From: Oscillospiraceae bacterium CM
Lineage (GTDB): Bacteria; Bacillota; Clostridia; Oscillospirales; Oscillospiraceae
Direction: 5' to 3'
Length of the DNA stretch: 64,000 nucleotides
NCBI GenBank assembly: GCA_022870705.1
Contig: CP072107.1
Span: 248,001 to 312,000, forward strand
The position numbers were made by a program, and so were the translations under genes. Below are positions 1 to 64,000 of this stretch, piece after piece. The notes under the pieces were generated by a model that saw only the letters and a list, made by a program, of their open reading frames with translations, searched no databases and was not told the DNA's origin. Position 1 is the stretch's first letter, and each line of letters starts with the position of its first letter.

Positions 1-1
1 A

Positions 2-508
2 CTCGTTGTCATGGGTAACTGTATGCGGTCCGGATATTCTTTTCAACAGGCTATGGAAAGTATAGCGAAAGATATGCAGCCTCCCATTTCAATTGAATTT
101 TCCAATACGATTCGTGAAATCCGCTACGGCGTTAAGATGGAAGACGCGCTGATCAACATGGTGGAGAGAACTCAAAATCCGGATCTGTCCCTTCTGGTTT
201 CCGCCGTCATAACGACAAGCCGGGTCGGCGCGAACCTCACCGATATACTGGACAACATTTCCGCAACGATTAAAGACAGAATCAAGATAAAAGATGAGGT
301 CCGCGTGCTGACGGCGCAGGGCAGAATGTCCGGCCTGATTATAGGTTTGCTGCCGGTTTTTATTACACTGATGCTGATGCTGATGAATCCGGGTTATATT
401 ATGGCTTTTTTCAACAGCGTTCTAGGTCAGGTCATGATTGGTGTTGGAATATTTCTTGAAATAATCGGATTTTTATCAATAAAAAAAATCGTCGATATCA
501 AGTATTAA
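2..508 (+). CDS. tadB: Type II secretion F-domain pilus protein, TadB-like, partial
   Basis: This is the C-terminal part of an inner-membrane platform protein of a Tad/Flp-type pilus system. The frame is open to the left edge, so the N-terminus is missing. Residues near the start (a GYSFQQAM stretch) match the cytoplasmic helical T2SSF domain, and the end carries two hydrophobic segments, as in TadB/TadC. The next gene is a second T2SSF protein and a TadE/G-like gene lies downstream, which supports a Tad operon. The choice of TadB over TadC rests on gene order only. Confidence 0.8.
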   Translation, partial: LVVMGNCMRSGYSFQQAMESIAKDMQPPISIEFSNTIREIRYGVKMEDALINMVERTQNPDLSLLVSAVITTSRVGANLTDILDNISATIKDRIKIKDEVRVLTAQGRMSGLIIGLLPVFITLMLMLMNPGYIMAFFNSVLGQVMIGVGIFLEIIGFLSIKKIVDIKY

Positions 509-540
509 AACAACTTAGTCAGCAGAAAGGAATGATTGTT

Positions 541-1473
541 TTGAATATCCTGTTTGCTGTAGCAGTGGGAATCGTGATTTACTTATTGATCATTATCCTG
601 TTTTCCCGATCCGGAGAGCAGCGCGACATACTCCGGCGCAGAATAGACATGATCGATTGCAAGACAAACGCGAAATTTACTCCAGATGAAGAAATGGGTA
701 AACCGTTTTCGGAGAGATTCCTCAAGCCAATAATCCGTTCTCTTGCCAAAAAGATCGGCAGTGATACGTCTGCGGATGCGAAAAAAAACCGCCAGGCAAA
801 TCTCCAAAAGAAAATGCTGTACCAGGCAGGCTTCACGTTTACACCGGCAGAATTCGGAATAATTAAATTATTAGTCATCAGCGGGACCGCCATTCTTCTA
901 GCTTTAATCATACTTGCGTTAAGCAGATCGCCGAAAAACGCACTGCTGGGAGCCGCTGCGGGACTTTTTATCGGTTATACCGGCATGCGGTTTTTCCTGA
1001 CCAGTTCAATAAAAAAAAGAAAAAGTCTGATGGAGCGGCAGCTCCCAGACGTGTTGGATCTCTTAAGCGTCAGCGTTGAAGCCGGTCTCGGCTTTGAACA
1101 GGCCATAAGCCACATTATAAGCAATATGGAAGGGCCGCTCATTGACGAATTCACCGTTACCTCCAGAGAGATGAGTATGGGAAGGCCGCGGCGGGATGCT
1201 TTGATGCTTCTTGGCGAACGGTGCGAAATAGAGGAGATCAAAAGCTTTGCAGGGGCGCTTGCTCAGGCTTCGCAGCTTGGAATATCGATTAAAAATGTCC
1301 TCAGATCCCAAGCTTCGGCAATGCGGCAGGCGAGAAGAGCAAGGGTCCAGGAAAAAGCCATGAAGGTATCTGTTAAAATGCTGTTCCCGATGGTCGCGTT
1401 TATTTTCCCCGTGATTTTTATTATGCTGCTGGGTCCGGCAATCGTTAATGTTCTCAAGATTTTCGCAGGCTGA
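541..1473 (+). CDS. tadC: Type II secretion F-domain pilus protein, TadC-like
   Basis: This is the second platform protein of the Tad pilus, expected to pair with the TadB-like protein in the inner membrane. It has an N-terminal membrane helix, a charged linker, two hydrophobic segments near residues 105-155, a T2SSF core (around LPDVLDLLSVSVEAGLGFEQ, the hallmark of the family) and a C-terminal membrane helix. The AGAAAGG ribosome site abuts an ATG at 532, so the TTG at 541 has better spacing and is preferred. It starts about 30 bp after the TadB-like stop and is surely in the same operon. Confidence 0.82.
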   Translation: MNILFAVAVGIVIYLLIIILFSRSGEQRDILRRRIDMIDCKTNAKFTPDEEMGKPFSERFLKPIIRSLAKKIGSDTSADAKKNRQANLQKKMLYQAGFTFTPAEFGIIKLLVISGTAILLALIILALSRSPKNALLGAAAGLFIGYTGMRFFLTSSIKKRKSLMERQLPDVLDLLSVSVEAGLGFEQAISHIISNMEGPLIDEFTVTSREMSMGRPRRDALMLLGERCEIEEIKSFAGALAQASQLGISIKNVLRSQASAMRQARRARVQEKAMKVSVKMLFPMVAFIFPVIFIMLLGPAIVNVLKIFAG

Positions 1474-1501
1474 GAACGCCCCGACTAAAACGGAGAAAAC
1501 T

Positions 1502-1828
1502 ATGAAAGTTATTTGTGGAGATACTGTTCTGGCCGATAAGATCATTCTGGCGGACAGCTTTTTTAAAAGATTTAAGGGCCTTATGGGAAAAAAGTCACTT
1601 GAAGACGGCGAAGGGCTTTTATTAAACACCGCATCAATTCATTGCTTTTTCATGAAGCTAACGATTGACACCGTCTACATATCCAAAAACTTAACCGTGC
1701 TTGGCAAAGAGACATTAAGCCCCTGGCGGGTCGGCAAATGGTTCGGCGATGTTAAATACATCCTAGAGCTGAAAAAAGGCGCGGCAGCGACCGTTTCCGT
1801 CGGCGATCGCATGATATTGGAACTTTAA
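1502..1828 (+). CDS. DUF192 family protein
   Basis: A protein of 108 residues of the DUF192 family, a small beta-barrel fold of unknown biochemical role that is often found near Tad genes. Visible family features are RFKGLMGKKSL, the CFFMK stretch (family pattern near M-x-F-x-M-r) and the closing SVGDRMIL. An upstream in-frame start exists at 1448 inside the previous gene, but the ATG at 1502 leaves a normal intergenic gap and aligns with the family start. It is co-directional with and close to its neighbours. Confidence 0.75.
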   Translation: MKVICGDTVLADKIILADSFFKRFKGLMGKKSLEDGEGLLLNTASIHCFFMKLTIDTVYISKNLTVLGKETLSPWRVGKWFGDVKYILELKKGAAATVSVGDRMILEL

Positions 1829-1849
1829 CCGGAAAAAGGAGTGAATAGT

Positions 1850-2938
1850 ATGGCGGTTAACTCAAAAGAAAATTTACTCGGGATGCTCAGGCAGCGCACC
1901 GAGGAGGAAGAGCTTAAGCAATATCTGAAAACAACAGTCGGTGGATATACAAAAAGTTCGGTCATGGAATACCTATCCGAACTCCGTCAGCGCCAGCAAT
2001 CTTCAAGTGAAACGTTCAACCAGAATTTGCAAACCCTATTAGAAGAAAAAGAGAACCTGAAGACAGAAAACGAAAAGCTGTTAATGCAAATAGCACAGGC
2101 CAAAGCTGATTTTTTGCGTCTTGCAGAAGCCAAAAAGCAGCAGGAAAAGCTAAAAGCGGAGACGGTAAATGACAACATTGTATATCTGAAAAGTAGCGTC
2201 CCGGCATCAGAAACGTCAAATATGAATCCACAGAACGCAATCAACGCGCTTGAAAATGAGCCAGAGACTCAGAAATACGAAATTTCCGAGAAGGAAATTA
2301 ATCTTGAAAATGAGATAGAAGCGCTTAAAAACGAAATTTCCGACAAAGAATCCGAACTTGAAAATTCTAGGCAGGAAATCATAAAGCAGCATGAGCTTCT
2401 CGCATTTGAAAGGCTTGAAGCAGAGAAGCAGCGGGAACGCATATCGGAGCTCTCTGCTGTCTCACAGGCGCTTGGGGAAGAACTTAGATGTTTGAAGGAA
2501 AAGTTTTCGGAGGATACGCTTGAAAAACTCAATAAGCAGATTTCCGACTTAACAGCCAGTGTTGAGCAGCAGGACGAAATGATCTTACACTTGAAAAACC
2601 AGACGGCTGACAAAGACAATAAAATAAACACCCTTTTAGATGAAAATGTCACGATGATGAAAAGCTTGGAGCTCATGTCAAATTCTCTCGATATTATGTC
2701 GATACAAAACGAAAAACTCCTGACCGCCAATAATGCTTTGGCGCAGGCATTTGAAGATGAAAGCAAAAAGGTTGTCAAGCTTATTAACGACATATCGGAG
2801 GAAACCGTTGAAAAGCTTATTTTGGAACGGAAGCTGGAGGAGACCATCAGTCATTTATCCTTGGCGGAAAACAGCACGTGTCAAGCTGAAAAGAATGAAA
2901 GGCCAAAAGACGCAGGCTCTCAATCATCCATTGCTTAG
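1850..2938 (+). CDS. Coiled-coil protein with DivIVA-like N-terminal motif
   Basis: A protein of about 362 residues, rich in Glu, Lys, Leu and Gln, and predicted by eye to be mostly coiled coil after residue 50. The N-terminal GGYTKSSVMEYLSEL resembles the membrane-curvature-binding start of DivIVA-type proteins, which is an inference. The last 90 residues are clearly related to the end of the next gene product (shared IQNEKLLT, EKLIL and a PKDA tail). The ATG at 1850 sits 8 nt after an AAAGGAG site, while the GTG at 1841 overlaps that site. It may be a scaffold or polarity factor for the pilus. No catalytic motifs were seen. Confidence 0.6.
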   Translation: MAVNSKENLLGMLRQRTEEEELKQYLKTTVGGYTKSSVMEYLSELRQRQQSSSETFNQNLQTLLEEKENLKTENEKLLMQIAQAKADFLRLAEAKKQQEKLKAETVNDNIVYLKSSVPASETSNMNPQNAINALENEPETQKYEISEKEINLENEIEALKNEISDKESELENSRQEIIKQHELLAFERLEAEKQRERISELSAVSQALGEELRCLKEKFSEDTLEKLNKQISDLTASVEQQDEMILHLKNQTADKDNKINTLLDENVTMMKSLELMSNSLDIMSIQNEKLLTANNALAQAFEDESKKVVKLINDISEETVEKLILERKLEETISHLSLAENSTCQAEKNERPKDAGSQSSIA

Positions 2939-2962
2939 ATCAATTATGGGAGGTGTACTGAT

Positions 2963-3439
2963 ATGAAACAGTTAACTGAAAACAAATCAAGTTCAGCCGC
3001 TGCACTGATAACAATTACGGCCGTCGCGTTGATCGGCTTTTCCGTTGTCGCGATTGGCAACGGCAGCCTGGAGAGCTATCTGCATAAGAGAAAGTTGAGA
3101 AATAAGGATAGGATTGCCGCCATTGACAGCCAAATTGAAGCGATATTAGCAGAAAACGAATCCCTGAGACAAAACATGGGCCTCATGTCAGAGTCTTTGG
3201 ACAAAATGCTTATTCAAAATGAAAAGCTCCTGACCTCGAATAAAAATATGGCGCTGGCACTTAAAGAAGAGCACGAGCGGGTTCTAGAGCTTATGAACGT
3301 CATAACGACAGAAAATGAAGAAAAGCTGATATTAACGAGAAGGCTTGAAGAGGCCAACAACAAATTAACGGAATATGCCGCCATACTATCCGAAAAAACA
3401 GAAATGCCCAAAGATGCAAGCGCCAAGGAGATTGCTTGA
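2963..3439 (+). CDS. Membrane-anchored coiled-coil protein, paralogue of the preceding gene
   Basis: A protein of 158 residues with one N-terminal membrane helix (about residues 11-30) followed by a coiled coil. The membrane segment (VALIGFSVVAIGNG) resembles that of the TadE/G-like protein downstream (VLIGFSAIVIDYGN). The coiled-coil tail resembles the end of the preceding product (LMSxSLD, IQNEKLLT, EKLIL, MPKDA). The gene therefore looks like a fusion of a pilin-like anchor with a copy of the neighbour's tail. The ATG follows a GGGAGG site at good spacing. The function is unknown; a role in localising the pilus machine is possible. Confidence 0.6.
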   Translation: MKQLTENKSSSAAALITITAVALIGFSVVAIGNGSLESYLHKRKLRNKDRIAAIDSQIEAILAENESLRQNMGLMSESLDKMLIQNEKLLTSNKNMALALKEEHERVLELMNVITTENEEKLILTRRLEEANNKLTEYAAILSEKTEMPKDASAKEIA

Positions 3440-3453
3440 AATAACAGCTGGAT

Positions 3454-4548
3454 GTGTTTAAAGTGTTACGATCAATCAAGAATGAATCCGGCGCCGTTGC
3501 TATAGTCGTCGCGCTTGTTATGGTCGTTTTGATCGGCTTTTCCGCGATTGTTATAGACTACGGCAATATCGCCGTCCATAAAAGAGCGCTGCAGAACGCT
3601 GTTGATGCCGCCTGCCTGGCCGCTGCGCAGGAGCTGCCTAATAACACGTCCGCGGCTGAAGATGCCGCCGTAAAATATCTGACTGCAAATGCCCCTAGCG
3701 CCATATTAAAATCCGTTGTTTTTACAAATAGTAATAAAAAGATAACGGTTACGGCGACAATCGACGTCGAATATGAGATGGCGAGGGCTTTTGTGAGTGA
3801 TGCCAGTACGACGGTAACAGCAGCAGCTTCTGCTGTTAAAACGAATGTATTCGGTCCTTTCGATTACGCCCTGTTCTCAGGCAGCGATATCGATCTACTC
3901 CAGTTTACAGGTCAAAACTATGTTTTTGGAGACGTTCATTCCAATAACAGCGTGAAAAACAGTGCCACCGTTGACGGCACGGTCACAGCAGCCGGAATTA
4001 TTGACGGAAAGATTAACGCCACAGACAAGGTGCCTGGATATAATGTTCTCGCAATGCCGGACTTTTCAAAGGTTATGGATCTGACGGCGGAGGTGAGCCA
4101 GTCCACCTTATTGTCCTATGGGGCTACCTTTAAAAACGGAACGTATACGATGTCGCCTGACCAGTATAACGCGATTATAGCGGCTTTTTCCGGTAAAACG
4201 ATCTACATTAACGGCAATGTAACGATTGATGGTTCAGGCGTATGCGCAACCGGCTGTCTGATCGTATCTGGCGATATTACATTCAACGGCAGCGGCGTCA
4301 ATATGGGTGCCGGCGATAAAATGTGCATGGCTTCGCTGAACGGCGACATCAATTTTGACGGCGGCGGCGGTGAGTTCAACGGAATTCTCTATGCGCCAAT
4401 AGGAGAAATTAATTTTAACGGTCAAATAAATAGCATTAACGGCAGCGTGATCGGTAACGTCATAAGGGGCAACGGCGGTCTGTATATACACTATGATCCG
4501 GATGCCAAAAACAGCGTCCCGGATACAAAAATCATGCTTGTGGAATAG
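3454..4548 (+). CDS. TadE/TadG-like pilus-associated protein
   Basis: A protein of 364 residues whose N-terminus has the TadE/TadG signature: a short basic start, ESGAVAIVVALVMVVLIGFS as the membrane helix, then an Asp-Tyr-Gly and AVDAACLAAAQ helix. This family is a pseudopilin-like part of Tad pili. The C-terminal 200 residues are Gly/Asn-rich with repeated short strands (NGNV, NGSG, DGGGG, NGQI), suggesting an exposed beta-solenoid. A GTG start at 3454 is used because no good ATG is in frame; the ribosome site is weak. It is the last gene of the pilus operon and is followed by a terminator. Confidence 0.72.
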   Translation: MFKVLRSIKNESGAVAIVVALVMVVLIGFSAIVIDYGNIAVHKRALQNAVDAACLAAAQELPNNTSAAEDAAVKYLTANAPSAILKSVVFTNSNKKITVTATIDVEYEMARAFVSDASTTVTAAASAVKTNVFGPFDYALFSGSDIDLLQFTGQNYVFGDVHSNNSVKNSATVDGTVTAAGIIDGKINATDKVPGYNVLAMPDFSKVMDLTAEVSQSTLLSYGATFKNGTYTMSPDQYNAIIAAFSGKTIYINGNVTIDGSGVCATGCLIVSGDITFNGSGVNMGAGDKMCMASLNGDINFDGGGGEFNGILYAPIGEINFNGQINSINGSVIGNVIRGNGGLYIHYDPDAKNSVPDTKIMLVE

Positions 4549-4605
4549 TTAAAGATTCTCTTCAAAGCGCTTTTATTATGGCGACCTGCTTTTTTGAACA
4601 AAGAA

Positions 4606-4651
4606 AGAGCCGTTGTGTCTGCTTTCGCAGTCACTTCGGCTCTGTTTTCTT
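4606..4651 (+). terminator. Intrinsic terminator of the Tad gene cluster
   Basis: Inverted repeat AGAGCCG ... CGGCTCT with an inner GTGTCTGC/GCAGTCAC stem and a TTTC loop, followed by GTTTTCTT on the plus strand. It lies 58 bp after the TadE/G-like stop codon. Confidence 0.75.
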
Positions 4652-4688
4652 GGCTGTTTGACTATTGCCGCTTAGATGAGTTATAACA

Positions 4689-5165
4689 TTATGCCATGGG
4701 CATTCCGCTGCCAAGCAGAGCAGGGTTGAGCATGCCAAAGATCATCGCGATATGCGCCACCACTAAAAAGATCCCGACGAACGTTGCGTGAAGCTTCAAT
4801 CGGGAGACTTCGTCCCTTTTCTTCCCGATGATGCCGGTGTCCAGGAGGAACATCCCGACAAACGGAATGACGCCGGCGAGATAGAAACCAACGGCGATCA
4901 CGTCAAAGGGGCCCCGCCATCCGCCGGTGGCTGTCAAGGGAATGACGGCATTGATAAGCAGGTAAATGAATATTCCCGTAAAATACAGGCCCGCAAAAAT
5001 GCCGGTGACCTTACTGATCCGTTTCGCAGTACCCGCGAGGTTTCTCGTGAACAAAATAACAAGTTCCGAAATAGCCAGTGTTTCCGCACAGATCACGGGG
5101 ATTGCCATAAAGATGAGCAGATGCCAGGGTTGGCTTGTTGCCAGGAGTTCCATGTAATGTGTCAT
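4689..5165 (-). CDS. Small membrane protein of the copper cluster (DUF6803-like)
   Basis: A protein of 158 residues with four to five hydrophobic segments. It starts MTHYMELL and continues LLIFMAIPVICAETLAI. I recall this pattern from the DUF6803 family of clostridial membrane proteins, but that name comes from memory and is not verified. It sits downstream of the histidine kinase and has its own promoter with the GAAGAT repeat shared by the cluster, so it is likely controlled by the adjacent response regulator. A role in metal or redox homeostasis is inferred from context only. Confidence 0.6.
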   Translation of the reverse strand: MTHYMELLATSQPWHLLIFMAIPVICAETLAISELVILFTRNLAGTAKRISKVTGIFAGLYFTGIFIYLLINAVIPLTATGGWRGPFDVIAVGFYLAGVIPFVGMFLLDTGIIGKKRDEVSRLKLHATFVGIFLVVAHIAMIFGMLNPALLGSGMPMA

Positions 5166-5196
5166 ACTATCTTCCTTTCAATGATATTGCACCATG

Positions 5197-5231
5197 ATCA
5201 TATCGTGAGGTCGTGAAGATATTATGAAGAT
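5197..5231 (-). promoter_or_regulatory. Response-regulator operator and -10 box upstream of the small membrane protein
   Basis: GAAGAT at 5215-5220 and again at 5226-5231 (11-bp period, plus-strand reading). On the minus strand a TATGAT -10 box lies at 5202-5197, 13 nt from the near edge of the repeats. The same layout occurs at 7562-7607 and 12121-12155. Confidence 0.6.
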
Positions 5232-5243
5232 TTGATCTTATTC

Positions 5244-6635
5244 TTACTTTTTAGGTAGGAATACCGTCAATTTTGTTCCTTTGCCCACGTCGCTTGAGAC
5301 GCTGATCCGGCCGTTATGAGCATCGATGATGGCCTTCGAGATCGTCAGCCCCAAACCAAGCCCCCCTGTCAGGCGCGTACGCGATTTGTCTGCTCTATAG
5401 AACCGCTCGAATATAAAAGGAATATCTTCAGCAGGGATACCGACACCGGTATCGCTGACGGAAAGCTTAATATACTTTCCTGAATCCTCTAGCTGCACGT
5501 CCACAGCGCCCCCATCGAGCGTATACTTGAGGGCGTTTGATATTAAATTAATCACAACCTGACTGAGCTTATCCTTGTCGGCGCAAATGCTGACCGTGTC
5601 ACCAGAAAAGGAGAGGCTTATATTATTCTTGCGATATTCCGGCTCAAAGTTTGCAACGATTTGGGCGATTAGTTTGGTAAGGTCAAATTCAGAATAATTC
5701 AGTACGCTGTTTTCCGCCTCAAGACGTTCGAGCTTCTCCAGGTCACCGACAAGCCTATTGATCCTGAGGATTTCCTCATGGCAGCTCATAAGCCGCTTTT
5801 GATCCGGCTGCCAAACGCCGTCTATCATGGCTTCAAGTGAGCTTTGAAGCGTGGCAAGAGGCGTACGCAATTCATGTGCAACGTCAGCCGACATTTGCTT
5901 TCTGAGGCCTTGCTGTTTTTCGAGGGAGTCAGCAAGATTATTAACGGTTTCAGTGAGTTGGACGATCTCCCGCGTTCCGTGCTTTTCCTCAATCCGCTCG
6001 CTGTAATTGCCTTTTGCAATTTCCCTTGCGGTGCTGACGGCTTTCGATAACGGCCTGCTGATGCGACGGGCCATATAGGTTGCAAGCGCCAAGGCTGTGA
6101 CAAGGGCGAAGACCGCAGCTATGATCAGGATTCTGTTAATGTTCTGCAGAAAATATATATCATTGTCAGTAAAATAATATGGGCCAAAATAACCCGCCGT
6201 CATGCTCCCGACAACCTGCGAGCCAACAACGACCTGGTAGTCGTTCTGAACATAGCCGCCCTTGAAATTAGCGTTGTACCTCTGCATATTGGCGGCGATG
6301 TCCTGCAGCATCTGGACGCACATGCCGCTGTTATGGACCGTCGCGTCCCAAATCATGTTCCCATTGCCATCCCTGACTTTCAGGATGATGCCCTGCTCAA
6401 GAGCCTCCATGCCGACATTCTGGATCGTAGTGATATCCCAGGTATTATTTGAAGTCTGATACTGATTTTCCAGCAGGTTCACAAGACTCTGGTTTTTTTG
6501 CTGCTGCTGGCTGATTACGTAGTTCTTAAACTGATTTTGAAAAAGGTAATTGATCATGACACTTATGACCGCGACAAGCAGCAGTGCCATGATGGCGTAT
6601 GAAAGAGACAGTTGTGTACGAAGGCTTCGCTTCAT
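5244..6635 (-). CDS. Two-component sensor histidine kinase
   Basis: A membrane kinase that phosphorylates the response regulator encoded just upstream. Order of parts: membrane helix near residues 10-30, an extracytoplasmic sensor of about 130 residues, a second membrane helix, a HAMP domain, a HisKA box with the phospho-acceptor His in SADVAHELRTPL, then an HATPase_c domain with the N box (NLISNALKY), DTGVGIP and GLGLGLTISKAI. The ATG at 6635 begins 1 nt after the regulator stop and has a GGGAG site 9 nt upstream, so translation is coupled. Copper or silver sensing is inferred from the flanking exporter genes. Confidence 0.92.
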   Translation of the reverse strand: MKRSLRTQLSLSYAIMALLLVAVISVMINYLFQNQFKNYVISQQQQKNQSLVNLLENQYQTSNNTWDITTIQNVGMEALEQGIILKVRDGNGNMIWDATVHNSGMCVQMLQDIAANMQRYNANFKGGYVQNDYQVVVGSQVVGSMTAGYFGPYYFTDNDIYFLQNINRILIIAAVFALVTALALATYMARRISRPLSKAVSTAREIAKGNYSERIEEKHGTREIVQLTETVNNLADSLEKQQGLRKQMSADVAHELRTPLATLQSSLEAMIDGVWQPDQKRLMSCHEEILRINRLVGDLEKLERLEAENSVLNYSEFDLTKLIAQIVANFEPEYRKNNISLSFSGDTVSICADKDKLSQVVINLISNALKYTLDGGAVDVQLEDSGKYIKLSVSDTGVGIPAEDIPFIFERFYRADKSRTRLTGGLGLGLTISKAIIDAHNGRISVSSDVGKGTKLTVFLPKK

Positions 6636-6636
6636 C

Positions 6637-7329
6637 TTAGCAGCTCCCGAATCGGTAGCCGACACCGTGAACGGTGAGGACATATTTAGGATTTTTTGTA
6701 TCCGTCTCAATTTTTTGGCGGATGTTTTTTATATGTGTATCGATAATTCGGTCAAACCCTTCGAAATCCTCGCCACTCACGAGGTAAATAAGCTCATCGC
6801 GCCTATAAACCTTGTTTGGATGACGAGACATCGCACATAAAATTTTGAACTCATTTGGCGTCAGACTGACAGGTTTACCGGCCTTCATCACTTCATACTT
6901 TTGCAGATTTATGAGCAGATCGTTATTATTAAACGACAGGATATCCGACGTTTCCTTGGACGTTCTCCTCAGCACCGCTTCAACCCGTGCGACCAGCTGC
7001 CGGGGACTAAACGGCTTCGTCACATAGTCGTCTGCCCCAAGATTCAGCCCATGAAGAACATTCTCTTCATTGACCTTTGCCGTCAGCATGATGATAGGGA
7101 TGTCAGAATTCTCGCGCATCTTCCTGCATACCTCCTCTCCGGAGATATCCGGGAGCATTAAATCCAGAATGACGAGTGCCGGCGGTTGAAGTTTGAATTT
7201 TTTTAAAGCGTCGTCACCCGAAAACGCTTCTATCACATCGTAACCGCTTTTTTCGAGATAAGATTTCACCACTTCAACTATTTTGATCTCATCGTCGACG
7301 ACAAGGATTCTTTTTGTGCTTTGCTTCAA
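6637..7329 (-). CDS. OmpR/PhoB-family response regulator
   Basis: A DNA-binding regulator with an N-terminal receiver domain (acidic VVDDE, phospho-acceptor Asp in LVILDLMLP, Lys in VTKPF) and a C-terminal winged helix (SLTPNEFKIL, YRRDELIYLVSG, IDTHIKNIRQKI, GVGYRFG). The longer frame offers upstream ATGs, but a GAGGGG site lies 7 nt before the TTG at 7329, which begins right before the first receiver strand; that start is preferred. Direct repeats typical of OmpR-type operators precede three transcription units of this cluster, including its own. Confidence 0.92.
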   Translation of the reverse strand: MKQSTKRILVVDDEIKIVEVVKSYLEKSGYDVIEAFSGDDALKKFKLQPPALVILDLMLPDISGEEVCRKMRENSDIPIIMLTAKVNEENVLHGLNLGADDYVTKPFSPRQLVARVEAVLRRTSKETSDILSFNNNDLLINLQKYEVMKAGKPVSLTPNEFKILCAMSRHPNKVYRRDELIYLVSGEDFEGFDRIIDTHIKNIRQKIETDTKNPKYVLTVHGVGYRFGSC

Positions 7330-7441
7330 GGCTGTCACCCCTCGCTGTTTTCCTTCGTCCATTATGCCATCCATGCGCAGTTCTGTCAAAAGCAAGAAAG
7401 TCCGTGTCCGGACTCTCTTGCTGCGGTGTATTTGTATAATG

Positions 7442-7534
7442 TTAATGCCCCAGCATCATCAAAATGCAACCGGCAAGATTTTGCCCATGGACGCCGCATT
7501 CATGAATACAGCTTGAAATAAGTTGGCCGAGCAC
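7442..7534 (-). CDS. 30-residue Cys/His-containing peptide upstream of the response regulator
   Basis: A short frame beginning with GTG behind a near-perfect AGGAGGTGAT ribosome site. It encodes 30 residues with the core SSCIHECGVHG and a hydrophobic Met-rich end (CILMMLGH), then TAA. Three Cys, three His and two Met residues in 30 positions would suit Cu(I) binding. It is the first reading frame after the regulator promoter at 7562-7607 and lies about 110 bp before the regulator start. It could be a leader peptide, a copper-binding peptide or a chance frame; the ribosome site argues for real translation. Confidence 0.5.
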   Translation of the reverse strand: MLGQLISSCIHECGVHGQNLAGCILMMLGH

Positions 7535-7561
7535 GAAATCACCTCCTGCTTTATTGATTTT

Positions 7562-7607
7562 ATCGTATCATGAAACCGTGAAGATTATATGAAGATTATT
7601 TGAATAT
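7562..7607 (-). promoter_or_regulatory. Response-regulator operator and -10 box of the two-component operon
   Basis: Plus-strand reading: GAAGAT at 7580 and 7591 and a degenerate GAATAT at 7602, each 11 bp apart. On the minus strand a TACGAT -10 box lies at 7567-7562, 13 nt from the repeats. It directs transcription of the peptide, regulator and kinase, which suggests autoregulation. Confidence 0.6.
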
Positions 7608-7630
7608 TATAAAACCCATCATGGAGGCAA

Positions 7631-10144
7631 TCATGCAACTTCGTATCCTTGTTCTGCAATGGTTTCTTTGATCTGATCGAGCGAGACCTTGCCAGATTCA
7701 TAAACGACTGTGACCTTCTTCCCAGCCAGATCGACGAGAACGTTTTCCACACCGTCAATCGCGCCGACGTGCTTAATGACCGCCCGCTCGCAGTGGCTGC
7801 AGGACATGCCGTTAACGCTTAGTATCTCTTGTACTCGTGACATAGATTTCTCTCCGCAATTCATTTTAGACGCAATTGGAGCAACAGACTTCTTCAATTT
7901 ATCTTTCGGCTTTTCTAGAATCCATTCGGGATGAAGGGTTGCCGAGCGGACATTACTCGGGTTATAGCCTTTAAGGCTCAGGGAGTTCGAGACAACGGAG
8001 ACGGAGGAAAATGCCATCGCGCCACCGGCGATCATCGGGTTCAAAAAGCCCAGTGCGGCGAACGGAATGCCGATTATGTTGTAGAAAAACGCCCAGAACA
8101 GATTCTGCTTGATTTTGCGCATGGTTTTTTTGGACAAGCGAATGGCCGCCGGAATTGTCCTCAGGTCACCGCGCATCAGCGTAATGTCTGCCGCTTCAAT
8201 GGCGACGTCCGTGCCGGTGCCGATAGCCATGCCGATATCCGCCGTGGCCAGCGCCGGGGCGTCATTGATGCCGTCGCCCACCATGGCCACAACCTTGCCG
8301 GCTCTTTTGAGGTTTTCGACCTCTTCGGCCTTGTGTTCCGGCAGGACCTCCGCCAAAACATTCGTAATGCCGACCTGCCGCGCGATGGCGCTTGCTGTCC
8401 GTTTGTTATCGCCGGTAATCATATACACGTCAACGCCCATTTGCTTGAGATCGTCGATTGCTTCTTTCGAGGTTTCCTTCAAGGTGTCGGCAACGGCAAT
8501 AATGGCCTCGATTCTGTCGCCCACCGCCATGATCATGGCGGTCTTACCGTTATCCTCGAGCGTTTCAAGGGTCTGATTGATTTGCGCGGTTTCGAGCCCT
8601 GTCTCCTGCATCAGCTTTCTGGTGCCGATGAGGACTGCGTTGCCGTTGATGAGCGCTTTCACCCCTCTTCCTGGGATCGCTTCAAATTTATCGGGGTCTG
8701 CTATTGGACCGAAGTCCATTTTGCCGCGCTCATAAATGGCACAGCCCAGCGGATGCTCTGACGTCTTCTCCGTGACGGCGGCCAACTTCAGGATATCGGA
8801 AGGGTTCATTTTGCCAAACGGAATGATGTCTGTCACCTCGGGCTGACCCTTTGTGACGGTGCCCGTTTTGTCCAAAACGACGGTATTGAGCTTGTAGGCC
8901 GTCTCCAAGTGCTCGCCGCCCTTGATGAGGATGCCGTTTTCGGCACCTTTGCCGGTCCCAACCATGATGGCCGTCGGCGTGGCCAGCCCGAGGGCACACG
9001 GGCAGGCGATGACAAGGACAGCAACGGCGCTGATAATGGCTTTTGTCACATCGCCGGTCGCAAAGAACCATATGAAAAATGTTGTAAGAGCAATTCCGAC
9101 CACGACCGGAACAAAGATACCTGCGACTTTGTCTGCGATTTTTTGAATGGGCGCTTTAGAACCCTGGGCGTCCTCTACCATCTTGACGATCTGGGAGAGG
9201 ACTGTGTCTTTGCCAATTTTCGTGGCTTCAAATTTAAATGTGCCGAATTTATTAATGGTGGCGCCGATGCAGAGATCGCCGGGCTTCTTTTCGACAGGGA
9301 GGCTCTCGCCCGTCAGCATGGATTCGTCGATGGATGAATTACCCTCTATAATCTTCCCGTCCACCGGAACCTTTTCTCCGGGGCGAACAACGACGATGTC
9401 TCCCGTCTCGACCTCTTCAATCGGGATATCAATTTCAGCGCCGCTTCGGATCACCCTAGCCGTTTTGGCCTGGAGGCCCATCAGCTTTTTAATAGCCTCC
9501 GAGGTCTTGCCTTTAGCGACAGCTTCAAGATACTTGCCCAATAGGATCAGCGTGATAATCACGGCAGCGGCCTCAAAGTAAAGGTCTTTCATGCCGCCCA
9601 TTTTCGCCGGCTCGAAGAAAACGTTGTACAGGCTGTAGAAATAGGCCGCCGACGTACCGAGTGAAATGAGGACGTCCATGTTCGTGCTTTTGGCCCGGAG
9701 CGCCAGAAAAGCGTGCTTATAAAACCTGAAACCGATGATAAATTGTATCGGCGTTGCAATAGCCAGCTGCAGGAATGGATTGTGCAGGAGGGGCATGTTA
9801 ATGCCGACAAGTGACAGGAGCATCGACAGGACGAGAGGAAAGCTCAGAAGAATTGAAATTATCAGCGTTAGCCGGAGTTTTCTAATCTCCTTTTCACGGG
9901 CCGCTTTTTCCCTGTCTTCGCCGTTGAAATCCTCTTTAATAACGCCGTAACCCAGCTTCTTGATGGACTCTTCGATTTTCTGAAGGTTTGTGACGGTATC
10001 ATCTATTTCAAATGTTGCGCGCTCCAATGCAAAATTGACATTTGCCGAGCTAATCCCGGCGAGCGCGCCAAGCCCCTTCTCAATCCGGGCCGCGCAAGCC
10101 GCGCAGGACATACCCGATAGTCGGATCGTTTCTTTACGAGTCAT
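7631..10144 (-). CDS. copA: Copper-translocating P1B-type ATPase
   Basis: An 837-residue heavy-metal pump that exports Cu(I) (or Ag) across the cytoplasmic membrane using ATP. It has an N-terminal HMA domain with [12 protein letters not shown], eight membrane segments, the TGES actuator motif, the metal-site CPC in [13 protein letters not shown], the phosphorylation motif DKTGTVTKG, the HP motif in SEHPLG and GDGIND. An extra HMA domain with [11 protein letters not shown] is fused at the C-terminus, in a place usually taken by a separate CopZ chaperone. AGGAGG precedes the ATG. It lies 39 bp after the exporter-like gene and is co-transcribed with it. Confidence 0.95.
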
Positions 10145-10183
10145 AGTTTCCTCCTATATCTAAACTTAGCAAAATGAAGATTG

Positions 10184-12070
10184 TCAGCGCACCGTGCCGC
10201 CGCCACAACATCCGGCACCGCTGATGCCACTGCCGGGAGCGGGCCTGTAGTTCTGGACGGCCTGCCTGACTGCGTTCATGTCAACCTTGGTGATGTCGTC
10301 CACGACCTTTACATATCCGTGAATCATATTCATGCCGCACTGGAATGTGAAATCCTTTGTCACTGGAAGGAGCGGCGTTACCTTATCTGTGCGGAGATTC
10401 AATCCGCCGCCGTAGTCGGGGAAAAATACCGTGCTATTGCAGGAATTGAGGCCGCTTGTCGTGAAGGTAATTTTAACAGGAATCCCCTTTTGTACAACGA
10501 CCACCGCCGGGGAATAACCTTGGGCGCCAACGTCAATCGTCACATCCTGCTCGTCCCCATTGATCTTCGCAATACCGATGTTATCTGTTGGAATCTTGCC
10601 GCCCGCAAAAGCAGCCGGTGTGTTTCCGCAGCAGCCACCCCCCAACACACTGGAGCCGGAGGAAGAAGAGCCAGAAGATGCTTGGCTGCCTGTCGAAGCT
10701 GTTGCTGCCCCAAGGTCTGAAACGACCGTGATGGTACTGCGAATCATACCCATCCAACAGGAATACGGAATCGTACCTTCCTTATCCGGTGTAAAGCGGA
10801 TGACGTTGTCACCCGGGTGCAGCTTCTGCGTGATATTGTATTGTGGAATCTTAATTGTCTCGTTGCAGCCGTTCAATGAATTGGTGTCAGCTTTAATTGT
10901 CCAGTTAACGGGAATCCCCTCTTGGACGGTAATCGGTGTGTATCTGCCCGATTGGAGCGTTGTCGTAATAACCTGCTCTGAGCCGCTGATGGTGGCTTTG
11001 TTTGCGGAACCTGCCACATTCGCCGAGCCGATACTCGGCACAGTGAAGCCGGAGAGCGCGAAGCCGCGGGTGAGCATAATGACGCCCAAGAATATGACGA
11101 GGACGGCGCTAATTTTCATCATTTTCTTTGTAAATTTGCTGCTCAAGAAGGAGCTGGCGGCTCCAAACCCGAACATCAGAGGGACTGTTCCGAGGCTGAA
11201 AAATAGCATTGACGCCGCGCCGGCCAGGGCACTTCCCGTACCGAGGGCATAAATCTGCATGGCCTGAAGGGGACCGCAAGGCATGAGACCATTCAGAAGG
11301 CCAACGATGAACGGGCCATAAGTTCCGCTAGTTTGCACTTTGTTTGCAAGCCGCTTAGGCATATGAGGAACGAATTTCCGCAGCCCCGGGAAAAGACCCG
11401 TCATATTAAGACCCATGATCAGCATAAATAAACCGGCCAGGATAGCGACGATGCCTTTGGCAGTATTGGAGAAGCTGATGATAGAGCCGATTCCGCCGAC
11501 GATCCCGCCGATAACAGTATAAGAGATGACGCGACCCGTGTTGTACAGAAGGCTCGGCTTCAGCTTTGACGCCTTGGAGTCGGTTTCAGGTTCTTTATAT
11601 GACACGCACTGCGAAAGGTTAATCCCGCCGCACATCGCAACGCAATGCAATGACGTGATGAGGCCGACGACAAACAGGAGGCCGTAGCCCATATTTTGAG
11701 AGACCTGCGGGATAAAGTTAAAGCCGACTGTATTCTGGATGATAAAGTACAGCGCGAATATGATAAGGCCGATGGCAACGAGCTGCGTCGCGCTGAACTT
11801 ACTGGACTCGCGCGCCGCTATGCCGGTTGTCAGGTTTACGTTTTCAGAACTTTTACTGACTTTGTAATCCAGTTTCTCGATCGAATCCCTTATTTCATTC
11901 AAAGATATTATGTCGGGATCGTAAGAAAACGTCACAGAAGATTTAGCATAACTAGCCTTAACGTCACGGATGCCTGCCTTTTTCTTCAGACTGTTCTCGA
12001 TCTTCATCTCACAGCTTGGACAGGACATGCCATCAATTTTCATCTCTTCAGAAATCCATTGTTTTGCCAT
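10184..12070 (-). CDS. HMA / TauE-SafE-like membrane / double cupredoxin-like protein
   Basis: A fusion protein of 628 residues likely to handle copper at the membrane. Order: an HMA domain with GMSCPSCEMKIE, a membrane helix, then six or more helices of the sulfite exporter TauE/SafE (UreH-like) family beginning near LHCVAMCGG, then two cupredoxin-like domains, each with a Cys-containing loop (LNGCNET, LNSCNST) and a Cys/Met end (YSCWMGM, QCGMNM). A Ser/Gly linker with GGGCCG joins them and another CC pair ends the protein. The ATG at 12070 follows AAGGAG at good spacing; the longer frame runs into the promoter. It is the first gene of the copA operon. Confidence 0.82.
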   Translation of the reverse strand: MAKQWISEEMKIDGMSCPSCEMKIENSLKKKAGIRDVKASYAKSSVTFSYDPDIISLNEIRDSIEKLDYKVSKSSENVNLTTGIAARESSKFSATQLVAIGLIIFALYFIIQNTVGFNFIPQVSQNMGYGLLFVVGLITSLHCVAMCGGINLSQCVSYKEPETDSKASKLKPSLLYNTGRVISYTVIGGIVGGIGSIISFSNTAKGIVAILAGLFMLIMGLNMTGLFPGLRKFVPHMPKRLANKVQTSGTYGPFIVGLLNGLMPCGPLQAMQIYALGTGSALAGAASMLFFSLGTVPLMFGFGAASSFLSSKFTKKMMKISAVLVIFLGVIMLTRGFALSGFTVPSIGSANVAGSANKATISGSEQVITTTLQSGRYTPITVQEGIPVNWTIKADTNSLNGCNETIKIPQYNITQKLHPGDNVIRFTPDKEGTIPYSCWMGMIRSTITVVSDLGAATASTGSQASSGSSSSGSSVLGGGCCGNTPAAFAGGKIPTDNIGIAKINGDEQDVTIDVGAQGYSPAVVVVQKGIPVKITFTTSGLNSCNSTVFFPDYGGGLNLRTDKVTPLLPVTKDFTFQCGMNMIHGYVKVVDDITKVDMNAVRQAVQNYRPAPGSGISGAGCCGGGTVR

Positions 12071-12120
12071 GAAATATCTCCTTTGCTCGAGTCCTATTTC
12101 GGTTGGGTATCGATGGTCAA

Positions 12121-12155
12121 AGTCTATCCGCTGGATTTGAAGATTTGATGAAGAT
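12121..12155 (-). promoter_or_regulatory. Response-regulator operator and -10 box of the copper exporter operon
   Basis: Plus-strand reading: GAAGAT at 12139-12144 and 12150-12155 (11-bp period). On the minus strand a weak -10 box TAGACT lies at 12126-12121, again 13 nt from the repeats. It lies about 50 bp upstream of the exporter start. Confidence 0.55.
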
Positions 12156-12256
12156 TGCCGACAAAATTTTAAATTTACAAATCCGTCATATTTCCTGAGC
12201 CAGTAACGGTGTTGACTCAAAAATCATTAACCGATTATTTGACGGCAGTTCAATAG

Positions 12257-12284
12257 AAAAAACCCCTTGAATAAGGGGTTTTTT
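12257..12284 (-). terminator. Intrinsic terminator downstream of the tRNA fragment
   Basis: AAAAAACCCCTT, a GAAT loop and AAGGGGTTTTTT form a symmetrical terminator that can work on either strand. Its place 35 bp after the tRNA 3' end fits the terminator of the original tRNA gene. Confidence 0.75.
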
Positions 12285-12319
12285 GTTCTTTAAAATTGTC
12301 TCAAAGTGACGTCTATTCC

Positions 12320-12362
12320 TGGTTTCGGAGGCAGAATTTGAACCTACGACCTTCGGGTTATG
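12320..12362 (-). other. 3' half of a Met/fMet-type tRNA: left attachment site of a genomic island
   Basis: On the minus strand these 43 nt read from the anticodon CAU through AACCCGAAGGTCG, a T-arm (GTAGG, TTCAAAT) and the acceptor strand to an encoded CCA. No D-arm or 5' acceptor strand precedes it; the sequence to the right is unrelated AT-rich DNA. A tRNA cut at the anticodon is the usual crossover footprint of elements that integrate in tRNA genes. In this orientation the element must lie to the right, with the intact tRNA at its far end beyond the window. Confidence 0.75.
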
Positions 12363-12524
12363 CGTTACTGACAATATATGGTAACGTGCGCTATTATGTG
12401 TTATTTCGCTTTAATAACAGCATTATATCGCTGTAATTTGAAGTTATGTTATACTGTTTGCTATTATGTTTTTGCTTAATATGAAGGAAGATATTAATGA
12501 GAACATGTTAGCAACCCCATAATA

Positions 12525-12553
12525 TTGCAATCTTTGCCAAATAGAGTTATAAT
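12525..12553 (+). promoter_or_regulatory. Sigma-A type promoter of the DUF5343 gene
   Basis: TTGCAA at 12525-12530 and TATAAT at 12548-12553, separated by 17 bp. Transcription would begin about 20 nt before the TTG start of the next gene. Confidence 0.6.
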
Positions 12554-12582
12554 TTTCTAAAATGATTAGGGGAGTGACAGAA

Positions 12583-13308
12583 TTGGCAGAAAAGCAGTAT
12601 TATCCTATGATTGCTGAGACTAGCTGGTGGACATTAAGAGAGCAGTTTAAAAAAACTGTACCATCTGTTGTAAGTATTAGCTATTTGAAATCTTTATTAA
12701 GTCTTACTTCCGACCAATCTGCAAGAAATATTCTTGCTCCTTTAAGACAAATGAAAATTGTTGATGAGAATAACAAACCAACGTCCAGAGCAAACGATTG
12801 GAGAACAGATGCTCAATACACAAATGTGTGTTCGTCAATTGTTGATGAATTATATCCAGTCGAACTTAAAGATTTGTTTCCAGATAAAACAGTCGACGCA
12901 AAAAAGGCTACTGATTGGTTTATGCATACTGGCCAATTAGGCGACAGCGCAGCAAAAAAGGTAACTGCGACATTTCTTCTGCTTAAAGATGGGAATGTAA
13001 AAAGTACCGACGAATTATCAAAATCAACGAAACCTACAAAAAATGCTTCTGACAAAAAAGTAATTAAGCCCAAGCTATCAAGCGTAAAAACAGTTCAAAA
13101 TAGCGGCTCTGAAAATAATGCAAATAACAATACGCAAGATGTGGACAAAAACAACAATTTGAATTCAGATCCTTTGGGAAACACAGCTTCATTGGTTCAA
13201 CCATCATTACATATTGATTTACAAATACATATCTCTCCGGATGCTTCTCCTCAACAAATAGATAGTATTTTTTCCAGTATTTCAAAGCATTTATATAGTA
13301 AAAACTAA
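12583..13308 (+). CDS. DUF5343 family protein
   Basis: A 241-residue protein. The start AEKQYYPMI, the WWTLREQFKK helix and the GNILAPL-like ARNILAPLRQM are typical of DUF5343, a winged-helix-like family of unknown role found in bacterial accessory regions. The last 100 residues are low-complexity (Lys, Asn, Ser) with an amphipathic end. The TTG at 12583 has a GGGGAG site 7 nt upstream; an ATG at 12562 would be almost leaderless. The next gene follows after 1 nt, so they form an operon. A role in phage defence is plausible from context only. Confidence 0.72.
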   Translation: MAEKQYYPMIAETSWWTLREQFKKTVPSVVSISYLKSLLSLTSDQSARNILAPLRQMKIVDENNKPTSRANDWRTDAQYTNVCSSIVDELYPVELKDLFPDKTVDAKKATDWFMHTGQLGDSAAKKVTATFLLLKDGNVKSTDELSKSTKPTKNASDKKVIKPKLSSVKTVQNSGSENNANNNTQDVDKNNNLNSDPLGNTASLVQPSLHIDLQIHISPDASPQQIDSIFSSISKHLYSKN

Positions 13309-13309
13309 T

Positions 13310-13834
13310 ATGAACAATATTTTTGGTAAAATAAAGGTGCTTAGTAAAGAATTATCCTCTAATCCAGCGGTTAATTCTGTACCTGATAAGCGGGCCGATG
13401 AGCAACCTAAACACGATTTGTTTGATGAGTTAGTCACAGACGTGGGACTAAGAAAAGTTGTTCAACAGCTATTTCGAGATGGGCATCATGCACGAGCTGT
13501 TGAAGAGGCTTACAAGTACATTGATAATTTAGTGAAAAAATTGTCAAAACCAGAGAATGAAGGATTAACCGGAGCAAAACTGATGAATTTTGCCTTTAGT
13601 CCGAGTTCACCTATTCTCAAACTTAATTCAGGTGGAACTACCTCGGAGATTGATGAACAGAATGGTTATATGCAAATAATATCTGGATGCATGATTGGAA
13701 TACGAAACCCTCGTGCGCATGAATGTGATTGGGAAGATGCTGAGCAAAGAGCGCTGCAGTTATTAGTATTAGCAAATCATCTTGTTGAAAGAATTCATTT
13801 AGCAGAGTGTATTCCTAAGAAAACAGCTCCCTAA
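13310..13834 (+). CDS. TIGR02391 (Ymh-like) family protein
   Basis: A 174-residue protein. From residue 50 it has the TIGR02391 pattern: FRDGHHARAVEEAYKYIDN, a GAKLMNFAFSP segment, and GCMIGIRNPRAHE near residue 140. The R-x3-H end motif (RNPRAH) recalls HEPN-type RNases, in which Arg and His form the active site; catalytic activity here is an inference. It follows the DUF5343 stop by 1 nt, and both genes are AT-rich. The pair may act as one unit, for instance a sensor with a HEPN-like effector. Confidence 0.72.
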   Translation: MNNIFGKIKVLSKELSSNPAVNSVPDKRADEQPKHDLFDELVTDVGLRKVVQQLFRDGHHARAVEEAYKYIDNLVKKLSKPENEGLTGAKLMNFAFSPSSPILKLNSGGTTSEIDEQNGYMQIISGCMIGIRNPRAHECDWEDAEQRALQLLVLANHLVERIHLAECIPKKTAP

Positions 13835-13893
13835 GAAAGTAAAATAATTCTCTTATTTGAAGTTAAGCGGTGATGTAAATAAGCCATAGAGTA

Positions 13894-14490
13894 TTGTTTG
13901 CAAATATTTCCTACCGTTTCAACGGTGAACTGCAAGGTTACTTTAAGTATGTACGCGAAACAGGCGATGCGTGCGAAAAATACAATTTTGACCCATTATT
14001 AGTAGATGGCAAAAAAGTTTGTCTGGGCTTTTTTGAAGCCGGTTATACACAAGGTGGAAATAAACACGGCAAATCCCGTCATGTACATATTGAGAAAATC
14101 GATGATGCATTTAAAAACGTAAATTCTGCCACAGGTTTAACTGTAGTATGGTGTTCTTCAATAAAGCCGCTTGGAAGAACTGCGATTGTTGGTTGGTATA
14201 CAAATGCCGAGGTGTTCCGCAGGGTGAAGGTCTTGCCGTTCGGAGAAATCCCGGGTAGAGGCAGTCCGGAAAACGGTTATGTTTATAACGTTGTAGCAGT
14301 AAAGACAACCTGTGTACATTTTCCATTCGCTGAGATAATAAGTCCAAAATGGGGTGTACCTAAAAGCCGTTCGCATGGTTTTGGCATAGGAAGATATATG
14401 TGGTATGCAAATGAGCCTGAAGCAAAAGACTATGTTGCGAATATTTTTAATGAAATTAGTCAATACTCCGGCGAAAACTTGATTTCTTAG
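13894..14490 (+). CDS. Conserved protein of accessory regions, possibly truncated
   Basis: A 198-residue protein of unknown function. It resembles N-terminal domains I associate with HNH-type restriction proteins (ISYRFNGELQGYF, the LHIE-like VHIEKI, TVVWCSS and AIVGWYTNAEVFRR), but no HNH or other nuclease motif follows, so the C-terminal catalytic part may be missing. The start is a TTG without a clear ribosome site and the true 5' end may be lost. AT-rich like its neighbours. It could be a remnant of a modified-DNA-dependent nuclease. Confidence 0.4.
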   Translation: MFANISYRFNGELQGYFKYVRETGDACEKYNFDPLLVDGKKVCLGFFEAGYTQGGNKHGKSRHVHIEKIDDAFKNVNSATGLTVVWCSSIKPLGRTAIVGWYTNAEVFRRVKVLPFGEIPGRGSPENGYVYNVVAVKTTCVHFPFAEIISPKWGVPKSRSHGFGIGRYMWYANEPEAKDYVANIFNEISQYSGENLIS

Positions 14491-14544
14491 TATATCGGAA
14501 CAATCAATGAAAAAGAAGAATATTATAAGAAAGTAGGTACTTGT

Positions 14545-14912
14545 ATGATAGGAGCACATGCACAAAGTAATGCTGTGAGTATTGAACTTATCCTTCGTAA
14601 TGTTTTTGATTGTGAGAGATTCGGTTTTGGCGGAATAGTCAATTCAGATTACAAAGGAAGCACCCTTATGCAGCTATGACTTGCGGCCTTGTGTGTATTT
14701 ATGCAACTGCCAATACTGTTAAAAGATCGGAAATAACAAAATTCGTTGAAGAATTCTATTTTTTCTGTGATATGAGCCTTGACGTATTGCTGTCATTTGA
14801 ATCGTCAGAAAAGGTTATTGACGGAATAACGATTGGAATTGAATACGAAAATGGCGAAAAGGCCGTTGGAGACATGATTGAAAAATTTAGGGACGTTTGT
14901 AATAACAAATAG
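14545..14912 (+). pseudogene. Broken small protein gene, two overlapping frames
   Basis: An ATG frame at 14545-14679 (44 residues, MIGAHAQSNAVSIEL start) ends in TGA exactly where a second frame begins with ATG at 14676 and continues for 78 residues to 14912. The first part breaks off without a domain end, and the second has no ribosome site of its own. The simplest reading is one gene of about 120 residues broken by a single-base frameshift near 14670. No family was recognised. Confidence 0.4.
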
Positions 14913-15215
14913 CGTTGTTCCTATTCAACGGCAAAATGGGTGGCAACCTTGCCGTCTCAAATTTGAAAAAAAGCCTCAATTACGTTTTAACGGTAGTTAT
15001 TTGGACACTCGTTTAGAGTGTCCCACTGTTTATGCGCTCAAATATTCTGCAAATTTCCAATGTAACACTTTAAATTCAAAATGTTACTATTATAATTTTT
15101 TAAAAAGTCGAATTAATTAATTTTAAAATTGCTCAAAGCCTGAATTTTCTGCGGTTCAAAACATAAATTATTTAAGGGCATTTCATCAAATGAAATGCCC
15201 TTAAATAAATAGTAA
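14913..15215. other. AT-rich non-coding stretch with two hairpins
   Basis: No supported gene. It holds a stem GGACACTC/GAGTGTCC at 15003-15023 and the stronger terminator at 15170-15206. Confidence 0.5.
15170..15206. terminator. Bidirectional intrinsic terminator
   Basis: ATTTAAGGGCATTTCA, a short loop and TGAAATGCCCTTAAAT form a perfect 16-bp stem with T and A tracts on its flanks. It sits 10 bp beyond the stop codon of the minus-strand GTPase gene and would also stop plus-strand transcripts. Confidence 0.75.
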
Positions 15216-17249
15216 TTAATCAAATATATACATACTTTGAAGTTGTTTGTCGGCCAAGAACATTAGCAACTTAGGGATATTCTCGTTCCAATAGTCGACC
15301 GAGGAAAACTTACCTTCGATTACCTTGAGGGCTTCGCGAAATCCATCGCTCCAAGTTTTGTAATTGAAAGCATTAGCAAATGGTTTACGTAAACAATTGT
15401 ATGAAAGTGCACGAGCTAATTGATCAATAATACTAGACCAATTTTTACGTAACCGTTCTTCAAGCTTTTCCAAAAATTCTCGCCTTGCGATTTCTGCACT
15501 AGGAGACTCTTCCAAGTTACCAAAATCTATTGAGATGTCTCTCATTATATCATGAATTGGAAGCGTCTCACGTAACCAGCGAGCGACCATATTTGTAAGG
15601 AAAAGTCTAAAATTTAGATATATTGAAGCGTTGGTTTCATGCCCTTCACCGTAACTCAACTTACTCCGGAAGCAATTTACCGAACGTCCATGATATGTCC
15701 CGTCTTGAGCAATATACTGAACATATTGCTTCTTTTGTTCATGATTTTTTCCAACCATAGCAATCGCAATTGTCTGGCCCAAATCACCTAGCGTCCCATC
15801 AACCTTTATAGGATATTCTACCCAACTATGGCTTTGCAACCATGGGCGGCCTCCATCGAACGCCTTATCAACCCTCATACTTAAATCAAATAAAATCTGT
15901 ATGATACGCGTGTTTCGCAATTCGTTATCCAAGTGAGCATTCATTTTTTCGGTATTATCCGTTGCTAAACTGAGGAACTCCATTTTTGTATTCTCAGGCG
16001 CTTTCTCTCTGTCTTGTTCTAATATTTCGCAAAAAGTATAAAAAGCTCGATTTATGTATTCGTCATATTTATCTGGATCCACTGAGTTAGTACCATGCTC
16101 TTGACGCCAATTGTCAACCATGATGTTACGTATACGAACATCCGCTTTAGTTCTACAAATGGTTAACGGCTTATCATCTAACTTCTTTGTCTTTTCTTTC
16201 AAAAGCTCTACGCACATATCATATATGATGGGTTGTTCATCTGATGCACATAAGAATAAAATGGCATCACTGTCATTTGCAAGAACAGCATCGATGTTAG
16301 TGCTAATTTCATCTCGCTCCTGAGAACTTTGTGTCAATCCTATACTGTCGCGAACTGAAAGTTTGATGGTTCTATCCATATATTTATCGTCTAAATATAT
16401 GTATTCATTTTTGACTGCTTCAGATGGACAAGTCATATACTGGACTTCTTCAAATGCAAGGGAGCAGGCACTGGTTTTCGAGTAAAGTTTTCCTATTAGC
16501 TCTGAAATATCTTGACTAGTCGGGTTCCCAAGCAGTACTAGTCTATCTGGGTAAGTCCAGAGGTGAGAAAGATCATTTTTTACTGCTTCAACAAGTTCAT
16601 CATACCATTTTTTTATAATCTGTTCTTCTTCTAAATTAGTTGAGAATCGTTCGTCAATCAACTGTTCAAAAGCATCATACTTTTTAACACGTTGATCTTT
16701 ACCTTTAATCTGCTTATAACGGGCATTAGCTGCTTCTGCAAGTGGCTCTGGCTCCTCAATTATCTTTTCAGACATCCTATTTAATATGTCAGCAAACGAA
16801 TCTATAAGCTTGTTATGTTTTGCAAATTCAAAGGCATGGAATCGGCGATCAATAGGATCGAGCACTTTTCTTATAATTCCTTCTGATATTTCGAAATCTT
16901 CTAATTCATCGCGTTCTGCATATAACACTTCGGCAAGTATAAATTTGATCTGATCAACAAAATCCGGGTATAACTCCCTCTGCCTGGGTATGCACCTGAT
17001 AATGACCTGATTCTCCTTCAAACGACTATTAAGCATAAGGAACGGTGGAATAAGAGTCGTTTGTGCTGTGTCTCCTACATTGAGACCTAAGAGTTTGTTG
17101 CTTGCTGGCGGAAGAAGTTCAGTGAGCACAGTTGACTTTGCGCTACTAGTGGGTCCCATAAGGGCGATAGTATCTGCACTTTGCTGTCTGTGAAACAATG
17201 CATCTACTAACTTTGGGTCTTTCATCATACTTTCAAAAAACTCTGCCAT
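15216..17249 (-). CDS. Large P-loop GTPase-like protein
   Basis: A protein of 677 residues. A Walker A/G1 loop GPTSSAKST lies near residue 32-40, a G3-like DSIGLTQ around residue 300 and a G4-like TKAD near residue 362, in the correct order for a TRAFAC GTPase. The 200 residues between G1 and G3 are helical and charged, recalling dynamin-like or large defence GTPases rather than a housekeeping G protein. The C-terminal 250 residues show no known motif. It stands alone between two terminators in an AT-rich part of the island. A cell-defence role is a guess from context; the nucleotide-binding call is firm. Confidence 0.65.
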   Translation of the reverse strand: MAEFFESMMKDPKLVDALFHRQQSADTIALMGPTSSAKSTVLTELLPPASNKLLGLNVGDTAQTTLIPPFLMLNSRLKENQVIIRCIPRQRELYPDFVDQIKFILAEVLYAERDELEDFEISEGIIRKVLDPIDRRFHAFEFAKHNKLIDSFADILNRMSEKIIEEPEPLAEAANARYKQIKGKDQRVKKYDAFEQLIDERFSTNLEEEQIIKKWYDELVEAVKNDLSHLWTYPDRLVLLGNPTSQDISELIGKLYSKTSACSLAFEEVQYMTCPSEAVKNEYIYLDDKYMDRTIKLSVRDSIGLTQSSQERDEISTNIDAVLANDSDAILFLCASDEQPIIYDMCVELLKEKTKKLDDKPLTICRTKADVRIRNIMVDNWRQEHGTNSVDPDKYDEYINRAFYTFCEILEQDREKAPENTKMEFLSLATDNTEKMNAHLDNELRNTRIIQILFDLSMRVDKAFDGGRPWLQSHSWVEYPIKVDGTLGDLGQTIAIAMVGKNHEQKKQYVQYIAQDGTYHGRSVNCFRSKLSYGEGHETNASIYLNFRLFLTNMVARWLRETLPIHDIMRDISIDFGNLEESPSAEIARREFLEKLEERLRKNWSSIIDQLARALSYNCLRKPFANAFNYKTWSDGFREALKVIEGKFSSVDYWNENIPKLLMFLADKQLQSMYIFD

Positions 17250-17559
17250 TTTTTATCCTCCAAAAATAAAAATTGGGGCGCAGCCCCGCAGGCCACGCCC
17301 CAACAATATTTGGAGTGTATTTCAGCCTGTCCGAAGAGGCCAATCCAACTTGGCAAAACAGCGACGTTTTCGAAGTTCGTCACCTGAGTCAAGATGTCTT
17401 ATAGAAACAAAATACTACAGGAGTAACCTCCTGTCAATATTTTCTTTCGAAATTCATATATTTGATGTTATTGAATTCATTTTTATTACTGTGTATCAAT
17501 ACGTGATAGTACCCAATAACAAGCGCCGTATTAAGGAAAATATGAAGGAAAACGCAAAA

Positions 17560-17599
17560 AATCAAGGCTTCGAGAAGTGTCTCAAAGCCTTGATTTTAC
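17560..17599 (+). terminator. Terminator-like hairpin
   Basis: AATCAAGGCTT and AAGCCTTGATT (11-bp perfect stem, 14-nt loop) followed by TT and ACTG. No plus-strand gene precedes it directly, so it may be left from a lost gene. Confidence 0.45.
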
Positions 17600-17702
17600 T
17601 GTGGCGGGTTGCAGTGATTAAGATAATGGCTGAAAATCCTTTATTATCAAGGGATAGCATTCATAGGGATATGATGTGAACCCCTATGGCAAACAGGTAC
17701 GG

Positions 17703-17747
17703 AAGAGCATAGCCGGACAGGAGAAAATCCTGTCCGGCTATGCTCTT
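17703..17747. repeat. Perfect 20-bp inverted repeat
   Basis: Arms at 17703-17722 and 17728-17747 are perfectly complementary around a GAAAA loop (arm begins AAGAGCATAGCC). There is no U tract after the plus-strand stem, so it is not a standard terminator. It may be an old terminator, an operator or an element end. Confidence 0.6.
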
Positions 17748-18027
17748 ATCAATGCTTGTGGTTTCGTTGTTTTAATATCTGCGGATACTGAACAACAGAT
17801 ATCAGAGGAAATGACATCGTAGAGTTAATCTCTGTTTATATGCAATGATATAGTACTTTTCGGCCGCGCCGTGTGTGCCCGCCGGGCAGGAATGGGTGTT
17901 CTGAAGAAGAGTTTGAACATTGGCTGCACAGTAGCTTTCCCAATAAAAACATCTGTGAAAAAATGGTGGTAGTAAAAGCAACGACCGATTATTTAATCAG
18001 CCGTTGTTGTTGCACCGTTATACAATT

Positions 18028-18354
18028 CTATCGTTTTTCTTCTTTGAGTCTGTCAATCAATCCAATCAGGGTGAGCATGTCCTTGTCAGAAAGAGTGCGC
18101 ATACCATCAAGTGCCTTCTGTATCAAAATGGGTTCCGCTTCGCTTTCATCAAAAAAGGCCTTAGGGGTTACGCTTAAATATTCGCACATATACAGAAATT
18201 CCTCAATAGAAGGTTTTGAACGTCCTGAGGCTATATTTTGTATGTAGCTTCTGCTATGACCAAGATCAAGGCTCATCTGATATTCCGATACACCCTTCTT
18301 AAGGCGCAATTCTGTTATTCTCCGCCGGATAAAGTTATAGTCCATAGATTCCAC
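18028..18354 (-). CDS. XRE-family transcriptional regulator
   Basis: A 108-residue protein with an N-terminal lambda-repressor-like HTH: RITELRLKKGVSEYQMS, then SYIQNIASGRSKPS as the recognition helix and EFLYMCEYLSVTPKAFFDE. The C-terminal 35 residues are helical (LSDKDMLTLIGLID). This is a common small regulator of clostridial islands. It is divergent from the Spo0A-C-like gene; the 130-bp gap holds the promoter of the latter. Confidence 0.85.
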   Translation of the reverse strand: MESMDYNFIRRRITELRLKKGVSEYQMSLDLGHSRSYIQNIASGRSKPSIEEFLYMCEYLSVTPKAFFDESEAEPILIQKALDGMRTLSDKDMLTLIGLIDRLKEEKR

Positions 18355-18426
18355 CTCGCTATCTGTGCAAATATAATTCTATACTTTTTACAGCATGAAT
18401 CCGCACGCGGATGGTGTCTATATATG

Positions 18427-18455
18427 TTGATATATGCCGCCATCAGTGGTATAAT
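18427..18455 (+). promoter_or_regulatory. Sigma-A type promoter of the Spo0A-C-like gene
   Basis: TTGATA at 18427-18432 and TATAAT at 18450-18455 with a 17-bp spacer. It lies 32 bp before the ATG at 18488 and could be controlled by the divergent XRE protein. Confidence 0.6.
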
Positions 18456-18487
18456 TATCAGGAATTATACTGTTGGAGGCAGTCGTT

Positions 18488-18727
18488 ATGAATAAACCCG
18501 ATCTTATAAATGCGCGAAATACGATTAAGAAGCTTGCCGAACGAGACGGTGTGAGTGTTGATTATGTGAGAAAGCATATGCAATTGGCCATGCTGAACGG
18601 TTTGTGCAGTACCGACCCTCAAGTTAAAATGTATTGGAATAGCATCCCATGCGAGGGTGAAGTTCCAACCCCGGAAGAATTGATAGTGCATCTCGCCGAA
18701 ACAGTGAGGCATCGCGGTGCGACATGA
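18488..18727 (+). CDS. Spo0A C-terminal-domain-like DNA-binding protein
   Basis: A 79-residue protein that consists only of a helical domain resembling the DNA-binding end of Spo0A: NARNTIKKLAERDGVSVDYVRKH, then MYWNSIPCEGEVPTPEELI. Stand-alone copies of this domain are frequent in Clostridia and lack a receiver domain. GGAGG lies 10 nt before the ATG. Its targets are unknown. Confidence 0.72.
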   Translation: MNKPDLINARNTIKKLAERDGVSVDYVRKHMQLAMLNGLCSTDPQVKMYWNSIPCEGEVPTPEELIVHLAETVRHRGAT

Positions 18728-18989
18728 CAATAGGAACAGGCGACATTGTGTTACAGCGTTCGATAAAAAGCCTCATAGAATGTCGGTAAGCGGATGCAAA
18801 ATCTCCATATGGTGGTATAATATTTGCAGTACTATATTATCGAGTTGCCGCAGGATGAATATTGATTCCTACAGCGCAAAATACGGTGTGTCGATGGTGA
18901 TATAAATCTATTCGGGTGCCGTACAGCGTGAAGCATTTTCTTTTGTGCGGCACTTTACTAAGTATGCAGGATAGCTCGGAGGAAATAAT

Positions 18990-20438
18990 ATGCAGCCTGG
19001 TTCAAAGAAAACGCCGGGGATGGGTAACCGCACCTACTCAATACAAATATTTATTAAGCGGGTCATCATAACGCTTACTGCGTTAGTTGCCGTTTCTTCG
19101 GTTGCTGTTATTCTTCTCATCTATCTGCCGTTAAAAACCGAGCTGCAACAAAGCTTGATAGATAATTTTGACCGGATGTCTTATATCAGCTATGCTTCCC
19201 TGCAAAATAGCATCGACCGCGGGATTGAAGGGGCAAGGAGTATGTCCAGCAGAACCGTGATACGAAACGCAATTCTCGAATATGAAAACGGCGAAATAGA
19301 CATGGCTGAGCTTATTGCATATACGCAGCCAAAGTATCAAGATGGGGCCAAGGCGCTCGAGCACTTAATCAGGGCTGAGCGTTTTGTAGACGACACGATC
19401 ATCGCCGAGTATCTCTCTGCGGATTATAAAGATCATTTTTGCACAACGGAAGACCGGCTGGCGGAAAACAGCGAGGTTTCTTCCGCTCTTTGCCTGACGG
19501 ATGAACATACCTTTTTCGCCATGCTATCACCCATTCTTTCGGAAGGACGGGTGATTGGCTATGACAAGCTTGTTTTTGACTTGAGTGACCAGATTCAGAC
19601 GCTCTCTACTGATACAATTAAATTGGAGATTATTTATCAAGATGAATTTGAGAGTTTGTCCTCAACCGCAAACACGGTGCGAAGCGATGCCATTTCCTCT
19701 CTTTTTTATAAAGAGGACTTTTATTACCAAGCATTTTGCATGCGAGACAGTGCTTATTTTATTTCCAAGCAAAGTGGAGCTTCTTTATTAGAACCGGTTT
19801 ACCGACTGAGCTTTCAGACCTTGCTGGCCGGAATCAGCATTCTGCTCGCTTTTACGATTGCAGTTTACATTTTTGTCGCTCGATACGCAAAAGGCGAGCT
19901 GGTCAATCTTGAGGATATCCGCCGTTCGTTAAAAGATGCCGTGACGGAAGCGAACTTGGATCCCCTTACAAAGGCGGGTTCCAGGAGGTTTGGAGACGAA
20001 TTTCTCACATCAGCCTTTGAGCGTTTTAGGCAAGGAGAACCATCTCCTGCCATTTTGCTGTTTGATATTGACAACCTCAAAAAAGTCAACGATACCTATG
20101 GACATTCCGTGGGAGATCGGGTTATTCGCTCTATCGCGGAAGCAGTACAGACGAATATCCGCAGCGGAGATATGCTGCTGCGCTGGGGCGGAGATGAGTT
20201 TATCGGAATCTTTGGCGGACTAAGCAAGGAAAGTGCCCTGCCCTTTGCAAAAAAACTGCTGAATACTGTATCGGATCAGACGATTGAAGTTGGCGCAGAA
20301 ACGATAAATCCAACCATATCCGTTGGCATATCCTATTTCAATGAGGATGACCGGGACTTTATTGATGCGATCAACCGGGCGGATCGTGCCATGTATCAAT
20401 CAAAAGCCGGGGGCAGAAATAAAGCGCATGAACTATAA
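18990..20438 (+). CDS. Membrane diguanylate cyclase (GGDEF domain)
   Basis: A 482-residue protein predicted to make c-di-GMP from two GTP. A membrane helix at about residues 28-48 is followed by an extracytoplasmic sensor of about 210 residues and a second membrane helix near 275-295. The GGDEF domain spans roughly 320-480 and keeps DNLKKVNDTYGHSVGD and the active-site RWGGDEF. An RSGD lies five residues before GGDEF, so the allosteric I-site for product inhibition is present. No EAL domain. The 260-bp leader shows no c-di-GMP riboswitch that I can recognise. Confidence 0.93.
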   Translation: MQPGSKKTPGMGNRTYSIQIFIKRVIITLTALVAVSSVAVILLIYLPLKTELQQSLIDNFDRMSYISYASLQNSIDRGIEGARSMSSRTVIRNAILEYENGEIDMAELIAYTQPKYQDGAKALEHLIRAERFVDDTIIAEYLSADYKDHFCTTEDRLAENSEVSSALCLTDEHTFFAMLSPILSEGRVIGYDKLVFDLSDQIQTLSTDTIKLEIIYQDEFESLSSTANTVRSDAISSLFYKEDFYYQAFCMRDSAYFISKQSGASLLEPVYRLSFQTLLAGISILLAFTIAVYIFVARYAKGELVNLEDIRRSLKDAVTEANLDPLTKAGSRRFGDEFLTSAFERFRQGEPSPAILLFDIDNLKKVNDTYGHSVGDRVIRSIAEAVQTNIRSGDMLLRWGGDEFIGIFGGLSKESALPFAKKLLNTVSDQTIEVGAETINPTISVGISYFNEDDRDFIDAINRADRAMYQSKAGGRNKAHEL

Positions 20439-20523
20439 ATGTGAGATTCAGCATAAAGGTTTTCGTTAAGGGCTATTGATCACAGGAATATTCATTGGAC
20501 CGAGGGGCAACCGGCACGGGGCA

Positions 20524-20579
20524 AACCAGAAGCAGAAAGTCAGTCACCTTTTATAGTGACTGACTTTCTGCTTCTGGTT
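20524..20579. terminator. Strong bidirectional terminator between GGDEF and SLH genes
   Basis: A perfect 24-bp stem (arms 20524-20547 and 20556-20579, arm start AACCAGAAGCAG) with a short loop, followed by TTC and TTTTTTA on the plus strand. It lies between two convergent genes. Confidence 0.8.
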
Positions 20580-20598
20580 CTTCTTTTTTATGTCGAAG

Positions 20599-22887
20599 TT
20601 ACTTTATCAATAAATTATATAGCACCTGTGCCATTTCCGCTCGAGTTGTACTTTCGGTAGGAAAGAGTTTTCCACTACTGCCGCTGATGGAACCTGTTTC
20701 AATAAGCAATGTCATTGCATTCTTAGCCCAGGAAGCAACTCTGTCTGCATCACTGAAGTCCGAAAGCTCCTTGCCGGCATTTCCTTCAGGGGGCTCACCA
20801 ATTACCGTCAGCGCATTGTAGAGCAGGGTGAACATCTCCTGTCGGGTGATTTCCCTGTCGGGAGCGAACAGGTTATTTCCAATGCCATTTGTAATGCCAA
20901 GCCGCTTAGCTGTCGCTATAAAATTCGTATAATAGGTGTTACCTGCGTCTGCAAAATTATCTACAGGGTTTGCGTCCGGCTCGATGCCGTATGCCCGCAT
21001 CAGCATCACGATAAACTGACCGCGGGTTAAAGCTGCATCAGGACTAAAATTCCCATCCCCGGTGCCTGTGGTGATGTCCCGTGCCGCAAGGAAGGTCACT
21101 GCGCTCTCATACCAAGCGCCTGCAGGTACATCCTGAAAGCCGATAGGATTGTATCCAACGACAAAGCTTGAGAAGTGCGGTGTCCTAAAGACCACAGATT
21201 TTGTTGCGGCATCGTAGTGCCCGCGCATCCCAACAAGCTTACCGCTGTCGCTGAGATACCAGATGACGATGGCGTGGGGATGTTCACCCGTTCCTAAGGT
21301 ATACGGAATGCTGACCGTTGCGTGTCCGCCGTTGAAATTAGAAATTGTCTTGCCACCTCCGGTAACCGTAAAGTCATAAACGGGTCGGGAACCGACCAGC
21401 GCCTTCTGGGCTGCCGACAGCTCGGTGGCAGGCACCTGACGCACCGTCAGTATCACATCGCCGGAGCCGGCCGCCGTGCCGATGGTATCCATAGCCTTTT
21501 TATCAAAGGCTACTGTGGCTAAATGTGCATTGACAGCAACTGGTTTGTCGGCAGTATTTACTTTATTGAAATCATCGTTCTTAATAACAACCTGTGTACC
21601 TCCGTTTGTTTGAGTCAGGGTGCCTGTGACAGAGACTTGACCGTCGGTGGTTGTGACGGTGACCTTAGTACCTGTGTCAGTCGGTGTGCCACCACCACCG
21701 CCATTTTCACCACCGCCATCGCTGACAGCCCTGCTAATGTCGATTGTATAGGTGGTTGTCGTATCATCTTCAGCAGTCACTTGCACTGTTATGGTATTGC
21801 TTCCGACATTCAGCGCAACCGCCTTGCTTGAACCAGCCGTGCCGTTGATGGTTACTGTAGCTGAATCATCAGACGTAACAACGCTGACGGTTGTGCTGCT
21901 GGTACTATTGCTGACATTTGCAGTATAGCCGGTTGTTGCGCTGTCAAAGACGGGTGAGAGTGTAATGCCTGAAGCTGATAGTCCGGATAAGGTTGCATCA
22001 TCTGAAAGCGTCATGGATGCAGTAGGCAAATAAGTTACAGGTTGATAATCCGCGCTATAGTGGCTGCCTTTAATATAACCAGGAAGCAAATCATCTGCTC
22101 GCCCCCATATATTGTAGCTGGCATTAGTGGGTGATGAATTGAAATTACTCAATGAACTCGTCAGCCCAAATTCATTGTCACTGAAATCATTTGCATTGGA
22201 AGCAGTCCCACCGATTGTGACATCATAAATTTCTGAGATCTCGTTTCCAATAAGTATAGCTCCAGAGTTAAATCCGTGGATATGATTTTGATAAATTTCT
22301 TTACTTGAGGAACCCTCTGTGTCATTAAAATATAAGATTAATCCTGAGGTACCTGATCCGTCTGCAACGACACCGCTATTAGAGATTACATTATCGGCGC
22401 ATTCCAGGTTTTTCGTGTTATTAATCTCAAATGCAAACTCATTATATTGGCTGTTGACAGAGATGCTATTATCTGTTGTATAAATATTTTGCCCATTTAG
22501 GGTGATTCCATAATTGTAATCTCCAGAAAGTGTATTGTTGGAAAAATAAAGGTTTTCCGACTGATTGATAAGATGTACCCCCGAACCGTTTGGCGCATCT
22601 GTCGTTCTCGAAATAATATTGTTTCGTATTTCGGTGGTACTGCCGGGAACGGTTTCGTAACCATCAATTGTATATCCCGGTTCATAGATAGCGATCTGAG
22701 TAAAGTTGGTAAAGTTGCAGCCCAATATCTTATAAAAATCCGGATAGCTGGAATACGCGTATTTTGAAAATTTATCAAACGTAATGCCCATATCTCCATT
22801 ACTGAAATTAAGTTTTTCAAGGGTAACGATCGGTGCAGTGATCGTAGTTGTCGTATTCCCGTATTCGGTAAGGGAGGAGTGCCTTGA
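20599..22887 (-). pseudogene. S-layer-homology surface protein, 5'-truncated
   Basis: About 760 residues of a cell-surface protein. From the N-terminal side: a right-handed beta-helix-like region with repeated short strands and Asn ladders, a cadherin-like beta-sandwich domain (LSGLSASGITLSPVFDS start, VTAEDDTTTTYTIDI end), a Gly-rich linker, a domain of about 150 residues, and three SLH repeats (FQDVPAGAWYESAV, FADAGNTYYTNFI, FSDADRVASWAKNA) that bind the cell wall. The frame runs on to 23253, but there it is the reverse of two plus-strand gene remnants, so the true start and signal peptide are missing. The break lies near 22888. Confidence 0.75.
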
Positions 22888-23271
22888 AAGGTTTACATCA
22901 TCACCAAGCCCTTTGACATGTACCGGCCGGTCAATCCATACTACACACCGGAGGAGTTTGTCGCCCATCTGAAGCACATTCTTGCGCTGCTTGAATCCTT
23001 TAAAAATTATCACATTCATTTGATCGATAAACCAACGGAAGATCGTTACACTGTCTATGCGCGGGAGGAGTTCGGTGTCATTGTGGCAAAGACCTCTCAG
23101 CCGCCGGTTGTGCTGGCTATAAACGAAAGTAATATGACCGCCGCATTCTGGGATTTCCTGAAAAGTATCATTGGCGAAAAGACATATGGGGCAGAAAAAA
23201 ATGCCGATTCTATAGCTGTACTGCGGAATTACCTTGGCGAGTTGGCAGACCAAGAAAACTGTTCACCATGA
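22888..23271 (+). pseudogene. C-terminal remnant of a clostridial protein
   Basis: A frame without start context that begins abruptly at the SLH junction and reads KVYIITKPFDMYRPVNPYYT, then a helical EFVAHLKHILALLESF and VIVAKTSQPPVV. This looks like the C-terminal part of a regulator or accessory protein often seen near serine recombinases, but I could not name the family. It stops at 23271, where the next remnant takes over in another frame. Confidence 0.4.
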
Positions 23272-23582
23272 TGAGTCCGAGCAGATTCTGGTAAAGGACA
23301 CCCACGAAGCGCTGATCACGCAGGAGCAGTGGGATCTGGTGCAGGAGCTCCGCCAGCGGAAAAAGCGCGTGCCGAAGCAGATGGAGGAACCCAATTTATT
23401 CTCTGGACTGGTCTTCTGCACCGACTGTGGAAAGCCCCTTGTCCTGCACCGGGCGCACACGATGGAGGCGGTCAAAAACGACTTCATGTGCTATACCTAC
23501 AAGAAAAAGGGGCAAGGAGGTCTGCTCATCCCACTACATCCGGGAGTGTGATCTGGTTCAGATTATCCTTGACGACCTGCGT
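23253..23582 (+). pseudogene. Large serine recombinase, C-terminal remnant
   Basis: It encodes part of the recombinase and zinc-ribbon domains: THEALITQEQWDLVQELRQ followed by NLFSGLVFCTDCGKPLV. The frame shifts near 23515 into one reading CSSHYIRECDLVQIILDDLR, which is the normal family continuation. The catalytic domain and coiled coil are absent. It is the trace of an older mobile element and probably the agent of the SLH truncation. Confidence 0.65.
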
Positions 23583-23836
23583 AGCGCAGGTCAACACAGA
23601 AGATGCGGAAAATGTGGAACACGAAAACATCGCATAACAGCACAAGGCGGACAGCTTGCGCCATCCGCCTCATACATAACAACCCCGGTTCACAATTTGT
23701 CCCTTTGAACGAGAACAGAATGGTTTTCGGGTTTTGGCTCTCCTAATTTTGCTGTTATTTCTGAGCAGAAAACAAAGTTGAAGGGAAAACAAGTCTGGGC
23801 AGAAAAGATATACCTCTTATTCTGAAAGCACATAGT

Positions 23837-24958
23837 TTAACTCTGTTTTCGTGAGCACTCGCTGCAAAGCCCGCGATTCACTCTATCACCAGTACCGCCG
23901 TAGGACGCCATAAAAACATCAGGCTTCCAACAATGACATGTATCGCAAAAACACCATCGTCTGCCACCATCATCGACAACCATTTCATTGGGGATAATGG
24001 GATACTTTGCTTCCAGCATCTGAGATATCTTTTGTAGTTCTTCGCTTACTAATTGAAGTGCAGATTGGGGATGTTCTATCTGCTTGCGATTACGATATTC
24101 GGTCATTATCTGATGCAGGTGCGTGATTTGAGCGTTATCGGCTTTTTGCCGCTCATCCTGTAACAACATGGCCTTTGCGCGTATCTTTTCGCGTCCTGCG
24201 TTTTCCTTTGCCAAAGCTTGTTTGCGAGTTTGCTCCTCTGCAAGGTGTTTCTCGTAATATTCATGCTGACGCGCAAGGTTTTTCAGTAGCCAAGCTTCAA
24301 TTGCGGGACTGCTGATCCACTTCTTGTCATCAGCCTTATCACGCAAGCGAATCTTCACTTCATCCGACTTCATGTGATGCAAATCAAAATCGGCACCCAT
24401 ATGGATTGCAATTGTTGGGATATCCTGAAACGGCTTTGGCTCTGATATTTTGCAAAACGTTGGTGGCGGCACAAGGGATACTGCAAGTTGGTGGTGTTTG
24501 ACATTATCCGTAAGGAGAATTGCATCCGGGATTCCCTTTGTATTGCTGTGAATTTCGTATTTTTCTACATCAAAGGTCTTTGCCTTGATAATCAATTCGG
24601 AGTCTTCAAAATCGTTATCCATCAGTTTTACGGCCTTGCGTATATCCTCAATTGTGGCTTGTCGCTGAATGGGAACTCCATAATACAAACCATAGCAAGC
24701 CGAAAAAGCGAAGCAGGGGCGCTCATCAATAGCTTCACCGAGAAGGCGATAAAGGGCAGTCATAAGGGCTTTTATGGAGTCGCACGATTCACCATCGTGT
24801 CTGAAGTGCGGCTGCCTGATTTTACCCATTGCCGCTATAAAATGGCCTTTACATTCAGGACATATACACTGGCAATTGCGTCCACGCTCATCCGGCGTGA
24901 GATCGGCTATTGTAATGATTACGCCGCTCCTCAATGCAAAAGGGTTTTTCAGTTCCAC
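23837..24958 (-). CDS. CoiA-like zinc-finger nuclease-fold protein
   Basis: A 373-residue protein. The N-terminus has a CoiA-like zinc site (CICPECKGHF, then QPHFRH), followed by the central region that in CoiA relatives holds a PD-(D/E)XK nuclease (GIPDAILL, LAVSLVPP), then a charged coiled coil (about 235-310) and a C-terminal zinc ribbon (CFCDTCHCW ... LCSECSRK). The Asp of the nuclease motif is present, but the expected Glu-x-Lys strand reads AVSLVP, so activity is doubtful or the site differs. It starts 45 bp after the CD-NTase stop in the same direction, which suggests that it is the third gene of that operon. Confidence 0.6.
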   Translation of the reverse strand: MELKNPFALRSGVIITIADLTPDERGRNCQCICPECKGHFIAAMGKIRQPHFRHDGESCDSIKALMTALYRLLGEAIDERPCFAFSACYGLYYGVPIQRQATIEDIRKAVKLMDNDFEDSELIIKAKTFDVEKYEIHSNTKGIPDAILLTDNVKHHQLAVSLVPPPTFCKISEPKPFQDIPTIAIHMGADFDLHHMKSDEVKIRLRDKADDKKWISSPAIEAWLLKNLARQHEYYEKHLAEEQTRKQALAKENAGREKIRAKAMLLQDERQKADNAQITHLHQIMTEYRNRKQIEHPQSALQLVSEELQKISQMLEAKYPIIPNEMVVDDGGRRWCFCDTCHCWKPDVFMASYGGTGDRVNRGLCSECSRKQS

Positions 24959-25003
24959 ACAGCACCCCCTCCAAAAACAAGCAGTATCACAAATATCTTA
25001 ACG

Positions 25004-26311
25004 TTATATCGTACCAATAGGAACGTCTATCCTGTCCTTGGCAACACACACACCGTTTTTAACCAGATAACATTCTACAAAGTGCGAACCCTGAAAATCT
25101 GTATGTTCTTTTTGGTGCGTGGAATCTGTCTTTTTAATTTGCCCTCGAATATTGTCCCTCTCCTCAGCCACATGGCCGACATTTCTAACCTTCCAATAAA
25201 TTGAATATGGACCAGGGCAATCCGTTTTATAAATAAAGAAGTCCAAGCTCTTGTTGCGACGCAAAATTCCATTATCTTTCAGGAACGCCCGGAGAAAGAA
25301 ATCGCGCCAACCATCCTGAGATATTCGGCAGTCAAGCTGTAGTGCGTACCGGATATCAACGGGGAACAGGTTCTCTATGAACTGTTCCGTATTTCGATAG
25401 CTGTAGCTTGCCGTAGAAAAAGAGTTTTTAGCTGTGGTTGCACTCGCAGGGAAGCTATTTCCAAGCAGCTCTCTTAGAACGGAATTAATGTCGTCGCCGG
25501 ATTCCAAGGCATCGGCGATCCTCTTGAATGCCTTATTGGCCTTTGATACAAAAACTCCGCCCCCGGAATTATCGACTTGCTGATTGCTTCCGACTGCAAA
25601 CCAATAACTTCGATTTTTATCTTGAGATTTTAGATATTCGAAAACATTTTGGAGAATATTCAAGTAATCGCCGTATCCGTAATCGCTATAATCATCATTT
25701 TCTGAAAAGTGATTATAGATCAAAGTGTCTATCAGCAGGCCACCAAATTCAAAACCAATCGTATTTTTCCAGCTCCGTATGATATGGCAAAAATTAAAAT
25801 ATATGCCATCCGAATTATCGTTGCATTTTTTACATTCCTCTTGTTCGCTTAACGGATCGGTATATTTCCATTTGCCGTCATCATGTGTATCTGGATACTT
25901 AAAACGGTTATCCGACTGAATAAATGCCGGAACAAGTTCAACTGTGTATTTCGTGAATTCGATCACGACCACTTGCCCATCGCCCCGCATTTTCGTGTTT
26001 GGATACCTCTCTTTTAGAACATCCTTTACGTCTTGCAAAAGTGCTGACTGGCCATTGCTTTGATAATCATCGTATTTTTTATATACACTTTGTGGCAAAT
26101 CGAAAAGGAGATCAAGATCACTGCTGTTTTTAATTGCAGTTTCTCTGCCAACGGAGCCAACTATGTACATGTGTGAGGAAGTATCCTTATCGAGGCCATA
26201 ATAGTGAGCATTTAACTTTTTTGCGATTTCTCCTGCAGTTGATTCCATATCTGCTTTGTTGTCAAGCTGAATGTCATCGCAAAATGTTTCGAAATCCTGT
26301 TTGAGAGACAA
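25004..26311 (-). CDS. CD-NTase (SMODS) nucleotidyltransferase with AGS-C sensor domain
   Basis: A 435-residue enzyme of the cGAS/DncV-like superfamily, which makes nucleotide second messengers in CBASS-type anti-phage defence. The catalytic motif GSVGRET lies at 52-58, the metal-binding Asp pair at 65 and 67 (DLD), and the third acidic residue is Glu125 in VELVPAF. The last 75 residues (YSIYWKVRNVG, ECYLVKNGVCVAKDRIDVPI) match the adenylyl/guanylyl and SMODS C-terminal sensor domain. It follows the SLATT gene by 2 nt, so the two are translated together. The nucleotide product cannot be told from sequence. Confidence 0.85.
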   Translation of the reverse strand: MSLKQDFETFCDDIQLDNKADMESTAGEIAKKLNAHYYGLDKDTSSHMYIVGSVGRETAIKNSSDLDLLFDLPQSVYKKYDDYQSNGQSALLQDVKDVLKERYPNTKMRGDGQVVVIEFTKYTVELVPAFIQSDNRFKYPDTHDDGKWKYTDPLSEQEECKKCNDNSDGIYFNFCHIIRSWKNTIGFEFGGLLIDTLIYNHFSENDDYSDYGYGDYLNILQNVFEYLKSQDKNRSYWFAVGSNQQVDNSGGGVFVSKANKAFKRIADALESGDDINSVLRELLGNSFPASATTAKNSFSTASYSYRNTEQFIENLFPVDIRYALQLDCRISQDGWRDFFLRAFLKDNGILRRNKSLDFFIYKTDCPGPYSIYWKVRNVGHVAEERDNIRGQIKKTDSTHQKEHTDFQGSHFVECYLVKNGVCVAKDRIDVPIGTI

Positions 26312-26313
26312 GA

Positions 26314-26871
26314 TTAAACTCCTTTCTTTAATTCATCTGGAAGAAGACGGTCGATTTCCTCATCAGAAAATGTATTATCCTGGGTGATGTTCAGCGCAAT
26401 CCGTGCCATAGCGACTGCCTTATCGGAAGTGTTCGGTGCATCTGCATAGATCTTGTCAAGTTGATGAACAGTGTCCTCATATTTTTCGTAGAGAGCTGTT
26501 GGCTCATCTTTCTCAAGGTGTATCTGTAATATAATTAGTTTGAGTTCATCTCGTATTGCCAACAAATTATTTGCCGCAGCTTTATGTTGGCTGACCATCG
26601 TCTGCAGATCAAATGATTTGAAAAAGGCACTTACAAAGATGGAAATGAATGATAGTAAAGCAGACACAATTTTAAGCCACAACTGATCTGTAAAAATCAA
26701 GGAAACGATGCCCACAGATGTCATAGAGGCAGAAACGACCTTCGCTGTTTCCATGATTTTAAACTGGCCTGAACAAATGTCAGCCTGCTTCTCTTGAATT
26801 TTATGGGACCACACCACGCTTGCGAGTGTTTCCCTCACGGACGATTCGAGAATTGAATATGTTTTATCCAT
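26314..26871 (-). CDS. SLATT-domain two-helix membrane effector
   Basis: A 185-residue protein with a helical N-terminus, two adjacent membrane helices (about residues 40-85: VVSASMTSVGIVSLIF and IVSALLSFISIFVSAFF) and a cytoplasmic helical tail. This is the layout of SLATT proteins, predicted membrane-disrupting effectors linked to SMODS nucleotidyltransferases. The ATG at 26871 is 8 nt after GGAGG; a TTG five codons upstream is less likely. It is the first gene of the operon, so a signal made by the next gene's enzyme may open it. The effector role is family-based inference. Confidence 0.78.
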   Translation of the reverse strand: MDKTYSILESSVRETLASVVWSHKIQEKQADICSGQFKIMETAKVVSASMTSVGIVSLIFTDQLWLKIVSALLSFISIFVSAFFKSFDLQTMVSQHKAAANNLLAIRDELKLIILQIHLEKDEPTALYEKYEDTVHQLDKIYADAPNTSDKAVAMARIALNITQDNTFSDEEIDRLLPDELKKGV

Positions 26872-26883
26872 ACTCTGTGCCTC

Positions 26884-27141
26884 CAATTTTCCATCTCCAG
26901 TGTCTTAACCGCTGCGTATTCTGCAGTTTGATAGGAAATCACGCTGAAACACCCAACCAGTTCTACAGGCACACTACCGAAATCAGCTGCAGAAGCCATC
27001 GGAAACCAGACCTTCTTTACACCGCTACTAAGACACCCCTGTAGTGAATTGGACAGCTTGTCCGATTTGATCATTTTTGCCACTGATGCTATCCAGCAAC
27101 ACAAGGGAACTGATGGCCGGTTTACTCAGTGCGAGCATATA
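26884..27141 (-). pseudogene. BrxL/Lon-like protease, C-terminal remnant with frameshift
   Basis: In one minus-strand frame it reads YMLALSKPAISSLVLLDSIS, and after a frame change GVKKVWFPMASAADFGSVPV and YQTAEYAAVKTLE. Together these match the C-terminal serine-lysine protease region of BrxL, the Lon-like protein of BREX defence systems (Lys in GVKKV, LLPM-like FPM). The rest of the gene is absent. It lies directly upstream of the SLATT gene, so an earlier defence gene was replaced here. Confidence 0.6.
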
Positions 27142-27251
27142 ATAGTCGTGGTATTCTGATATTTATCTTTTACGTCCGCGAACATTGAAGGTAATATATC
27201 TAAAGATGATGCAGTTTTCAGGATATCGTTTTGGCGCTCACTATAAGTCAT
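27126..27251 (-). pseudogene. N-terminal remnant of a second CD-NTase
   Basis: An ATG frame of 41 residues, MTYSERQNDILKTASSLDIL followed by PSMFADVKDKYQN, then a stop where the BrxL-like remnant begins. This start resembles the first helix pair of SMODS-type nucleotidyltransferases. The catalytic domain is missing. It is either a deletion remnant or a coincidental short frame. Confidence 0.4.
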
Positions 27252-27323
27252 TCCCTACACTTCTGTATTTTTTATGTTTATTATCCATTATACTGCAATT
27301 TATAGTGGTATGCAAGAGGACAT

Positions 27324-27369
27324 CACTATATATCGCGTATCCAATGGTGTAGACACTGGATATATAGTG
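27324..27369. repeat. Perfect 11-bp inverted repeat
   Basis: CACTATATATC at 27324-27334 and GATATATAGTG at 27359-27369, separated by 24 nt. It lies about 70 bp upstream of the CD-NTase remnant start and about 50 bp downstream of the next minus gene. An operator or element end are both possible. Confidence 0.45.
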
Positions 27370-27417
27370 CTTTCTATATACGAAGATGTACACACGCATA
27401 GAAGGTACTCTGGTAAT

Positions 27418-27765
27418 TCAGTACAGTGTCCACCAGTAATCAAAAAGGCGACGGTAGAAGTTGCCTTTCCTTGGCGCGTATTCGCATTTCCGGATACGGT
27501 GGCCCGTTTCCCGTTTCATCCACTTCTGGCAGTTGCTGTTCTTCGGATACTTGATGTACTTGCCAGAATGAAGAAGTGTCCTGCCGTCGAAGCCCCAATC
27601 GATATATCCGGCATGAGGGATATAGTGCCGGGTGACGATCTCCATCAGCTGGTCATTCTTGTGGAAGCGCATTTGACGCCGGTATTGAGCGCCGGTTCTG
27701 CGCTTGGGGGGCAACGGAAGCTGCTCGATCCTCTGCAAGGCATCGTTTATCTCTGTTTCTGTCAT
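27418..27765 (-). CDS. Small conserved clostridial island protein
   Basis: A 115-residue basic protein. The Pro/Leu-rich start (RIEQLPLPPKRRT) and the end (GKYIKYPKNSNCQKWMKRET, then YRRLFDYWWTLY) recur in proteins of clostridial mobile islands, from memory. No domain or function was recognised. It may be co-transcribed with the gene upstream, which ends 83 bp before. Confidence 0.55.
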   Translation of the reverse strand: MTETEINDALQRIEQLPLPPKRRTGAQYRRQMRFHKNDQLMEIVTRHYIPHAGYIDWGFDGRTLLHSGKYIKYPKNSNCQKWMKRETGHRIRKCEYAPRKGNFYRRLFDYWWTLY

Positions 27766-27848
27766 ATTCCTTTCCGTTTGGAACGGTCCGCGTCACAGGG
27801 CACAGGCCATTCCAACTGCCGCGCTGTTTTGCGTGGTATTCCTTTTGC

Positions 27849-28223
27849 TCACGCTTGTTTTGTTTTCGCAGCGGTGTCATCCGCATCATGTGAACACATC
27901 CTTTCCTTTGGTTTTTGGTGTTCGACCTTCTCCATAAAATCCCTGCACCGCGCCGGGTAGTCAGGGTAACCGCACAGGAGCATCTTGTCCGGCAATTCTC
28001 GCAGGGCTTCAAGAAATGCGCTCTCATCCTGCTTTCTGATTCGGCAGAAGATCATGCGGCACGGCAAGGCCTCCCGGCCATATTCCTGCATGAATTTTAC
28101 GGTCACCTGATGCTTGATGAACAGGCTGTCTGCAAGGTAGTCGCCGACATCAAGAAACGCAAAATACTTGTGCCAGAGGGAAAAGCGTTCAAGTCTCAGA
28201 CAGTTCTTCAGTTCTTCCTGCAT
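27849..28223 (-). CDS. Small conserved clostridial island protein
   Basis: A 124-residue protein with no recognised enzymatic motif. The segment ESAFLEALRELPDKMLLCGY recalls a family sometimes labelled DUF6329, which is not verified. The frame is open further upstream, but the ATG at 28223 begins the conserved part and the upstream extension is antisense to the next gene. It is divergent from the XRE gene at 28338. Confidence 0.5.
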   Translation of the reverse strand: MQEELKNCLRLERFSLWHKYFAFLDVGDYLADSLFIKHQVTVKFMQEYGREALPCRMIFCRIRKQDESAFLEALRELPDKMLLCGYPDYPARCRDFMEKVEHQKPKERMCSHDADDTAAKTKQA

Positions 28224-28337
28224 GGCGGCTCCCCCAACAATTATGTTACAAATCTCCAAAAGGGCTTGATTTTTCGACTGGTTTCCGTTATTCTGAAATA
28301 CTTCCTTTGGGAAACTACAATTTTGGAGGCGAAAGCG

Positions 28338-28709
28338 ATGCAAGAGAATCAATACCCCGTTATTGATCCCGTGGCGACCGGCGAGAACATCGTCAGGCTC
28401 CGACAGGAGCGCGGCCTGTCTGTTCGGGATCTGCAAGCGTTCTTTGGCTTTGAAGAGCCGCAAGCAATTTACAAGTGGCAACGCGGCAAAAGCCTTCCTT
28501 CTGTTGATAACCTGTACGCTCTTGGTGCTTTGCTGGATGTGCCCATGGATGAGATCCTGATATCAGCAAGGCCGCAACTGAACATGATCGTTCTTGAGCA
28601 GCAGGCTGACGCCTGCTGCTCAGTTATTTATATAGACCGGCTGTTTTGGATACGGCAGAGGTCCGAAATTGCTTCGACCATTTTTCGGACAACTGCGCTT
28701 AAGGCGTAA
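28338..28709 (+). CDS. XRE-family transcriptional regulator
   Basis: A 123-residue protein with a typical clostridial HTH: NIVRLRQERGLSVRDLQAFF, EPQAIYKWQRGKSLPS and NLYALGALLDVPMDEIL. The family usually ends about residue 80; here the frame runs 40 residues further with unrelated sequence, so the original stop may have been lost. GGAGGC lies 8 nt before the ATG. It is likely to control itself and the divergent minus gene. Confidence 0.8.
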   Translation: MQENQYPVIDPVATGENIVRLRQERGLSVRDLQAFFGFEEPQAIYKWQRGKSLPSVDNLYALGALLDVPMDEILISARPQLNMIVLEQQADACCSVIYIDRLFWIRQRSEIASTIFRTTALKA

Positions 28710-28853
28710 GTCCGATGACGCGGCCCGCAGTGGCAGTTACCCAGAATGTTTGCCCGAAGGCAATAGAAAATATCTCATATCGGCTTATTAGGCCATTTAT
28801 GGAGATGTATGTTTGGCAGGTGGGGAAAACGGATTCACGAAAAGCGAAAGCGT

Positions 28854-28948
28854 GACGGAGCGTCGGTTGAAGCTCAAAACGAAGGATGCCTGATCGTATA
28901 TCTGATTTGACAAGAATCAGTTTTCATCCTTGTAGTTGAAGCTCCGTA
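28854..28948 (+). ncRNA. Nested-stem RNA candidate
   Basis: Three nested pairings in one 95-nt stretch: ACGGAGC (28855-28861) with GCTCCGT (28941-28947), AAGGATG (28882-28888) with CATCCTT (28925-28931), and CTGATT (28902) with AATCAG (28915). The rest of the 350-bp gap (28710-29060) shows no gene. The strand is uncertain and no known RNA family was recognised. Confidence 0.3.
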
Positions 28949-29060
28949 GATGGAGCAATACGCATTATGCAGCGTTATAGTTCATCTGCACCTGAACCGA
29001 TCTTAAGCGCATCCTGATCCTGCCGTACCCAAAACAGTCGGTCTGCACCACGGGAGCAGG

Positions 29061-29696
29061 TTATTCCCGCTTCCCGAGGTACGCGGCGAAAACATCCGCG
29101 AAGCTGTCGTTGACACCGAAGGGCGACTCGAAGTCCACTTCAGCGTTAACCATGTAGCGATCCAACTCCGCGGAGACGGCGTCGGCTTTCCGATTCATCC
29201 CTGCCAGATGCTTACGAACCGCGTTCCGATCAAAGTTGATGGTGGTCACGCGCCTTAAGTCACACTTGTAGGAAACCTGATTGCCATCGGTGTTGAAGCG
29301 GTAGCCCACCCCGCCGTGGGGCACGATCACCTCGGAGCTTCTAAGCTCGGACATATGCTGGAGAGTGGAGGCGATGCGCTGCCGCCTGCTGTTCAGGCTG
29401 ACCTCGCTGTCCATATCAATGGGAAGGCCATTCTTGGCGGTGCGGATGCTCTTGGCAAGTGCTTCGTGCTGATCAAGGAGATACAGCAGAAATCCGACCA
29501 CATCGGTGATCTGCTCACAGTATTCAGTGGCGGGAACATCGACCGTGGTTTCATCTTCGGCCTCGGCCATAACCTTCTTGCGAAGATAGGTGTTCTGCAC
29601 ACGGGTCACATTGGAATCTCTGCCCAGCAGATTCTGCGCCTCCTCCATGAGGGCCTGCAGCTTGTTCTGGTATCTGAACGCCTCTTTCAGGTTCAT
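29061..29696 (-). CDS. Conserved island protein of unknown function
   Basis: A 211-residue, mostly helical protein beginning MNLKEAFRYQNKLQALMEEA. Proteins with this start occur in clostridial accessory regions (possibly DUF6847, from memory). No catalytic motif was seen. GGAGGGG precedes the ATG at 29696; the frame extends 12 codons upstream, but without a ribosome site. Composition matches its right-hand neighbours. Confidence 0.5.
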   Translation of the reverse strand: MNLKEAFRYQNKLQALMEEAQNLLGRDSNVTRVQNTYLRKKVMAEAEDETTVDVPATEYCEQITDVVGFLLYLLDQHEALAKSIRTAKNGLPIDMDSEVSLNSRRQRIASTLQHMSELRSSEVIVPHGGVGYRFNTDGNQVSYKCDLRRVTTINFDRNAVRKHLAGMNRKADAVSAELDRYMVNAEVDFESPFGVNDSFADVFAAYLGKRE

Positions 29697-29824
29697 ATTT
29701 TCCCCTCCTGTCGTTTCATATGATCTGATCATATTGTAGCGCGGGGTGCGCCTGGTGTCATTGAACCGCTGGTTTAATTGGGTTCGACCTCTTTATCCAT
29801 ACACAATACACGAGATTTGATGGT

Positions 29825-30157
29825 TCAGCCCTGGCATTCCATAACGATGTAATCATAGAGTGCTTCGGGTTCCTTCAGGCACCATTCCCTGCCTCCCTCA
29901 TCGTTTTCCCACACTTTAAAGTCATCTGTGGCCTCGTAAAGCCACCATTCAATGTAATTGTACTGATCGTTGACTGCTTCCTTGAGAACCATCAGCAGGG
30001 CATCAAGCCATTTGTTATCACAGCCGAACGTGCAACAACCGTCTGAGACCTTGCCGAGCGCTGCCGCGACTTCTTCATTGATAGCGTCCTGCTCTCTAAT
30101 CATCCGCAGAGCTTGGCAAAAGGTGGTCTTTGTCAGCAAAGCGGGCTTATTCTCCAC
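29825..30157 (-). CDS. Small acidic protein of unknown function
   Basis: A 110-residue acidic protein with many Trp residues towards the end (YIEWWLYEATDDFKVWE, then EPEALYDYIV). It overlaps the end of the antitoxin-like gene by 11 nt, so the two are translated together. By position it could be a toxin or partner, but it shows no known toxin motif. Confidence 0.5.
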   Translation of the reverse strand: MENKPALLTKTTFCQALRMIREQDAINEEVAAALGKVSDGCCTFGCDNKWLDALLMVLKEAVNDQYNYIEWWLYEATDDFKVWENDEGGREWCLKEPEALYDYIVMECQG

Positions 30158-30533
30158 CGATGTCTACCTCATCGCCGAGTCGCTTAGCTGCCTCAAGATC
30201 TTCTTGTGTGTGCTCAAATGGGATTCGGCCAAGCCGGACAGTTTCTTTGAAAAAGAGCCGGATTGCTTCCTCATGGGTCAGGCCATAACGCTTGAGGACT
30301 TCCCCGACTTGCTCATATAAATCGTAGTCAATCGTAAATTTAACTGTCTCATAGGCACACTCAATCCACCGTATCGGACAGAGGACTAAATCGTCCTTCC
30401 CCTCATCGGTGATAACGAAGCCCACATTGTCCTTATCGACCTTGTCCAGTATCTCGTCGAGCTTTTCGCCAAGTTCTATGCGGCTGATTCGCTCCATCTG
30501 GTCAAGGGGTTGTAAGTATTTGAACTGTTCCAC
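30147..30533 (-). CDS. Antitoxin-like protein: Phd-like N-terminus and RelB/DinJ-like C-terminus
   Basis: A 128-residue protein in two parts. The N-terminal 60 residues (RISRIELGEKLDEILDKV, FVITDEGKDDLVL) resemble the Phd/YefM antitoxin fold. The C-terminal part (TIDYDLYEQVGEVLKRYGLT, EAIRLFFKETVRLGRIPFE) resembles a RelB/DinJ ribbon-helix-helix protein. It probably binds DNA or its partner. No standard RelE toxin is adjacent; the 110-residue gene overlapping its end is the only candidate. Confidence 0.6.
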   Translation of the reverse strand: MEQFKYLQPLDQMERISRIELGEKLDEILDKVDKDNVGFVITDEGKDDLVLCPIRWIECAYETVKFTIDYDLYEQVGEVLKRYGLTHEEAIRLFFKETVRLGRIPFEHTQEDLEAAKRLGDEVDIGGE

Positions 30534-30554
30534 GTTTGTTCCTCCAATCCGTTA

Positions 30555-31712
30555 TTAACCGTCTGCGAAGATGTCCTCGCAGACCATATCCAAGCTGATT
30601 TTCTCGCTGTCAAGCGCGGCGACTGCTTTCTTCACATCGTCATATTGCCGTTCCGGGAAGTAGAGCGCGCTGTGGATGACATCTTCTTTCTCCTTATCAA
30701 ACTGGAGAATGCCGGGATGTCCCCATGAGCCGCGTACAGGATTCCAACGGTCGCCGTCGATCAGCTCACTCTGGTAGCACAGCCCTTCTATTCGGGGGCA
30801 GGTGCACCGAATGTACTTCTCTCCGTCCTTTATCAGATAGGCCGATGCTGTGGCGTCCTTGACGCGCATCCTGTAAACGCAGTCCCAGATGTTTTTAAAC
30901 TCCCATTCCTCGTTTGCGAGGTAGAGGAAGCGGCTCTTTATCACCGTCACGGGCTGGAGCAGCGGCTGTTCAACATACGCCACATAGTGAAGCGCAGCGT
31001 CATTGCCCTCGTTGAACTCACGAAATGCGTCGACAGTGGGCTTGTGCTGCTCATAGTCCAGTGATTCGATAAACGCCTTGATCATATCCAGCGTGCCGTA
31101 ATAGCGCTTTGTGCCGGAGACGAAGCTCGGGCTGAAGTAGTTGTCCAGCGTCAGCGCATAGAACTTCGGCGGATGACCGTTCTCCAACGGCGTGGCAAAC
31201 CGCTTGTCCACATCAAAGCTCCAGCGCTCCGGGCCGAATTCATCCGGGTATTCGCGGATCAGCCATTCCTTCTTTTCTTTGATCTGCCGGACGATATCGC
31301 TTATATCGTAGTCTGAGTAGAGCCGAGCGCCCTGTAAGATGTCGATGATCTCCGAGCCCCATACGACCTCATCGTAGCCCGTGCATCGGTCATAGAAGGA
31401 ACCGTCCTCCGGCGGCACCGTTTCTGTTATCTTGCCGCTGTATGAAACGTACAGGAAATCGTCCTTCAGAAAGTGATTGAAGCACTTATTCGGGACGTAG
31501 AGCAGATCGGTGATGCCTTTTGTGGACATATAGCCCCAGCACTTATAGTACCGCCCGAAGACATACCATTCCGGCAGATCCTGCGCCAGAATCTTCGTCC
31601 TGTTGTGTCCGGAGTACAGGGTACCGTCATCGCTCTCGACATAGCAGAAGCGATGATCTCTGTACGCCTTTATTTCTCTGGTGTAGAGTGGATTCTTGAA
31701 TCTGTCCCTCAT
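30555..31712 (-). CDS. Conserved protein of unknown function next to a metallophosphoesterase
   Basis: A 385-residue protein rich in aromatic and acidic residues, without membrane helices. No family was recognised. Two Cys in RCTCPRIEGLC could form a metal site. Its start overlaps the metallophosphoesterase stop by 4 nt (ATGA), so the two genes are coupled and probably work together. Confidence 0.5.
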   Translation of the reverse strand: MRDRFKNPLYTREIKAYRDHRFCYVESDDGTLYSGHNRTKILAQDLPEWYVFGRYYKCWGYMSTKGITDLLYVPNKCFNHFLKDDFLYVSYSGKITETVPPEDGSFYDRCTGYDEVVWGSEIIDILQGARLYSDYDISDIVRQIKEKKEWLIREYPDEFGPERWSFDVDKRFATPLENGHPPKFYALTLDNYFSPSFVSGTKRYYGTLDMIKAFIESLDYEQHKPTVDAFREFNEGNDAALHYVAYVEQPLLQPVTVIKSRFLYLANEEWEFKNIWDCVYRMRVKDATASAYLIKDGEKYIRCTCPRIEGLCYQSELIDGDRWNPVRGSWGHPGILQFDKEKEDVIHSALYFPERQYDDVKKAVAALDSEKISLDMVCEDIFADG

Positions 31713-32425
31713 GAGCTATGCTCACCCCCCGAATCGAACTGTTCGGCGGATTCATAGCCGTGGAACAGGAAGTGCATCTTGTCGATGCGCTTATCGATGT
31801 GCCAGTGTCCGCAGAACCACGCCTTGTATTCGGCCACTTCTTCAATCTTGTCAAGCCAGTGTTCTGTGCTGGCATCCACGGTGCTCTGGTCAATCATAGG
31901 GAGGAACATCTCTGTCGGCTCATACTTGAAAGGGCAGGTATGCGAGAGGATCACATCAAAGTGCTTCTCTGCAATCAGTCGTTCCACATACGCCTTGATC
32001 TCGTCGGAGGGCTGCTCATCTTCCCACCATCCGTACCCGCGTGAAAGCCGGTAGAACTTGTCCACGCTGTATGCTCCGCCGATGACCATGTATTCAAGCC
32101 CTTCCAGCATATAAATATCGCCATCCCGCGCAAACAGGATACTGGGAAACGCTTCCTCAAACCAGACCGTGCCGCCGTTCCAGTCCTTCGTGATATAGGA
32201 CGGGATGTTGGCCGGTCTTATTTCATGATTCCCGTGGATACAGAGGATGGTCGGTTTGAGCCTCTGCAGCACCGACTTCATCGCCGTGTCACGCTCGTCG
32301 AGGCAGAAGTTGGCTCCAACATCGCCGAGGATCACGATGGTATCGTCAGCCGTTAATTTGAACCGTTTGCAGAACCGCACGACCTCGAATGCCGAACCGT
32401 GAGTGTCCCCAGTAAAGTAAACCAT
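31709..32425 (-). CDS. Calcineurin-like metallophosphoesterase
   Basis: A 238-residue phosphoesterase with the family's metal-binding motifs in order: FTGDTHG near the N-terminus, ILGDVGAN, IHGNHE, an LSHTCP stretch and the closing FCGHWHID. Substrates may be nucleotides, phosphoproteins or nucleic acids. The ATG at 32425 is chosen because a GAAAGGTGG site lies just upstream; a GTG four codons earlier overlaps it. It is the first gene of a minus-strand operon with the 385-residue protein. Confidence 0.82.
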   Translation of the reverse strand: MVYFTGDTHGSAFEVVRFCKRFKLTADDTIVILGDVGANFCLDERDTAMKSVLQRLKPTILCIHGNHEIRPANIPSYITKDWNGGTVWFEEAFPSILFARDGDIYMLEGLEYMVIGGAYSVDKFYRLSRGYGWWEDEQPSDEIKAYVERLIAEKHFDVILSHTCPFKYEPTEMFLPMIDQSTVDASTEHWLDKIEEVAEYKAWFCGHWHIDKRIDKMHFLFHGYESAEQFDSGGEHSS

Positions 32426-32487
32426 TTGGATATCCACCTTTCCGCGATCATTATATCAGCCTATCTGCCCGAATAGTTGGACACACA

Positions 32488-32505
32488 GAAAACATAATCA
32501 CTTTT
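32488..32505 (+). repeat. 18-bp sequence repeated in inverted orientation at 45075-45092
   Basis: GAAAACATAATCACTTTT occurs here on the plus strand and, exactly, on the minus strand at 45092-45075. The two copies bracket the 12.6-kb block of recombinase genes and both are intergenic. Confidence 0.5.
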
Positions 32506-32603
32506 CCGAAATCATATTCACTTTAAAACCGCACAAAATTAAACCAGCAGTCAAAGCAATGACTCCCGGTAGATTGTTTTCCATACAAAGCGCAGTAAAA
32601 TTG

Positions 32604-32966
32604 TTATCGGTTCGTGTGTGGCAGCGCTGACTTGCGGTCGCGGAGTGACGCCTTGATCGCTTTTACTGTGTCGGTTATGACCATTCTCTCATAACCGCTG
32701 CAATCTTCCAGCAGCATGGTGACCTCTTGACTTGCCGCCATGACGGAGCCGGTGAGCTGCTCAGCGAGAAGGATGTCTGCCGGTATATCCAGAGCATTTG
32801 CAATCTGCACGAAGGTTTCAAGGCTCATTCTCTTTTTGCCGTTTTCTATGTAGCTGACATAGGTGGGCGACTTGTCGATCCGCTCCGAGAAATCCAACTG
32901 GGAAATACGGTTTCGTTTCCTGATGACCATGATGCGATGCCCGATTGCTTGATAGTTTAGACTCAT
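32604..32966 (-). CDS. XRE-family transcriptional regulator
   Basis: A 120-residue protein with a lambda-repressor-like HTH at residues 5-65 (RIMVIRKRNRISQLDFSERI, PTYVSYIENGKKRMSLETF, ALDIPADILL). The C-terminal 45 residues are helical. The ATG at 32966 follows GGAGG. It is divergent from a second XRE gene, with a palindromic site between them at 33033-33064. Confidence 0.85.
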   Translation of the reverse strand: MSLNYQAIGHRIMVIRKRNRISQLDFSERIDKSPTYVSYIENGKKRMSLETFVQIANALDIPADILLAEQLTGSVMAASQEVTMLLEDCSGYERMVITDTVKAIKASLRDRKSALPHTNR

Positions 32967-33032
32967 AATAAGAACCTCCAAAAAAATATTGTCGATTCCA
33001 TTATAAAGTCAAGGCTAAATGATAATCCTCTC

Positions 33033-33064
33033 ATTATATCAATTTAGCACGCAGTTGATATAAT
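33033..33064. promoter_or_regulatory. Palindromic operator between divergent XRE genes
   Basis: ATTATATCAA (33033-33042) and TTGATATAAT (33055-33064) form a perfect 10-bp inverted repeat with a 12-nt spacer, in the 144-bp gap between two divergent repressor-type genes. Its position and symmetry suit binding of an XRE dimer or pair of dimers. Confidence 0.55.
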
Positions 33065-33110
33065 TCAGATTATAAAATAGCCTGCGGATTAAGTAAAGAG
33101 GAGTGAGACG

Positions 33111-33467
33111 ATGGCAGGGCGAGATACTACGGAGAGTCAGGCAATCGGCTCACGGATCAGAGAGGCACGAATCAAGAACGGCATGAGCCAAGCTGATCTT
33201 GCTGTTAAGTCCAGCATCTCCCTCCCGCATATCAGCGATATAGAGCTTGGGAAAAGCAATATGATGCTCCCCTCGTTCATTCGGATTGCTGAAGCCTTAC
33301 AGGTATCCTCTGACTCGCTGCTCCGCCCGAATGTGCCGGGTGTGACAAGCCTCTATGGGAGCGAGTTTTCCGAGATCCTCAACGACTGTACGCCTTCGCA
33401 GATGGACTCCATCCTGAAAATCGTTCGGGAACTGAAGCAAACCATGTGTAAAAAAGGCGAAGAATAG
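33111..33467 (+). CDS. XRE-family transcriptional regulator
   Basis: A 118-residue protein with an HTH domain in RIREARIKNGMSQADLAVKS, PHISDIELGKSNMMLPSFI and ALQVSSDSLL. The C-terminal region contains FSEILNDCTPSQMDSILKIV, common in small clostridial XRE regulators. GAGGAG precedes the ATG. It ends just before a terminator, so it is transcribed separately from the recombinase genes that follow. Confidence 0.86.
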   Translation: MAGRDTTESQAIGSRIREARIKNGMSQADLAVKSSISLPHISDIELGKSNMMLPSFIRIAEALQVSSDSLLRPNVPGVTSLYGSEFSEILNDCTPSQMDSILKIVRELKQTMCKKGEE

Positions 33468-33477
33468 AATCTATCAA

Positions 33478-33509
33478 AGCGGGTTGGAGTGGTCCAACCC
33501 GCTTTTTTA
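33478..33509 (+). terminator. Intrinsic terminator after the XRE gene
   Basis: AGCGGGTTGGA, a short loop and TCCAACCCGCT followed by TTTTTAT. A second inverted repeat, AAACCAGAGGTCAA with TTGACTTCTGGTTT, follows immediately at about 33519-33552. Confidence 0.8.
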
Positions 33510-33614
33510 TTTCAAATCTAAACCAGAGGTCAACTACTTGACTTCTGGTTTATTTCATTCTTAGCGGTCGGTTTATATAATTTCGGGGTAAGTATTTTCT
33601 TCCGGAGGGGTTTC

Positions 33615-34217
33615 ATGTCTGATTTGATAAAAAAGAGCGAGGACGCTGATCTGGAGGTCATGCCGTCCTTCAACTTCGTATTAGAAAAGGAGGCCGAGCA
33701 GCAGACGCAAGTAGCGGAGCATCGCGCCTGGCTCAAAAGCATCAAGCATGAGCGCCCTCTGCCGAAGCACCACTACAAGGTTGCAGTCTATATCCGCTAC
33801 TTCAACCAGACGAAGTACGAGGATTACCTTTCATATCACAAGCAGCAGTTTCTTGACACCATTGGTCTATGTCCCAATTGGCAGTTCGTCGGTTTTTACA
33901 TTGACGAGGGCGGAACTGCTCCCAACATGGAAAATGCGAAGGAATGGACTCGGCTGCTTCAGGACTGTTTTGACGGGAAGGTCGATCTGATTATCACGCA
34001 AAAGGTAAGCAATGTATCGAAGAAGCAGTCCGAGATCACCTTCTGCGCCCGAATACTGGCGGCGCATCAGGTGGGAATCTATTTCATTTCTGAGGACATC
34101 TTCACACTTGCCTCATACTATCAGGAAGACTTGAAAGATCCCTTTTTCTATCCATCACCTGATTGGCAGCTTCTTCCCGATGATGACCTCGAGTTAAGAG
34201 GTGTGCTTCATGATTAA
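33615..34217 (+). CDS. Resolvase-fold protein lacking the catalytic serine
   Basis: A 200-residue protein with the fold of a serine-recombinase catalytic domain: AVYIRYF at the first strand, a helix with YHKQQFLDTIG, IDEGGTAPN, DGKVDLIITQKVSNVSKKQ and a partner helix. In active enzymes the first strand ends R-V-S and the later motif reads SVSRFARN. Here these are RYF and KVSNVSK, so the nucleophilic Ser and the active-site Arg residues are gone. No recombinase or zinc domain follows. It overlaps the true recombinase gene by 8 nt and probably assists or regulates it. Confidence 0.7.
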   Translation: MSDLIKKSEDADLEVMPSFNFVLEKEAEQQTQVAEHRAWLKSIKHERPLPKHHYKVAVYIRYFNQTKYEDYLSYHKQQFLDTIGLCPNWQFVGFYIDEGGTAPNMENAKEWTRLLQDCFDGKVDLIITQKVSNVSKKQSEITFCARILAAHQVGIYFISEDIFTLASYYQEDLKDPFFYPSPDWQLLPDDDLELRGVLHD

Positions 34218-36114
34218 TCAGTCCAAAAAGCAAAAGGAAACCGAGCAGAAGCAGAGAATCCATCGACGGGTATATACCAAAATTGATCCGGAGAATTATG
34301 AGTTCATCCCCGCGAAAAAGCAGATCGATTATTACGACAACGATATTCCGCAAAGAGTGGCAGTCTACGCTCGTGTTTCGACGGACAATGTTCAGCAGAC
34401 TTCCTCATACGAGCTCCAAAAGAAGTATTACGAGGAGTTTGTGATTCACCACCCCAACTGGACTCTGGTGAAAATCTACGCAGATGAGGGCATAAGCGGG
34501 ACTTCAATGGCTCACCGGGACGAGTTCCTTGCAATGATTGCCGACAGTAGAGCCGGCAAAATTGACATGATCATTACCAAGAGCGTTTCGCGCTTTGCCC
34601 GTAATGTGGTCGACTTCCTCCGTATGGTTCAATCCTTGGCAGAGCTGCCGCATCCGGTCGGAATCTTCTTTGAAAGCGAATGCATCTTCTCCTTGAAGGA
34701 TGACTCTCAGATGGCACTGTCGTTTCAAGCAACCATGGCCCAGGAGGAGTCTCACATCAGGAGCCGAAGTATGGAGACCTCACTTCATATGAGGCTCGAC
34801 GGCGGGCTTCCGCTGACGCCCAAATTGCTGGGCTATTCCCACGACTCGAATGGCAATCTCATTGTCAATCCGGACGAATCGCCAACGGTGAAGCTCATCT
34901 TCTACATGTACCTCTACGGCTATTCGACCGCTGAAATCGCGGAAGCTCTTACGGAGCTGGGGCGAAAGACCTACCTTGGCAATGTCACTTGGACAGCCGG
35001 AGCTGTTGTTCAGGTTCTTCGCAATGAACGGCATTGTGGGGATGTCCTGACGAGGAAGACCTTTACTCCAAACTACTTAAATCACTTATCCAAGAAGAAC
35101 CGCGGGGACAGAATGCAGAGCATCTATCGCAATCACCACGAGGCTATTGTGTCGAGGGATGATTACATAGCGGTTCAACACCTGCTGAACAATGCGAAAT
35201 ACGGGAACAAGTCCATTCTCCCCGAGCTGCGGGTCATTGACAGCGGCCTTCTGCGAGGTTATGTCACGGTCAATCCGCGTTGGGCGGGGTTTAAAGCTCC
35301 TGACTACTTCCAAGCTGCTGCCAGCTTGAATCCGGCCAATGTCGAGAACGATACCGGGGGCTATATTGAAGAGGAGCCGGAGATCCATGTTACTGTGGAG
35401 GCCGGCGACTTTGATATGCGCGGGTTTGAAATCGCTCGTTCTGAGTTTTTCGACTCCCACCGCCGCCCATATGTGACCTTCCAAGATAAACAAATCAAAT
35501 TCAGCACCGACTGTGTTCGGAAGCTTGGCAAAAATAATATGGTGGAGTTTCTTGTAAACCCGCGAGAGATGAAGTTTGCCGTCAGAACAGCCGCAAAGGA
35601 CAGCCGCCACGCCGTACCCTGTTCACGGGTTTCAAATGGTATCTACTATCCAAAGACCATCCCCAGCGCGGCTTATATAGCTACGCTGTTCCAGATATTT
35701 AGATGGAACTCGGATTTCAAGTATCGCGTTGCCGGAACTTTCTTTCAGAAGGAAAACGAGGCCGTTTATTTGTTCAACATAAACGATGCCGAGGCCTTTA
35801 TTAAACCGTATCTGATGACGGGCAGCGCGGAAGCAGCTTCTCCGGAGGAAGAGGTAAAGCCTCTCTCGGTATCCGGCACGAGAGTGAGAGCTGTGCCGCA
35901 GGAGTGGATGAGTTCCTTTGGGAATCAATACTATCTGCACCAGCACATTTTCCCACCCGTAGAATTGCAAAGCGAAACCGACTGGAAAATCCGCTTGGAG
36001 GGTCAGCTCTATGACACAGGCGAAAAAATCAATGTAACGGGATTTGATGAGCTCAAGAGCTTCATCACGCAGGAACTGAGTCGAGGTGAAATGGAGGAGA
36101 AAGTAAATGGATGA
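34210..36114 (+). CDS. Large serine recombinase with an added C-terminal domain
   Basis: A 634-residue site-specific recombinase. The catalytic domain is intact (AVYARVSTDN with the nucleophilic Ser, EGISGTS, TKSVSRFARN), followed by a recombinase domain (PDESPTVKLIFYMYLYGYST, RNERHCGDVL) and linker. In place of the usual zinc ribbon and coiled coil, the last 240 residues hold a domain (DMRGFEIARSEFF, YVTFQDKQIKFSTDCVRKL, FRWNSDFKYRV) that recurs in the next two genes. The ATG at 34210 has AGAGGTG upstream. It likely integrates and excises this element. Confidence 0.88.
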   Translation: MINQSKKQKETEQKQRIHRRVYTKIDPENYEFIPAKKQIDYYDNDIPQRVAVYARVSTDNVQQTSSYELQKKYYEEFVIHHPNWTLVKIYADEGISGTSMAHRDEFLAMIADSRAGKIDMIITKSVSRFARNVVDFLRMVQSLAELPHPVGIFFESECIFSLKDDSQMALSFQATMAQEESHIRSRSMETSLHMRLDGGLPLTPKLLGYSHDSNGNLIVNPDESPTVKLIFYMYLYGYSTAEIAEALTELGRKTYLGNVTWTAGAVVQVLRNERHCGDVLTRKTFTPNYLNHLSKKNRGDRMQSIYRNHHEAIVSRDDYIAVQHLLNNAKYGNKSILPELRVIDSGLLRGYVTVNPRWAGFKAPDYFQAAASLNPANVENDTGGYIEEEPEIHVTVEAGDFDMRGFEIARSEFFDSHRRPYVTFQDKQIKFSTDCVRKLGKNNMVEFLVNPREMKFAVRTAAKDSRHAVPCSRVSNGIYYPKTIPSAAYIATLFQIFRWNSDFKYRVAGTFFQKENEAVYLFNINDAEAFIKPYLMTGSAEAASPEEEVKPLSVSGTRVRAVPQEWMSSFGNQYYLHQHIFPPVELQSETDWKIRLEGQLYDTGEKINVTGFDELKSFITQELSRGEMEEKVNG

Positions 36115-36922
36115 TTTGAATAATGGTCAGACGCAAGGAATTCTTGCGAATATGCTTCAGCATCTTCAAGAAGCTGCGCCAGACAGCGACACGGCATTCT
36201 CCTTGAGGGAAGATGCTGACGATCAGTCTGTCGACTCTGCCCCCGCTGACGGCGAAGTGATTGAACTGGGCGGCGAGTTCGATTATGAGGGATATCAGGT
36301 GGTTCGCCGCGAGTACTTTGCACACACCAATGAGCCGTCTATCACATTCAATAATTTCAAGGTGTATGTCAATGCCGCATGTCTGAACAGGTTTTCAGCA
36401 GTTGATTATGTGCAGGTTCTGGTAAACAGCGACAGCAAGATCCTTGCTATCCGTCCGTGCAGGGAGGAGGAGCGCGATGCCTTTTCCTGGTGTGCTCCAG
36501 GTTCTGCACGGAGAAAGCCCCGGCAGATCACCTGCCGTTTGTTCTTTGCAAAGGTGTTTTCTCTCATGGACTGGAACACAGATTACCGATACAAGCTGCT
36601 TGGAAAGGTCATCCACGCAAACGATGAATACTTAATTGCCTTTGACCTGTCGGCCACAGAGGTATATCAGCGCGTGTTCAAGGATGGTGAAAAGCCGAAG
36701 ACCTCCCGCACACCTGTTTTCCCCGAGGGCTGGCAGAATCAGTTCGGGTTGCCGTTCAAGGAGCATCGCAATTCGATGCAGGTCAATATCTTTGAGGGAT
36801 ACGCCGTATATGGCATTAAGGAAAACAGTGTCACTCCAACTGCTGATAACGAGGGTGGGTCATCTGATAACCGACCAGACGAAGCGGCAAACAACGATGC
36901 TCCGGGAGGATCAGATGTATGA
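36107..36922 (+). CDS. Recombinase-associated protein sharing the integrase C-terminal domain
   Basis: A 271-residue protein. From about residue 50 it follows the same pattern as the C-terminal part of the upstream recombinase: DYEGYQVVRREYF, SITFNNFKVYVNAACLNRF, LMDWNTDYRYKLLG and PEGWQNQFG. No catalytic residues were seen. It overlaps the recombinase gene by 8 nt and the next gene by 4 nt. It may contact the recombinase or DNA as an accessory or directionality factor. Confidence 0.65.
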   Translation: MDDLNNGQTQGILANMLQHLQEAAPDSDTAFSLREDADDQSVDSAPADGEVIELGGEFDYEGYQVVRREYFAHTNEPSITFNNFKVYVNAACLNRFSAVDYVQVLVNSDSKILAIRPCREEERDAFSWCAPGSARRKPRQITCRLFFAKVFSLMDWNTDYRYKLLGKVIHANDEYLIAFDLSATEVYQRVFKDGEKPKTSRTPVFPEGWQNQFGLPFKEHRNSMQVNIFEGYAVYGIKENSVTPTADNEGGSSDNRPDEAANNDAPGGSDV

Positions 36923-37314
36923 GTGACAAGAAAGAACTGGTAGCGAATCTCACCCTTGATATGAAGCGAAACAGGGTTCGCATATATAGATCAACGCTTC
37001 GCGCTCTTGGTGATCCTACATATATTCAGTTCCTGATAAATCCGGAAGACCTTTACATCGCCATCCTTGGTTCAGAGATACCGTTGTCCGGGGGGACTGC
37101 AAACAGGGTAAAGATACCAAGCACGCGCCTGGATGGGAAGCTATCTGTAGAGTTTTACAGCGCCGCTCTGCTTGATGGCATTTATAACGTGTTTGGGGTG
37201 CTGGATCATCAGTATAACTACTGCCTTACTGGTGAGATTGATCAGATCAACAGGGTTGCGTATTTCTCTATGCAAACACTCAAGCGAATCGAGCGGAGGA
37301 AACTCAATGACTGA
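36919..37314 (+). CDS. Small protein with the same recombinase-associated fold
   Basis: A 131-residue protein with a shorter version of the domain of its two upstream neighbours (NRVRIYRSTLRALGDPTYIQ, FLINPEDLYIAI, YNYCLTGEIDQ). It overlaps the preceding gene (ATGA) and the following gene by 8 nt. The function is unknown; the tight overlaps place it in one operon with the integrase. Confidence 0.55.
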   Translation: MSDKKELVANLTLDMKRNRVRIYRSTLRALGDPTYIQFLINPEDLYIAILGSEIPLSGGTANRVKIPSTRLDGKLSVEFYSAALLDGIYNVFGVLDHQYNYCLTGEIDQINRVAYFSMQTLKRIERRKLND

Positions 37315-38281
37315 CAAGGGGTATAAGCGACTCAATATAGACGCCGAGTTTAAGACGTTGATAAGGCCGCTGCGCCGGGATGAATATGCACAGCTTGAGG
37401 CAAATCTCGTATTGGGTGGATGCCGAGAACCTATCATCACATGGCATGAAACCATAGTCGATGGTCATAATCGCTATGAGATATGCAACCGTCTTCATAT
37501 TCCGTATGCTGTTCAGGAAATCGAGTTCGACAGTCGGGAAGAGGCAATCGTCTGGATATGCAATAATCAGCTCGGCCGCCGTAACATTACGGAGGAAACC
37601 CGCAAGTATCTGATTGGCCGGCAATATGAAGCTGAGAAGCTCGTCGGCTATCGCAGAAACACTGATGGGCATAATCAGTACACGAGATCAGACGATCTTG
37701 ACGAGATAGATGATCCCCATGATATGAGCGGCAAAGAGTACAGGGAAAGCGGCCGGCGCACCGCAAACCGTCTCGGTAAAAAATATCATGTTTCCTCTGG
37801 GGCTGTCCAAAAGTATGGGAAGTACAGCGAGGCTCTGGATACGATTGCGGAAAAAGCGCCGGATTTGGTCCCACAGATCCTGTCCGGCAATTATAAGATT
37901 TCGCATAACAATGTTGTTGCGCTGTCAATGATGGAGGCGGAGGAAGTGCAGAAACTGAGTACAAAGATAGGGCATGGAGCCACCCCATTCATTCGATACA
38001 GCGAGTCGAGGAAGGATTTCTCTGATGAACCTGCAATGAAGCCAGGGCCAAAGCCTCCAGAAATACCTGTCATCAAAATCATGCCCGCTTTTGATCCCGA
38101 CGCGGAGGTTACCAGATTGACCCTTACGATCCCCTCTTGGACGAGTTCTATTGAGCGGACAAGAGTCACGGCAGACTTGAGTACTGTTTCATTGGCTGCA
38201 AAGGATCAGCTTGAATCAGCTTTGGGACTGCTGCAGAGCAAAGTTCAGGAAATGATCCGCTCAATAAAGGAGGACTCCTGA
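37307..38281 (+). CDS. ParB N-domain-like protein
   Basis: A 324-residue protein. The N-terminal part has the ParB/Srx-like nucleotide-binding pattern: a strand and helix with RRDEYAQLEANLVLGGCREP, IVDGHNRYEICNRLHI (the GHNRY/GERR-like motif) and REEAIVWICNNQLGRRNITE. A central HTH-like region (KKYHVSSGAVQKYGKYSEAL) may bind DNA. The C-terminal half is unrelated to chromosomal ParB and no ParA is present. It may act in element maintenance or regulation rather than partition. Confidence 0.78.
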   Translation: MTDKGYKRLNIDAEFKTLIRPLRRDEYAQLEANLVLGGCREPIITWHETIVDGHNRYEICNRLHIPYAVQEIEFDSREEAIVWICNNQLGRRNITEETRKYLIGRQYEAEKLVGYRRNTDGHNQYTRSDDLDEIDDPHDMSGKEYRESGRRTANRLGKKYHVSSGAVQKYGKYSEALDTIAEKAPDLVPQILSGNYKISHNNVVALSMMEAEEVQKLSTKIGHGATPFIRYSESRKDFSDEPAMKPGPKPPEIPVIKIMPAFDPDAEVTRLTLTIPSWTSSIERTRVTADLSTVSLAAKDQLESALGLLQSKVQEMIRSIKEDS

Positions 38282-39138
38282 TGCCAGACTACAGCAGGTT
38301 CGTCCCAAATGTTCATTTTGAGCTGATTCCAATAAAAAACTTGGTTTCCAATCAGGAGTACCAACGCACCCTCTCTTGGGGCCATGTGAAAAATGCGGCC
38401 GAGCATTTTGACCTTTATCAGATTAACCCCGTGAAGGTAAGCTGCCGCGAGGGAGCGAATTATGTCTTTAATGGGCAGCATACCATAGAGATTGTCGCAC
38501 TCGTTTCCGGTTCCCGTGATACGCCCGTCTGGTGCATGATCTATGACGATTTGAACTATGAAAATGAGGCGTATGTCTTTGCCAATCAGATGAAGTTTGT
38601 GAAGCCATTGAAACCCTATGAAGTCTTTATGGCAAACATTGAGGCTGGCAGCGACAAGCAACTTATAATAAAGGATTTGGTGGAATCCTATTCACTAACC
38701 ATTGGTCAGGTTAAGAACTTCGGAGTCATATGCGCTGTATCCTCTCTGGAAGGTATCTATGATAAGTTTGGATATCATGTCTTAGATCGCACCCTTCGTC
38801 TCTGCGCTGGGACATGGGAGGGGGACATGAATTCTCTGTCCGCCAATTATCTGAATGGGGTAGCGCGGCTTGTCCATGCCTATGGAGATAAACTGAGGGA
38901 CGAGATGTTTAAGGAGCGTGTCGGTTCCATGTCCGTTAAACAGCTTACCCGCACAGCCAAAGAACGACGTCCGGGTTCTCTCGGCTTTTCCGAAGCCATG
39001 CTTGTATCATATAACCGAAAGTGTAAATACCCTCTGGCATGGAACAAACTCTATGAAAAGAACCTCGGCACAACGGATGGCCTCGATGTTGATCTTCCTG
39101 AAGAAGACGAGGCCGAGCAGGAGCACATTGAAAAATAG
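38281..39138 (+). CDS. ParB-like protein of the DUF6551 type
   Basis: A 285-residue protein with a ParB-like N-terminal region: IPIKNLVSNQEYQRTLS, a VKVSCREGANYVFNGQHTIE strand-helix-strand pair and EAYVFANQM. This matches the DUF6551 group as I remember it. A downstream helical region could bind DNA. Its ATG shares a base with the stop of the preceding ParB-like gene, so the two are made together and may form a heteromer. Confidence 0.7.
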   Translation: MPDYSRFVPNVHFELIPIKNLVSNQEYQRTLSWGHVKNAAEHFDLYQINPVKVSCREGANYVFNGQHTIEIVALVSGSRDTPVWCMIYDDLNYENEAYVFANQMKFVKPLKPYEVFMANIEAGSDKQLIIKDLVESYSLTIGQVKNFGVICAVSSLEGIYDKFGYHVLDRTLRLCAGTWEGDMNSLSANYLNGVARLVHAYGDKLRDEMFKERVGSMSVKQLTRTAKERRPGSLGFSEAMLVSYNRKCKYPLAWNKLYEKNLGTTDGLDVDLPEEDEAEQEHIEK

Positions 39139-39240
39139 AGAGAAGCCTGAATTCTTTAGTACTCAAATCCCGCCAAAGAAAAATTGGGGCAGCCCCTCAA
39201 TGTTTTTTCCTGCAGACTGTTGTATTTCTTGAAAAAATGG

Positions 39241-39277
39241 CGTATAATTACTTCGTGATTTACGAACTAATTATACG
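39241..39277. promoter_or_regulatory. 37-bp palindrome at the ATPase ribosome site
   Basis: Arms CGTATAATTACTTCGT and ACGAACTAATTATACG match at 15 of 16 positions around a GATTT centre. The right arm runs into the GGAGG ribosome site of the ATPase gene (ATG at 39292). It could be an operator bound by a dimer or an mRNA stem that controls access to the ribosome site. Confidence 0.65.
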
Positions 39278-39291
39278 GAGGCTTAGCTGAT

Positions 39292-40416
39292 ATGATTATA
39301 TTGGACGTAAAACTGAATAACATCTATGGCTTTAAGGATTTTGATATCACGTTCTCCTATCCGAAGAAGATTGTCAATTCAATTATTGAGAACGAGCATC
39401 TCACAGAGAGACCGAATTTCCGCTATAAGAAAGCGGTTATCCTCATGGGCTCAAATGCTACCGGCAAGACAAGTCTTGGCAAAGCGCTGCTCAACATTAT
39501 CAGTTTTATCAACACCGGGGATACCTCGGCCCTGGCAGCAATGGCGCCATTCGGCAATAATGGCTCTTTCCAAATAGACTTTGTGGGCAGCGGGTTTACT
39601 CTCCATCGTGTAAGCGGTAAAATTGGAGGACATTATCCCTACGATGGCGATCCCGGAAGCGAGATCACGATTCAGTATTTCTCTGCTGATATTGGACTAA
39701 AAGACTCCTATGAGATGTGCGCGGAGAAGCTGGTTGAGCGAACAAACGAAATATCAAAGGACTACTCGAAACTTGGCAAACTGGTTGGCAATCTCGATTT
39801 CACTTTCTCCTGCCCTGACATCAAGCCGACCACGAAGGTGTCAAAGGTCAATCGCAATATTGTGTTGAAGACCTTGAAGGCAGTAATCGGTACGCTCGAT
39901 CCGACGCTCACTGATGTGCAAACCTCTAAGGATTTGCGCAACTCGTTTATCATCCGCAGGAGCAATGAGGAAATCATTATCCAAGAAGGTAAGCTCTTGA
40001 ACCGCGAGTCGCTTTCGAGCGGAACGGCAGAGGGCGTTGATATTTCCTTCTTCCTCGCGCTCCTCATTGCGGAGCACAATGGATTCTACTATTGCGACGA
40101 GCACTTCTCCTATATTCAAAGCGATATTGAGAAGCGAATCTTTGGCCTAATGCTTGAACACTTGGGCAGCAACGAGCAGCTTATCTTCACAACGCATAAC
40201 ACGGATATGCTCGACTTAAACATTCCCAAGCATTGCTTTGCATTCCTCAGAAAGAAACAAGAGGATAATTACCGTGTGTCCGTGGCCTATGCATCTGACA
40301 TTCTGAAACGCAACAGCGATTCAATCCGCTGCGCCGTAGAGAACGACGTTTTTGCATCGCTCCCTGACGAGTCCGCCCTTGATGCGTTAGAAAAGAGGGC
40401 TGACGATGAAGAATAA
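39292..40416 (+). CDS. AAA/ABC-type ATPase of an ATPase-TOPRIM pair
   Basis: A 374-residue ATPase of the AAA_15/AAA_21 type. Walker A is GSNATGKTS near residue 53, an ABC-like signature LSSGTAEG is near residue 243, Walker B is YYCDEHFS and the switch His lies in FTTHNTDML. Such ATPases act as sensors paired with a nuclease in OLD-, PARIS- or RloAB-like defence systems. The next gene overlaps by 11 nt and looks like the TOPRIM partner. The start is the ATG 11 nt after GGAGG. Confidence 0.78.
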   Translation: MIILDVKLNNIYGFKDFDITFSYPKKIVNSIIENEHLTERPNFRYKKAVILMGSNATGKTSLGKALLNIISFINTGDTSALAAMAPFGNNGSFQIDFVGSGFTLHRVSGKIGGHYPYDGDPGSEITIQYFSADIGLKDSYEMCAEKLVERTNEISKDYSKLGKLVGNLDFTFSCPDIKPTTKVSKVNRNIVLKTLKAVIGTLDPTLTDVQTSKDLRNSFIIRRSNEEIIIQEGKLLNRESLSSGTAEGVDISFFLALLIAEHNGFYYCDEHFSYIQSDIEKRIFGLMLEHLGSNEQLIFTTHNTDMLDLNIPKHCFAFLRKKQEDNYRVSVAYASDILKRNSDSIRCAVENDVFASLPDESALDALEKRADDEE

Positions 40417-40906
40417 CTGTATCTATTATGTTGAGGGACGGTGCGAGGAGAAACTGCTGAACGCCTTGAAAGAGCAGCCGCAGAAGATCCAGCCCGGACG
40501 GGTTAAAGTCTTCAATGTCATTCAAAACACGCTGCCAAGCTCTCAGCTCATCACGATTCAGCCGGGAACAACGGTTGCATTCGTATTTGACACCGATGTT
40601 CCTCAGACAGACTGTCTAAAGGACAATATCGGGAGACTGAGCAAGTATTGTTCAAAAATCAAGATCGTATTCCTCGCGCAGGTTTTGAATTTTGAAGAAG
40701 AGCTTGTACGCTGCTCAGACATAAAAAGCGCGGCTGATCTGACGCACAGCAGGAGCGCCAAGGACTTCAAAAGGGACTTCTGCTCCATGACCAATACCCG
40801 GTCAGCGCTGGAACGAGTGAACCTTAGTGTTGAGAAGCTCTGGACAGAAACCCCGCCTGCGGAGTTCGCCTTCATTGAGCGAAACTGCGGTTCCGTCAAG
40901 CAGTAA
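40406..40906 (+). CDS. TOPRIM/RloB-like partner of the ATPase
   Basis: A 166-residue protein. YYVEGRCEEKLLNALK near the start and VAFVFDTDVPQTD about 50 residues later give the TOPRIM pattern of a Glu followed by Asp-x-Asp. This fold is a nuclease in OLD and PARIS (AriB) systems; the family here is not certain. It overlaps the ATPase gene by 11 nt. Together they could form a toxin-like defence module that recognises a phage product. Confidence 0.6.
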   Translation: MKNNCIYYVEGRCEEKLLNALKEQPQKIQPGRVKVFNVIQNTLPSSQLITIQPGTTVAFVFDTDVPQTDCLKDNIGRLSKYCSKIKIVFLAQVLNFEEELVRCSDIKSAADLTHSRSAKDFKRDFCSMTNTRSALERVNLSVEKLWTETPPAEFAFIERNCGSVKQ

Positions 40907-40945
40907 CACAGGCAAGCATTTCACCTTGGTTCCGGATGATAAACC

Positions 40946-40996
40946 AGAAGCGTCTCAGAATACCTCCATGGGCCTTCTGAGACGCTTCTCTTTTTT
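40946..40996. terminator. Bidirectional terminator between convergent genes
   Basis: AGAAGCGTCTCAGAA and TTCTGAGACGCTTCT form a perfect 15-bp stem with a 14-nt loop, followed by CTTTTTTA. It lies between the TOPRIM-like gene and the minus-strand recombinase. Confidence 0.8.
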
Positions 40997-42644
40997 ATTC
41001 GGCGGTGATGCTTTCCTCGACTATATAGCCGCCTCCGAAGATGATTTCCAGTTTGCCGTCCGGATAGACCTTGATGCATTCGATCATCTGGCGGACGATG
41101 GAGTCGTCATATTGAAACCCGCTTTGCTCCCGTTCCGTGATTACCCGCTGGATCTGGTCGAGGCGCTCATTGGGCGAGTTGTCCGAGCTGGCAAGCTCCT
41201 GAATGGCGTTGATGTGGTTCTTGAGGAGCGTGATGGTGTCGGAAATCTGCTTGAACTCATCCTCGCGGCTTTCGATGTCATTTCCGGTCTGGACGCTCTC
41301 ATTGATCATTTCAAGCATTTTTCGATTCAGCGCGTCGACCTTCCGCTGGAGCAGGTCGACCTCGTCAGAGCATCCGTTTAATCCGATTGCTTCGCTGATG
41401 GTCGCTTTCATAAGCGCCATGTAGGTAGCTCTGTCTTCCTCGTTAAACCTGTTGAGCGCCCGCATGATAGCATTTTGGAGCGCTATTTCGTCGATGGTAA
41501 CGGATTCCTTGCAGTACTTTTTTCCGTAGTCGAGCCGGTTGATGCACCGCCAGACGACTCGCTTTTGCTTGTAGGCAGTCCAAGTGACTCTCTTGTAGCG
41601 GCTGCCGCATTCCCCACAGATCAGGACGTCCGTCAGGGCGAATTTGGAGTATTTCCCCGTTGATGTGATGGAGGTCTTTGAGGATTTCGGAGTCACCGTT
41701 TTTCTCCTGATGAGTTCCTCCTGCACCTTGTGGAAGGTATCGCGGTTGATAATAGCTGGATGACTGTTCTGCACAAAATACATCGGCGCTTCGCCGGTAT
41801 TCTTGCGCCTCGTTTTGGAGATGCAATCAACAGTCACGGTTTTCTGGAGGATTGAGTCCCCGCAGTATTTCTCGTTTGCAAGGACGTTGGCAATCATGGA
41901 ACTGCTGAATGAGAAACTCTTGCCGGGGGCTACCGTGTTTTCCGATTTCAAGGCCGCCGATATTCGAGCGGGCGTGTTACCGGCAAGGTACATATTGAAG
42001 ATCCGTTTTACGATTGCCGCTTCTTCAGGCACGACCTCCGGCATACCATCCTCGCCCTTTTTATAGCCGAGGAGCTTCTTGTACATGAAGATGGCGTTGC
42101 CGTCCTCGAACTTCTTTCGGTAGCTCCATGTAATGTTTTTACTCATGCTCTCAGACTCGGACTGAGCGAAGCCGGCGTATATGACGAGGTAGAGCTCACT
42201 GTCGATTTTGAGTGTGTCGATGTTCTGTTCCTCGAAGAAGACACCGATCCCTCTGGATTTGAGGACTCGCACATGATCCAGACAGTCTACGGTGTTTCTG
42301 GCAAATCGGGAGACGGATTTGGTGATGATGTAGTCGATTTTCCCGGCAAGGCAGTCGTTGATCATCTTTTTAAACTCAGGGCGCTTGTCTGCGCGAGTTC
42401 CTGAAATGCCTTCATCGGCATATAGCCCAGCGAATTCCCAGTCCGTCCGTGCGGCGATCATCTCCGTGTAAACCTTCTTTTGGGTGGTGTAGGAGGTGAG
42501 CTGTTCCTCGCTGTCGGTGGAGACTCGGCAGTATGCCGCCACGCGCTGTTGCCGGTACTTTTCCTTGTCTACAATCAGTGAGCGCTTTGGCTCAATGACC
42601 GTTATTGTCTTTTTCGGTATTTTGGTTACTTGCATTGTCATCAT
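40995..42644 (-). CDS. Large serine recombinase
   Basis: A 549-residue recombinase with a full set of domains: catalytic (AAYCRVSTDSEEQLTSY, DEGISGTRAD, TKSVSRFARN), recombinase (VVPEEAAIVKRIFNMYL, LANEKYCGD), zinc ribbon (LICGECGSRYKR, with two further Cys) and a coiled coil near residues 440-500. The ATG at 42644 lies inside the end of the preceding recombinase gene (52-nt overlap); the longer frame upstream is antisense-like. It is the last of three recombinases in one operon. Confidence 0.9.
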   Translation of the reverse strand: MMTMQVTKIPKKTITVIEPKRSLIVDKEKYRQQRVAAYCRVSTDSEEQLTSYTTQKKVYTEMIAARTDWEFAGLYADEGISGTRADKRPEFKKMINDCLAGKIDYIITKSVSRFARNTVDCLDHVRVLKSRGIGVFFEEQNIDTLKIDSELYLVIYAGFAQSESESMSKNITWSYRKKFEDGNAIFMYKKLLGYKKGEDGMPEVVPEEAAIVKRIFNMYLAGNTPARISAALKSENTVAPGKSFSFSSSMIANVLANEKYCGDSILQKTVTVDCISKTRRKNTGEAPMYFVQNSHPAIINRDTFHKVQEELIRRKTVTPKSSKTSITSTGKYSKFALTDVLICGECGSRYKRVTWTAYKQKRVVWRCINRLDYGKKYCKESVTIDEIALQNAIMRALNRFNEEDRATYMALMKATISEAIGLNGCSDEVDLLQRKVDALNRKMLEMINESVQTGNDIESREDEFKQISDTITLLKNHINAIQELASSDNSPNERLDQIQRVITEREQSGFQYDDSIVRQMIECIKVYPDGKLEIIFGGGYIVEESITAE

Positions 42645-43497
42645 CTCCGATTTCCGTGTCTGTCTTGGTATGAAGCATGACTCTGCCGCTGCCATCAAGG
42701 GATATGAAGCTGATGAGGTCGGTGAAGTAGCTCTCGCTGAATTCATCCTGCGGCGTCATCATCTCGGCTCGTTTTTGCGCTATTGCGGCGGCGATATTCA
42801 TCTTCGTTTCACTCTCGCGGTAGAGCTGGCTTGCCATTTCTGTGGTCTTTGCGATTATGAGTTCCTCATTGGGATTGTCCCGTTCAAGCTCGAGACTGAT
42901 TTCGTTATTTAACTTCAGAACAGCCGGGGACAATTCCGGGCGCTTTTTCGGCCTTGGGACGAGGAGCTTTGTATTGGTGATAATTCGGTTCATCAGCACA
43001 TTGATCTTTTCGAGAAGCTGGGTATCTCCGATTCGAACCATGATTCCGCACTCGTCATTCGTACACATCCAGCTTTCCCTGATGCGGTGCTTTGCGCTGA
43101 CACGCCGCTTCATCGGCGCTCCGCACTCCTGGCAGCGGACATAGTCCCGCAGAAGGTTGATTGCAGCGGAATCCTTTTCGAAGGTGTTGCGCTGTCTGGC
43201 TGTCTTCAGACTGGTTGCTGTTTCATAGAGCGTTTCATCAATGATGGAGTCATATTCTTCATCGCCGGTGTACTTGGCGTTGTCGATGATTCTGGCGATA
43301 CGTGCTTTATCCCATGTGTCTGTACGCTCACTGTAAGGGATCTTTCGCCCTGTCAGCTCCTCGGCAATGGCTTTCAGCGACGCGCCGGCAATGTAGGCAT
43401 CGAATATCTCTCGAATCACATCGGCTTCGGTGTGTTCAATGACTGTTCTGCCATTTCGGATCGTATAGCCATATGGGATGTAGCGTATCTTTTTCAT
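42592..43497 (-). CDS. Recombinase-domain protein without a catalytic domain
   Basis: A 301-residue protein that begins directly with the recombinase (DNA-binding) domain: YIPYGYTIRNGRTVI, EADVIREIFDAYIAG, and then a zinc ribbon (RCQECGAPMKRR, CTNDECG). The resolvase catalytic domain is absent. It lies between two complete recombinases and overlaps the second, so it is maintained as part of a trio. It probably acts as a DNA-binding partner in the recombination complex. Confidence 0.85.
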   Translation of the reverse strand: MKKIRYIPYGYTIRNGRTVIEHTEADVIREIFDAYIAGASLKAIAEELTGRKIPYSERTDTWDKARIARIIDNAKYTGDEEYDSIIDETLYETATSLKTARQRNTFEKDSAAINLLRDYVRCQECGAPMKRRVSAKHRIRESWMCTNDECGIMVRIGDTQLLEKINVLMNRIITNTKLLVPRPKKRPELSPAVLKLNNEISLELERDNPNEELIIAKTTEMASQLYRESETKMNIAAAIAQKRAEMMTPQDEFSESYFTDLISFISLDGSGRVMLHTKTDTEIGDDDNASNQNTEKDNNGH

Positions 43498-43511
43498 GCC
43501 TTATCTCCTGT

Positions 43512-45062
43512 TCAAATCAGCTCTGTGAAACGGAGTCCGCCAATCACAGTCAGCGTCATTTCATCGTTTGGGTCGATAGAAATTGCCTTTACAACCTCGG
43601 CGAACAGCTTCTCATCGAAACGCTCGAGCGGGTCTTCCAGCTCGTCCAAAATGGTCTTCAGATGCTTCACTTCTTCGAGCATTTGGATGATGTGAGAGTC
43701 CAGCTCCGTCTTGCGTTCCTTTTTCAGCGTGGCAAGCTGGTTGTTGATGTCGCGGGACTGGGTCTGATGCACTTCAGCGGCAAGGTAGCCTTTGGCGCGG
43801 AGCTGCTCGAGCACGAGGAGCTTTGCGTTCAGTTCAGCGATGCTCTGACTCATCTCACGAGCGGCGATATTGTTTTTCTTATATAGCAGGACGGCGGACT
43901 CGAGCCGGGATATCACTTGCCCGAGTATGTCCTCCTGCCCGAAGCGGAGCTTATTGACCATCGCTGTGAACCCGTCGTAGATGCGTTCTTCGCTATAATA
44001 GTTCGAGTTGCAGGCGTTTCTGTCGTTGACATGCCGACAGCATGCCCATTTGATGGTTCCCGACACAAGGCGTCTACGAAAATACGAGCCGCATTCAGTA
44101 CACTGAATGCGGCTCGTAAGAGGATATATATTCTGTGTTGCAACCTTCGAAAAGTTGTCCTGTCTCTTTTGTAATAGCTCTTGAACCTTGGCAAAGGTAT
44201 CTTGGTCGATCAGCGGGGCGTGAGTGCCTTTTGCGTAGAACTGATCTTCCTGACCTCTGTTTGCGTATTGTTTGAACGGGACTGTCGTATCACGGTATGT
44301 TTTTTGATAGCGGCAATCGCCGATATACCTTTCGTTTTTAAGGATGTACGCGACCTTCGCCGAGCGCCAAGTGCCTTTCCCCGTTTTTGTCAGGATGTAG
44401 CGGTTGTTCAGCTCCCGAGCTATCTCGGTCGTGGAGCATCCGTTCAGGTACATTCTGAATATTGAACGGACGATTTCTGCTTCCGGTTCATATATCGTCA
44501 GTTCCTTTTCTATGAGACAGAATCCGTATGGCGCATTGCTGTCCACATACTCCCCGTCCTCCATGCGCTTGACAATAGAGAGGCGCTGGTTTTGGGAGAT
44601 TGCTTTGGATTCTTCCTGTGCAATGGCGGAGAAGGTGTTCAGAAGCATCTCGTCGCCAAGCGCAAGGGTGAATATTCCTTCCTTCTCGAACTGGATGCCG
44701 ATGCCGAGAAGCTTCAGCTTGCGGACATATACGAGCGACTCTTTTGCGTTTCTGGCGAATCGGGATACCGACTTCGTGATGATGAGGTCGATCTGGTGAA
44801 GCTCGCACATATGGATCATGCGCTGGAACTCGGTGCGGTTATCCGCTTTCATACCAGAAAGCCCCTCGTCAGCGAATATCTCTACCAGTTCCCAGTCTTT
44901 GCGCTTCTGGATCATACTGGTGTACACCCGCATCTGGTTCGCATAGGAGTTTTGCTGATCAGCCGAATTGGACGATACTCGGCAATAAGCGGCGACTCTT
45001 GACTTCACCATGGCTTTCCGTGTGATTGGCGATATCAGTCTTGCTTCGGGCATCAGCGTCAA
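43512..45062 (-). CDS. Large serine recombinase
   Basis: A 516-residue recombinase: catalytic domain (VAAYCRVSSNSADQQNSY, DEGLSGMKAD, TKSVSRFARN), recombinase domain (IYEPEAEIVRSIFRMYLNG, LKNERYIGDC), zinc ribbon (CTECGSYFRRR, CCRHVNDRNAC) and a coiled coil near 380-440. It is the first gene of the recombinase trio. The 18-bp inverted-repeat copy (45075-45092) and a perfect 27-bp palindrome (45113-45139) lie directly upstream. Confidence 0.9.
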   Translation of the reverse strand: MTLMPEARLISPITRKAMVKSRVAAYCRVSSNSADQQNSYANQMRVYTSMIQKRKDWELVEIFADEGLSGMKADNRTEFQRMIHMCELHQIDLIITKSVSRFARNAKESLVYVRKLKLLGIGIQFEKEGIFTLALGDEMLLNTFSAIAQEESKAISQNQRLSIVKRMEDGEYVDSNAPYGFCLIEKELTIYEPEAEIVRSIFRMYLNGCSTTEIARELNNRYILTKTGKGTWRSAKVAYILKNERYIGDCRYQKTYRDTTVPFKQYANRGQEDQFYAKGTHAPLIDQDTFAKVQELLQKRQDNFSKVATQNIYPLTSRIQCTECGSYFRRRLVSGTIKWACCRHVNDRNACNSNYYSEERIYDGFTAMVNKLRFGQEDILGQVISRLESAVLLYKKNNIAAREMSQSIAELNAKLLVLEQLRAKGYLAAEVHQTQSRDINNQLATLKKERKTELDSHIIQMLEEVKHLKTILDELEDPLERFDEKLFAEVVKAISIDPNDEMTLTVIGGLRFTELI

Positions 45063-45074
45063 CTCCCTTCCTCA

Positions 45075-45092
45075 AAAAGTGATTATGTTTTC
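45075..45092 (-). repeat. Inverted copy of the 18-bp sequence at 32488-32505
   Basis: An exact reverse complement of GAAAACATAATCACTTTT, located 13 bp before the start of the first recombinase of the trio. Confidence 0.5.
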
Positions 45093-45112
45093 GCGGTTTT
45101 TGTATATGTTTT

Positions 45113-45139
45113 GGTCTGTATCATATTATGATACAGACC
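45113..45139. promoter_or_regulatory. Perfect 27-bp palindrome upstream of the recombinase trio
   Basis: GGTCTGTATCATA, a single T and TATGATACAGACC. It could be an operator or a recombination crossover site. It has no U tract and is not a terminator. Confidence 0.6.
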
Positions 45140-45217
45140 TCCGGTCGGCCGGCAACACACATTATACCGACACCTTTTCCGAATAGCTACACAATTATGA
45201 GGAAAAGAGAGAAAGAA

Positions 45218-45385
45218 TTATTCCGCCAAAACGATGTCCGCGCCGGTCAGTTGGAGGTAGTAGCTTTTTGCCCGCAGATACTCCTTTTGGGTAATGGAGC
45301 CGAGGCTGAGGATCTCCTTCAGAACGCTCATAATGAAGAGGTAGTTGGCGTTTTTGGTATTCAAATGAGATAGCATATGCCTCAT
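45218..45385 (-). CDS. SHOCT-domain-like small protein
   Basis: A 55-residue protein that ends with a short helical SHOCT-like motif (VLKEILSLGSITQKEYLRAK). The ATG at 45385 overlaps the stop of the upstream gene by 1 nt; an ATG at 45376 is the alternative. SHOCT peptides often accompany island proteins and may help oligomerisation. Confidence 0.6.
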   Translation of the reverse strand: MRHMLSHLNTKNANYLFIMSVLKEILSLGSITQKEYLRAKSYYLQLTGADIVLAE

Positions 45386-45957
45386 CACCTCGCTACGTGC
45401 TTGACGGTATCTTTCTCCCATTCTTCGGGATGATACTCGTCGCCGTAATCGTCCTCAACGGTAGCACCGTCGCTGTCATAGTCCTCCGGCTCGCAATCGC
45501 CAAAGTAGCCGTCTCTGATTTCCCTCGCGTAGCGGCGTTCCTCCAGGTCGTTCAGGAACCTGTCGACATCATAGTCGATACTCATCTTTTTGGTATCATA
45601 CCGACCTCGACCGGGAGACCATATCTGGACGCCCTGGTTTTCAAGACAGGTCATAATATCCAGACTCATGAGCAGAGTGGTGTTGAGCTGATCCATGCTC
45701 TTGATGATCAGAACATCAAAGGCATTGTCTTTGGCTGCCTGAAGCATTTGGGCCAATCCGTGACCGCCGTTTCTGCTGTTGAAATCGATGGAAAAGCCAG
45801 TAAGAGTGAAAGCCTGCTCGTTGGCATAGGAGCGCAGAGAGTCTTCCAGAGTATCATAGTAGGGGTCGAGGCTGCGAACGCTCCTGATATAGATCCATGC
45901 GCGTTTGCCAATATCCTCGGCAGCGGCGTTCTTTGAGCATTTGTTATCCTTGTTCAT
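45385..45957 (-). CDS. Degenerate resolvase-fold protein
   Basis: A 190-residue protein. Its first 125 residues follow the serine-recombinase catalytic fold (AWIYIRSVRSLDPYYDTLED, then DVLIIKSMDQLNT where active enzymes have TKSVSRFARN). The catalytic R-V-S is displaced and the Arg residues of the second motif are missing, so it is probably inactive. The C-terminus is very acidic and Tyr-rich. It is the second serine-recombinase-like protein without an active site in this window. Confidence 0.6.
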   Translation of the reverse strand: MNKDNKCSKNAAAEDIGKRAWIYIRSVRSLDPYYDTLEDSLRSYANEQAFTLTGFSIDFNSRNGGHGLAQMLQAAKDNAFDVLIIKSMDQLNTTLLMSLDIMTCLENQGVQIWSPGRGRYDTKKMSIDYDVDRFLNDLEERRYAREIRDGYFGDCEPEDYDSDGATVEDDYGDEYHPEEWEKDTVKHVAR

Positions 45958-46000
45958 TTATGTATTCCTCCTGAAGTATTCAAGTTTAATGACACAAAAA

Positions 46001-46480
46001 CGGGGATAGTCTCTTTTAAAGGGACGGCTATCCCCGTGGCTTCTATCATTAAGCCTTAGTAATTGCATGGCTCTATTCGACACTACTTCCCGAGCCAGGG
46101 CGACGAACGAGAACAGCGGCTGGCGCCGCTTCACAGGATTCTAACCTCCCCGAGGATCTCTCCGGGCTGCCCCCATTGCGTGTGGCTGTGGCTGGACAGG
46201 CGTACCATTGTAGGTTGACAAGGTCATTGCGGGACAGCGTACCACTGCTGTCCTTCGGTCGGATGGGTACCGCTCGCACCTCTTTGGCCGTCTTTTCCGG
46301 CGGGCTATTCCCGCCGTAGGTGGTCTTGGCGCATCCCCCGATATCGCTTGTCCCTTTCGGGCTTGTCAACTGATGTGTTCAGGTCGTCGGATATGACCGC
46401 ACATTGGCGGTGTTTTTCAAAGTGCAGAGAGAAGGATTATTTACCCCCTCACTGTGTAGCCGACGAGAAGGCGTTTTTTA
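46001..46480 (-). ncRNA. Large structured RNA candidate with intrinsic terminator
   Basis: On the minus strand, GUUGACAAG (46370-46362) pairs with CUUGUCAAC (46222-46214), enclosing perfect hairpins CGGCGGG/CCCGCCG (46316-46298) and GGACAGC/GCUGUCC (46253-46232) and a GAAA-capped CCC/GGG stem. A GCGGC/GCCGC hairpin follows at 46129-46116. The 3' end is a terminator (CGGGGATAG/CTATCCCCG, 46036-46001) with a U-rich tail. A 98-codon frame crosses it, but that frame has an odd composition and no ribosome site. The 5' end is a guess. No Rfam family was recognised. Confidence 0.55.
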
Positions 46481-46496
46481 GAACCAAAATCGAAAA

Positions 46497-46961
46497 TTAT
46501 TTTAGAAATCTTTTGATTCGTTCAATTCGCTTGCCCACGCCGCGCTGTGATATACCGATTCTTGTGGCAATTTCGCTCTGGGTGTATTCGTCAAAAACAT
46601 ACAATGTTAGCAACTCTACATCTTCTGAGGATAGGGCGGATAACTTTGAGAACAACTCGCAGTCATAAACTGTCTCAATCCAACTGTGTCGCCCTGAAAA
46701 GTCAGATTCGCTGAAGGAAACCTTCAGCAAATCAAACTTTTTAAAGAGTCCGGACATTTCGTCCTCATCTTCGCTGATTGACTCAGTTGGAAGAGGTTGC
46801 GTGCGCTCACGATACCTGCGCTCACTGAGGAAGGCAGCGCTGTCAAACTCATAAAGTGTGTCAATGTTCTCTTTGCTCATTCCAGCTTTACGGTATTTCT
46901 TGCGGAGGATTGCCCACCGCTGTTCGAACTTTTTTCTTTCCGCGGCATTATTGAAACCCAT
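46497..46961 (-). CDS. Sigma-70-like region 4 protein
   Basis: A 154-residue protein with a C-terminal region 4 helix-turn-helix (LSSEDVELLTLYVFDEYTQS, IATRIGISQRGVGKRIERIK). Regions 1 and 2 are not recognisable, so it is more likely an island-borne regulator of the phage type than a full sigma factor. A perfect stem at 46981-47012 lies just upstream of its ribosome site. The structured RNA begins right after its stop codon. Confidence 0.72.
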   Translation of the reverse strand: MGFNNAAERKKFEQRWAILRKKYRKAGMSKENIDTLYEFDSAAFLSERRYRERTQPLPTESISEDEDEMSGLFKKFDLLKVSFSESDFSGRHSWIETVYDCELFSKLSALSSEDVELLTLYVFDEYTQSEIATRIGISQRGVGKRIERIKRFLK

Positions 46962-46980
46962 TGTCCATTCTCCTTATCGT

Positions 46981-47012
46981 TTTTGGTTTTCGTGCGGGAG
47001 TGAAAACCAAAA
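46981..47012. promoter_or_regulatory. Hairpin in the leader of the sigma-like gene
   Basis: TTTTGGTTTT and AAAACCAAAA form a perfect 10-bp stem with a 12-nt loop, about 20 bp upstream of the ATG at 46961. It may be an mRNA stem or an operator. Confidence 0.4.
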
Positions 47013-47093
47013 CGGCGGAGGAGAACGGCAACCGGTGCCTGTGCGATTACGGTGCTTGTCCATGCCAACTCTCCCAAAATGGGCAGCAAAAAA

Positions 47094-47124
47094 GGCCGGG
47101 CGCGATGATAATTCGCGCCCGGCC
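47094..47124 (-). terminator. GC-rich intrinsic terminator
   Basis: GGCCGGGCGCGA and TCGCGCCCGGCC form a perfect 12-bp stem followed on the minus strand by TTTTTTGC. Confidence 0.8.
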
Positions 47125-47162
47125 TCTTAAGCCCCTTTATTGGCTGGAGAGGATATAGAAAA

Positions 47163-47192
47163 GCCGCAAGACCTCTTTTGTGGTCTTGCGGC
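47163..47192 (-). terminator. Intrinsic terminator after the DUF1492-like gene
   Basis: GCCGCAAGACC and GGTCTTGCGGC form a perfect 11-bp stem followed on the minus strand by TTTTCTAT. With the hairpin at 47094 it makes a tandem terminator. Confidence 0.75.
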
Positions 47193-47288
47193 GTATAGTC
47201 AGTATTCCCCAGCATGGACAGTGTAGCATATTGACAGTCGCTTGGGAGTAGGAAAAGGGTCGGAACTTAGTCGTTATATGGTCGGTAT

Positions 47289-47819
47289 TCAGTCGGTAAA
47301 CAGTCGGCGCAGCTCAGGTAGTGTATACCCGAACAGGCAAACACCAAATAGGTGAAGAGCCTCTCTCTTTCTGTCGTAGAACACACTGCGCTCAATATTC
47401 AGCGCTTCGGAAAGCTCAGGCTCCGTCAGCGGAAAACGGCTGATGTATTGCTTGTCCAAAATCTCATAGTAAATCTCGCCATAAACGGGATAATCCCGCA
47501 TACGGAGCAATGCCTTATCAATCAGGTCGATGTACATTCGGGTTTCACAAATGCAGCAGACACGCTCGGCAAAGCGCTCCGTTTCTATATCGGGCGCGAA
47601 GTCGGCGAGATACCTGAACCCGACCTCCACATTGCGGTTCCCGATTTCATAAGTGTGATCCCGTATTTCCTCAAGACGTTCGCTGATTGCCCATGTGACG
47701 TCTCGATAGACTGTGAGTAACAGCCGTGAGCGGTGGAACACGGCGTCGCTGTCCATGCCGAGAGATGCGAGTTTTGCTTTATGCTTGCGTAATGCAGCAG
47801 TTTCTTTTGCCATCTCCAA
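47289..47819 (-). CDS. DUF1492/ArpU-like phage-type regulator
   Basis: A 176-residue helical protein. The C-terminal half (YYEILDKQYISRFPLTEPEL, SEALNIERSVFYDRKREALH) resembles the sigma-like HTH end of DUF1492/ArpU family proteins, which act as late-gene regulators in phages and appear in island elements. The ATG lies behind GGAGG. Paired with the sigma-like gene downstream, it suggests a regulatory block of phage origin, but no phage structural genes are nearby. Confidence 0.65.
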   Translation of the reverse strand: MEMAKETAALRKHKAKLASLGMDSDAVFHRSRLLLTVYRDVTWAISERLEEIRDHTYEIGNRNVEVGFRYLADFAPDIETERFAERVCCICETRMYIDLIDKALLRMRDYPVYGEIYYEILDKQYISRFPLTEPELSEALNIERSVFYDRKREALHLFGVCLFGYTLPELRRLFTD

Positions 47820-47915
47820 ACCTCCCTTGAGCCATAAGCGGCAATATAAACCTTGTTAGCACTCGAGCTAACACAAAGTGGAAAGAGCGGCGGGGCCTTA
47901 ACCCCGCCTGCGAAG

Positions 47916-48671
47916 CTAATCTCTGTCACACATAATTACTCCAACCGAACGCAGATACCCCGCTTGCTTTAGCCTGATTCGTACCGCTGTCCGAGAAACG
48001 TCAAAAATCTCTGTCAGTTCCGTTATCACGCCTGCAGTCTCTTTGGAGCCGTATCCATCCAGAATATAGCTGCCGGCATGATGACTTTTCATGACCGCTT
48101 GGGCCGTGGGGTAGAAGACGCTCGCAGGCATCAGCATGGCCGAGGCGAACTTGTCCGCCTGCCATTCCTTCCAGTCCTTTTCCGACCAGTACCCTCGTGG
48201 CTTTTGTCTGCTTGACTCAGCCTCTCTGCACATGATATAGCTGCCCGTTTTGCGAAGACAGTATTTCCGGTCATCTGGATAGTACATCTGCCGGTGGATG
48301 ATCCAGTGGGCGACCTCATGTGAAATGGTAAAGCGGCGACGGTGGTGGTGTTCCTCCGGCATGAGCCTCGCATCGATGACGATTGTGCCACTCATAATGA
48401 GCTCCTGTTGCAATTGCTTTTCGAGGGACATGAGCTCCATTTTATAATCATGGAAATTAATTAAGCCAAGGACAGTGCCGTGGGCGGATAGGTATCGATC
48501 TATGATCGTCAGACTGTAGGCTTCATCCGCCAACGCCTCAATATCGAGGGGCTGTGCCTTTTCCAGCATATATGGCGAGTATTCTCGCAGGACAAGCTCA
48601 GCAACGCTATCGAAGTCTTTGCTGCTGAACAGATACATGCCGTCGCTCTTTTGGGCTAATGGAATCTGCAT
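47916..48671 (-). CDS. ImmA/IrrE-family metallopeptidase
   Basis: A 251-residue predicted Zn protease with the active-site motif HEVAH in FTISHEVAHWIIHRQ near residue 115 and a downstream Glu-rich helix (ADKFASAMLMPASVFYPT), as in ImmA. This family cleaves XRE repressors to derepress mobile elements. An XRE gene lies 6 bp upstream in the same direction and is the likely substrate. The C-terminal part has an HTH-like pattern (IFDVSRTAVRIRLKQAGYL). Confidence 0.88.
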   Translation of the reverse strand: MQIPLAQKSDGMYLFSSKDFDSVAELVLREYSPYMLEKAQPLDIEALADEAYSLTIIDRYLSAHGTVLGLINFHDYKMELMSLEKQLQQELIMSGTIVIDARLMPEEHHHRRRFTISHEVAHWIIHRQMYYPDDRKYCLRKTGSYIMCREAESSRQKPRGYWSEKDWKEWQADKFASAMLMPASVFYPTAQAVMKSHHAGSYILDGYGSKETAGVITELTEIFDVSRTAVRIRLKQAGYLRSVGVIMCDRD

Positions 48672-48677
48672 GATAAT

Positions 48678-49040
48678 CTACCCTCCGTTATCTATAGACT
48701 CAATTATCCTGATCCACATGGTATCCGGAATGTTGCAGTCGCGCGCTTTTCGGAGCGCGACTCTCGCCAGATCCGACTGTTGGATGTAGGCTGTGAGGTC
48801 TGGGTACACACCCTGCCGCCGACCGCCGACCAGATCGTAGAGCATATTTTCATCATCCTGCGTCAGAAGAAGATATTTGATAAAGGCCGGGAGGAGTTTT
48901 TCAGAAGGAGTACGGTTGCCTTTCTCGATATCGTGAAGGTAGGGCGCAGCAATTTCTAACTCTGCGGCAAGACCGCGCAGGGTTTTTCCAAGCCGCTCCC
49001 GCTTCTCCCGTATAAAGCTGCCGAGCGTTAGCGTGTCCAT
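48678..49040 (-). CDS. XRE-family transcriptional regulator paired with ImmA/IrrE
   Basis: A 120-residue repressor-type protein with an N-terminal HTH: FIREKRERLGKTLRGLAAEL, PYLHDIEKGNRTPSEKLL. It lies 17 bp after the polymerase gene and 6 bp before ImmA, so polymerase, repressor and protease form one operon. This matches a DNA-damage-inducible switch in which ImmA inactivates the repressor. Confidence 0.85.
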   Translation of the reverse strand: MDTLTLGSFIREKRERLGKTLRGLAAELEIAAPYLHDIEKGNRTPSEKLLPAFIKYLLLTQDDENMLYDLVGGRRQGVYPDLTAYIQQSDLARVALRKARDCNIPDTMWIRIIESIDNGG

Positions 49041-49057
49041 GTTGAGCTTCCTTTCCG

Positions 49058-50296
49058 TTATTGATACATCATCCCCGGCATAAGCACTTTTTCTCGGCCA
49101 TCGGATGGCATTTTCAGGTTTTCCATGAGACAGGCGGAGTAAATGGCGCGTTTGCCAAATCTGCCGCGGATATCCTCAACCACCATGTCCAGTCGCGCGC
49201 GCTTTTCACGCTTGGCGGTATCCTCAAAAATGCTTGTCTGATACGGCGTATCGGCGGGAATGAGGTTGATTGCCCTGACCGTTACGGCGCGGACTTTATT
49301 TGTCCAGCGGAAGTTTTCCTCAAAGAGCTTTCTTGCTTTTTGGGCAATTTCCATCGGACTCTGCGATTGTGTTTCCAGCGGCCCCTGGTATTGCTTGAAA
49401 TTGAGGCTGTTATCCCGGATGGTAATCTGAACGCCCCTGGCCGTGAGCGAGTGGAGCCGCAGCCTGTGGCCGATGTCCTGGGACAGCTCCAGAATCACTC
49501 TCCAGACCTCCTCGTTGTTTTCAAGATCTGCGTTGCAGGTGATCCCGTGGCCGACACTCTTGACCGGGGACTCATAATCACCGGGCATCACTCGGGAGGT
49601 ATCGAGTCCATTGGCATAAACCCAGAGTGCGATGCCGTTCACGCCGAGAAGCCGCTTTAGAAAATCCTGTGAGGTATTGGCGATATCTCCGATAGTTCGT
49701 ATCCCATAGTTGTCAAACCTTTTTGCGGTAGCTCGTCCTACATAGAGCAGGTCTGAGGCAGGGAGAGGCCAAATTTTCTCTCTGAAGTTGTCTGCGGATA
49801 TTTCCGTGATCGCGTCCGGTTTTTTCAGGTCACTGCCCAGCTTGGCAAAAATCTTGTTATATGAAACGCCAATGCTTACGGTGAGGCCAAGCTCGGCTTT
49901 GACCGCCTGGCGGATTTCATCGGCTATCGTCATCCCATCTCCGAACGCCGTCCTGCTGCCGCTTATATCGCACCAGCATTCATCCATGCCATATCCTTCG
50001 ACTTGATCAGTATATCTCTCATAAATCGCCCGAGTCAGCTTGGAATATTTCAGATACTCGTCGTACTGCGGCGGCACCATGATAATGTCCGGGCAGCACT
50101 GGCGAGCCTCCCAATTGACCATCCCAGTTTTGACGCCGCGTTTCTTGGCAAGCTCAGATTTGGCAAGAACAATGCCGTGTCTGGATTCAGTGGAGCCGCA
50201 CACGGCAACGGCCTTTCCACACAGCGAAGGATTGAGCATCATCTCGACCGAAGCGTAGAAGCAGTTCAGATCGCTGTGAAGTATTACTCTCTCCAT
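49058..50296 (-). CDS. Y-family DNA polymerase (DinB/UmuC type)
   Basis: A 412-residue translesion polymerase. The start (VILHSDLNCFYASVEM) holds the first catalytic Asp, and YGMDECWCDISG holds the second Asp-Glu site. The HhH region reads IRTIGDIANTSQDFLKRLLG, and the little-finger domain follows to residue 400. This subgroup (SamB/ImpB-like) is frequent on mobile elements. The ATG at 50296 is 14 codons inside the open frame and begins the conserved part. A consensus promoter and three operator-like sites lie upstream. Confidence 0.92.
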   Translation of the reverse strand: MERVILHSDLNCFYASVEMMLNPSLCGKAVAVCGSTESRHGIVLAKSELAKKRGVKTGMVNWEARQCCPDIIMVPPQYDEYLKYSKLTRAIYERYTDQVEGYGMDECWCDISGSRTAFGDGMTIADEIRQAVKAELGLTVSIGVSYNKIFAKLGSDLKKPDAITEISADNFREKIWPLPASDLLYVGRATAKRFDNYGIRTIGDIANTSQDFLKRLLGVNGIALWVYANGLDTSRVMPGDYESPVKSVGHGITCNADLENNEEVWRVILELSQDIGHRLRLHSLTARGVQITIRDNSLNFKQYQGPLETQSQSPMEIAQKARKLFEENFRWTNKVRAVTVRAINLIPADTPYQTSIFEDTAKREKRARLDMVVEDIRGRFGKRAIYSACLMENLKMPSDGREKVLMPGMMYQ

Positions 50297-50345
50297 TTTT
50301 TCTCTCAAGCCTCTTGACAAAAGGTGCAACTTCATATAGTATTTA

Positions 50346-50437
50346 GGTGCAATCGGATTTCACCCTTGCTGTGATTATACGCAATCCGATTTCTCTTGTC
50401 AATACCATTTCAGAAAAAGGTGCAAACGAATTTCACC
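50346..50437. promoter_or_regulatory. Three related operator sites between polymerase and XRE genes
   Basis: Sites GGTGCAATCGGATTTCACC (50346-50364) and GGTGCAAACGAATTTCACC (50419-50437) are near-palindromes. A third, weaker site with GCAATCCGATTTC lies between them and overlaps the polymerase promoter spacer. The first site covers the polymerase transcription start and the third lies just before the XRE ATG, as expected for a repressor that controls both directions. Confidence 0.7.
50374..50402 (-). promoter_or_regulatory. Consensus sigma-A promoter of the polymerase operon
   Basis: On the minus strand TTGACA (50402-50397) and TATAAT (50379-50374) with a 17-bp spacer: a perfect consensus at both boxes. 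Such a strong promoter needs tight repression, consistent with the overlapping operator sites. Confidence 0.8.
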
Positions 50438-50452
50438 ACATGGAGGCGCGAT

Positions 50453-50872
50453 ATGAAATTTGGAGATAAGGTGCGGGAACTTCGTACACAAAAAGACCTG
50501 ACGCAGACGGAGCTTGGCAAGCTGGTTGGGGTAACGAAACGCACTGTCGTCGGCTGGGAGAACGAAGGCCGGTACCCACAAAAACGTAATTTATATGATT
50601 CGCTTGCAAAGGTGTTTGAGGTTCCCACAAGTTATTTGGCTTCAGAGGATGAGGCGTTCATCACTGACTCCGCTGAACGTTATGGCGTCAAGGGTGAACG
50701 GGACGCCAAGGCTGTGCTGACTCAGGCCGCTACCGTCTTTGCCGGCGGCGAGCTCAGCGACGAGGACAGGCTTGCGTTTATGACCGAAATCCAGCAGCTT
50801 TATCTGGAGTCCAAGGATATTGCGGCAAAAAAATTTACCCCCAAGAAGTACAGGAAGAACGACTCACAGTAA
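50453..50872 (+). CDS. XRE-family repressor
   Basis: A 139-residue protein with an HTH of RELRTQKDLTQTELGKLVGV, TKRTVVGWENEGRYPQKR and AKVFEVPTSYL. The C-terminal region resembles clostridial phage-type repressors (LSDEDRLAFMTEIQQLYLES). GGAGG lies 8 nt before the ATG. The frame is open 19 codons upstream, but that part covers the operator. It probably binds the three sites at 50346-50437 and represses the divergent polymerase operon and itself. Confidence 0.88.
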   Translation: MKFGDKVRELRTQKDLTQTELGKLVGVTKRTVVGWENEGRYPQKRNLYDSLAKVFEVPTSYLASEDEAFITDSAERYGVKGERDAKAVLTQAATVFAGGELSDEDRLAFMTEIQQLYLESKDIAAKKFTPKKYRKNDSQ

Positions 50873-50955
50873 TCAACTTTCTGTCCGTAATTTGGGACAG
50901 CTTTCGGTGTAGATTTTAGCTGTGAGATTATCTGTACACGATTGGAGGTGAGGAA

Positions 50956-51477
50956 GTGTCTGGCGATTACATACATCATGAAGTTCTCAGGGTTATGGCA
51001 AAATACAAGACCAATGATCCCTATGAGCTGCTTGACGCTCTCGGTGTCGAGGTCCGGGAATCGCGGGCCTATGGCCGAGATGGGCTAAAGGGGTATTGTT
51101 ATTTTTCCAAGCGCACGATTTTCGTCGTGCTCAATGCCTTTTTGTCTGAGGTGGAGAAACGGATTATTGCCATGCACGAGGCTGCGCACATCATACTGCA
51201 TCAGGATCAGATCAAGGTAGCTCCGATGAAAGATAATGTGATATATGACATGACGTCCAGAACGGAGTATCAGGCGAACCTGTTTACTGCTGATTTCCTC
51301 ATTTCTGACGATGAGGTCGAGGAACTGACGGCACAGGAGGATATGGACTATTTTCGCATATGTAAGGAGCTCTATGTGAGCCCAGATCTGATGTCCTTCA
51401 AGCTGTTCTCCATGATTCAACGCGGCTATCGTTATAATCTGCCGCAGGGGCTGAACAGTACATTCTTGAAAAACTAA
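50956..51477 (+). CDS. ImmA/IrrE-family metallopeptidase
   Basis: A 173-residue protein with the Zn-binding HEAAH in IIAMHEAAHIILHQD near residue 75 and the downstream YQANLFTADFLIS helix typical of ImmA. A GTG start follows AGGTGAGGA. Its partner is the XRE repressor 80 bp upstream, giving a second repressor/protease switch within 2 kb of the first. Confidence 0.88.
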   Translation: MSGDYIHHEVLRVMAKYKTNDPYELLDALGVEVRESRAYGRDGLKGYCYFSKRTIFVVLNAFLSEVEKRIIAMHEAAHIILHQDQIKVAPMKDNVIYDMTSRTEYQANLFTADFLISDDEVEELTAQEDMDYFRICKELYVSPDLMSFKLFSMIQRGYRYNLPQGLNSTFLKN

Positions 51478-51512
51478 ATGGAGGGTGACCTCCTGCCGTG
51501 CGAGGTGATTCT

Positions 51513-51782
51513 ATGATCGTCAAGGTTTATGTTCCCGTGTCAGCGGATTTTGATGCGGATGGGAGGCTTATCCCCACATCACTGACTTGGGAAGATGGGA
51601 CAGTTTTTACCATTGACCGGGTCCTGGACATCCGTCAGGCCCCTGCGCTGAAAGCCGGGGGGCAGGGTGACCGATACACAGTCGTTATAAACGGTCATCA
51701 GAGTTATCTTTTCTTTGAGCGAAATGCCTCGATGGCCAGGAACAATTTGGGGCGCTGGTTCGTTGAGCGCAGAGCTGCTTGA
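51513..51782 (+). CDS. Small conserved protein of unknown function
   Basis: An 89-residue protein with the look of a short beta-rich domain (DGRLIPTSLTWEDGTVF, TVVINGHQSYLFFER, RWFVERR). Proteins of this pattern often lie beside Y-family polymerase or ImmA genes in clostridial islands, from memory. The ATG at 51513 follows GAGGTG. Confidence 0.6.
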   Translation: MIVKVYVPVSADFDADGRLIPTSLTWEDGTVFTIDRVLDIRQAPALKAGGQGDRYTVVINGHQSYLFFERNASMARNNLGRWFVERRAA

Positions 51783-51815
51783 TTTGTAGTAACCGAGCGA
51801 GAGGAGGATGCTCCC

Positions 51816-53066
51816 TTGTCATATATACATAAGACCAGCTTTGATATTATCCAAGGAACCAACATCGATGATGAGCTGGAGAATTATTTCGAAGTGGACG
51901 AGCCAATTGCCCTCACGATCCAAGTATTGAACAGAAAAGGCTATATCACAGAATTTTGCTGCTGTGGCCATGCATTTGGAGATAGTGGTGAAGCTTTCGC
52001 AGATCCTGAAACCCCCAACTGTGAACATATCATCGTTGGAACCTACGCTACTGAAGAATTGCCCGACGGATCACATCGCATTTTATTTCACAATCGGCCG
52101 GAGCATAGTGCATACATTGCTTTTGCCAAGGATTCTGCTTTGCCCCCGGCCCCAGCCAACTGGTACTATCATGAGAACTCCCTCCGATGCGACTATCTCG
52201 GAGACATAGACGAGTTTGCGTTTTGGGAGACAATGCTGCGGTCAATGAGAGCTCTTTATATTTGGGCGTGTCATCTCCCTGTCGTCGGCACAGAACAACC
52301 TGCGAACTCTGAAAATGCCGACTTAATCTTTGCGATACAAAGCCATCTTCAAAGTCGTGGCCTGCAATATGAAAGCTCAATAAATGCAGCTATAAATGAA
52401 CGCTTGAAAGGCAAAAGCTACTGCCTGTCGGAGCATATAAAAGGGCTGTTATATTCGCTTTTGACCAACCAGACCTCATGGAAGCGAATTGTCCCTCATC
52501 TAAAAGAGATTGACGATGTGTTTTTTCAGTATGACGTTGACAAAATCAAAGCGACTTCGGCGGCGTATTTTAGTGACGCTTTGTTCGCAATCAAATGTGG
52601 TAACAGAAAGACTGCCGCACAGATGGCAGCACTGACCTACAATATCGAAGTGTTTGAGCGAATTTCAAATGTCTATGGCAGCATGGATGACTTTGTCATT
52701 TCGGCTCCGGCACACGAAATTGTTGCTTTACTTGCATCAAGTGGATCAGAATACAAACTACGCCAAGTGGGAGAAGCTCTTGCGTGGGAATATATTCGGA
52801 ACGTTGGAATTGATGGCGCAAAGCCCGATCTCCATCTCCGACGATTCTTCGGAAAGAGCAGAATCGGAAAATCCAACCGTGATCCCGCCACTGTGCAAGA
52901 TGTGATTGCCGCAGTAGAATCACTTGCGAAGTCTACCGGGTTATCTATGGCGTCCATAGACAACTTAATTTGGAGCTATTGCGCCGATGGATACGGTGAA
53001 ATATGCACGGCCACGCCGCATTGCACCGAATGTGCAATACGAGCATTTTGCAACCGTGAACGTTGA
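51816..53066 (+). CDS. HhH-GPD/FeS glycosylase-like protein with a Cys-rich N-terminal domain
   Basis: A 416-residue protein. The C-terminal 130 residues resemble a helix-hairpin-helix DNA glycosylase: EALAWEYIRNVGIDGAKPDL, HLRRFFG, then NLIWSYCADGYGEIC. Cys residues at 397, 403, 406 and 412 are spaced like an endonuclease III 4Fe-4S site but with five instead of six residues in the first gap. The N-terminal domain has EFCCCGHAFGDSG and may bind metal. The TTG at 51816 follows AGGAGG. Base-excision activity is inferred and the substrate is unknown. Confidence 0.6.
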   Translation: MSYIHKTSFDIIQGTNIDDELENYFEVDEPIALTIQVLNRKGYITEFCCCGHAFGDSGEAFADPETPNCEHIIVGTYATEELPDGSHRILFHNRPEHSAYIAFAKDSALPPAPANWYYHENSLRCDYLGDIDEFAFWETMLRSMRALYIWACHLPVVGTEQPANSENADLIFAIQSHLQSRGLQYESSINAAINERLKGKSYCLSEHIKGLLYSLLTNQTSWKRIVPHLKEIDDVFFQYDVDKIKATSAAYFSDALFAIKCGNRKTAAQMAALTYNIEVFERISNVYGSMDDFVISAPAHEIVALLASSGSEYKLRQVGEALAWEYIRNVGIDGAKPDLHLRRFFGKSRIGKSNRDPATVQDVIAAVESLAKSTGLSMASIDNLIWSYCADGYGEICTATPHCTECAIRAFCNRER

Positions 53067-53170
53067 GCACACTATATAAGCCAGCATAAACCATCCGGAA
53101 CGAGCTGTGGATGTCAGCGCGACTTTGATAAGTGAAGCAGTAAAATACAGGCCGAGAGCAAGGGGTAATT

Positions 53171-54205
53171 ATGAAAATTGAAATGGGTGAATCCCTTATT
53201 TACTCGTGGCTACGCCACGAAAAACAGTGTCAATTGGCACAGACCAACTGGAAGGCATCCCCTTTTTGGGCGATTGACAGCCGAAATGACCTACAAATGC
53301 TTGCCGACAAATTCTCGCAGTTTTATTTAGACAAGCATCAGTTTGATATTTTCAAAGGCTGTTCTCTTGAACAGTTCATAAAGCAGGCTGAAATAGATGC
53401 CATTGGCATTGCGTATTCCCAATCCGCACAAAGTATTTATGCTGTTGACGTTGCATATCACGAAGGTGGGTTGAATTACGGCGATAAGGAGAGAACGCTA
53501 ACAAAGATCATCCAAAAATGTGTTCGCACGGCATTGTGCTTATATGCCTTTTTCAATATTGCTACTGGAGAGATTGTTTTCGCATCCCCCAAAATTAACC
53601 CGGCGATTGAGAAAGAGCTGTCTCCCATGTTTTCGGAGCTGACAGCACTGTTCTCGCAGCTTGGTTTGGAGTTTATCGCAACTCTATTCTGCAATGATAC
53701 TTTTTTAAGCGGGATTATTCAGCCTGTGCTGGAAAAGGGTACGAGCGTCGCTGACACATCGGAGTTGTTTCTGCGCAGCGTCCAAATGTATCAGATGTTT
53801 GCAGGGAAATCCGAACCCACTCGGGCAAAGATATCAAAAGCGCAGATTGCTACTCGTCAATCAGACCAGCAGTTGAGTGCAAATATCAACGAGGGAAAGG
53901 CAATTGATCGCATTCCAAAGTGGGCGCTTAGCCCGGAACAAAACAATTATAAGATCATTCGCGCTTACTACCAGCTCTTAGGTGAACGTGGAATGGTTAC
54001 TCGTCCCGAGCTTGAAGCCCTTTGCCAGAGCCAAGCTGATCACCCCGATGTATATGTGAGAGATTTCAGAGGTAATTTTGCTTCGATGAAAACAGACAAA
54101 GGGAAAAGTCATGGTAAGGTCTTCATCGATGATGGTTATAATGTGCGAGTCTGGAGCACCGTATCTGAGATTCTGGAGCAGAACCGCAGCCTGTTCTTGG
54201 CGTAA
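53171..54205 (+). CDS. Conserved protein, possible restriction-endonuclease fold
   Basis: A 344-residue protein. The region around residues 75-100 (EIDAIGIAYSQ, then YAVDVAYHEGGLNYGDKE) has the Asp and VDVAYHE strand that could form a PD-(D/E)XK-like core, but the Lys is not obvious. The C-terminal 90 residues look like a small winged or wedge domain ending VWSTVSEILEQNRSLF. No family name was recognised. It is co-directional with the glycosylase-like gene. Confidence 0.5.
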   Translation: MKIEMGESLIYSWLRHEKQCQLAQTNWKASPFWAIDSRNDLQMLADKFSQFYLDKHQFDIFKGCSLEQFIKQAEIDAIGIAYSQSAQSIYAVDVAYHEGGLNYGDKERTLTKIIQKCVRTALCLYAFFNIATGEIVFASPKINPAIEKELSPMFSELTALFSQLGLEFIATLFCNDTFLSGIIQPVLEKGTSVADTSELFLRSVQMYQMFAGKSEPTRAKISKAQIATRQSDQQLSANINEGKAIDRIPKWALSPEQNNYKIIRAYYQLLGERGMVTRPELEALCQSQADHPDVYVRDFRGNFASMKTDKGKSHGKVFIDDGYNVRVWSTVSEILEQNRSLFLA

Positions 54206-54232
54206 TCACACCACGTGATGAGTGGAGGGAAA

Positions 54233-54949
54233 ATGGAAAATATCATATACGAGCGTAACTATGAGGAAGAACATCGTCGGCATGATGGGAATGATACCGC
54301 ATCCACAATATTTGAGATTGCCACTGATGGTGGGTTCATCGCGGCGTATGCTGATGCGATGCAGGCGATTCCCAAGATAGTCGTTCCCGCCGATAAAGAA
54401 AACTACGAATACTTACTTCAACGGTCAGATGAGCTTGCGCAGCGATGGAGCGGAAAGGTGCGCGGTGTTGTGAACTACGAAAAATGGGAAGCCACCATTG
54501 ACCTGCTTCTCCCATTTGCCGAATTTTGTGATCGTGACGATCTGAACCTCCTGAAAGAATTTGCCGACAGATCCCATTCTATTACTTTTCAGACGAACGA
54601 TGATGGGAGGCTCCGGATACATATCTTCATCTTTTATTTTGAAGAGCTTGCCGATAAGGGTGAGATTTTTAAATCGATTCTGCGCAACAGGCAAGACCTT
54701 ACCGCGCTTTTGGAGCAGTACAAGGAAAAGAATCCGATCCTTTTTGAAAGCGACGATGAATACGATAATCTTGATGATTCTGAGCAAGTCGAACTGATGA
54801 CATGGTTTGTAGAAACCTGGGCTGCAGCGACGGGAGAAAACAAGGAGAGTATCGCGTCTGCGGTTTTGTACGAGATGCGTCATGATTATAAGAATATGAT
54901 CCGAAAGATTCTTGATTTAAAGAATAAACTTGACGGTGATACAGAATAA
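54233..54949 (+). CDS. Acidic protein of unknown function
   Basis: A 238-residue helical, acidic protein without recognised motifs. GTGGAGGG precedes the ATG by good spacing; it starts 28 nt after its neighbour and ends before a terminator, so it closes the plus-strand operon that begins with the XRE repressor. Confidence 0.5.
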   Translation: MENIIYERNYEEEHRRHDGNDTASTIFEIATDGGFIAAYADAMQAIPKIVVPADKENYEYLLQRSDELAQRWSGKVRGVVNYEKWEATIDLLLPFAEFCDRDDLNLLKEFADRSHSITFQTNDDGRLRIHIFIFYFEELADKGEIFKSILRNRQDLTALLEQYKEKNPILFESDDEYDNLDDSEQVELMTWFVETWAAATGENKESIASAVLYEMRHDYKNMIRKILDLKNKLDGDTE

Positions 54950-54954
54950 CTGAA

Positions 54955-54990
54955 CGGGCAGCCACTTGGTATTGGCTGCCCGCTTGTTTT
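54955..54990 (+). terminator. Intrinsic terminator of the plus-strand operon
   Basis: CGGGCAGCCA and TGGCTGCCCG form a perfect 10-bp stem with an 8-nt loop, followed by CTTGTTTTA. Confidence 0.8.
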
Positions 54991-55101
54991 ATATAGCATC
55001 ATCTTCTATCAACGCTTGCGGTGAAAGGTATAAAATGCCTAAGCATGATTTTGTTTAAATTGGCCCATCATAGACTGTGTTCCCTATATGAAAATAATGA
55101 T

Positions 55102-56499
55102 TTAAGCCTTTTTGAAGGTCATCTGCTTGGCCCAGATTCCCTGTTGGATGTTCACCGCTTTGTACCCAGCTTGCACCCAGGATTTGCACTGCGTATGCGA
55201 ACCGCCGGGGCTCCACCACATCGTATAGGTGCCGGCACTTTTCGGCAGCGCAAATCCAAGGATTTTTTCCAGCTCAGAGAAGGAAAGTGTGACGGTATCG
55301 CTTGATTGCAAACAGAGGTAACGGTAGAGCGGTTCATATTTCCCGAGCGATGGTTGATTTTCCCGAGCCGGAGTGTTCGGCCGTTCGGGTTCTTCCGCTG
55401 TCACGGTTAAACCGCAGAGCCTTTGGAGGAACACCATTTCGGATTCCGTCAAGCCTTCCGCATCCAGCCCCTGCTTCAGCCATAAGCCGCTTGTGCGGAT
55501 CTCTATTTCAGGGCTGTATTTGCCTGGCCATTTTTCTCCCGGCCCAAAATCGCTCGTATGGTTTAGGGTTGAAATGATTGCTTCTTCCAGCCGCAGACGC
55601 TGGCCTTTTTCCGGAACGGGAAACGCTGTAAAGGTCAGATGACTCCGCATATAATCGCTGACACGCCGCTCCGTGTCGGCATTTTTTATGGAGTCAATAT
55701 ATTTGTAGTTAGCCGGCCTTGAAGTGTCCAAAGTCCATATGGACAGATATGGATCGTGGTGCGCATTCAGTATGGCCTTTCCGATATTTTTGCGGAAAAT
55801 GCTGCTGTTGTGGTTTTCCCGCACAAAGTGGTCGGTTAGCCGCCGTTTGAGCCTATTGGGGGAAGTATGCGTGCCGACACGAACGATCCTGTCCATGCTG
55901 TGATAGAACTCGCCGGTTTCATAGACAATATAGATACCATTGTTGAAAGGGAGCAAATTAATTTGTTCCCATGTATATCTCGGCATTTTGTGAAACAACG
56001 CATGGAGACGCACCCCCAGAGAGACCGCACCGATATTTTCCGATTCCCTTCGTGAGTAATGACGCTCTGGTTTACGGACGGCCTCCTTGGTACATAGCTG
56101 CGATTTCAAAAAGGCCATCCGCTCACCCATACGCATTCCCGCCAGCGGTAGACTGCAGTGCGGCAGTTGATTCTGAAGATCCCGGCAATAGTAGCTACCA
56201 GCGAGAAGAATAAAGTCATCATCTTCCAAACTACACTCATGTGCGAGCGCAGTCAGAACATTATGAGCCCACTCAAGCTGCTGCTTGCGGGGCATAGCAT
56301 TCAGCGTTTGATCGTATGGGGCAATCACTCTATCTTCCGGCACGAGGCCATATTTTGCAGAAAGAATGTAAACTTTATCAGCAGTTTTCTTGGCATATTG
56401 ATACGACATGGAAAAGAGCGTGCTGGCGGAGTAAAGATCACGCGCCGCACATGGATACGGCTTCTTTTCCTTACTGCAGGATATCAACGCAATTGTCAT
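55102..56499 (-). CDS. DUF6884 / GIY-YIG-like / DUF7662 fusion protein
   Basis: A 465-residue protein with three parts. The first 150 residues follow the DUF6884/YaaA-like pattern (ALISCSKEKKPY, AARDLYSASTLF, YILSAKYGLV). Residues about 185-350 begin NNGIYIVYETGEFY and continue RIVRVGTHTSPNRLKRRLTD, resembling a GIY-YIG nuclease. The last 80 residues (YEPLYRYLCLQ, LSFSELEKILGFALPKSA, MWWSPGG) match the DUF7662 DNA-binding-like domain. The ATG at 56499 follows GGAGG by 9 nt. It is the last gene of the minus-strand operon. A DNA-cleaving role is likely but unproven. Confidence 0.65.
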   Translation of the reverse strand: MTIALISCSKEKKPYPCAARDLYSASTLFSMSYQYAKKTADKVYILSAKYGLVPEDRVIAPYDQTLNAMPRKQQLEWAHNVLTALAHECSLEDDDFILLAGSYYCRDLQNQLPHCSLPLAGMRMGERMAFLKSQLCTKEAVRKPERHYSRRESENIGAVSLGVRLHALFHKMPRYTWEQINLLPFNNGIYIVYETGEFYHSMDRIVRVGTHTSPNRLKRRLTDHFVRENHNSSIFRKNIGKAILNAHHDPYLSIWTLDTSRPANYKYIDSIKNADTERRVSDYMRSHLTFTAFPVPEKGQRLRLEEAIISTLNHTSDFGPGEKWPGKYSPEIEIRTSGLWLKQGLDAEGLTESEMVFLQRLCGLTVTAEEPERPNTPARENQPSLGKYEPLYRYLCLQSSDTVTLSFSELEKILGFALPKSAGTYTMWWSPGGSHTQCKSWVQAGYKAVNIQQGIWAKQMTFKKA

Positions 56500-56545
56500 C
56501 GTCCATGGCCTCCAATCACAATGCTTTACATACGTCAAAACCAAA

Positions 56546-56698
56546 CTAAACAGCGCTATTTGTGCGCCGCCGGAGATGAACTCCCTTGCCGCATTGTGTA
56601 TTCTTCTCGGAAAGGCTCATCAACTCGACCGGGCAGCCCGGCGCGTCGTTCCGGCTGCCGCCGATGAGGCTGCCTATGGTCGAATCCTGAAGGCTCAT
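56546..56698 (-). CDS. 50-residue peptide coupled to the PD-(D/E)XK gene
   Basis: A frame whose ATG overlaps the stop of the PD-(D/E)XK gene (ATGA) and runs for 50 residues: MSLQDSTIGSLIGGSRNDAP, then GCPVELMSL, ending with a basic RRRTNSAV. It contains two Cys residues. It fills most of the 195-nt gap before the next gene. It may be a small partner or a chance frame; no homologue was recognised. Confidence 0.35.
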   Translation of the reverse strand: MSLQDSTIGSLIGGSRNDAPGCPVELMSLSEKNTQCGKGVHLRRRTNSAV

Positions 56699-57750
56699 GT
56701 TTCACCTGCCTTTTCCTTGCAGTACAGCATGAATTGTTCGAATCCGTCAACCGCGCTTTGAAGGCTGTTCGTCAATTCGATACCGGAGATGTCCTTTCGC
56801 GGCTCACGCCATATGGTTCCGACTGTCATGGTTTTTCCGCTTGAAAGTCTGAAAGGCTTGAAATATCCGAATTGTTCAAGGTCATACTTCCATTCATGCG
56901 TGTTATTATATGCAATAATGTCTTTCAATTCCGAAGGCTTGAAGCTTTGCACATCGTTCTCAATAGACAGCTTGACACATATGTTGATTGCGCCATTGTT
57001 AAACTCCATCTGTAGATATGGGTAAAATTCTACCGCACCATAATATAGCGCTGTCCGCGGAAACAACCACATACCATAGAAGCCGCCAGAAGGATTGGCA
57101 ACATACCCGTAATTAAATGCACCATCAAGCGACCCGAACCGAAAATCAGCAGCTTTTTTTAAATCGTCATAATAACCTTGTATCATCTTCCAATCCCACT
57201 GTTCGACGGGTAGAATTTTGTACCTTTGGGTTTCGCTTTCGAAGGTATTATAATAATCAAGATAATCGAGAAAAATATCGCTTGTCATGCCGGAGCTATT
57301 GGCGTTTAAGATGGACAGTATACGTTTGCGGTCAAAGACAGCATATCCCGCTTTTTCGGCGTTGGATGTGTCGCTTTCAAAGCCCGTTTTGTAATAGACA
57401 CCGTAGATCAATTCCGGGCTTACGCCCTCACTTATCAGCAAATCCTTGTAGCGTGAAAGCTGTTCGTCGTGATCGCTCGTAAATGTCTTATCTTCAACAA
57501 TAATCTTATATCCGCCCTCCAACGTGAGCAAGACGTCAATTTTCCCATGTTGTCGCTCTATATTGGACACGTAAATCTCACCGTCTTCCAAAGTCTTAAT
57601 CGGCGGCACAAATTGCTTGAGAAAGGCGACGGCGCAACGCCTGAGCGCCTTGTCTTTTTTTACGTCCTTCATGGCATACGACATCAGCCAACACAAAAAA
57701 GCATCCTGCGACAGTTCGGATGTGGCGTATGTAAACAGGTTATTCTTCAT
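56695..57750 (-). CDS. PD-(D/E)XK nuclease-superfamily protein
   Basis: A 351-residue protein. Its N-terminal half has a PD-(D/E)XK active site: Asp in GKIDVLLTL and Glu-Asp-Lys in YKIIVEDKTFT, followed by the HDEQLSRYKD helix, matching the PDDEXK_4 type. The C-terminal half is beta-rich with many aromatic residues (YGMWLFPRTALYYGAVEFYP). It lies 75 bp after the nitrilase-fusion gene in the same operon. A defence nuclease is the likely reading. Confidence 0.72.
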   Translation of the reverse strand: MKNNLFTYATSELSQDAFLCWLMSYAMKDVKKDKALRRCAVAFLKQFVPPIKTLEDGEIYVSNIERQHGKIDVLLTLEGGYKIIVEDKTFTSDHDEQLSRYKDLLISEGVSPELIYGVYYKTGFESDTSNAEKAGYAVFDRKRILSILNANSSGMTSDIFLDYLDYYNTFESETQRYKILPVEQWDWKMIQGYYDDLKKAADFRFGSLDGAFNYGYVANPSGGFYGMWLFPRTALYYGAVEFYPYLQMEFNNGAINICVKLSIENDVQSFKPSELKDIIAYNNTHEWKYDLEQFGYFKPFRLSSGKTMTVGTIWREPRKDISGIELTNSLQSAVDGFEQFMLYCKEKAGET

Positions 57751-57825
57751 GCTTCTCACCTTCAAAAGAGCATTGCCTTCGCATTTTCCATATAGAGTTC
57801 GTTATGAAATGCAAAAGTACTCTTT

Positions 57826-60108
57826 TTAATCAACTTTTTCAAAGGTTGTCTTTTCATTGGATATCCGCTTGCATTCACCGGCCAGCCATGCGTAATTTGT
57901 CCGCCAATCAGCTTTGCAGTAGTCACCCTTGTTTTTCCAGATGGCTTCCGGGCCTGACATTCTCGATAGATCCAAGCCATACAGCCCGTTTACAGGCTTG
58001 ACTACCTGCGCGGTCTTATTGCGGCCTGTTTGATAACATTCATTGCTGCTGTCTGATTCTAAAATGACCGCGCAGAAGTTCTCCATAGCTCGAACCTTTA
58101 GAACAACGGACAGGCGGCTCGAAAAGACGTCGGGCGTCAACCCTTTGTACCTGCATATAAGGATATAGCGTTTGTTGATAAATTTGCTCAATTTGGGCGA
58201 GTACAACAGCGGTAAAAAGGACTCAGCATGAAAAATTCCCTCGCCGTCAACGACGCAAAACACGATATTATCGTCCTTGTGTGGGTAAATAAACAGATTG
58301 CCCTCAACGGCATCGGCCTTATCCAGAATGGAAGTAACATTACCAACCGGAATAAAAAAATCCTGCTTTTTATTCTCTGTTTTTAATTGATTCAGACTGG
58401 TGTCGCACCCGTCCGCATGGTCGTCCGCAGTGAGATCATAGAGATAAACGCCACCCGGTTCATTTGTATGCGTTGCCGCTATGTTCGCAAGGGTAGGATG
58501 AAGCTCCTTCCCGTTGCGATTAAAGCCGAACACATAGGAGTTACCTTGTTCGCCATCACCGCCCATGGTGACAAGCGTATAGCAGCGGTTTTCTATCGCC
58601 CTTGCCTGATTATACTTATACCATTTATCGTAGATGACGTTCCCTCCAGTGCTGTTGAGAATTACGTCGACACCCTGCACGCCGTACATTCTGCTGAACA
58701 GCGGGTGGTTACAGTCATAGCATATGGTCAGGCCAAGCTGATAACCCTTGAACCATATTGGTGTAAATAGAGTCTCTGCCACCTGATGGTAATCCTCCAA
58801 CTCAAAGGGAGAGAATGCGGTTGCGGTGTGCTTGAGGTAGATAGCGCATTGTGTCTCGTCCTTTAAAGCCGTCGCATTCGCAAAGACGCTGAAAATCGTA
58901 CCAAACTTATCGATGCCGCTTACAACCACCGCCATGCCCAAATCGCAGCTTAAGTCCACACAAGTGTCATATATTTTGTTGACATCTGCCTCATCTATGA
59001 TGTCGGCGTTTTCAATCATAGAGTGAAATGGCACCCAGCAATTCTCCGGAAAAACCAAAAGCTCCGCCTTTGACGCTCGAGCGGCAGCCATGGCCTTTGT
59101 AAAATCAGACAAATTTTGATGCTGTGCAGTCTGGAGGTACATCGCTATTTTCAGGCAAACACTCTTGTGAGGGTCAGAGTGCTTTTGCTCCATGTTGACA
59201 GGTGTAGTGCTGAGCAGTACGGCAAGTTGCTCCTGTGCATTTGGTTGCTCAAAATCGATTTGACCATGCATGATCCTGACGAGGCAATACTCGTGCTTTG
59301 CCGCCTCTATATCCCTCGTACTGTCGTAAAACGCTCGTACCTCGTCACGGTTTTCAGGATTGTTGTCCCTTGCCTGTATATCTGAACATGCCTGGATCCA
59401 CGACTCCCTATCAAAGCATAAGGGAATACTTCGGTATGCCTCCAACGATAACTTTCTCGCTTGGGAGAAATGCTGCCGTTCATCGTATTCAATGATGAGC
59501 TTATGGCTCTCGCACACAAAATCGCAACGCAAGGGGATGTTCTTTTTTGCAAAATCCGTTTTCCCACGGTATGCGGCAAGCGCTTTGTAAAGTGGGATAT
59601 ACTCACCATCAATGGCATCCGGAGTTTTGAGCCACGGAAAGGTTCTTTCACAGACAATATCACCGGAAAACATACGGTTCAGCAGAAGCTGAAGGGCATT
59701 TTTTTGCTCGATTACGCCCTTGCTGGGAATGGTAATTTTATAGTTAGGTGAGTGTTCTTTGGCCAGGGACTCTGTCGGCTGCGGTAAAGCACCCTTTACT
59801 GGCGCCTTCCTTTGAGCAGCATCCCCTGTCTTTGCATCTTTTGAGCTTCCTATGTAAAAAATCTCAAAGCCCAGCCGCCGAAAAAAGCGGACGGTTTCTA
59901 TTCCGCCGGCATAATCCTCTTTACTGATTTCCGTACCGGTAGCAACCTTATATGCCATGCCGCGAATATGCTTCGCCGGCAGTTTCTTCCCAGCATAAAC
60001 AAGAAAAGTCGAGCGCGGGGCGGGGTATTCCGGACGCTCAGAGAGAAAATCAGATATCGCTTTTATCACATTTTCTCTTGTCACAATACTCCAATCTGCT
60101 TTTGCCAT
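57826..60108 (-). CDS. ScoMcrA-N-like / nuclease-like / nitrilase (CN-hydrolase) fusion protein
   Basis: A 760-residue multidomain protein. Residues 8-85 (FLVYAGKKLPAKHIRGMAYK, GGIETVRFFRRLGF) resemble the N-terminal head domain of ScoMcrA-type modified-DNA restriction enzymes. Residues about 130-285 hold a Vsr/PD-(D/E)XK-like core with Asp196 in RCDFVCE and Glu207 in IIEYDERQHF. Residues about 315-560 form a nitrilase domain with the Glu355 (VFPENC), Lys426 (YLKHTA) and Cys463 (TICYD) triad. The last 150 residues are unassigned. The ATG overlaps the upstream stop by 1 nt (TAATG). Confidence 0.72.
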   Translation of the reverse strand: MAKADWSIVTRENVIKAISDFLSERPEYPAPRSTFLVYAGKKLPAKHIRGMAYKVATGTEISKEDYAGGIETVRFFRRLGFEIFYIGSSKDAKTGDAAQRKAPVKGALPQPTESLAKEHSPNYKITIPSKGVIEQKNALQLLLNRMFSGDIVCERTFPWLKTPDAIDGEYIPLYKALAAYRGKTDFAKKNIPLRCDFVCESHKLIIEYDERQHFSQARKLSLEAYRSIPLCFDRESWIQACSDIQARDNNPENRDEVRAFYDSTRDIEAAKHEYCLVRIMHGQIDFEQPNAQEQLAVLLSTTPVNMEQKHSDPHKSVCLKIAMYLQTAQHQNLSDFTKAMAAARASKAELLVFPENCWVPFHSMIENADIIDEADVNKIYDTCVDLSCDLGMAVVVSGIDKFGTIFSVFANATALKDETQCAIYLKHTATAFSPFELEDYHQVAETLFTPIWFKGYQLGLTICYDCNHPLFSRMYGVQGVDVILNSTGGNVIYDKWYKYNQARAIENRCYTLVTMGGDGEQGNSYVFGFNRNGKELHPTLANIAATHTNEPGGVYLYDLTADDHADGCDTSLNQLKTENKKQDFFIPVGNVTSILDKADAVEGNLFIYPHKDDNIVFCVVDGEGIFHAESFLPLLYSPKLSKFINKRYILICRYKGLTPDVFSSRLSVVLKVRAMENFCAVILESDSSNECYQTGRNKTAQVVKPVNGLYGLDLSRMSGPEAIWKNKGDYCKADWRTNYAWLAGECKRISNEKTTFEKVD

Positions 60109-61001
60109 TATTTCAACCCCACTTCAAATTTGTCGTCATCGTACTTCCGGACAATGCACTTGATCTTATCCAACGGGTATGGCGCCTCCTCCGCGCCGTG
60201 ATACTCAATGCTCTCAATTCTGGCGACCGCTTCATGATTATCTATTCCTGCAAGGACGACCACGCGATCCCCTTCACGGAGTTCGTCATCGTCGGTCAGA
60301 TAGCAATAAGCTTTTCCGTATTCCTCAAACTGCACATTACAGAATATCAAATCTGACTGTCTGCGGCGAGGCTTGTTGTATATCCGCGTGTCGAACAGTT
60401 CACCCACGCCATAAAAGGATATAAACTCATAGATGTCTTTGATAAACTCCTCCCAATCACCGGGAAGACCATCCCTGTCAAATGAGCCGGTAATGACTTT
60501 GTCATTGCCGAGCTTTGTACGAATTTCAATTTCGTAGTCCCGCGTCTCCATCGGATTTTCGATTACATCGGGGGGATTGCCCTTTATATATGAAAGGGCG
60601 GACACGCTCATATCGTCAAGAAATCCGAAAACGCCTTCCTCCACATAGTATCGATGGCTAATGACACAACCGGAGCCGACACGCATGATATGCTCCAGCG
60701 TTTCCGTCTTGCGGTCGATGCTGAGCTGCTCGGAGTAGTCCCAAGTCGCATATTCCCATGTGGCATCAGGCGGGATGACGCCGGGCTTGATTTTTGTGAT
60801 TCGGTGATACATTACGACAATGCTGTCCAGCCTGTCCGGGTTGCCGTCAAAGAGCCATAGCTCCTGATTATCCAAGGTATCCCGTATCAGATCGGAAAGA
60901 GGCTCATCTTCGGTAGAGTCTTCAACCAGAGCACCGCTATAGCAGAAGTACTCGCCATCCGTATTGGTGATGGAAAGCTCCCACGAGCCGGCATCACACA
61001 C
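60108..61001 (-). CDS. Conserved protein, probably the 3' part of a frameshifted gene
   Basis: A 297-residue frame opening with GTG (GTG TGT GAT) without a ribosome site. The first residues, CDAGSWELSITNTDGEYFCY, lie mid-domain in proteins of this kind, and the preceding frame (60994-61287) supplies a plausible N-terminus. The rest is beta-rich with acidic patches; the end (LREGDRVVVLAG) resembles a small SH3-like barrel. Its stop overlaps the nitrilase-fusion start, so the two are coupled. The function is unknown. Confidence 0.5.
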   Translation of the reverse strand: MCDAGSWELSITNTDGEYFCYSGALVEDSTEDEPLSDLIRDTLDNQELWLFDGNPDRLDSIVVMYHRITKIKPGVIPPDATWEYATWDYSEQLSIDRKTETLEHIMRVGSGCVISHRYYVEEGVFGFLDDMSVSALSYIKGNPPDVIENPMETRDYEIEIRTKLGNDKVITGSFDRDGLPGDWEEFIKDIYEFISFYGVGELFDTRIYNKPRRRQSDLIFCNVQFEEYGKAYCYLTDDDELREGDRVVVLAGIDNHEAVARIESIEYHGAEEAPYPLDKIKCIVRKYDDDKFEVGLK

Positions 61002-61287
61002 GATCCCGCCTGTCTCGGAAGTATTGAACCGTTCTTTCGAGGAGCCATTGGGTGGTTTTCGCGTCTATTTTGGCGGCACTTCTTTTTTGCGACTGTCTCA
61101 GCATATTGGCCTCATCGAAAAAGAAACGAGAAATATATACCCTACCGTCAGCATGGATGGAAACACTCTGCCTTGCTTCCTCGCCCGCATCCGCAGGTCG
61201 GCTGAAAAAGCACTCCTCACAGCGGAGCAGCATTTTTGACGGTGTTCCAGTAAACCGGGGAACCACGGGATTTTCTTGTGTGGACAT
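60994..61287 (-). CDS. N-terminal part of the frameshifted gene
   Basis: A 97-residue frame with a proper start (AAAGGAG region before ATG at 61287): STQENPVVPRFTGTPSKMLL, RVYISRFFFDEAN, ending LLERTVQYFRDRRDRV. It overlaps the next frame by 8 nt. Joining the two frames near 61010 would give one protein of about 390 residues. A single-base indel, a programmed frameshift or an assembly error could explain the break. Confidence 0.5.
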   Translation of the reverse strand: MSTQENPVVPRFTGTPSKMLLRCEECFFSRPADAGEEARQSVSIHADGRVYISRFFFDEANMLRQSQKRSAAKIDAKTTQWLLERTVQYFRDRRDRV

Positions 61288-61327
61288 ATACGCCGCTCCT
61301 TTCAACGTGGCCTCTGACTGAATTTTG

Positions 61328-62071
61328 CTATTTGTCCAAATATTTTCGCGTCAGCAAATCCATAGATTGCCTTGTTGGTTCCAGCCCGTGTTCATATGCA
61401 TCCGCATAAATCCGAGGAACTTTTTTCAATCGGAAGTTCATATCGTCAATATCAAATGCGGCCAGATCCAGTTCGTCTGCTCCGAGCCACTGGCGGTACT
61501 GATCGTATTGCTTGCCCGTTTTCTTCTTGAAAGCCTTGGCAATGTCCTCTAACCCGCCAGTGCCACCGCAGTCTTCAATTATTCCGTACCCCGCGCCGTC
61601 AAGAGCTCGAGGCAGTTCCTTACCATGGAGGTCTTTATCTTCAATGATTTGTTCAAGTACGAGTTTGATTTCCCAACCGTCCCCAAAGTCGTATTGGAGA
61701 GTGAGTTTATCTCCGACCTGAGTGATTATGCGTGGCAGTTTCTCGTTTGCTGCGTTAAGTGCATCCTCATCCTGAAACTCGGTCGTCATTTCGTTTTGGA
61801 CTTCAAAGCGAGTGATTTTATCTTTAGCTCTAAAGGAAATAAGATCATCCAACTCTTTCTCTTTATGCCGCTCCTTCATGTGCTGAGAGTAGTTTTCTCC
61901 TAACGGCACCTCGAAGCAAAACAGATGACTCGCCTGCATTTCAAACATCGTCATAACTATATAGCCAAGCCGCGCCATTGTGATATTGTTCATCACTTGA
62001 AAGCGCCGCCACATTTTGGGCGTGTAGTCGTCGAGTTCGGCATAAAACTGATAAATAGGTTGTGATGCCAT
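61328..62071 (-). CDS. Plasmid pRiA4b ORF-3-like family protein
   Basis: A 247-residue protein with the family's pattern: YQFYAELDDYTPKMWRRFQV at the start, then LQYDFGDGWEIKLVLEQI and a GGTGGLEDIAKAF region. The family is widespread on mobile elements and of unknown biochemical role (sometimes labelled IS1096 TnpR-like). It is 23 bp after YaiI in the same operon. Confidence 0.82.
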   Translation of the reverse strand: MASQPIYQFYAELDDYTPKMWRRFQVMNNITMARLGYIVMTMFEMQASHLFCFEVPLGENYSQHMKERHKEKELDDLISFRAKDKITRFEVQNEMTTEFQDEDALNAANEKLPRIITQVGDKLTLQYDFGDGWEIKLVLEQIIEDKDLHGKELPRALDGAGYGIIEDCGGTGGLEDIAKAFKKKTGKQYDQYRQWLGADELDLAAFDIDDMNFRLKKVPRIYADAYEHGLEPTRQSMDLLTRKYLDK

Positions 62072-62094
62072 GCGGAAAGCGCCCCCTTCGTATT

Positions 62095-62529
62095 CTAAAA
62101 TGTCATCAGCATATCGCGCAACTTCGCACGGAATGCCACATCCTGCGCCGGTGCGCGTTTATGCATACCCTTGAGGTGGCCTCCAGCATTACGGATCTTT
62201 TTTGAGTTATGCCGCTCGGCCAACAATGCGTCGATGTTATCTGCCGTATACTCCATTCCGTCTTGGTTAAGCACCAGCGCTTTCCGGGCAAGACACATCG
62301 CGGCAAGCCCATAATCCTGCGTGATTACGAGGTCGCCGGCCCTGACCATATTCACCAAAGCAAAATCCACGCTGTCTGCACCTTTGGAAAAGGTCAGAGT
62401 TTTTGCCCCATCCTTCTCAAATACATGGGAGGTATCGCACAGAAGAATACATCCAATAGTTCGCTTTTTTGCTTCTGCTATAGCGATGTCTACGACTGGA
62501 CACCCATCCGCATCTATTAATATACGCAT
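62095..62529 (-). CDS. YaiI/YqxD family (DUF188) protein
   Basis: A 144-residue protein of the DUF188 family with PIN-like acidic residues: ILIDADGCPVVDIA at the start, GADSVDFALV and DLVITQDYGLAAMCL. Members may be nucleases by fold, but activity is unproven. Usually a chromosomal gene; here it lies inside the accessory operon, 4 bp after the peptidase-like gene. Confidence 0.88.
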   Translation of the reverse strand: MRILIDADGCPVVDIAIAEAKKRTIGCILLCDTSHVFEKDGAKTLTFSKGADSVDFALVNMVRAGDLVITQDYGLAAMCLARKALVLNQDGMEYTADNIDALLAERHNSKKIRNAGGHLKGMHKRAPAQDVAFRAKLRDMLMTF

Positions 62530-62533
62530 ATCT

Positions 62534-62869
62534 TCACCGTGCAGGCTGTGAAGCCAACCCTATTCTGGTTTCTATTTCTTTCACATCTTCTGCGTCAAAT
62601 CCGTCGCAATTGTACATAGACTGTGCTCGCGCCAACAGAAGAGAAAATTCTGTGCTAACCGTGTCATTCACCAGATCCTTGGCGGCGAAGGCATCCGCCG
62701 CTACCTCTAAATCAAGAAGTGCGTTATTGGCGGCGTATAATCTGCATTCTTTGGCATACTCTTCTGACTGGGAATCAAAATGAAGATAATCATTGTTGAC
62801 ATAGTGACCGATCTCGTGAAACAAAATCATCTTGGCTTCTGCTGAGCTCCGCTCACACTTTATTTTCAT
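62534..62869 (-). CDS. Short ImmA/IrrE (M78)-like metallopeptidase
   Basis: A 111-residue protein with a Zn-binding motif in AKMILFHEIGHYVNND near residue 20 and a downstream helix containing ADAFAAKDL, as in M78 peptidases. It lacks the usual N-terminal 60-80 residues, so it is a short or truncated form. Its ATG overlaps the stop of the upstream gene (ATGA). It may process a partner in the operon. Confidence 0.65.
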   Translation of the reverse strand: MKIKCERSSAEAKMILFHEIGHYVNNDYLHFDSQSEEYAKECRLYAANNALLDLEVAADAFAAKDLVNDTVSTEFSLLLARAQSMYNCDGFDAEDVKEIETRIGLASQPAR

Positions 62870-64000
62870 AGGCTCTTGGTTACCTTAGCACTGTACACGA
62901 ACTCACTATGCTCAATGTCGTACTTATCGAGCAACGCGGCAATGATTCGAATAATGTGTGCAGCTGAGAAGCCAACATTCTGATAAATGTCTGTATCTTT
63001 AACCTTGTAATCTCCGTTCACATTGTCCGGGTTGTAAGAGAACATAATGTTTTGCGACCATGAGTTCAGTTTCTCATCATTTCGTGCCATCCCTTCGATG
63101 ATGCTGCTGTCAAGTTCATATAGTCGGTCAACAACAGAACGCAGCATTTCAGCGAAACTGGTCGAATTGACACGCTCACCAAGAAGAATATAGTAATTAG
63201 GGACTTTATATGTGGCTTCATCAGGTTCTTCACAGGTGTATTCCGCATACTTGGGGTCGGAAAAAGAAATAGCGACTGCGGGTGTTTCTATTGGGAACAG
63301 TCCAAGAACAAGCCCGGATAGGCGCTTTGCTCTTGCTTCTATGGCCGATGCATCCCAGCGGTCACAAGTCTTTACATCCTCATAAAGAGTCACCACTTTT
63401 GTTTGTACTTCTGCCAGTTTCTCTTTTTTCTCAGCAAAGGGCTTATCACCTAATTCCCCATTATAAGCAGTAAGCGTCAGATTGCCGAGTGTGTGCAGAT
63501 ATTTATCGTGGTCAGCCTCCCAGTTATCGCCAAGCATTTTCTGCCATGAGGTTGAGAGGTTACGGTTCTGCGGAAGAATATGCTCCACGGTAAGATTGTC
63601 GGTTAATAGCTGCTCCTTGCCCTGATTCTCAATTGCTGTCAGTAGATATTTGCACAGGGCGTTCTTGCGATAAAGGTTTTTCTGCTCTAAAGCCGTCCTA
63701 AACGCCGAATCTGCGGGCAACGTGTCTTTCGATGTGAGCTGCATCATAAAAGAAACAATCGCATCGTAATAGTGCTGCTTGTTCTCCGCTCTTGCGAATA
63801 CGCGCGCATAAAGGGTCTTATACAAACCACGCAGCGAGTTAGAGCCAATTTCACAGATCAGGCGTCGAATGCTGTAGTTCAACAGAAAACGCAATACCTT
63901 CTCAAGCACCTCTTGATCGATGATCTTGGCCTCGTAATCGTCAAAAACTCGAAACAGGAACAGAAAGACCGTTGTTTGCTTCAGCTTCTGCAAGTCAGCC
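62866..64000 (-). CDS. GmrSD-like protein with DUF1524 HNH domain, partial
   Basis: The C-terminal 378 residues of a protein whose frame is open through the right edge. It has the DUF1524 nuclease motif LTVEHILPQNRN followed by LHTLGNLTLTAYN and the FAEKKEKL helix, as in the GmrD part of type IV restriction enzymes that attack glucosylated DNA. A DUF262 (GmrS) part is expected outside the window. A further 190 residues follow the HNH region. It is the first seen gene of the long minus-strand operon. Confidence 0.8.
   Translation of the reverse strand, partial: ADLQKLKQTTVFLFLFRVFDDYEAKIIDQEVLEKVLRFLLNYSIRRLICEIGSNSLRGLYKTLYARVFARAENKQHYYDAIVSFMMQLTSKDTLPADSAFRTALEQKNLYRKNALCKYLLTAIENQGKEQLLTDNLTVEHILPQNRNLSTSWQKMLGDNWEADHDKYLHTLGNLTLTAYNGELGDKPFAEKKEKLAEVQTKVVTLYEDVKTCDRWDASAIEARAKRLSGLVLGLFPIETPAVAISFSDPKYAEYTCEEPDEATYKVPNYYILLGERVNSTSFAEMLRSVVDRLYELDSSIIEGMARNDEKLNSWSQNIMFSYNPDNVNGDYKVKDTDIYQNVGFSAAHIIRIIAALLDKYDIEHSEFVYSAKVTKSL

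Follow-up and report, generated by a model that had tools for sequence, protein, structure and literature searches.

We describe a 760-residue protein that joins a ScoMcrA-type head, a Vsr-like nuclease and an amidase-type nitrilase domain in one chain. It is encoded in the window, the whole 64,000-nucleotide stretch of Oscillospiraceae bacterium CM DNA analysed here. Its folds, the catalytic residues of both enzymatic domains, their pairing in two phyla, its rarity and its defence-gene neighbours were all observed, and the recurrence of the pairing and of the active-site residues in distant bacteria suggests an undescribed phage-defence enzyme. In the reading that we favour, to which we assign a probability of roughly 0.4, the fusion is a compact anti-phage enzyme in which engagement of DNA by the nuclease frees an amidase that halts the infected cell.

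Domain architecture and conserved residues

The fusion gene and the segments that encode its parts are:

57826-60108, minus strand: 760-residue protein with ATG start, comprising ScoMcrA-type head, Vsr-like nuclease, nitrilase and degenerate nitrilase half
59845-60090, minus strand: ScoMcrA-type head, residues 7-88
59191-59736, minus strand: Vsr-like nuclease domain, residues about 125-306
58414-59163, minus strand: nitrilase-superfamily (amidase-type) domain, residues about 316-565, with E355, K426 and C463
57859-58392, minus strand: degenerate second nitrilase half, residues about 573-750

The three parts that the first-pass annotation assigned to this protein (head, nuclease core and nitrilase) were all recovered in the predicted structure, and the nitrilase by Pfam as well; the second nitrilase half in the C-terminal part was missing from that annotation and is added here. 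The full-length model is of middling quality (pTM 0.59), and the ScoMcrA and Vsr assignments are based on VIA-align comparisons as well as on profile search. Foldseek gave no match to the head-nuclease model at E ≤ 0.001. PADLOC had no match to the 760-residue protein at E ≤ 0.1, and NCBIfam named a nitrilase solely at scores far under its cut-offs and yielded no match for the GmrSD-type gene or the other window proteins tested.

Residues 7-88 of the model align with 5zmm_B (Z 8.7, rmsd 2.9, 68 residues aligned, 32% identity), and 5zmm_A is the top PDB sequence match of the profile (E = 0.0045). The head had been described as a DNA-reading module of ScoMcrA type; the fold assignment stands, whereas no DNA-reading role is known for the ScoMcrA head. 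The ScoMcrA structure paper gives no known function for the head, and the readers there are sulfur-binding and SRA-like domains. Neither these domains nor HNH gave a Pfam match in the 760-residue protein at E ≤ 1; other folds account for residues 7-88, for residues about 125-306 and for residues about 316-750, and just linkers remain, so that there is no room for any of the three. The earlier proposal that the protein finds modified DNA is thus a guess, because the role of the ScoMcrA head is not known and the reader domains were not found.

The nuclease domain (model residues 132-306) aligns with Vsr at Z 8.2 for 1cw0 (112 residues, 3.2 Å) and Z 8.0 for 1vsr, a modest match given that the next rows reach Z 7.3 and 7.2 and Foldseek E-values are 1.0 and above. 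Pfam places DUF7255 (24.3 versus 27 bits) and DUF559 on this domain, both below threshold, and scores DUF7255 above its cut-off in six tested homologues (L020, L023, L024, L026, L030 and L031). Across 34 aligned rows, from which L022 (unknown residues), L025, L035, a small head piece of L016 and the L017 head were left out, D196, E207, D209, Q212, H213, R254, D255, E256, D262, D266 and R278 are invariant. Asp196 and Glu207, previously named as part of a Vsr/PD-(D/E)XK-like core, are therefore unchanged in 34/34 rows, and together with D209 they make up the acidic metal-site residues kept throughout.

PF00795 (CN_hydrolase) matches residues 329-514 with E = 7.6e-15 and 55.4 bits against a cut-off of 23.2, structure prediction yielded the expected nitrilase fold (best Z 20.2), and the nitrilase profile has NitFhit 1ems as its highest-ranking PDB sequence (E = 4.4e-7). 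Sequence identity in the fold alignments is 11-23% among the matches listed. The Glu355-Lys426-Cys463 triad, reported as intact from the window alone, is kept in all 18 rows of an alignment that reaches down to 35% identity and from which L010, L014, L015, L016 and L019 were left out as cut or broken. Members of the nitrilase superfamily usually carry a tetrad with a second conserved Glu. The candidate for this residue, position 436, is Glu in nine rows, Asp in seven and Ser in two, with uncertain equivalence of position, and this variability means that ordinary amidase activity cannot be taken for granted. The Cys-Tyr-Asp motif looks more like that of an amidase than that of a true nitrilase. 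Judged from the alignments, both active sites are under constraint (34/34 rows for the nuclease, 18/18 for the triad).

The C-terminal degenerate half matches the nitrilase domain with an hhalign score of 33.1 over 57 columns, compared with a maximum of 19.6 among 20 column shuffles, and R673, E676 and N677 are invariant in its 18 rows. The 57 aligned columns stop short of the place of the nitrilase cysteine, and the absence of the Cys motif was judged by eye. Cys 691 is conserved in 17 of the 18 rows.

Distribution and alternative C-terminal modules

Of the 23 nitrilase-bearing genomes or records, the window included, 21 have nuclease and nitrilase in one gene or as neighbouring genes; the remaining two are partial loci. 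The pairing spans two phyla, being mostly fused in Bacillota and encoded by two genes in Bacteroidales. A chance fusion or annotation artefact is rejected because intact fusions recur in L002-L009, L052, L053 and L054, and six loci of Bacteroidales have split pairs. Every nitrilase-bearing row included in the tree falls in one group (support 95/91). Homologues that retain both the nuclease residues and the triad, for which the first-pass annotation had proposed a search, exist; their neighbours vary between loci.

That the two activities are independent and uncoupled, fused since both help the same mobile element, would agree with their encoding by separate genes in Bacteroidales and with L017, where the head sits on the nitrilase. 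We consider this very improbable, as the genes of all six split pairs stay overlapping, adjacent or, in L018, separated by one small gene, and the pairs form a single clade in the tree (support 99/98).

The fusion is rare, with matches in 3 of 398 genomes of the phylum, its own included, and in 1 of 295 genomes of the order, namely its own. Broken copies are present in L014, which may reflect sequencing error, and in L016. The fusion protein is probably mobile. The plasmid and phage collections searched contained no match to it; two IMG/VR contigs matched, one of which is apparently the L015 contig.

The head and nuclease are also found with other C-terminal modules, in L020, L022, L023, L024, L026, L030, L031 and L036, all eight of which lack a Pfam nitrilase match at E ≤ 1. 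Profile comparison with the nitrilase gave scores below the shuffle maxima for L020 plus L036 (17.4 versus 28.5), L023 (13.2 versus 18.5) and L022 (11.2 versus 19.0), while the L031 module slightly exceeded the maximum of 20 shuffles (22.2 versus 20.1) over only 14 columns. We do not claim hidden nitrilases in these modules.

Because the head-nuclease unit exists with such modules, the nuclease needs no recognisable amidase. Nitrilases form oligomers and filaments, and the protein could accordingly be a restriction-type nuclease whose nitrilase module serves as a scaffold that oligomerises it, with chemistry secondary, a role that the apparent lack of a Cys motif (by eye) in the second nitrilase half would also suit. 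A mere scaffold has no need of E355, K426 and C463, and their retention in every row makes this explanation unlikely.

Gene neighbourhood

The genes considered around the fusion are:

60994-61305, minus strand: 103-residue protein, fused to the 297-residue protein in L009
60108-61001, minus strand: 297-residue protein, upstream of the fusion gene, its stop overlapping the fusion-gene start
56695-57765, minus strand: PDDEXK_4 nuclease (26.5 versus 22.3 bits), PADLOC candidate PDC-S26
55102-56544, minus strand: fusion of DUF6884, PDC-M57B (GIY-YIG-like by motif only) and DUF7662
51816-53066, plus strand: helix-hairpin-helix DNA-glycosylase-like protein, a possible occasional partner

The start of the fusion gene shares one base with the upstream stop (TAATG), in agreement with the overlap described before, whereas the start at 61287 given there is an internal ATG of the 103-residue reading frame. 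A whole homologue of the 297-residue protein is found only in L009; genes close to L008 and L054 share a C-terminal piece of it. The neighbours named as a PDDEXK_4 nuclease, DUF6884 and DUF7662 hold up; GIY-YIG does not (no Pfam match at E ≤ 1), and the stretch so named matches PADLOC candidate PDC-M57B. The gene at 55102-56544 holds both M57A and M57B of the PDC-M57 candidate, of which the fusion gene itself is no member. A PDC-S26 gene lies 4 bp upstream in L010, one other locus beyond the window. The proposed four-gene operon is rejected as a general unit because neighbours differ between loci.

DUF6884 is a recurring optional partner of the fusion: it is fused to the homologue in L053, lies 4.8 kb downstream on the same strand in L009 and is adjacent in L020. 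As an obligate partner it is ruled out, being found in 4 of the 22 genomes or records that have a homologue, in two of those elsewhere in the genome. The same search matched 5 of 14 control genomes, one above the cut-off, and the family genome G091 has a DUF6884 protein without a fusion match. In L017 and L021 the split pair has a homologue of the helix-hairpin-helix protein beside it; the L017 copy matches Ogg-HhH (E = 1.7e-5) under the cut-off (24.9 versus 27 bits). PDB sequence searches with the proteins of 55102-56544 and 51816-53066 gave nothing useful.

These partners raise the possibility of a modified-base enzyme, in which the nitrilase would hydrolyse a nitrile or amide on phage bases (of 7-deazaguanine or carbamoylated-adenine type), the nuclease would then cut, and DUF6884, with a DpdC-type fold, would be an accessory. 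Known nitrilases act on small molecules, and this, with the failure to find a reader domain, the low count of DUF6884 among homologues and its presence in G091 without the fusion, renders such an enzyme distinctly unlikely. In its favour are the L053 fusion, the DUF6884 genes in the clusters of the window and L009, the glycosylase-like gene beside L017 and L021, and a weak PADLOC match of the window DUF6884 protein to DpdC (E = 1.3e-4), dpdC being labelled a DUF6884 protein in one paper. Pfam further describes DUF6884 as YaaA-like, with its member YfjM found among abasic-lesion interactors.

Defence genes lie near the fusion or its homologues at several loci. The window contains a GmrSD-type gene (Pfam, PADLOC) and a type I restriction-modification system (by eye); L009 has BREX PglX/PglZ/BrxL, L004 AbiU, L015 type II restriction-modification, L008 type IIG and UzuA, and L054 UzuA. 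Of 20 hand-picked neighbour proteins, 14 had a PADLOC match, a proportion with no control rate behind it, and the flanks of Bacteroidales loci L012, L013 and L018, read by eye, hold no obvious defence genes.

Vsr is a repair nuclease, and the protein might instead be a mobile DNA-repair or stress enzyme outside defence, combining a Vsr-like nicking domain with an amidase in nucleotide salvage; the glycosylase-like partner and the YaaA-like DUF6884 have repair links. Rarity, broken copies and restriction-modification, BREX or Abi neighbours suit a defence role more than one in housekeeping repair, and we give the repair role only a slim chance. Of the candidate undescribed defence system originally put forward, the recurring fusion with its catalytic residues and defence neighbours stands; the finding of modified DNA and the four-gene operon as its unit are not supported.

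Proposed mechanism

For the anti-phage enzyme that we favour, the Vsr-like nuclease, aided by the head, would engage some feature of damaged DNA or of an invader's DNA, and this engagement would alter the assembly of the protein. The amidase-type nitrilase, otherwise restrained by its own degenerate half, would become free and hydrolyse an essential amide-bearing metabolite (of NAD+ or glutamine type), the loss of which would stop growth of the infected cell. We infer the defence role, the DNA trigger, regulation by the degenerate half, the amidase as toxic output and the nature of its substrate.

A broader version, which we hold more tentatively, is that the nuclease on meeting foreign DNA switches on the amidase, with the degenerate half as gate, and kills the cell by loss of an amide metabolite, the fusion being one branch of a head-nuclease platform that, in archaea as well as bacteria, carries exchangeable effectors at its C-terminus. 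If true, a second, unrelated nucleic-acid enzyme would be tied to a nitrilase, which would suggest a wider use of amide hydrolysis as an immune output. The single 760-residue protein, or the two-gene Bacteroidales version, would offer a simple place for a substrate search, and the varied C-terminal modules point to more unstudied effectors, archaea included.

Comparison with known systems

In the literature searched, no described system joins a nitrilase to a DNA nuclease, in accord with the first-pass annotation. A nitrilase in defence is itself not new, being the toxic part of DRT1 and a related RT-nitrilase system, though without a nuclease. According to the DRT1 paper (PMC13275509), DRT1 combines a nucleic-acid enzyme and a nitrilase in one chain, C1116A loses immunity, consistent with abortive infection, and C-terminal residues act as a lid or partner; the paper calls nitrilases uncommon among antiphage systems and leaves the substrate of this one open. 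DRT1 and class 3 UG/Abi RTs resemble the 760-residue protein in being single chains with a nucleic-acid enzyme and a nitrilase whose Cys is intact, and by analogy the degenerate half could play the part of the DRT1 C-terminal residues. DRT1 has a reverse transcriptase, whereas the 760-residue protein has a Vsr-like nuclease and a ScoMcrA head, with no reverse transcriptase family at E ≤ 1 in Pfam or E ≤ 0.1 in PADLOC. The DRT1 chain is not among the PDB matches listed, an absence that proves nothing.

Nit/NitFhit, formamidase and aliphatic amidase share the fold and Glu-Lys-Cys triad of the nitrilase domain, which differs from them in its variable second Glu and extra degenerate half. The PADLOC candidates PDC-M57 (DUF6884 and GIY-YIG-like) and PDC-S26 are matched by 55102-56544 and 56695-57765, respectively, and the DUF6884 and GIY-YIG-like genes of PDC-M57 are found apart from the fusion too. 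ScoMcrA, a type IV enzyme dependent on phosphorothioate or modified cytosine, has a small N-terminal head homologous to that of the 760-residue protein, together with sulfur-binding, SRA and HNH domains that the latter lacks. The nuclease fold is common to Vsr endonuclease (Z 8.0-8.2) and the homing endonuclease I-Bth0305I (Z 7.2); in contrast to both, the nuclease described here carries its own motif, EYDERQHF...RDExRA, and is joined to a head and a nitrilase.

Domain architecture of the fusion protein

The protein at the centre of this analysis is encoded by the following gene:
57826-60108, minus strand: fusion gene, open reading frame of 760 residues

Its ATG shares one base with the stop codon of the upstream gene (TAATG), confirming an overlap recorded in the first-pass annotation, which had also divided the product into a head resembling that of the type IV restriction enzyme ScoMcrA, a Vsr-like nuclease and a nitrilase domain. 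Pfam assigns residues 329-514 to a carbon-nitrogen hydrolase domain (E 7.6e-15). The structure prediction proposed in that annotation yielded a nitrilase fold: in a full-length model (alignment of 10 sequences, mean pLDDT 78.5, pTM 0.59; numbering one below that of the protein), residues ~316-632 match nitrilase-superfamily amidases and formamidases, with a best Z of 20.2. An N-terminal model (34 sequences, pLDDT 87.3, pTM 0.63) forms two domains, the head and the nuclease. The head aligns with that of ScoMcrA (5zmm_B; Z 8.7, 68 aligned residues, 32% identity) and the nuclease with Vsr (1cw0, Z 8.2; 1vsr, Z 8.0) and with I-Bth0305I, a homing endonuclease (Z 7.2). These values are modest: according to the tool, best matches often score 7 to 8 even when unrelated. 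Foldseek returned no match to the N-terminal model at an E-value of 0.001 or below. A PDB profile search ranked ScoMcrA first (E 0.0045) and the endonuclease-like 3hrl second (E 0.082). The nuclease part matches Pfam DUF7255 and DUF559 below threshold, and six of eight head-nuclease homologues tested pass the DUF7255 cut-off. With these fold matches, the profile search and DUF7255 in homologues, the three-domain reading stands.

The catalytic residues are retained on both sides of the fusion, as the proposed homologue search was meant to establish. D196, E207, D209, Q212 and H213 are invariant in the nuclease alignment (34/34 rows), as are E355, K426 and C463 in the nitrilase alignment (18/18). 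Position 436, the candidate site for the second Glu that usually completes the tetrad, varies (Glu in 9 rows, Asp in 7, Ser in 2). The nitrilase cysteine is followed by Tyr-Asp in 17 of 18 rows and by Tyr-Glu in one; Tyr-Asp at this place is typical of amidases, not of true nitrilases.

Residues ~573-750, overlooked by the first-pass annotation, resemble a second nitrilase half in degenerate form, with a motif, LKVRAMENFCAVILES, that is in register with KYNxARAIENxCYTLVTM of the nitrilase domain. Profile comparison of the two regions gave 33.1 over 57 columns, against a maximum of 19.6 in 20 column-shuffled controls. No Cys-Tyr-Asp motif was seen by eye in this half, and the 57 aligned columns stop short of that place. 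Residue 691, also in this half, is a cysteine in all but one of the 18 rows. Nitrilases usually act as assemblies whose neighbours help to cover the active site, according to the paper on DRT1, an RT-nitrilase defence protein (PMC13275509); by analogy, the inactive half carried by the fusion protein itself might serve as a gate or partner.

Distribution and modularity

Across 84,980 species genomes, one scan identified 35 homologous loci; L052 and L053 came from whole-genome searches and L054 from a scan of viral contigs. The nitrilase is present in 23 genomes or records, the window counted. Twelve hold intact fusions (the window, L002-L009 and L052-L054), while the fusion is cut by a contig end in L010, frameshifted in L014 and degraded in L016. 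Six Bacteroidales loci (L011, L012, L013, L017, L018, L021) encode nuclease and nitrilase as a split pair of genes, and two partial loci have no visible nuclease (L015, which starts at a contig edge, and L019, a 240-aa fragment). In L017 and L021 the two genes of the pair share four bases; the head is carried by the nitrilase protein in L017, and a 138-aa gene separates the pair in L018.

In a midpoint-rooted nuclease tree, the nitrilase-bearing rows fall into one group (support 95/91) that also includes the L016 fragment and, on long branches, two nuclease-only rows (L033 and L034). All six split pairs cluster in a single clade (99/98). Judged from this distribution and tree, the nuclease-nitrilase pairing spans two phyla and was retained.

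The head-nuclease part also occurs with other C-terminal modules in archaea, Chloroflexota, Planctomycetota and other groups, and the Pfam nitrilase had no match in those of L020, L022, L023, L024, L026, L030, L031 and L036. The head-nuclease is thus a platform, and the nitrilase form makes up one of its branches. Two such proteins, L020:1385-3112 (Bacillota) and L036:9983-11797 (Planctomycetota), have a C-terminal module in common (30% identity); it carries GGF and GCHD motifs, matches nothing in Pfam and may be a further effector. Archaeal proteins (L023:9968-12004, L024:9974-11782, L026:9941-11818, L030:5386-7149) carry a different C-terminal module. Upstream, a family of short genes is shared by L023, L025, L026 and L030, and a DUF2779-containing family adjoins L027, L028, L030 and L035. 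When compared with the nitrilase profile, the C-terminal part of a Dehalococcoidia head-nuclease protein (L031:9977-11908) scores slightly above its shuffled controls; nitrilase-like motifs that lack the Glu are seen in it by eye.

The fusion is rare. Its profile matches 3 of 398 genomes of the phylum, the window's own included, and the nitrilase profile matches only the window's own genome among 295 of the order. A Bacteroidota sample, centred by choice on the L012 genome, gave 4 matches to the nitrilase profile in 296: that genome and three nitrilase-type proteins of a single domain, whose open frames are 254-260 aa long. Within the family, 21 of 200 genomes match the fusion protein, all but its own confined to residues 292-562, the nitrilase domain, at 21-39% identity.

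Genomic neighbours

Nearby genes in the window include:
56695-57765, minus strand: PDDEXK_4 nuclease (Pfam; PADLOC PDC-S26), downstream of the fusion gene
55102-56544, minus strand: DUF6884 and DUF7662 protein (Pfam; PADLOC PDC-M57A/B), downstream of the fusion gene
51816-53066, strand opposite to the fusion gene: helix-hairpin-helix glycosylase-like gene
49058-50335: Y-family-polymerase-like gene, named by eye

PDC-S26 and PDC-M57A/B are PADLOC candidate defence families. Both downstream genes were correctly placed on the strand of the fusion gene in the first-pass annotation; the GIY-YIG domain assigned to the second lacks Pfam support at E ≤ 1. Neighbours differ between homologous loci, and the operon of the first-pass annotation does not hold as a general unit, though DUF6884 recurs at a few loci. 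The 906-aa L053 homologue (46.5% identity over 129 residues) ends in a fused DUF6884 domain; DUF6884 also lies 4.8 kb downstream on the same strand in L009, and in L020 is directly upstream, overlapping a head-nuclease gene without a recognised nitrilase. Only 4 of the 22 genomes or records with homologues contain DUF6884. DUF6884 and GIY-YIG-like genes also occur away from the fusion, and DUF6884 looks like an optional partner. Two papers deal with this domain (PMC11701544, PMC11888242): in one, Pfam's authors call DUF6884 YaaA-like and note that its member YfjM is among abasic-lesion interactors, and the other labels dpdC as DUF6884. In two Bacteroidales genomes (L057:1492-2482, L059:1486-2466), a DUF6884 and GIY-YIG-like gene pair (the second by eye) follows a carbamoyl-phosphate-synthase-like gene (named by eye) and could be a candidate defence system in its own right.

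Homologues of the glycosylase-like gene lie directly beside the split pair in L017 and L021, near relatives, so the association amounts to at most two independent cases. The protein is rare: 3 of the 23 genomes or records with homologues have it (E ≤ 0.001), as do 3 of 199 phylum genomes (E ≤ 1e-15), its own included in each. Its first 170 residues are unmatched by homologues. L063 contains a relative, close to a gene named TatD-like by eye.

The fusion gene shares an island with a GmrSD-type gene and with four serine recombinase genes that fit into 12 kb (34201-45957) and perhaps mark the border of a mobile island. Just beyond the window, a recombinase gene accompanies what looks by eye like a type I restriction system; there (L055:7535-12460), specificity-subunit pieces on both strands surround a tyrosine-recombinase-like gene, suggesting, all by eye, an invertible specificity system. 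PADLOC matches beside homologues include BREX (L009), AbiU (L004), PDC-S26 (L010), type II restriction (L015), type IIG and UzuA (L008) and UzuA (L054). Matches at E ≤ 1e-5 were obtained for 14 of 20 hand-picked neighbour proteins, a figure with no control rate, and some are weak (L007, L053). The flanks of L012, L013 and L018 hold no obvious defence genes by eye.

Homologues of the convergent genes 53171-54205 and 54215-54949 are similarly placed in Oscillibacter ruminantium (L009:19169-20950, L009:20976-22010), and thus a block longer than the fusion gene may have moved together. Regulator and M78-peptidase pairs stand on either side of the polymerase-like gene (47916-51477). At 7631-12220, upstream of the recombinases, lie genes for metal-transporting ATPase and DsbD/cupredoxin-domain proteins, perhaps involved in copper handling.

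Comparison with known systems

PMC6224610 describes the ScoMcrA head as small, flexibly attached and of unknown function, and renames an uncharacterised domain SBD, a binder of phosphorothioated DNA. The DNA-reading role initially given to the head is therefore not established. The reader and HNH domains of ScoMcrA-type enzymes were not found in the fusion protein, which is not an enzyme of that type.

Its domains, conserved residues and recurrence are observed, while a defence role, the trigger, the coupling and the substrate are inferred. The protein would follow the logic of DRT1, in which the nitrilase cysteine is needed for immunity, with the nuclease as its DNA-facing part. The reverse transcriptase of DRT1 is missing, and the fusion protein is not a DRT1. 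Nitrilases figure in defence in PMC13275509 and PMC9122126. In line with the first-pass annotation, which knew of none, full-text searches gave no paper on a nuclease-nitrilase system as judged by titles and abstract openings, a scope that leaves out most subscription journals and bioRxiv outside PubMed Central. Nitrilase-effector defence is already known, and the nuclease-nitrilase protein would most likely be a variant within it, with a real chance of being a new kind.
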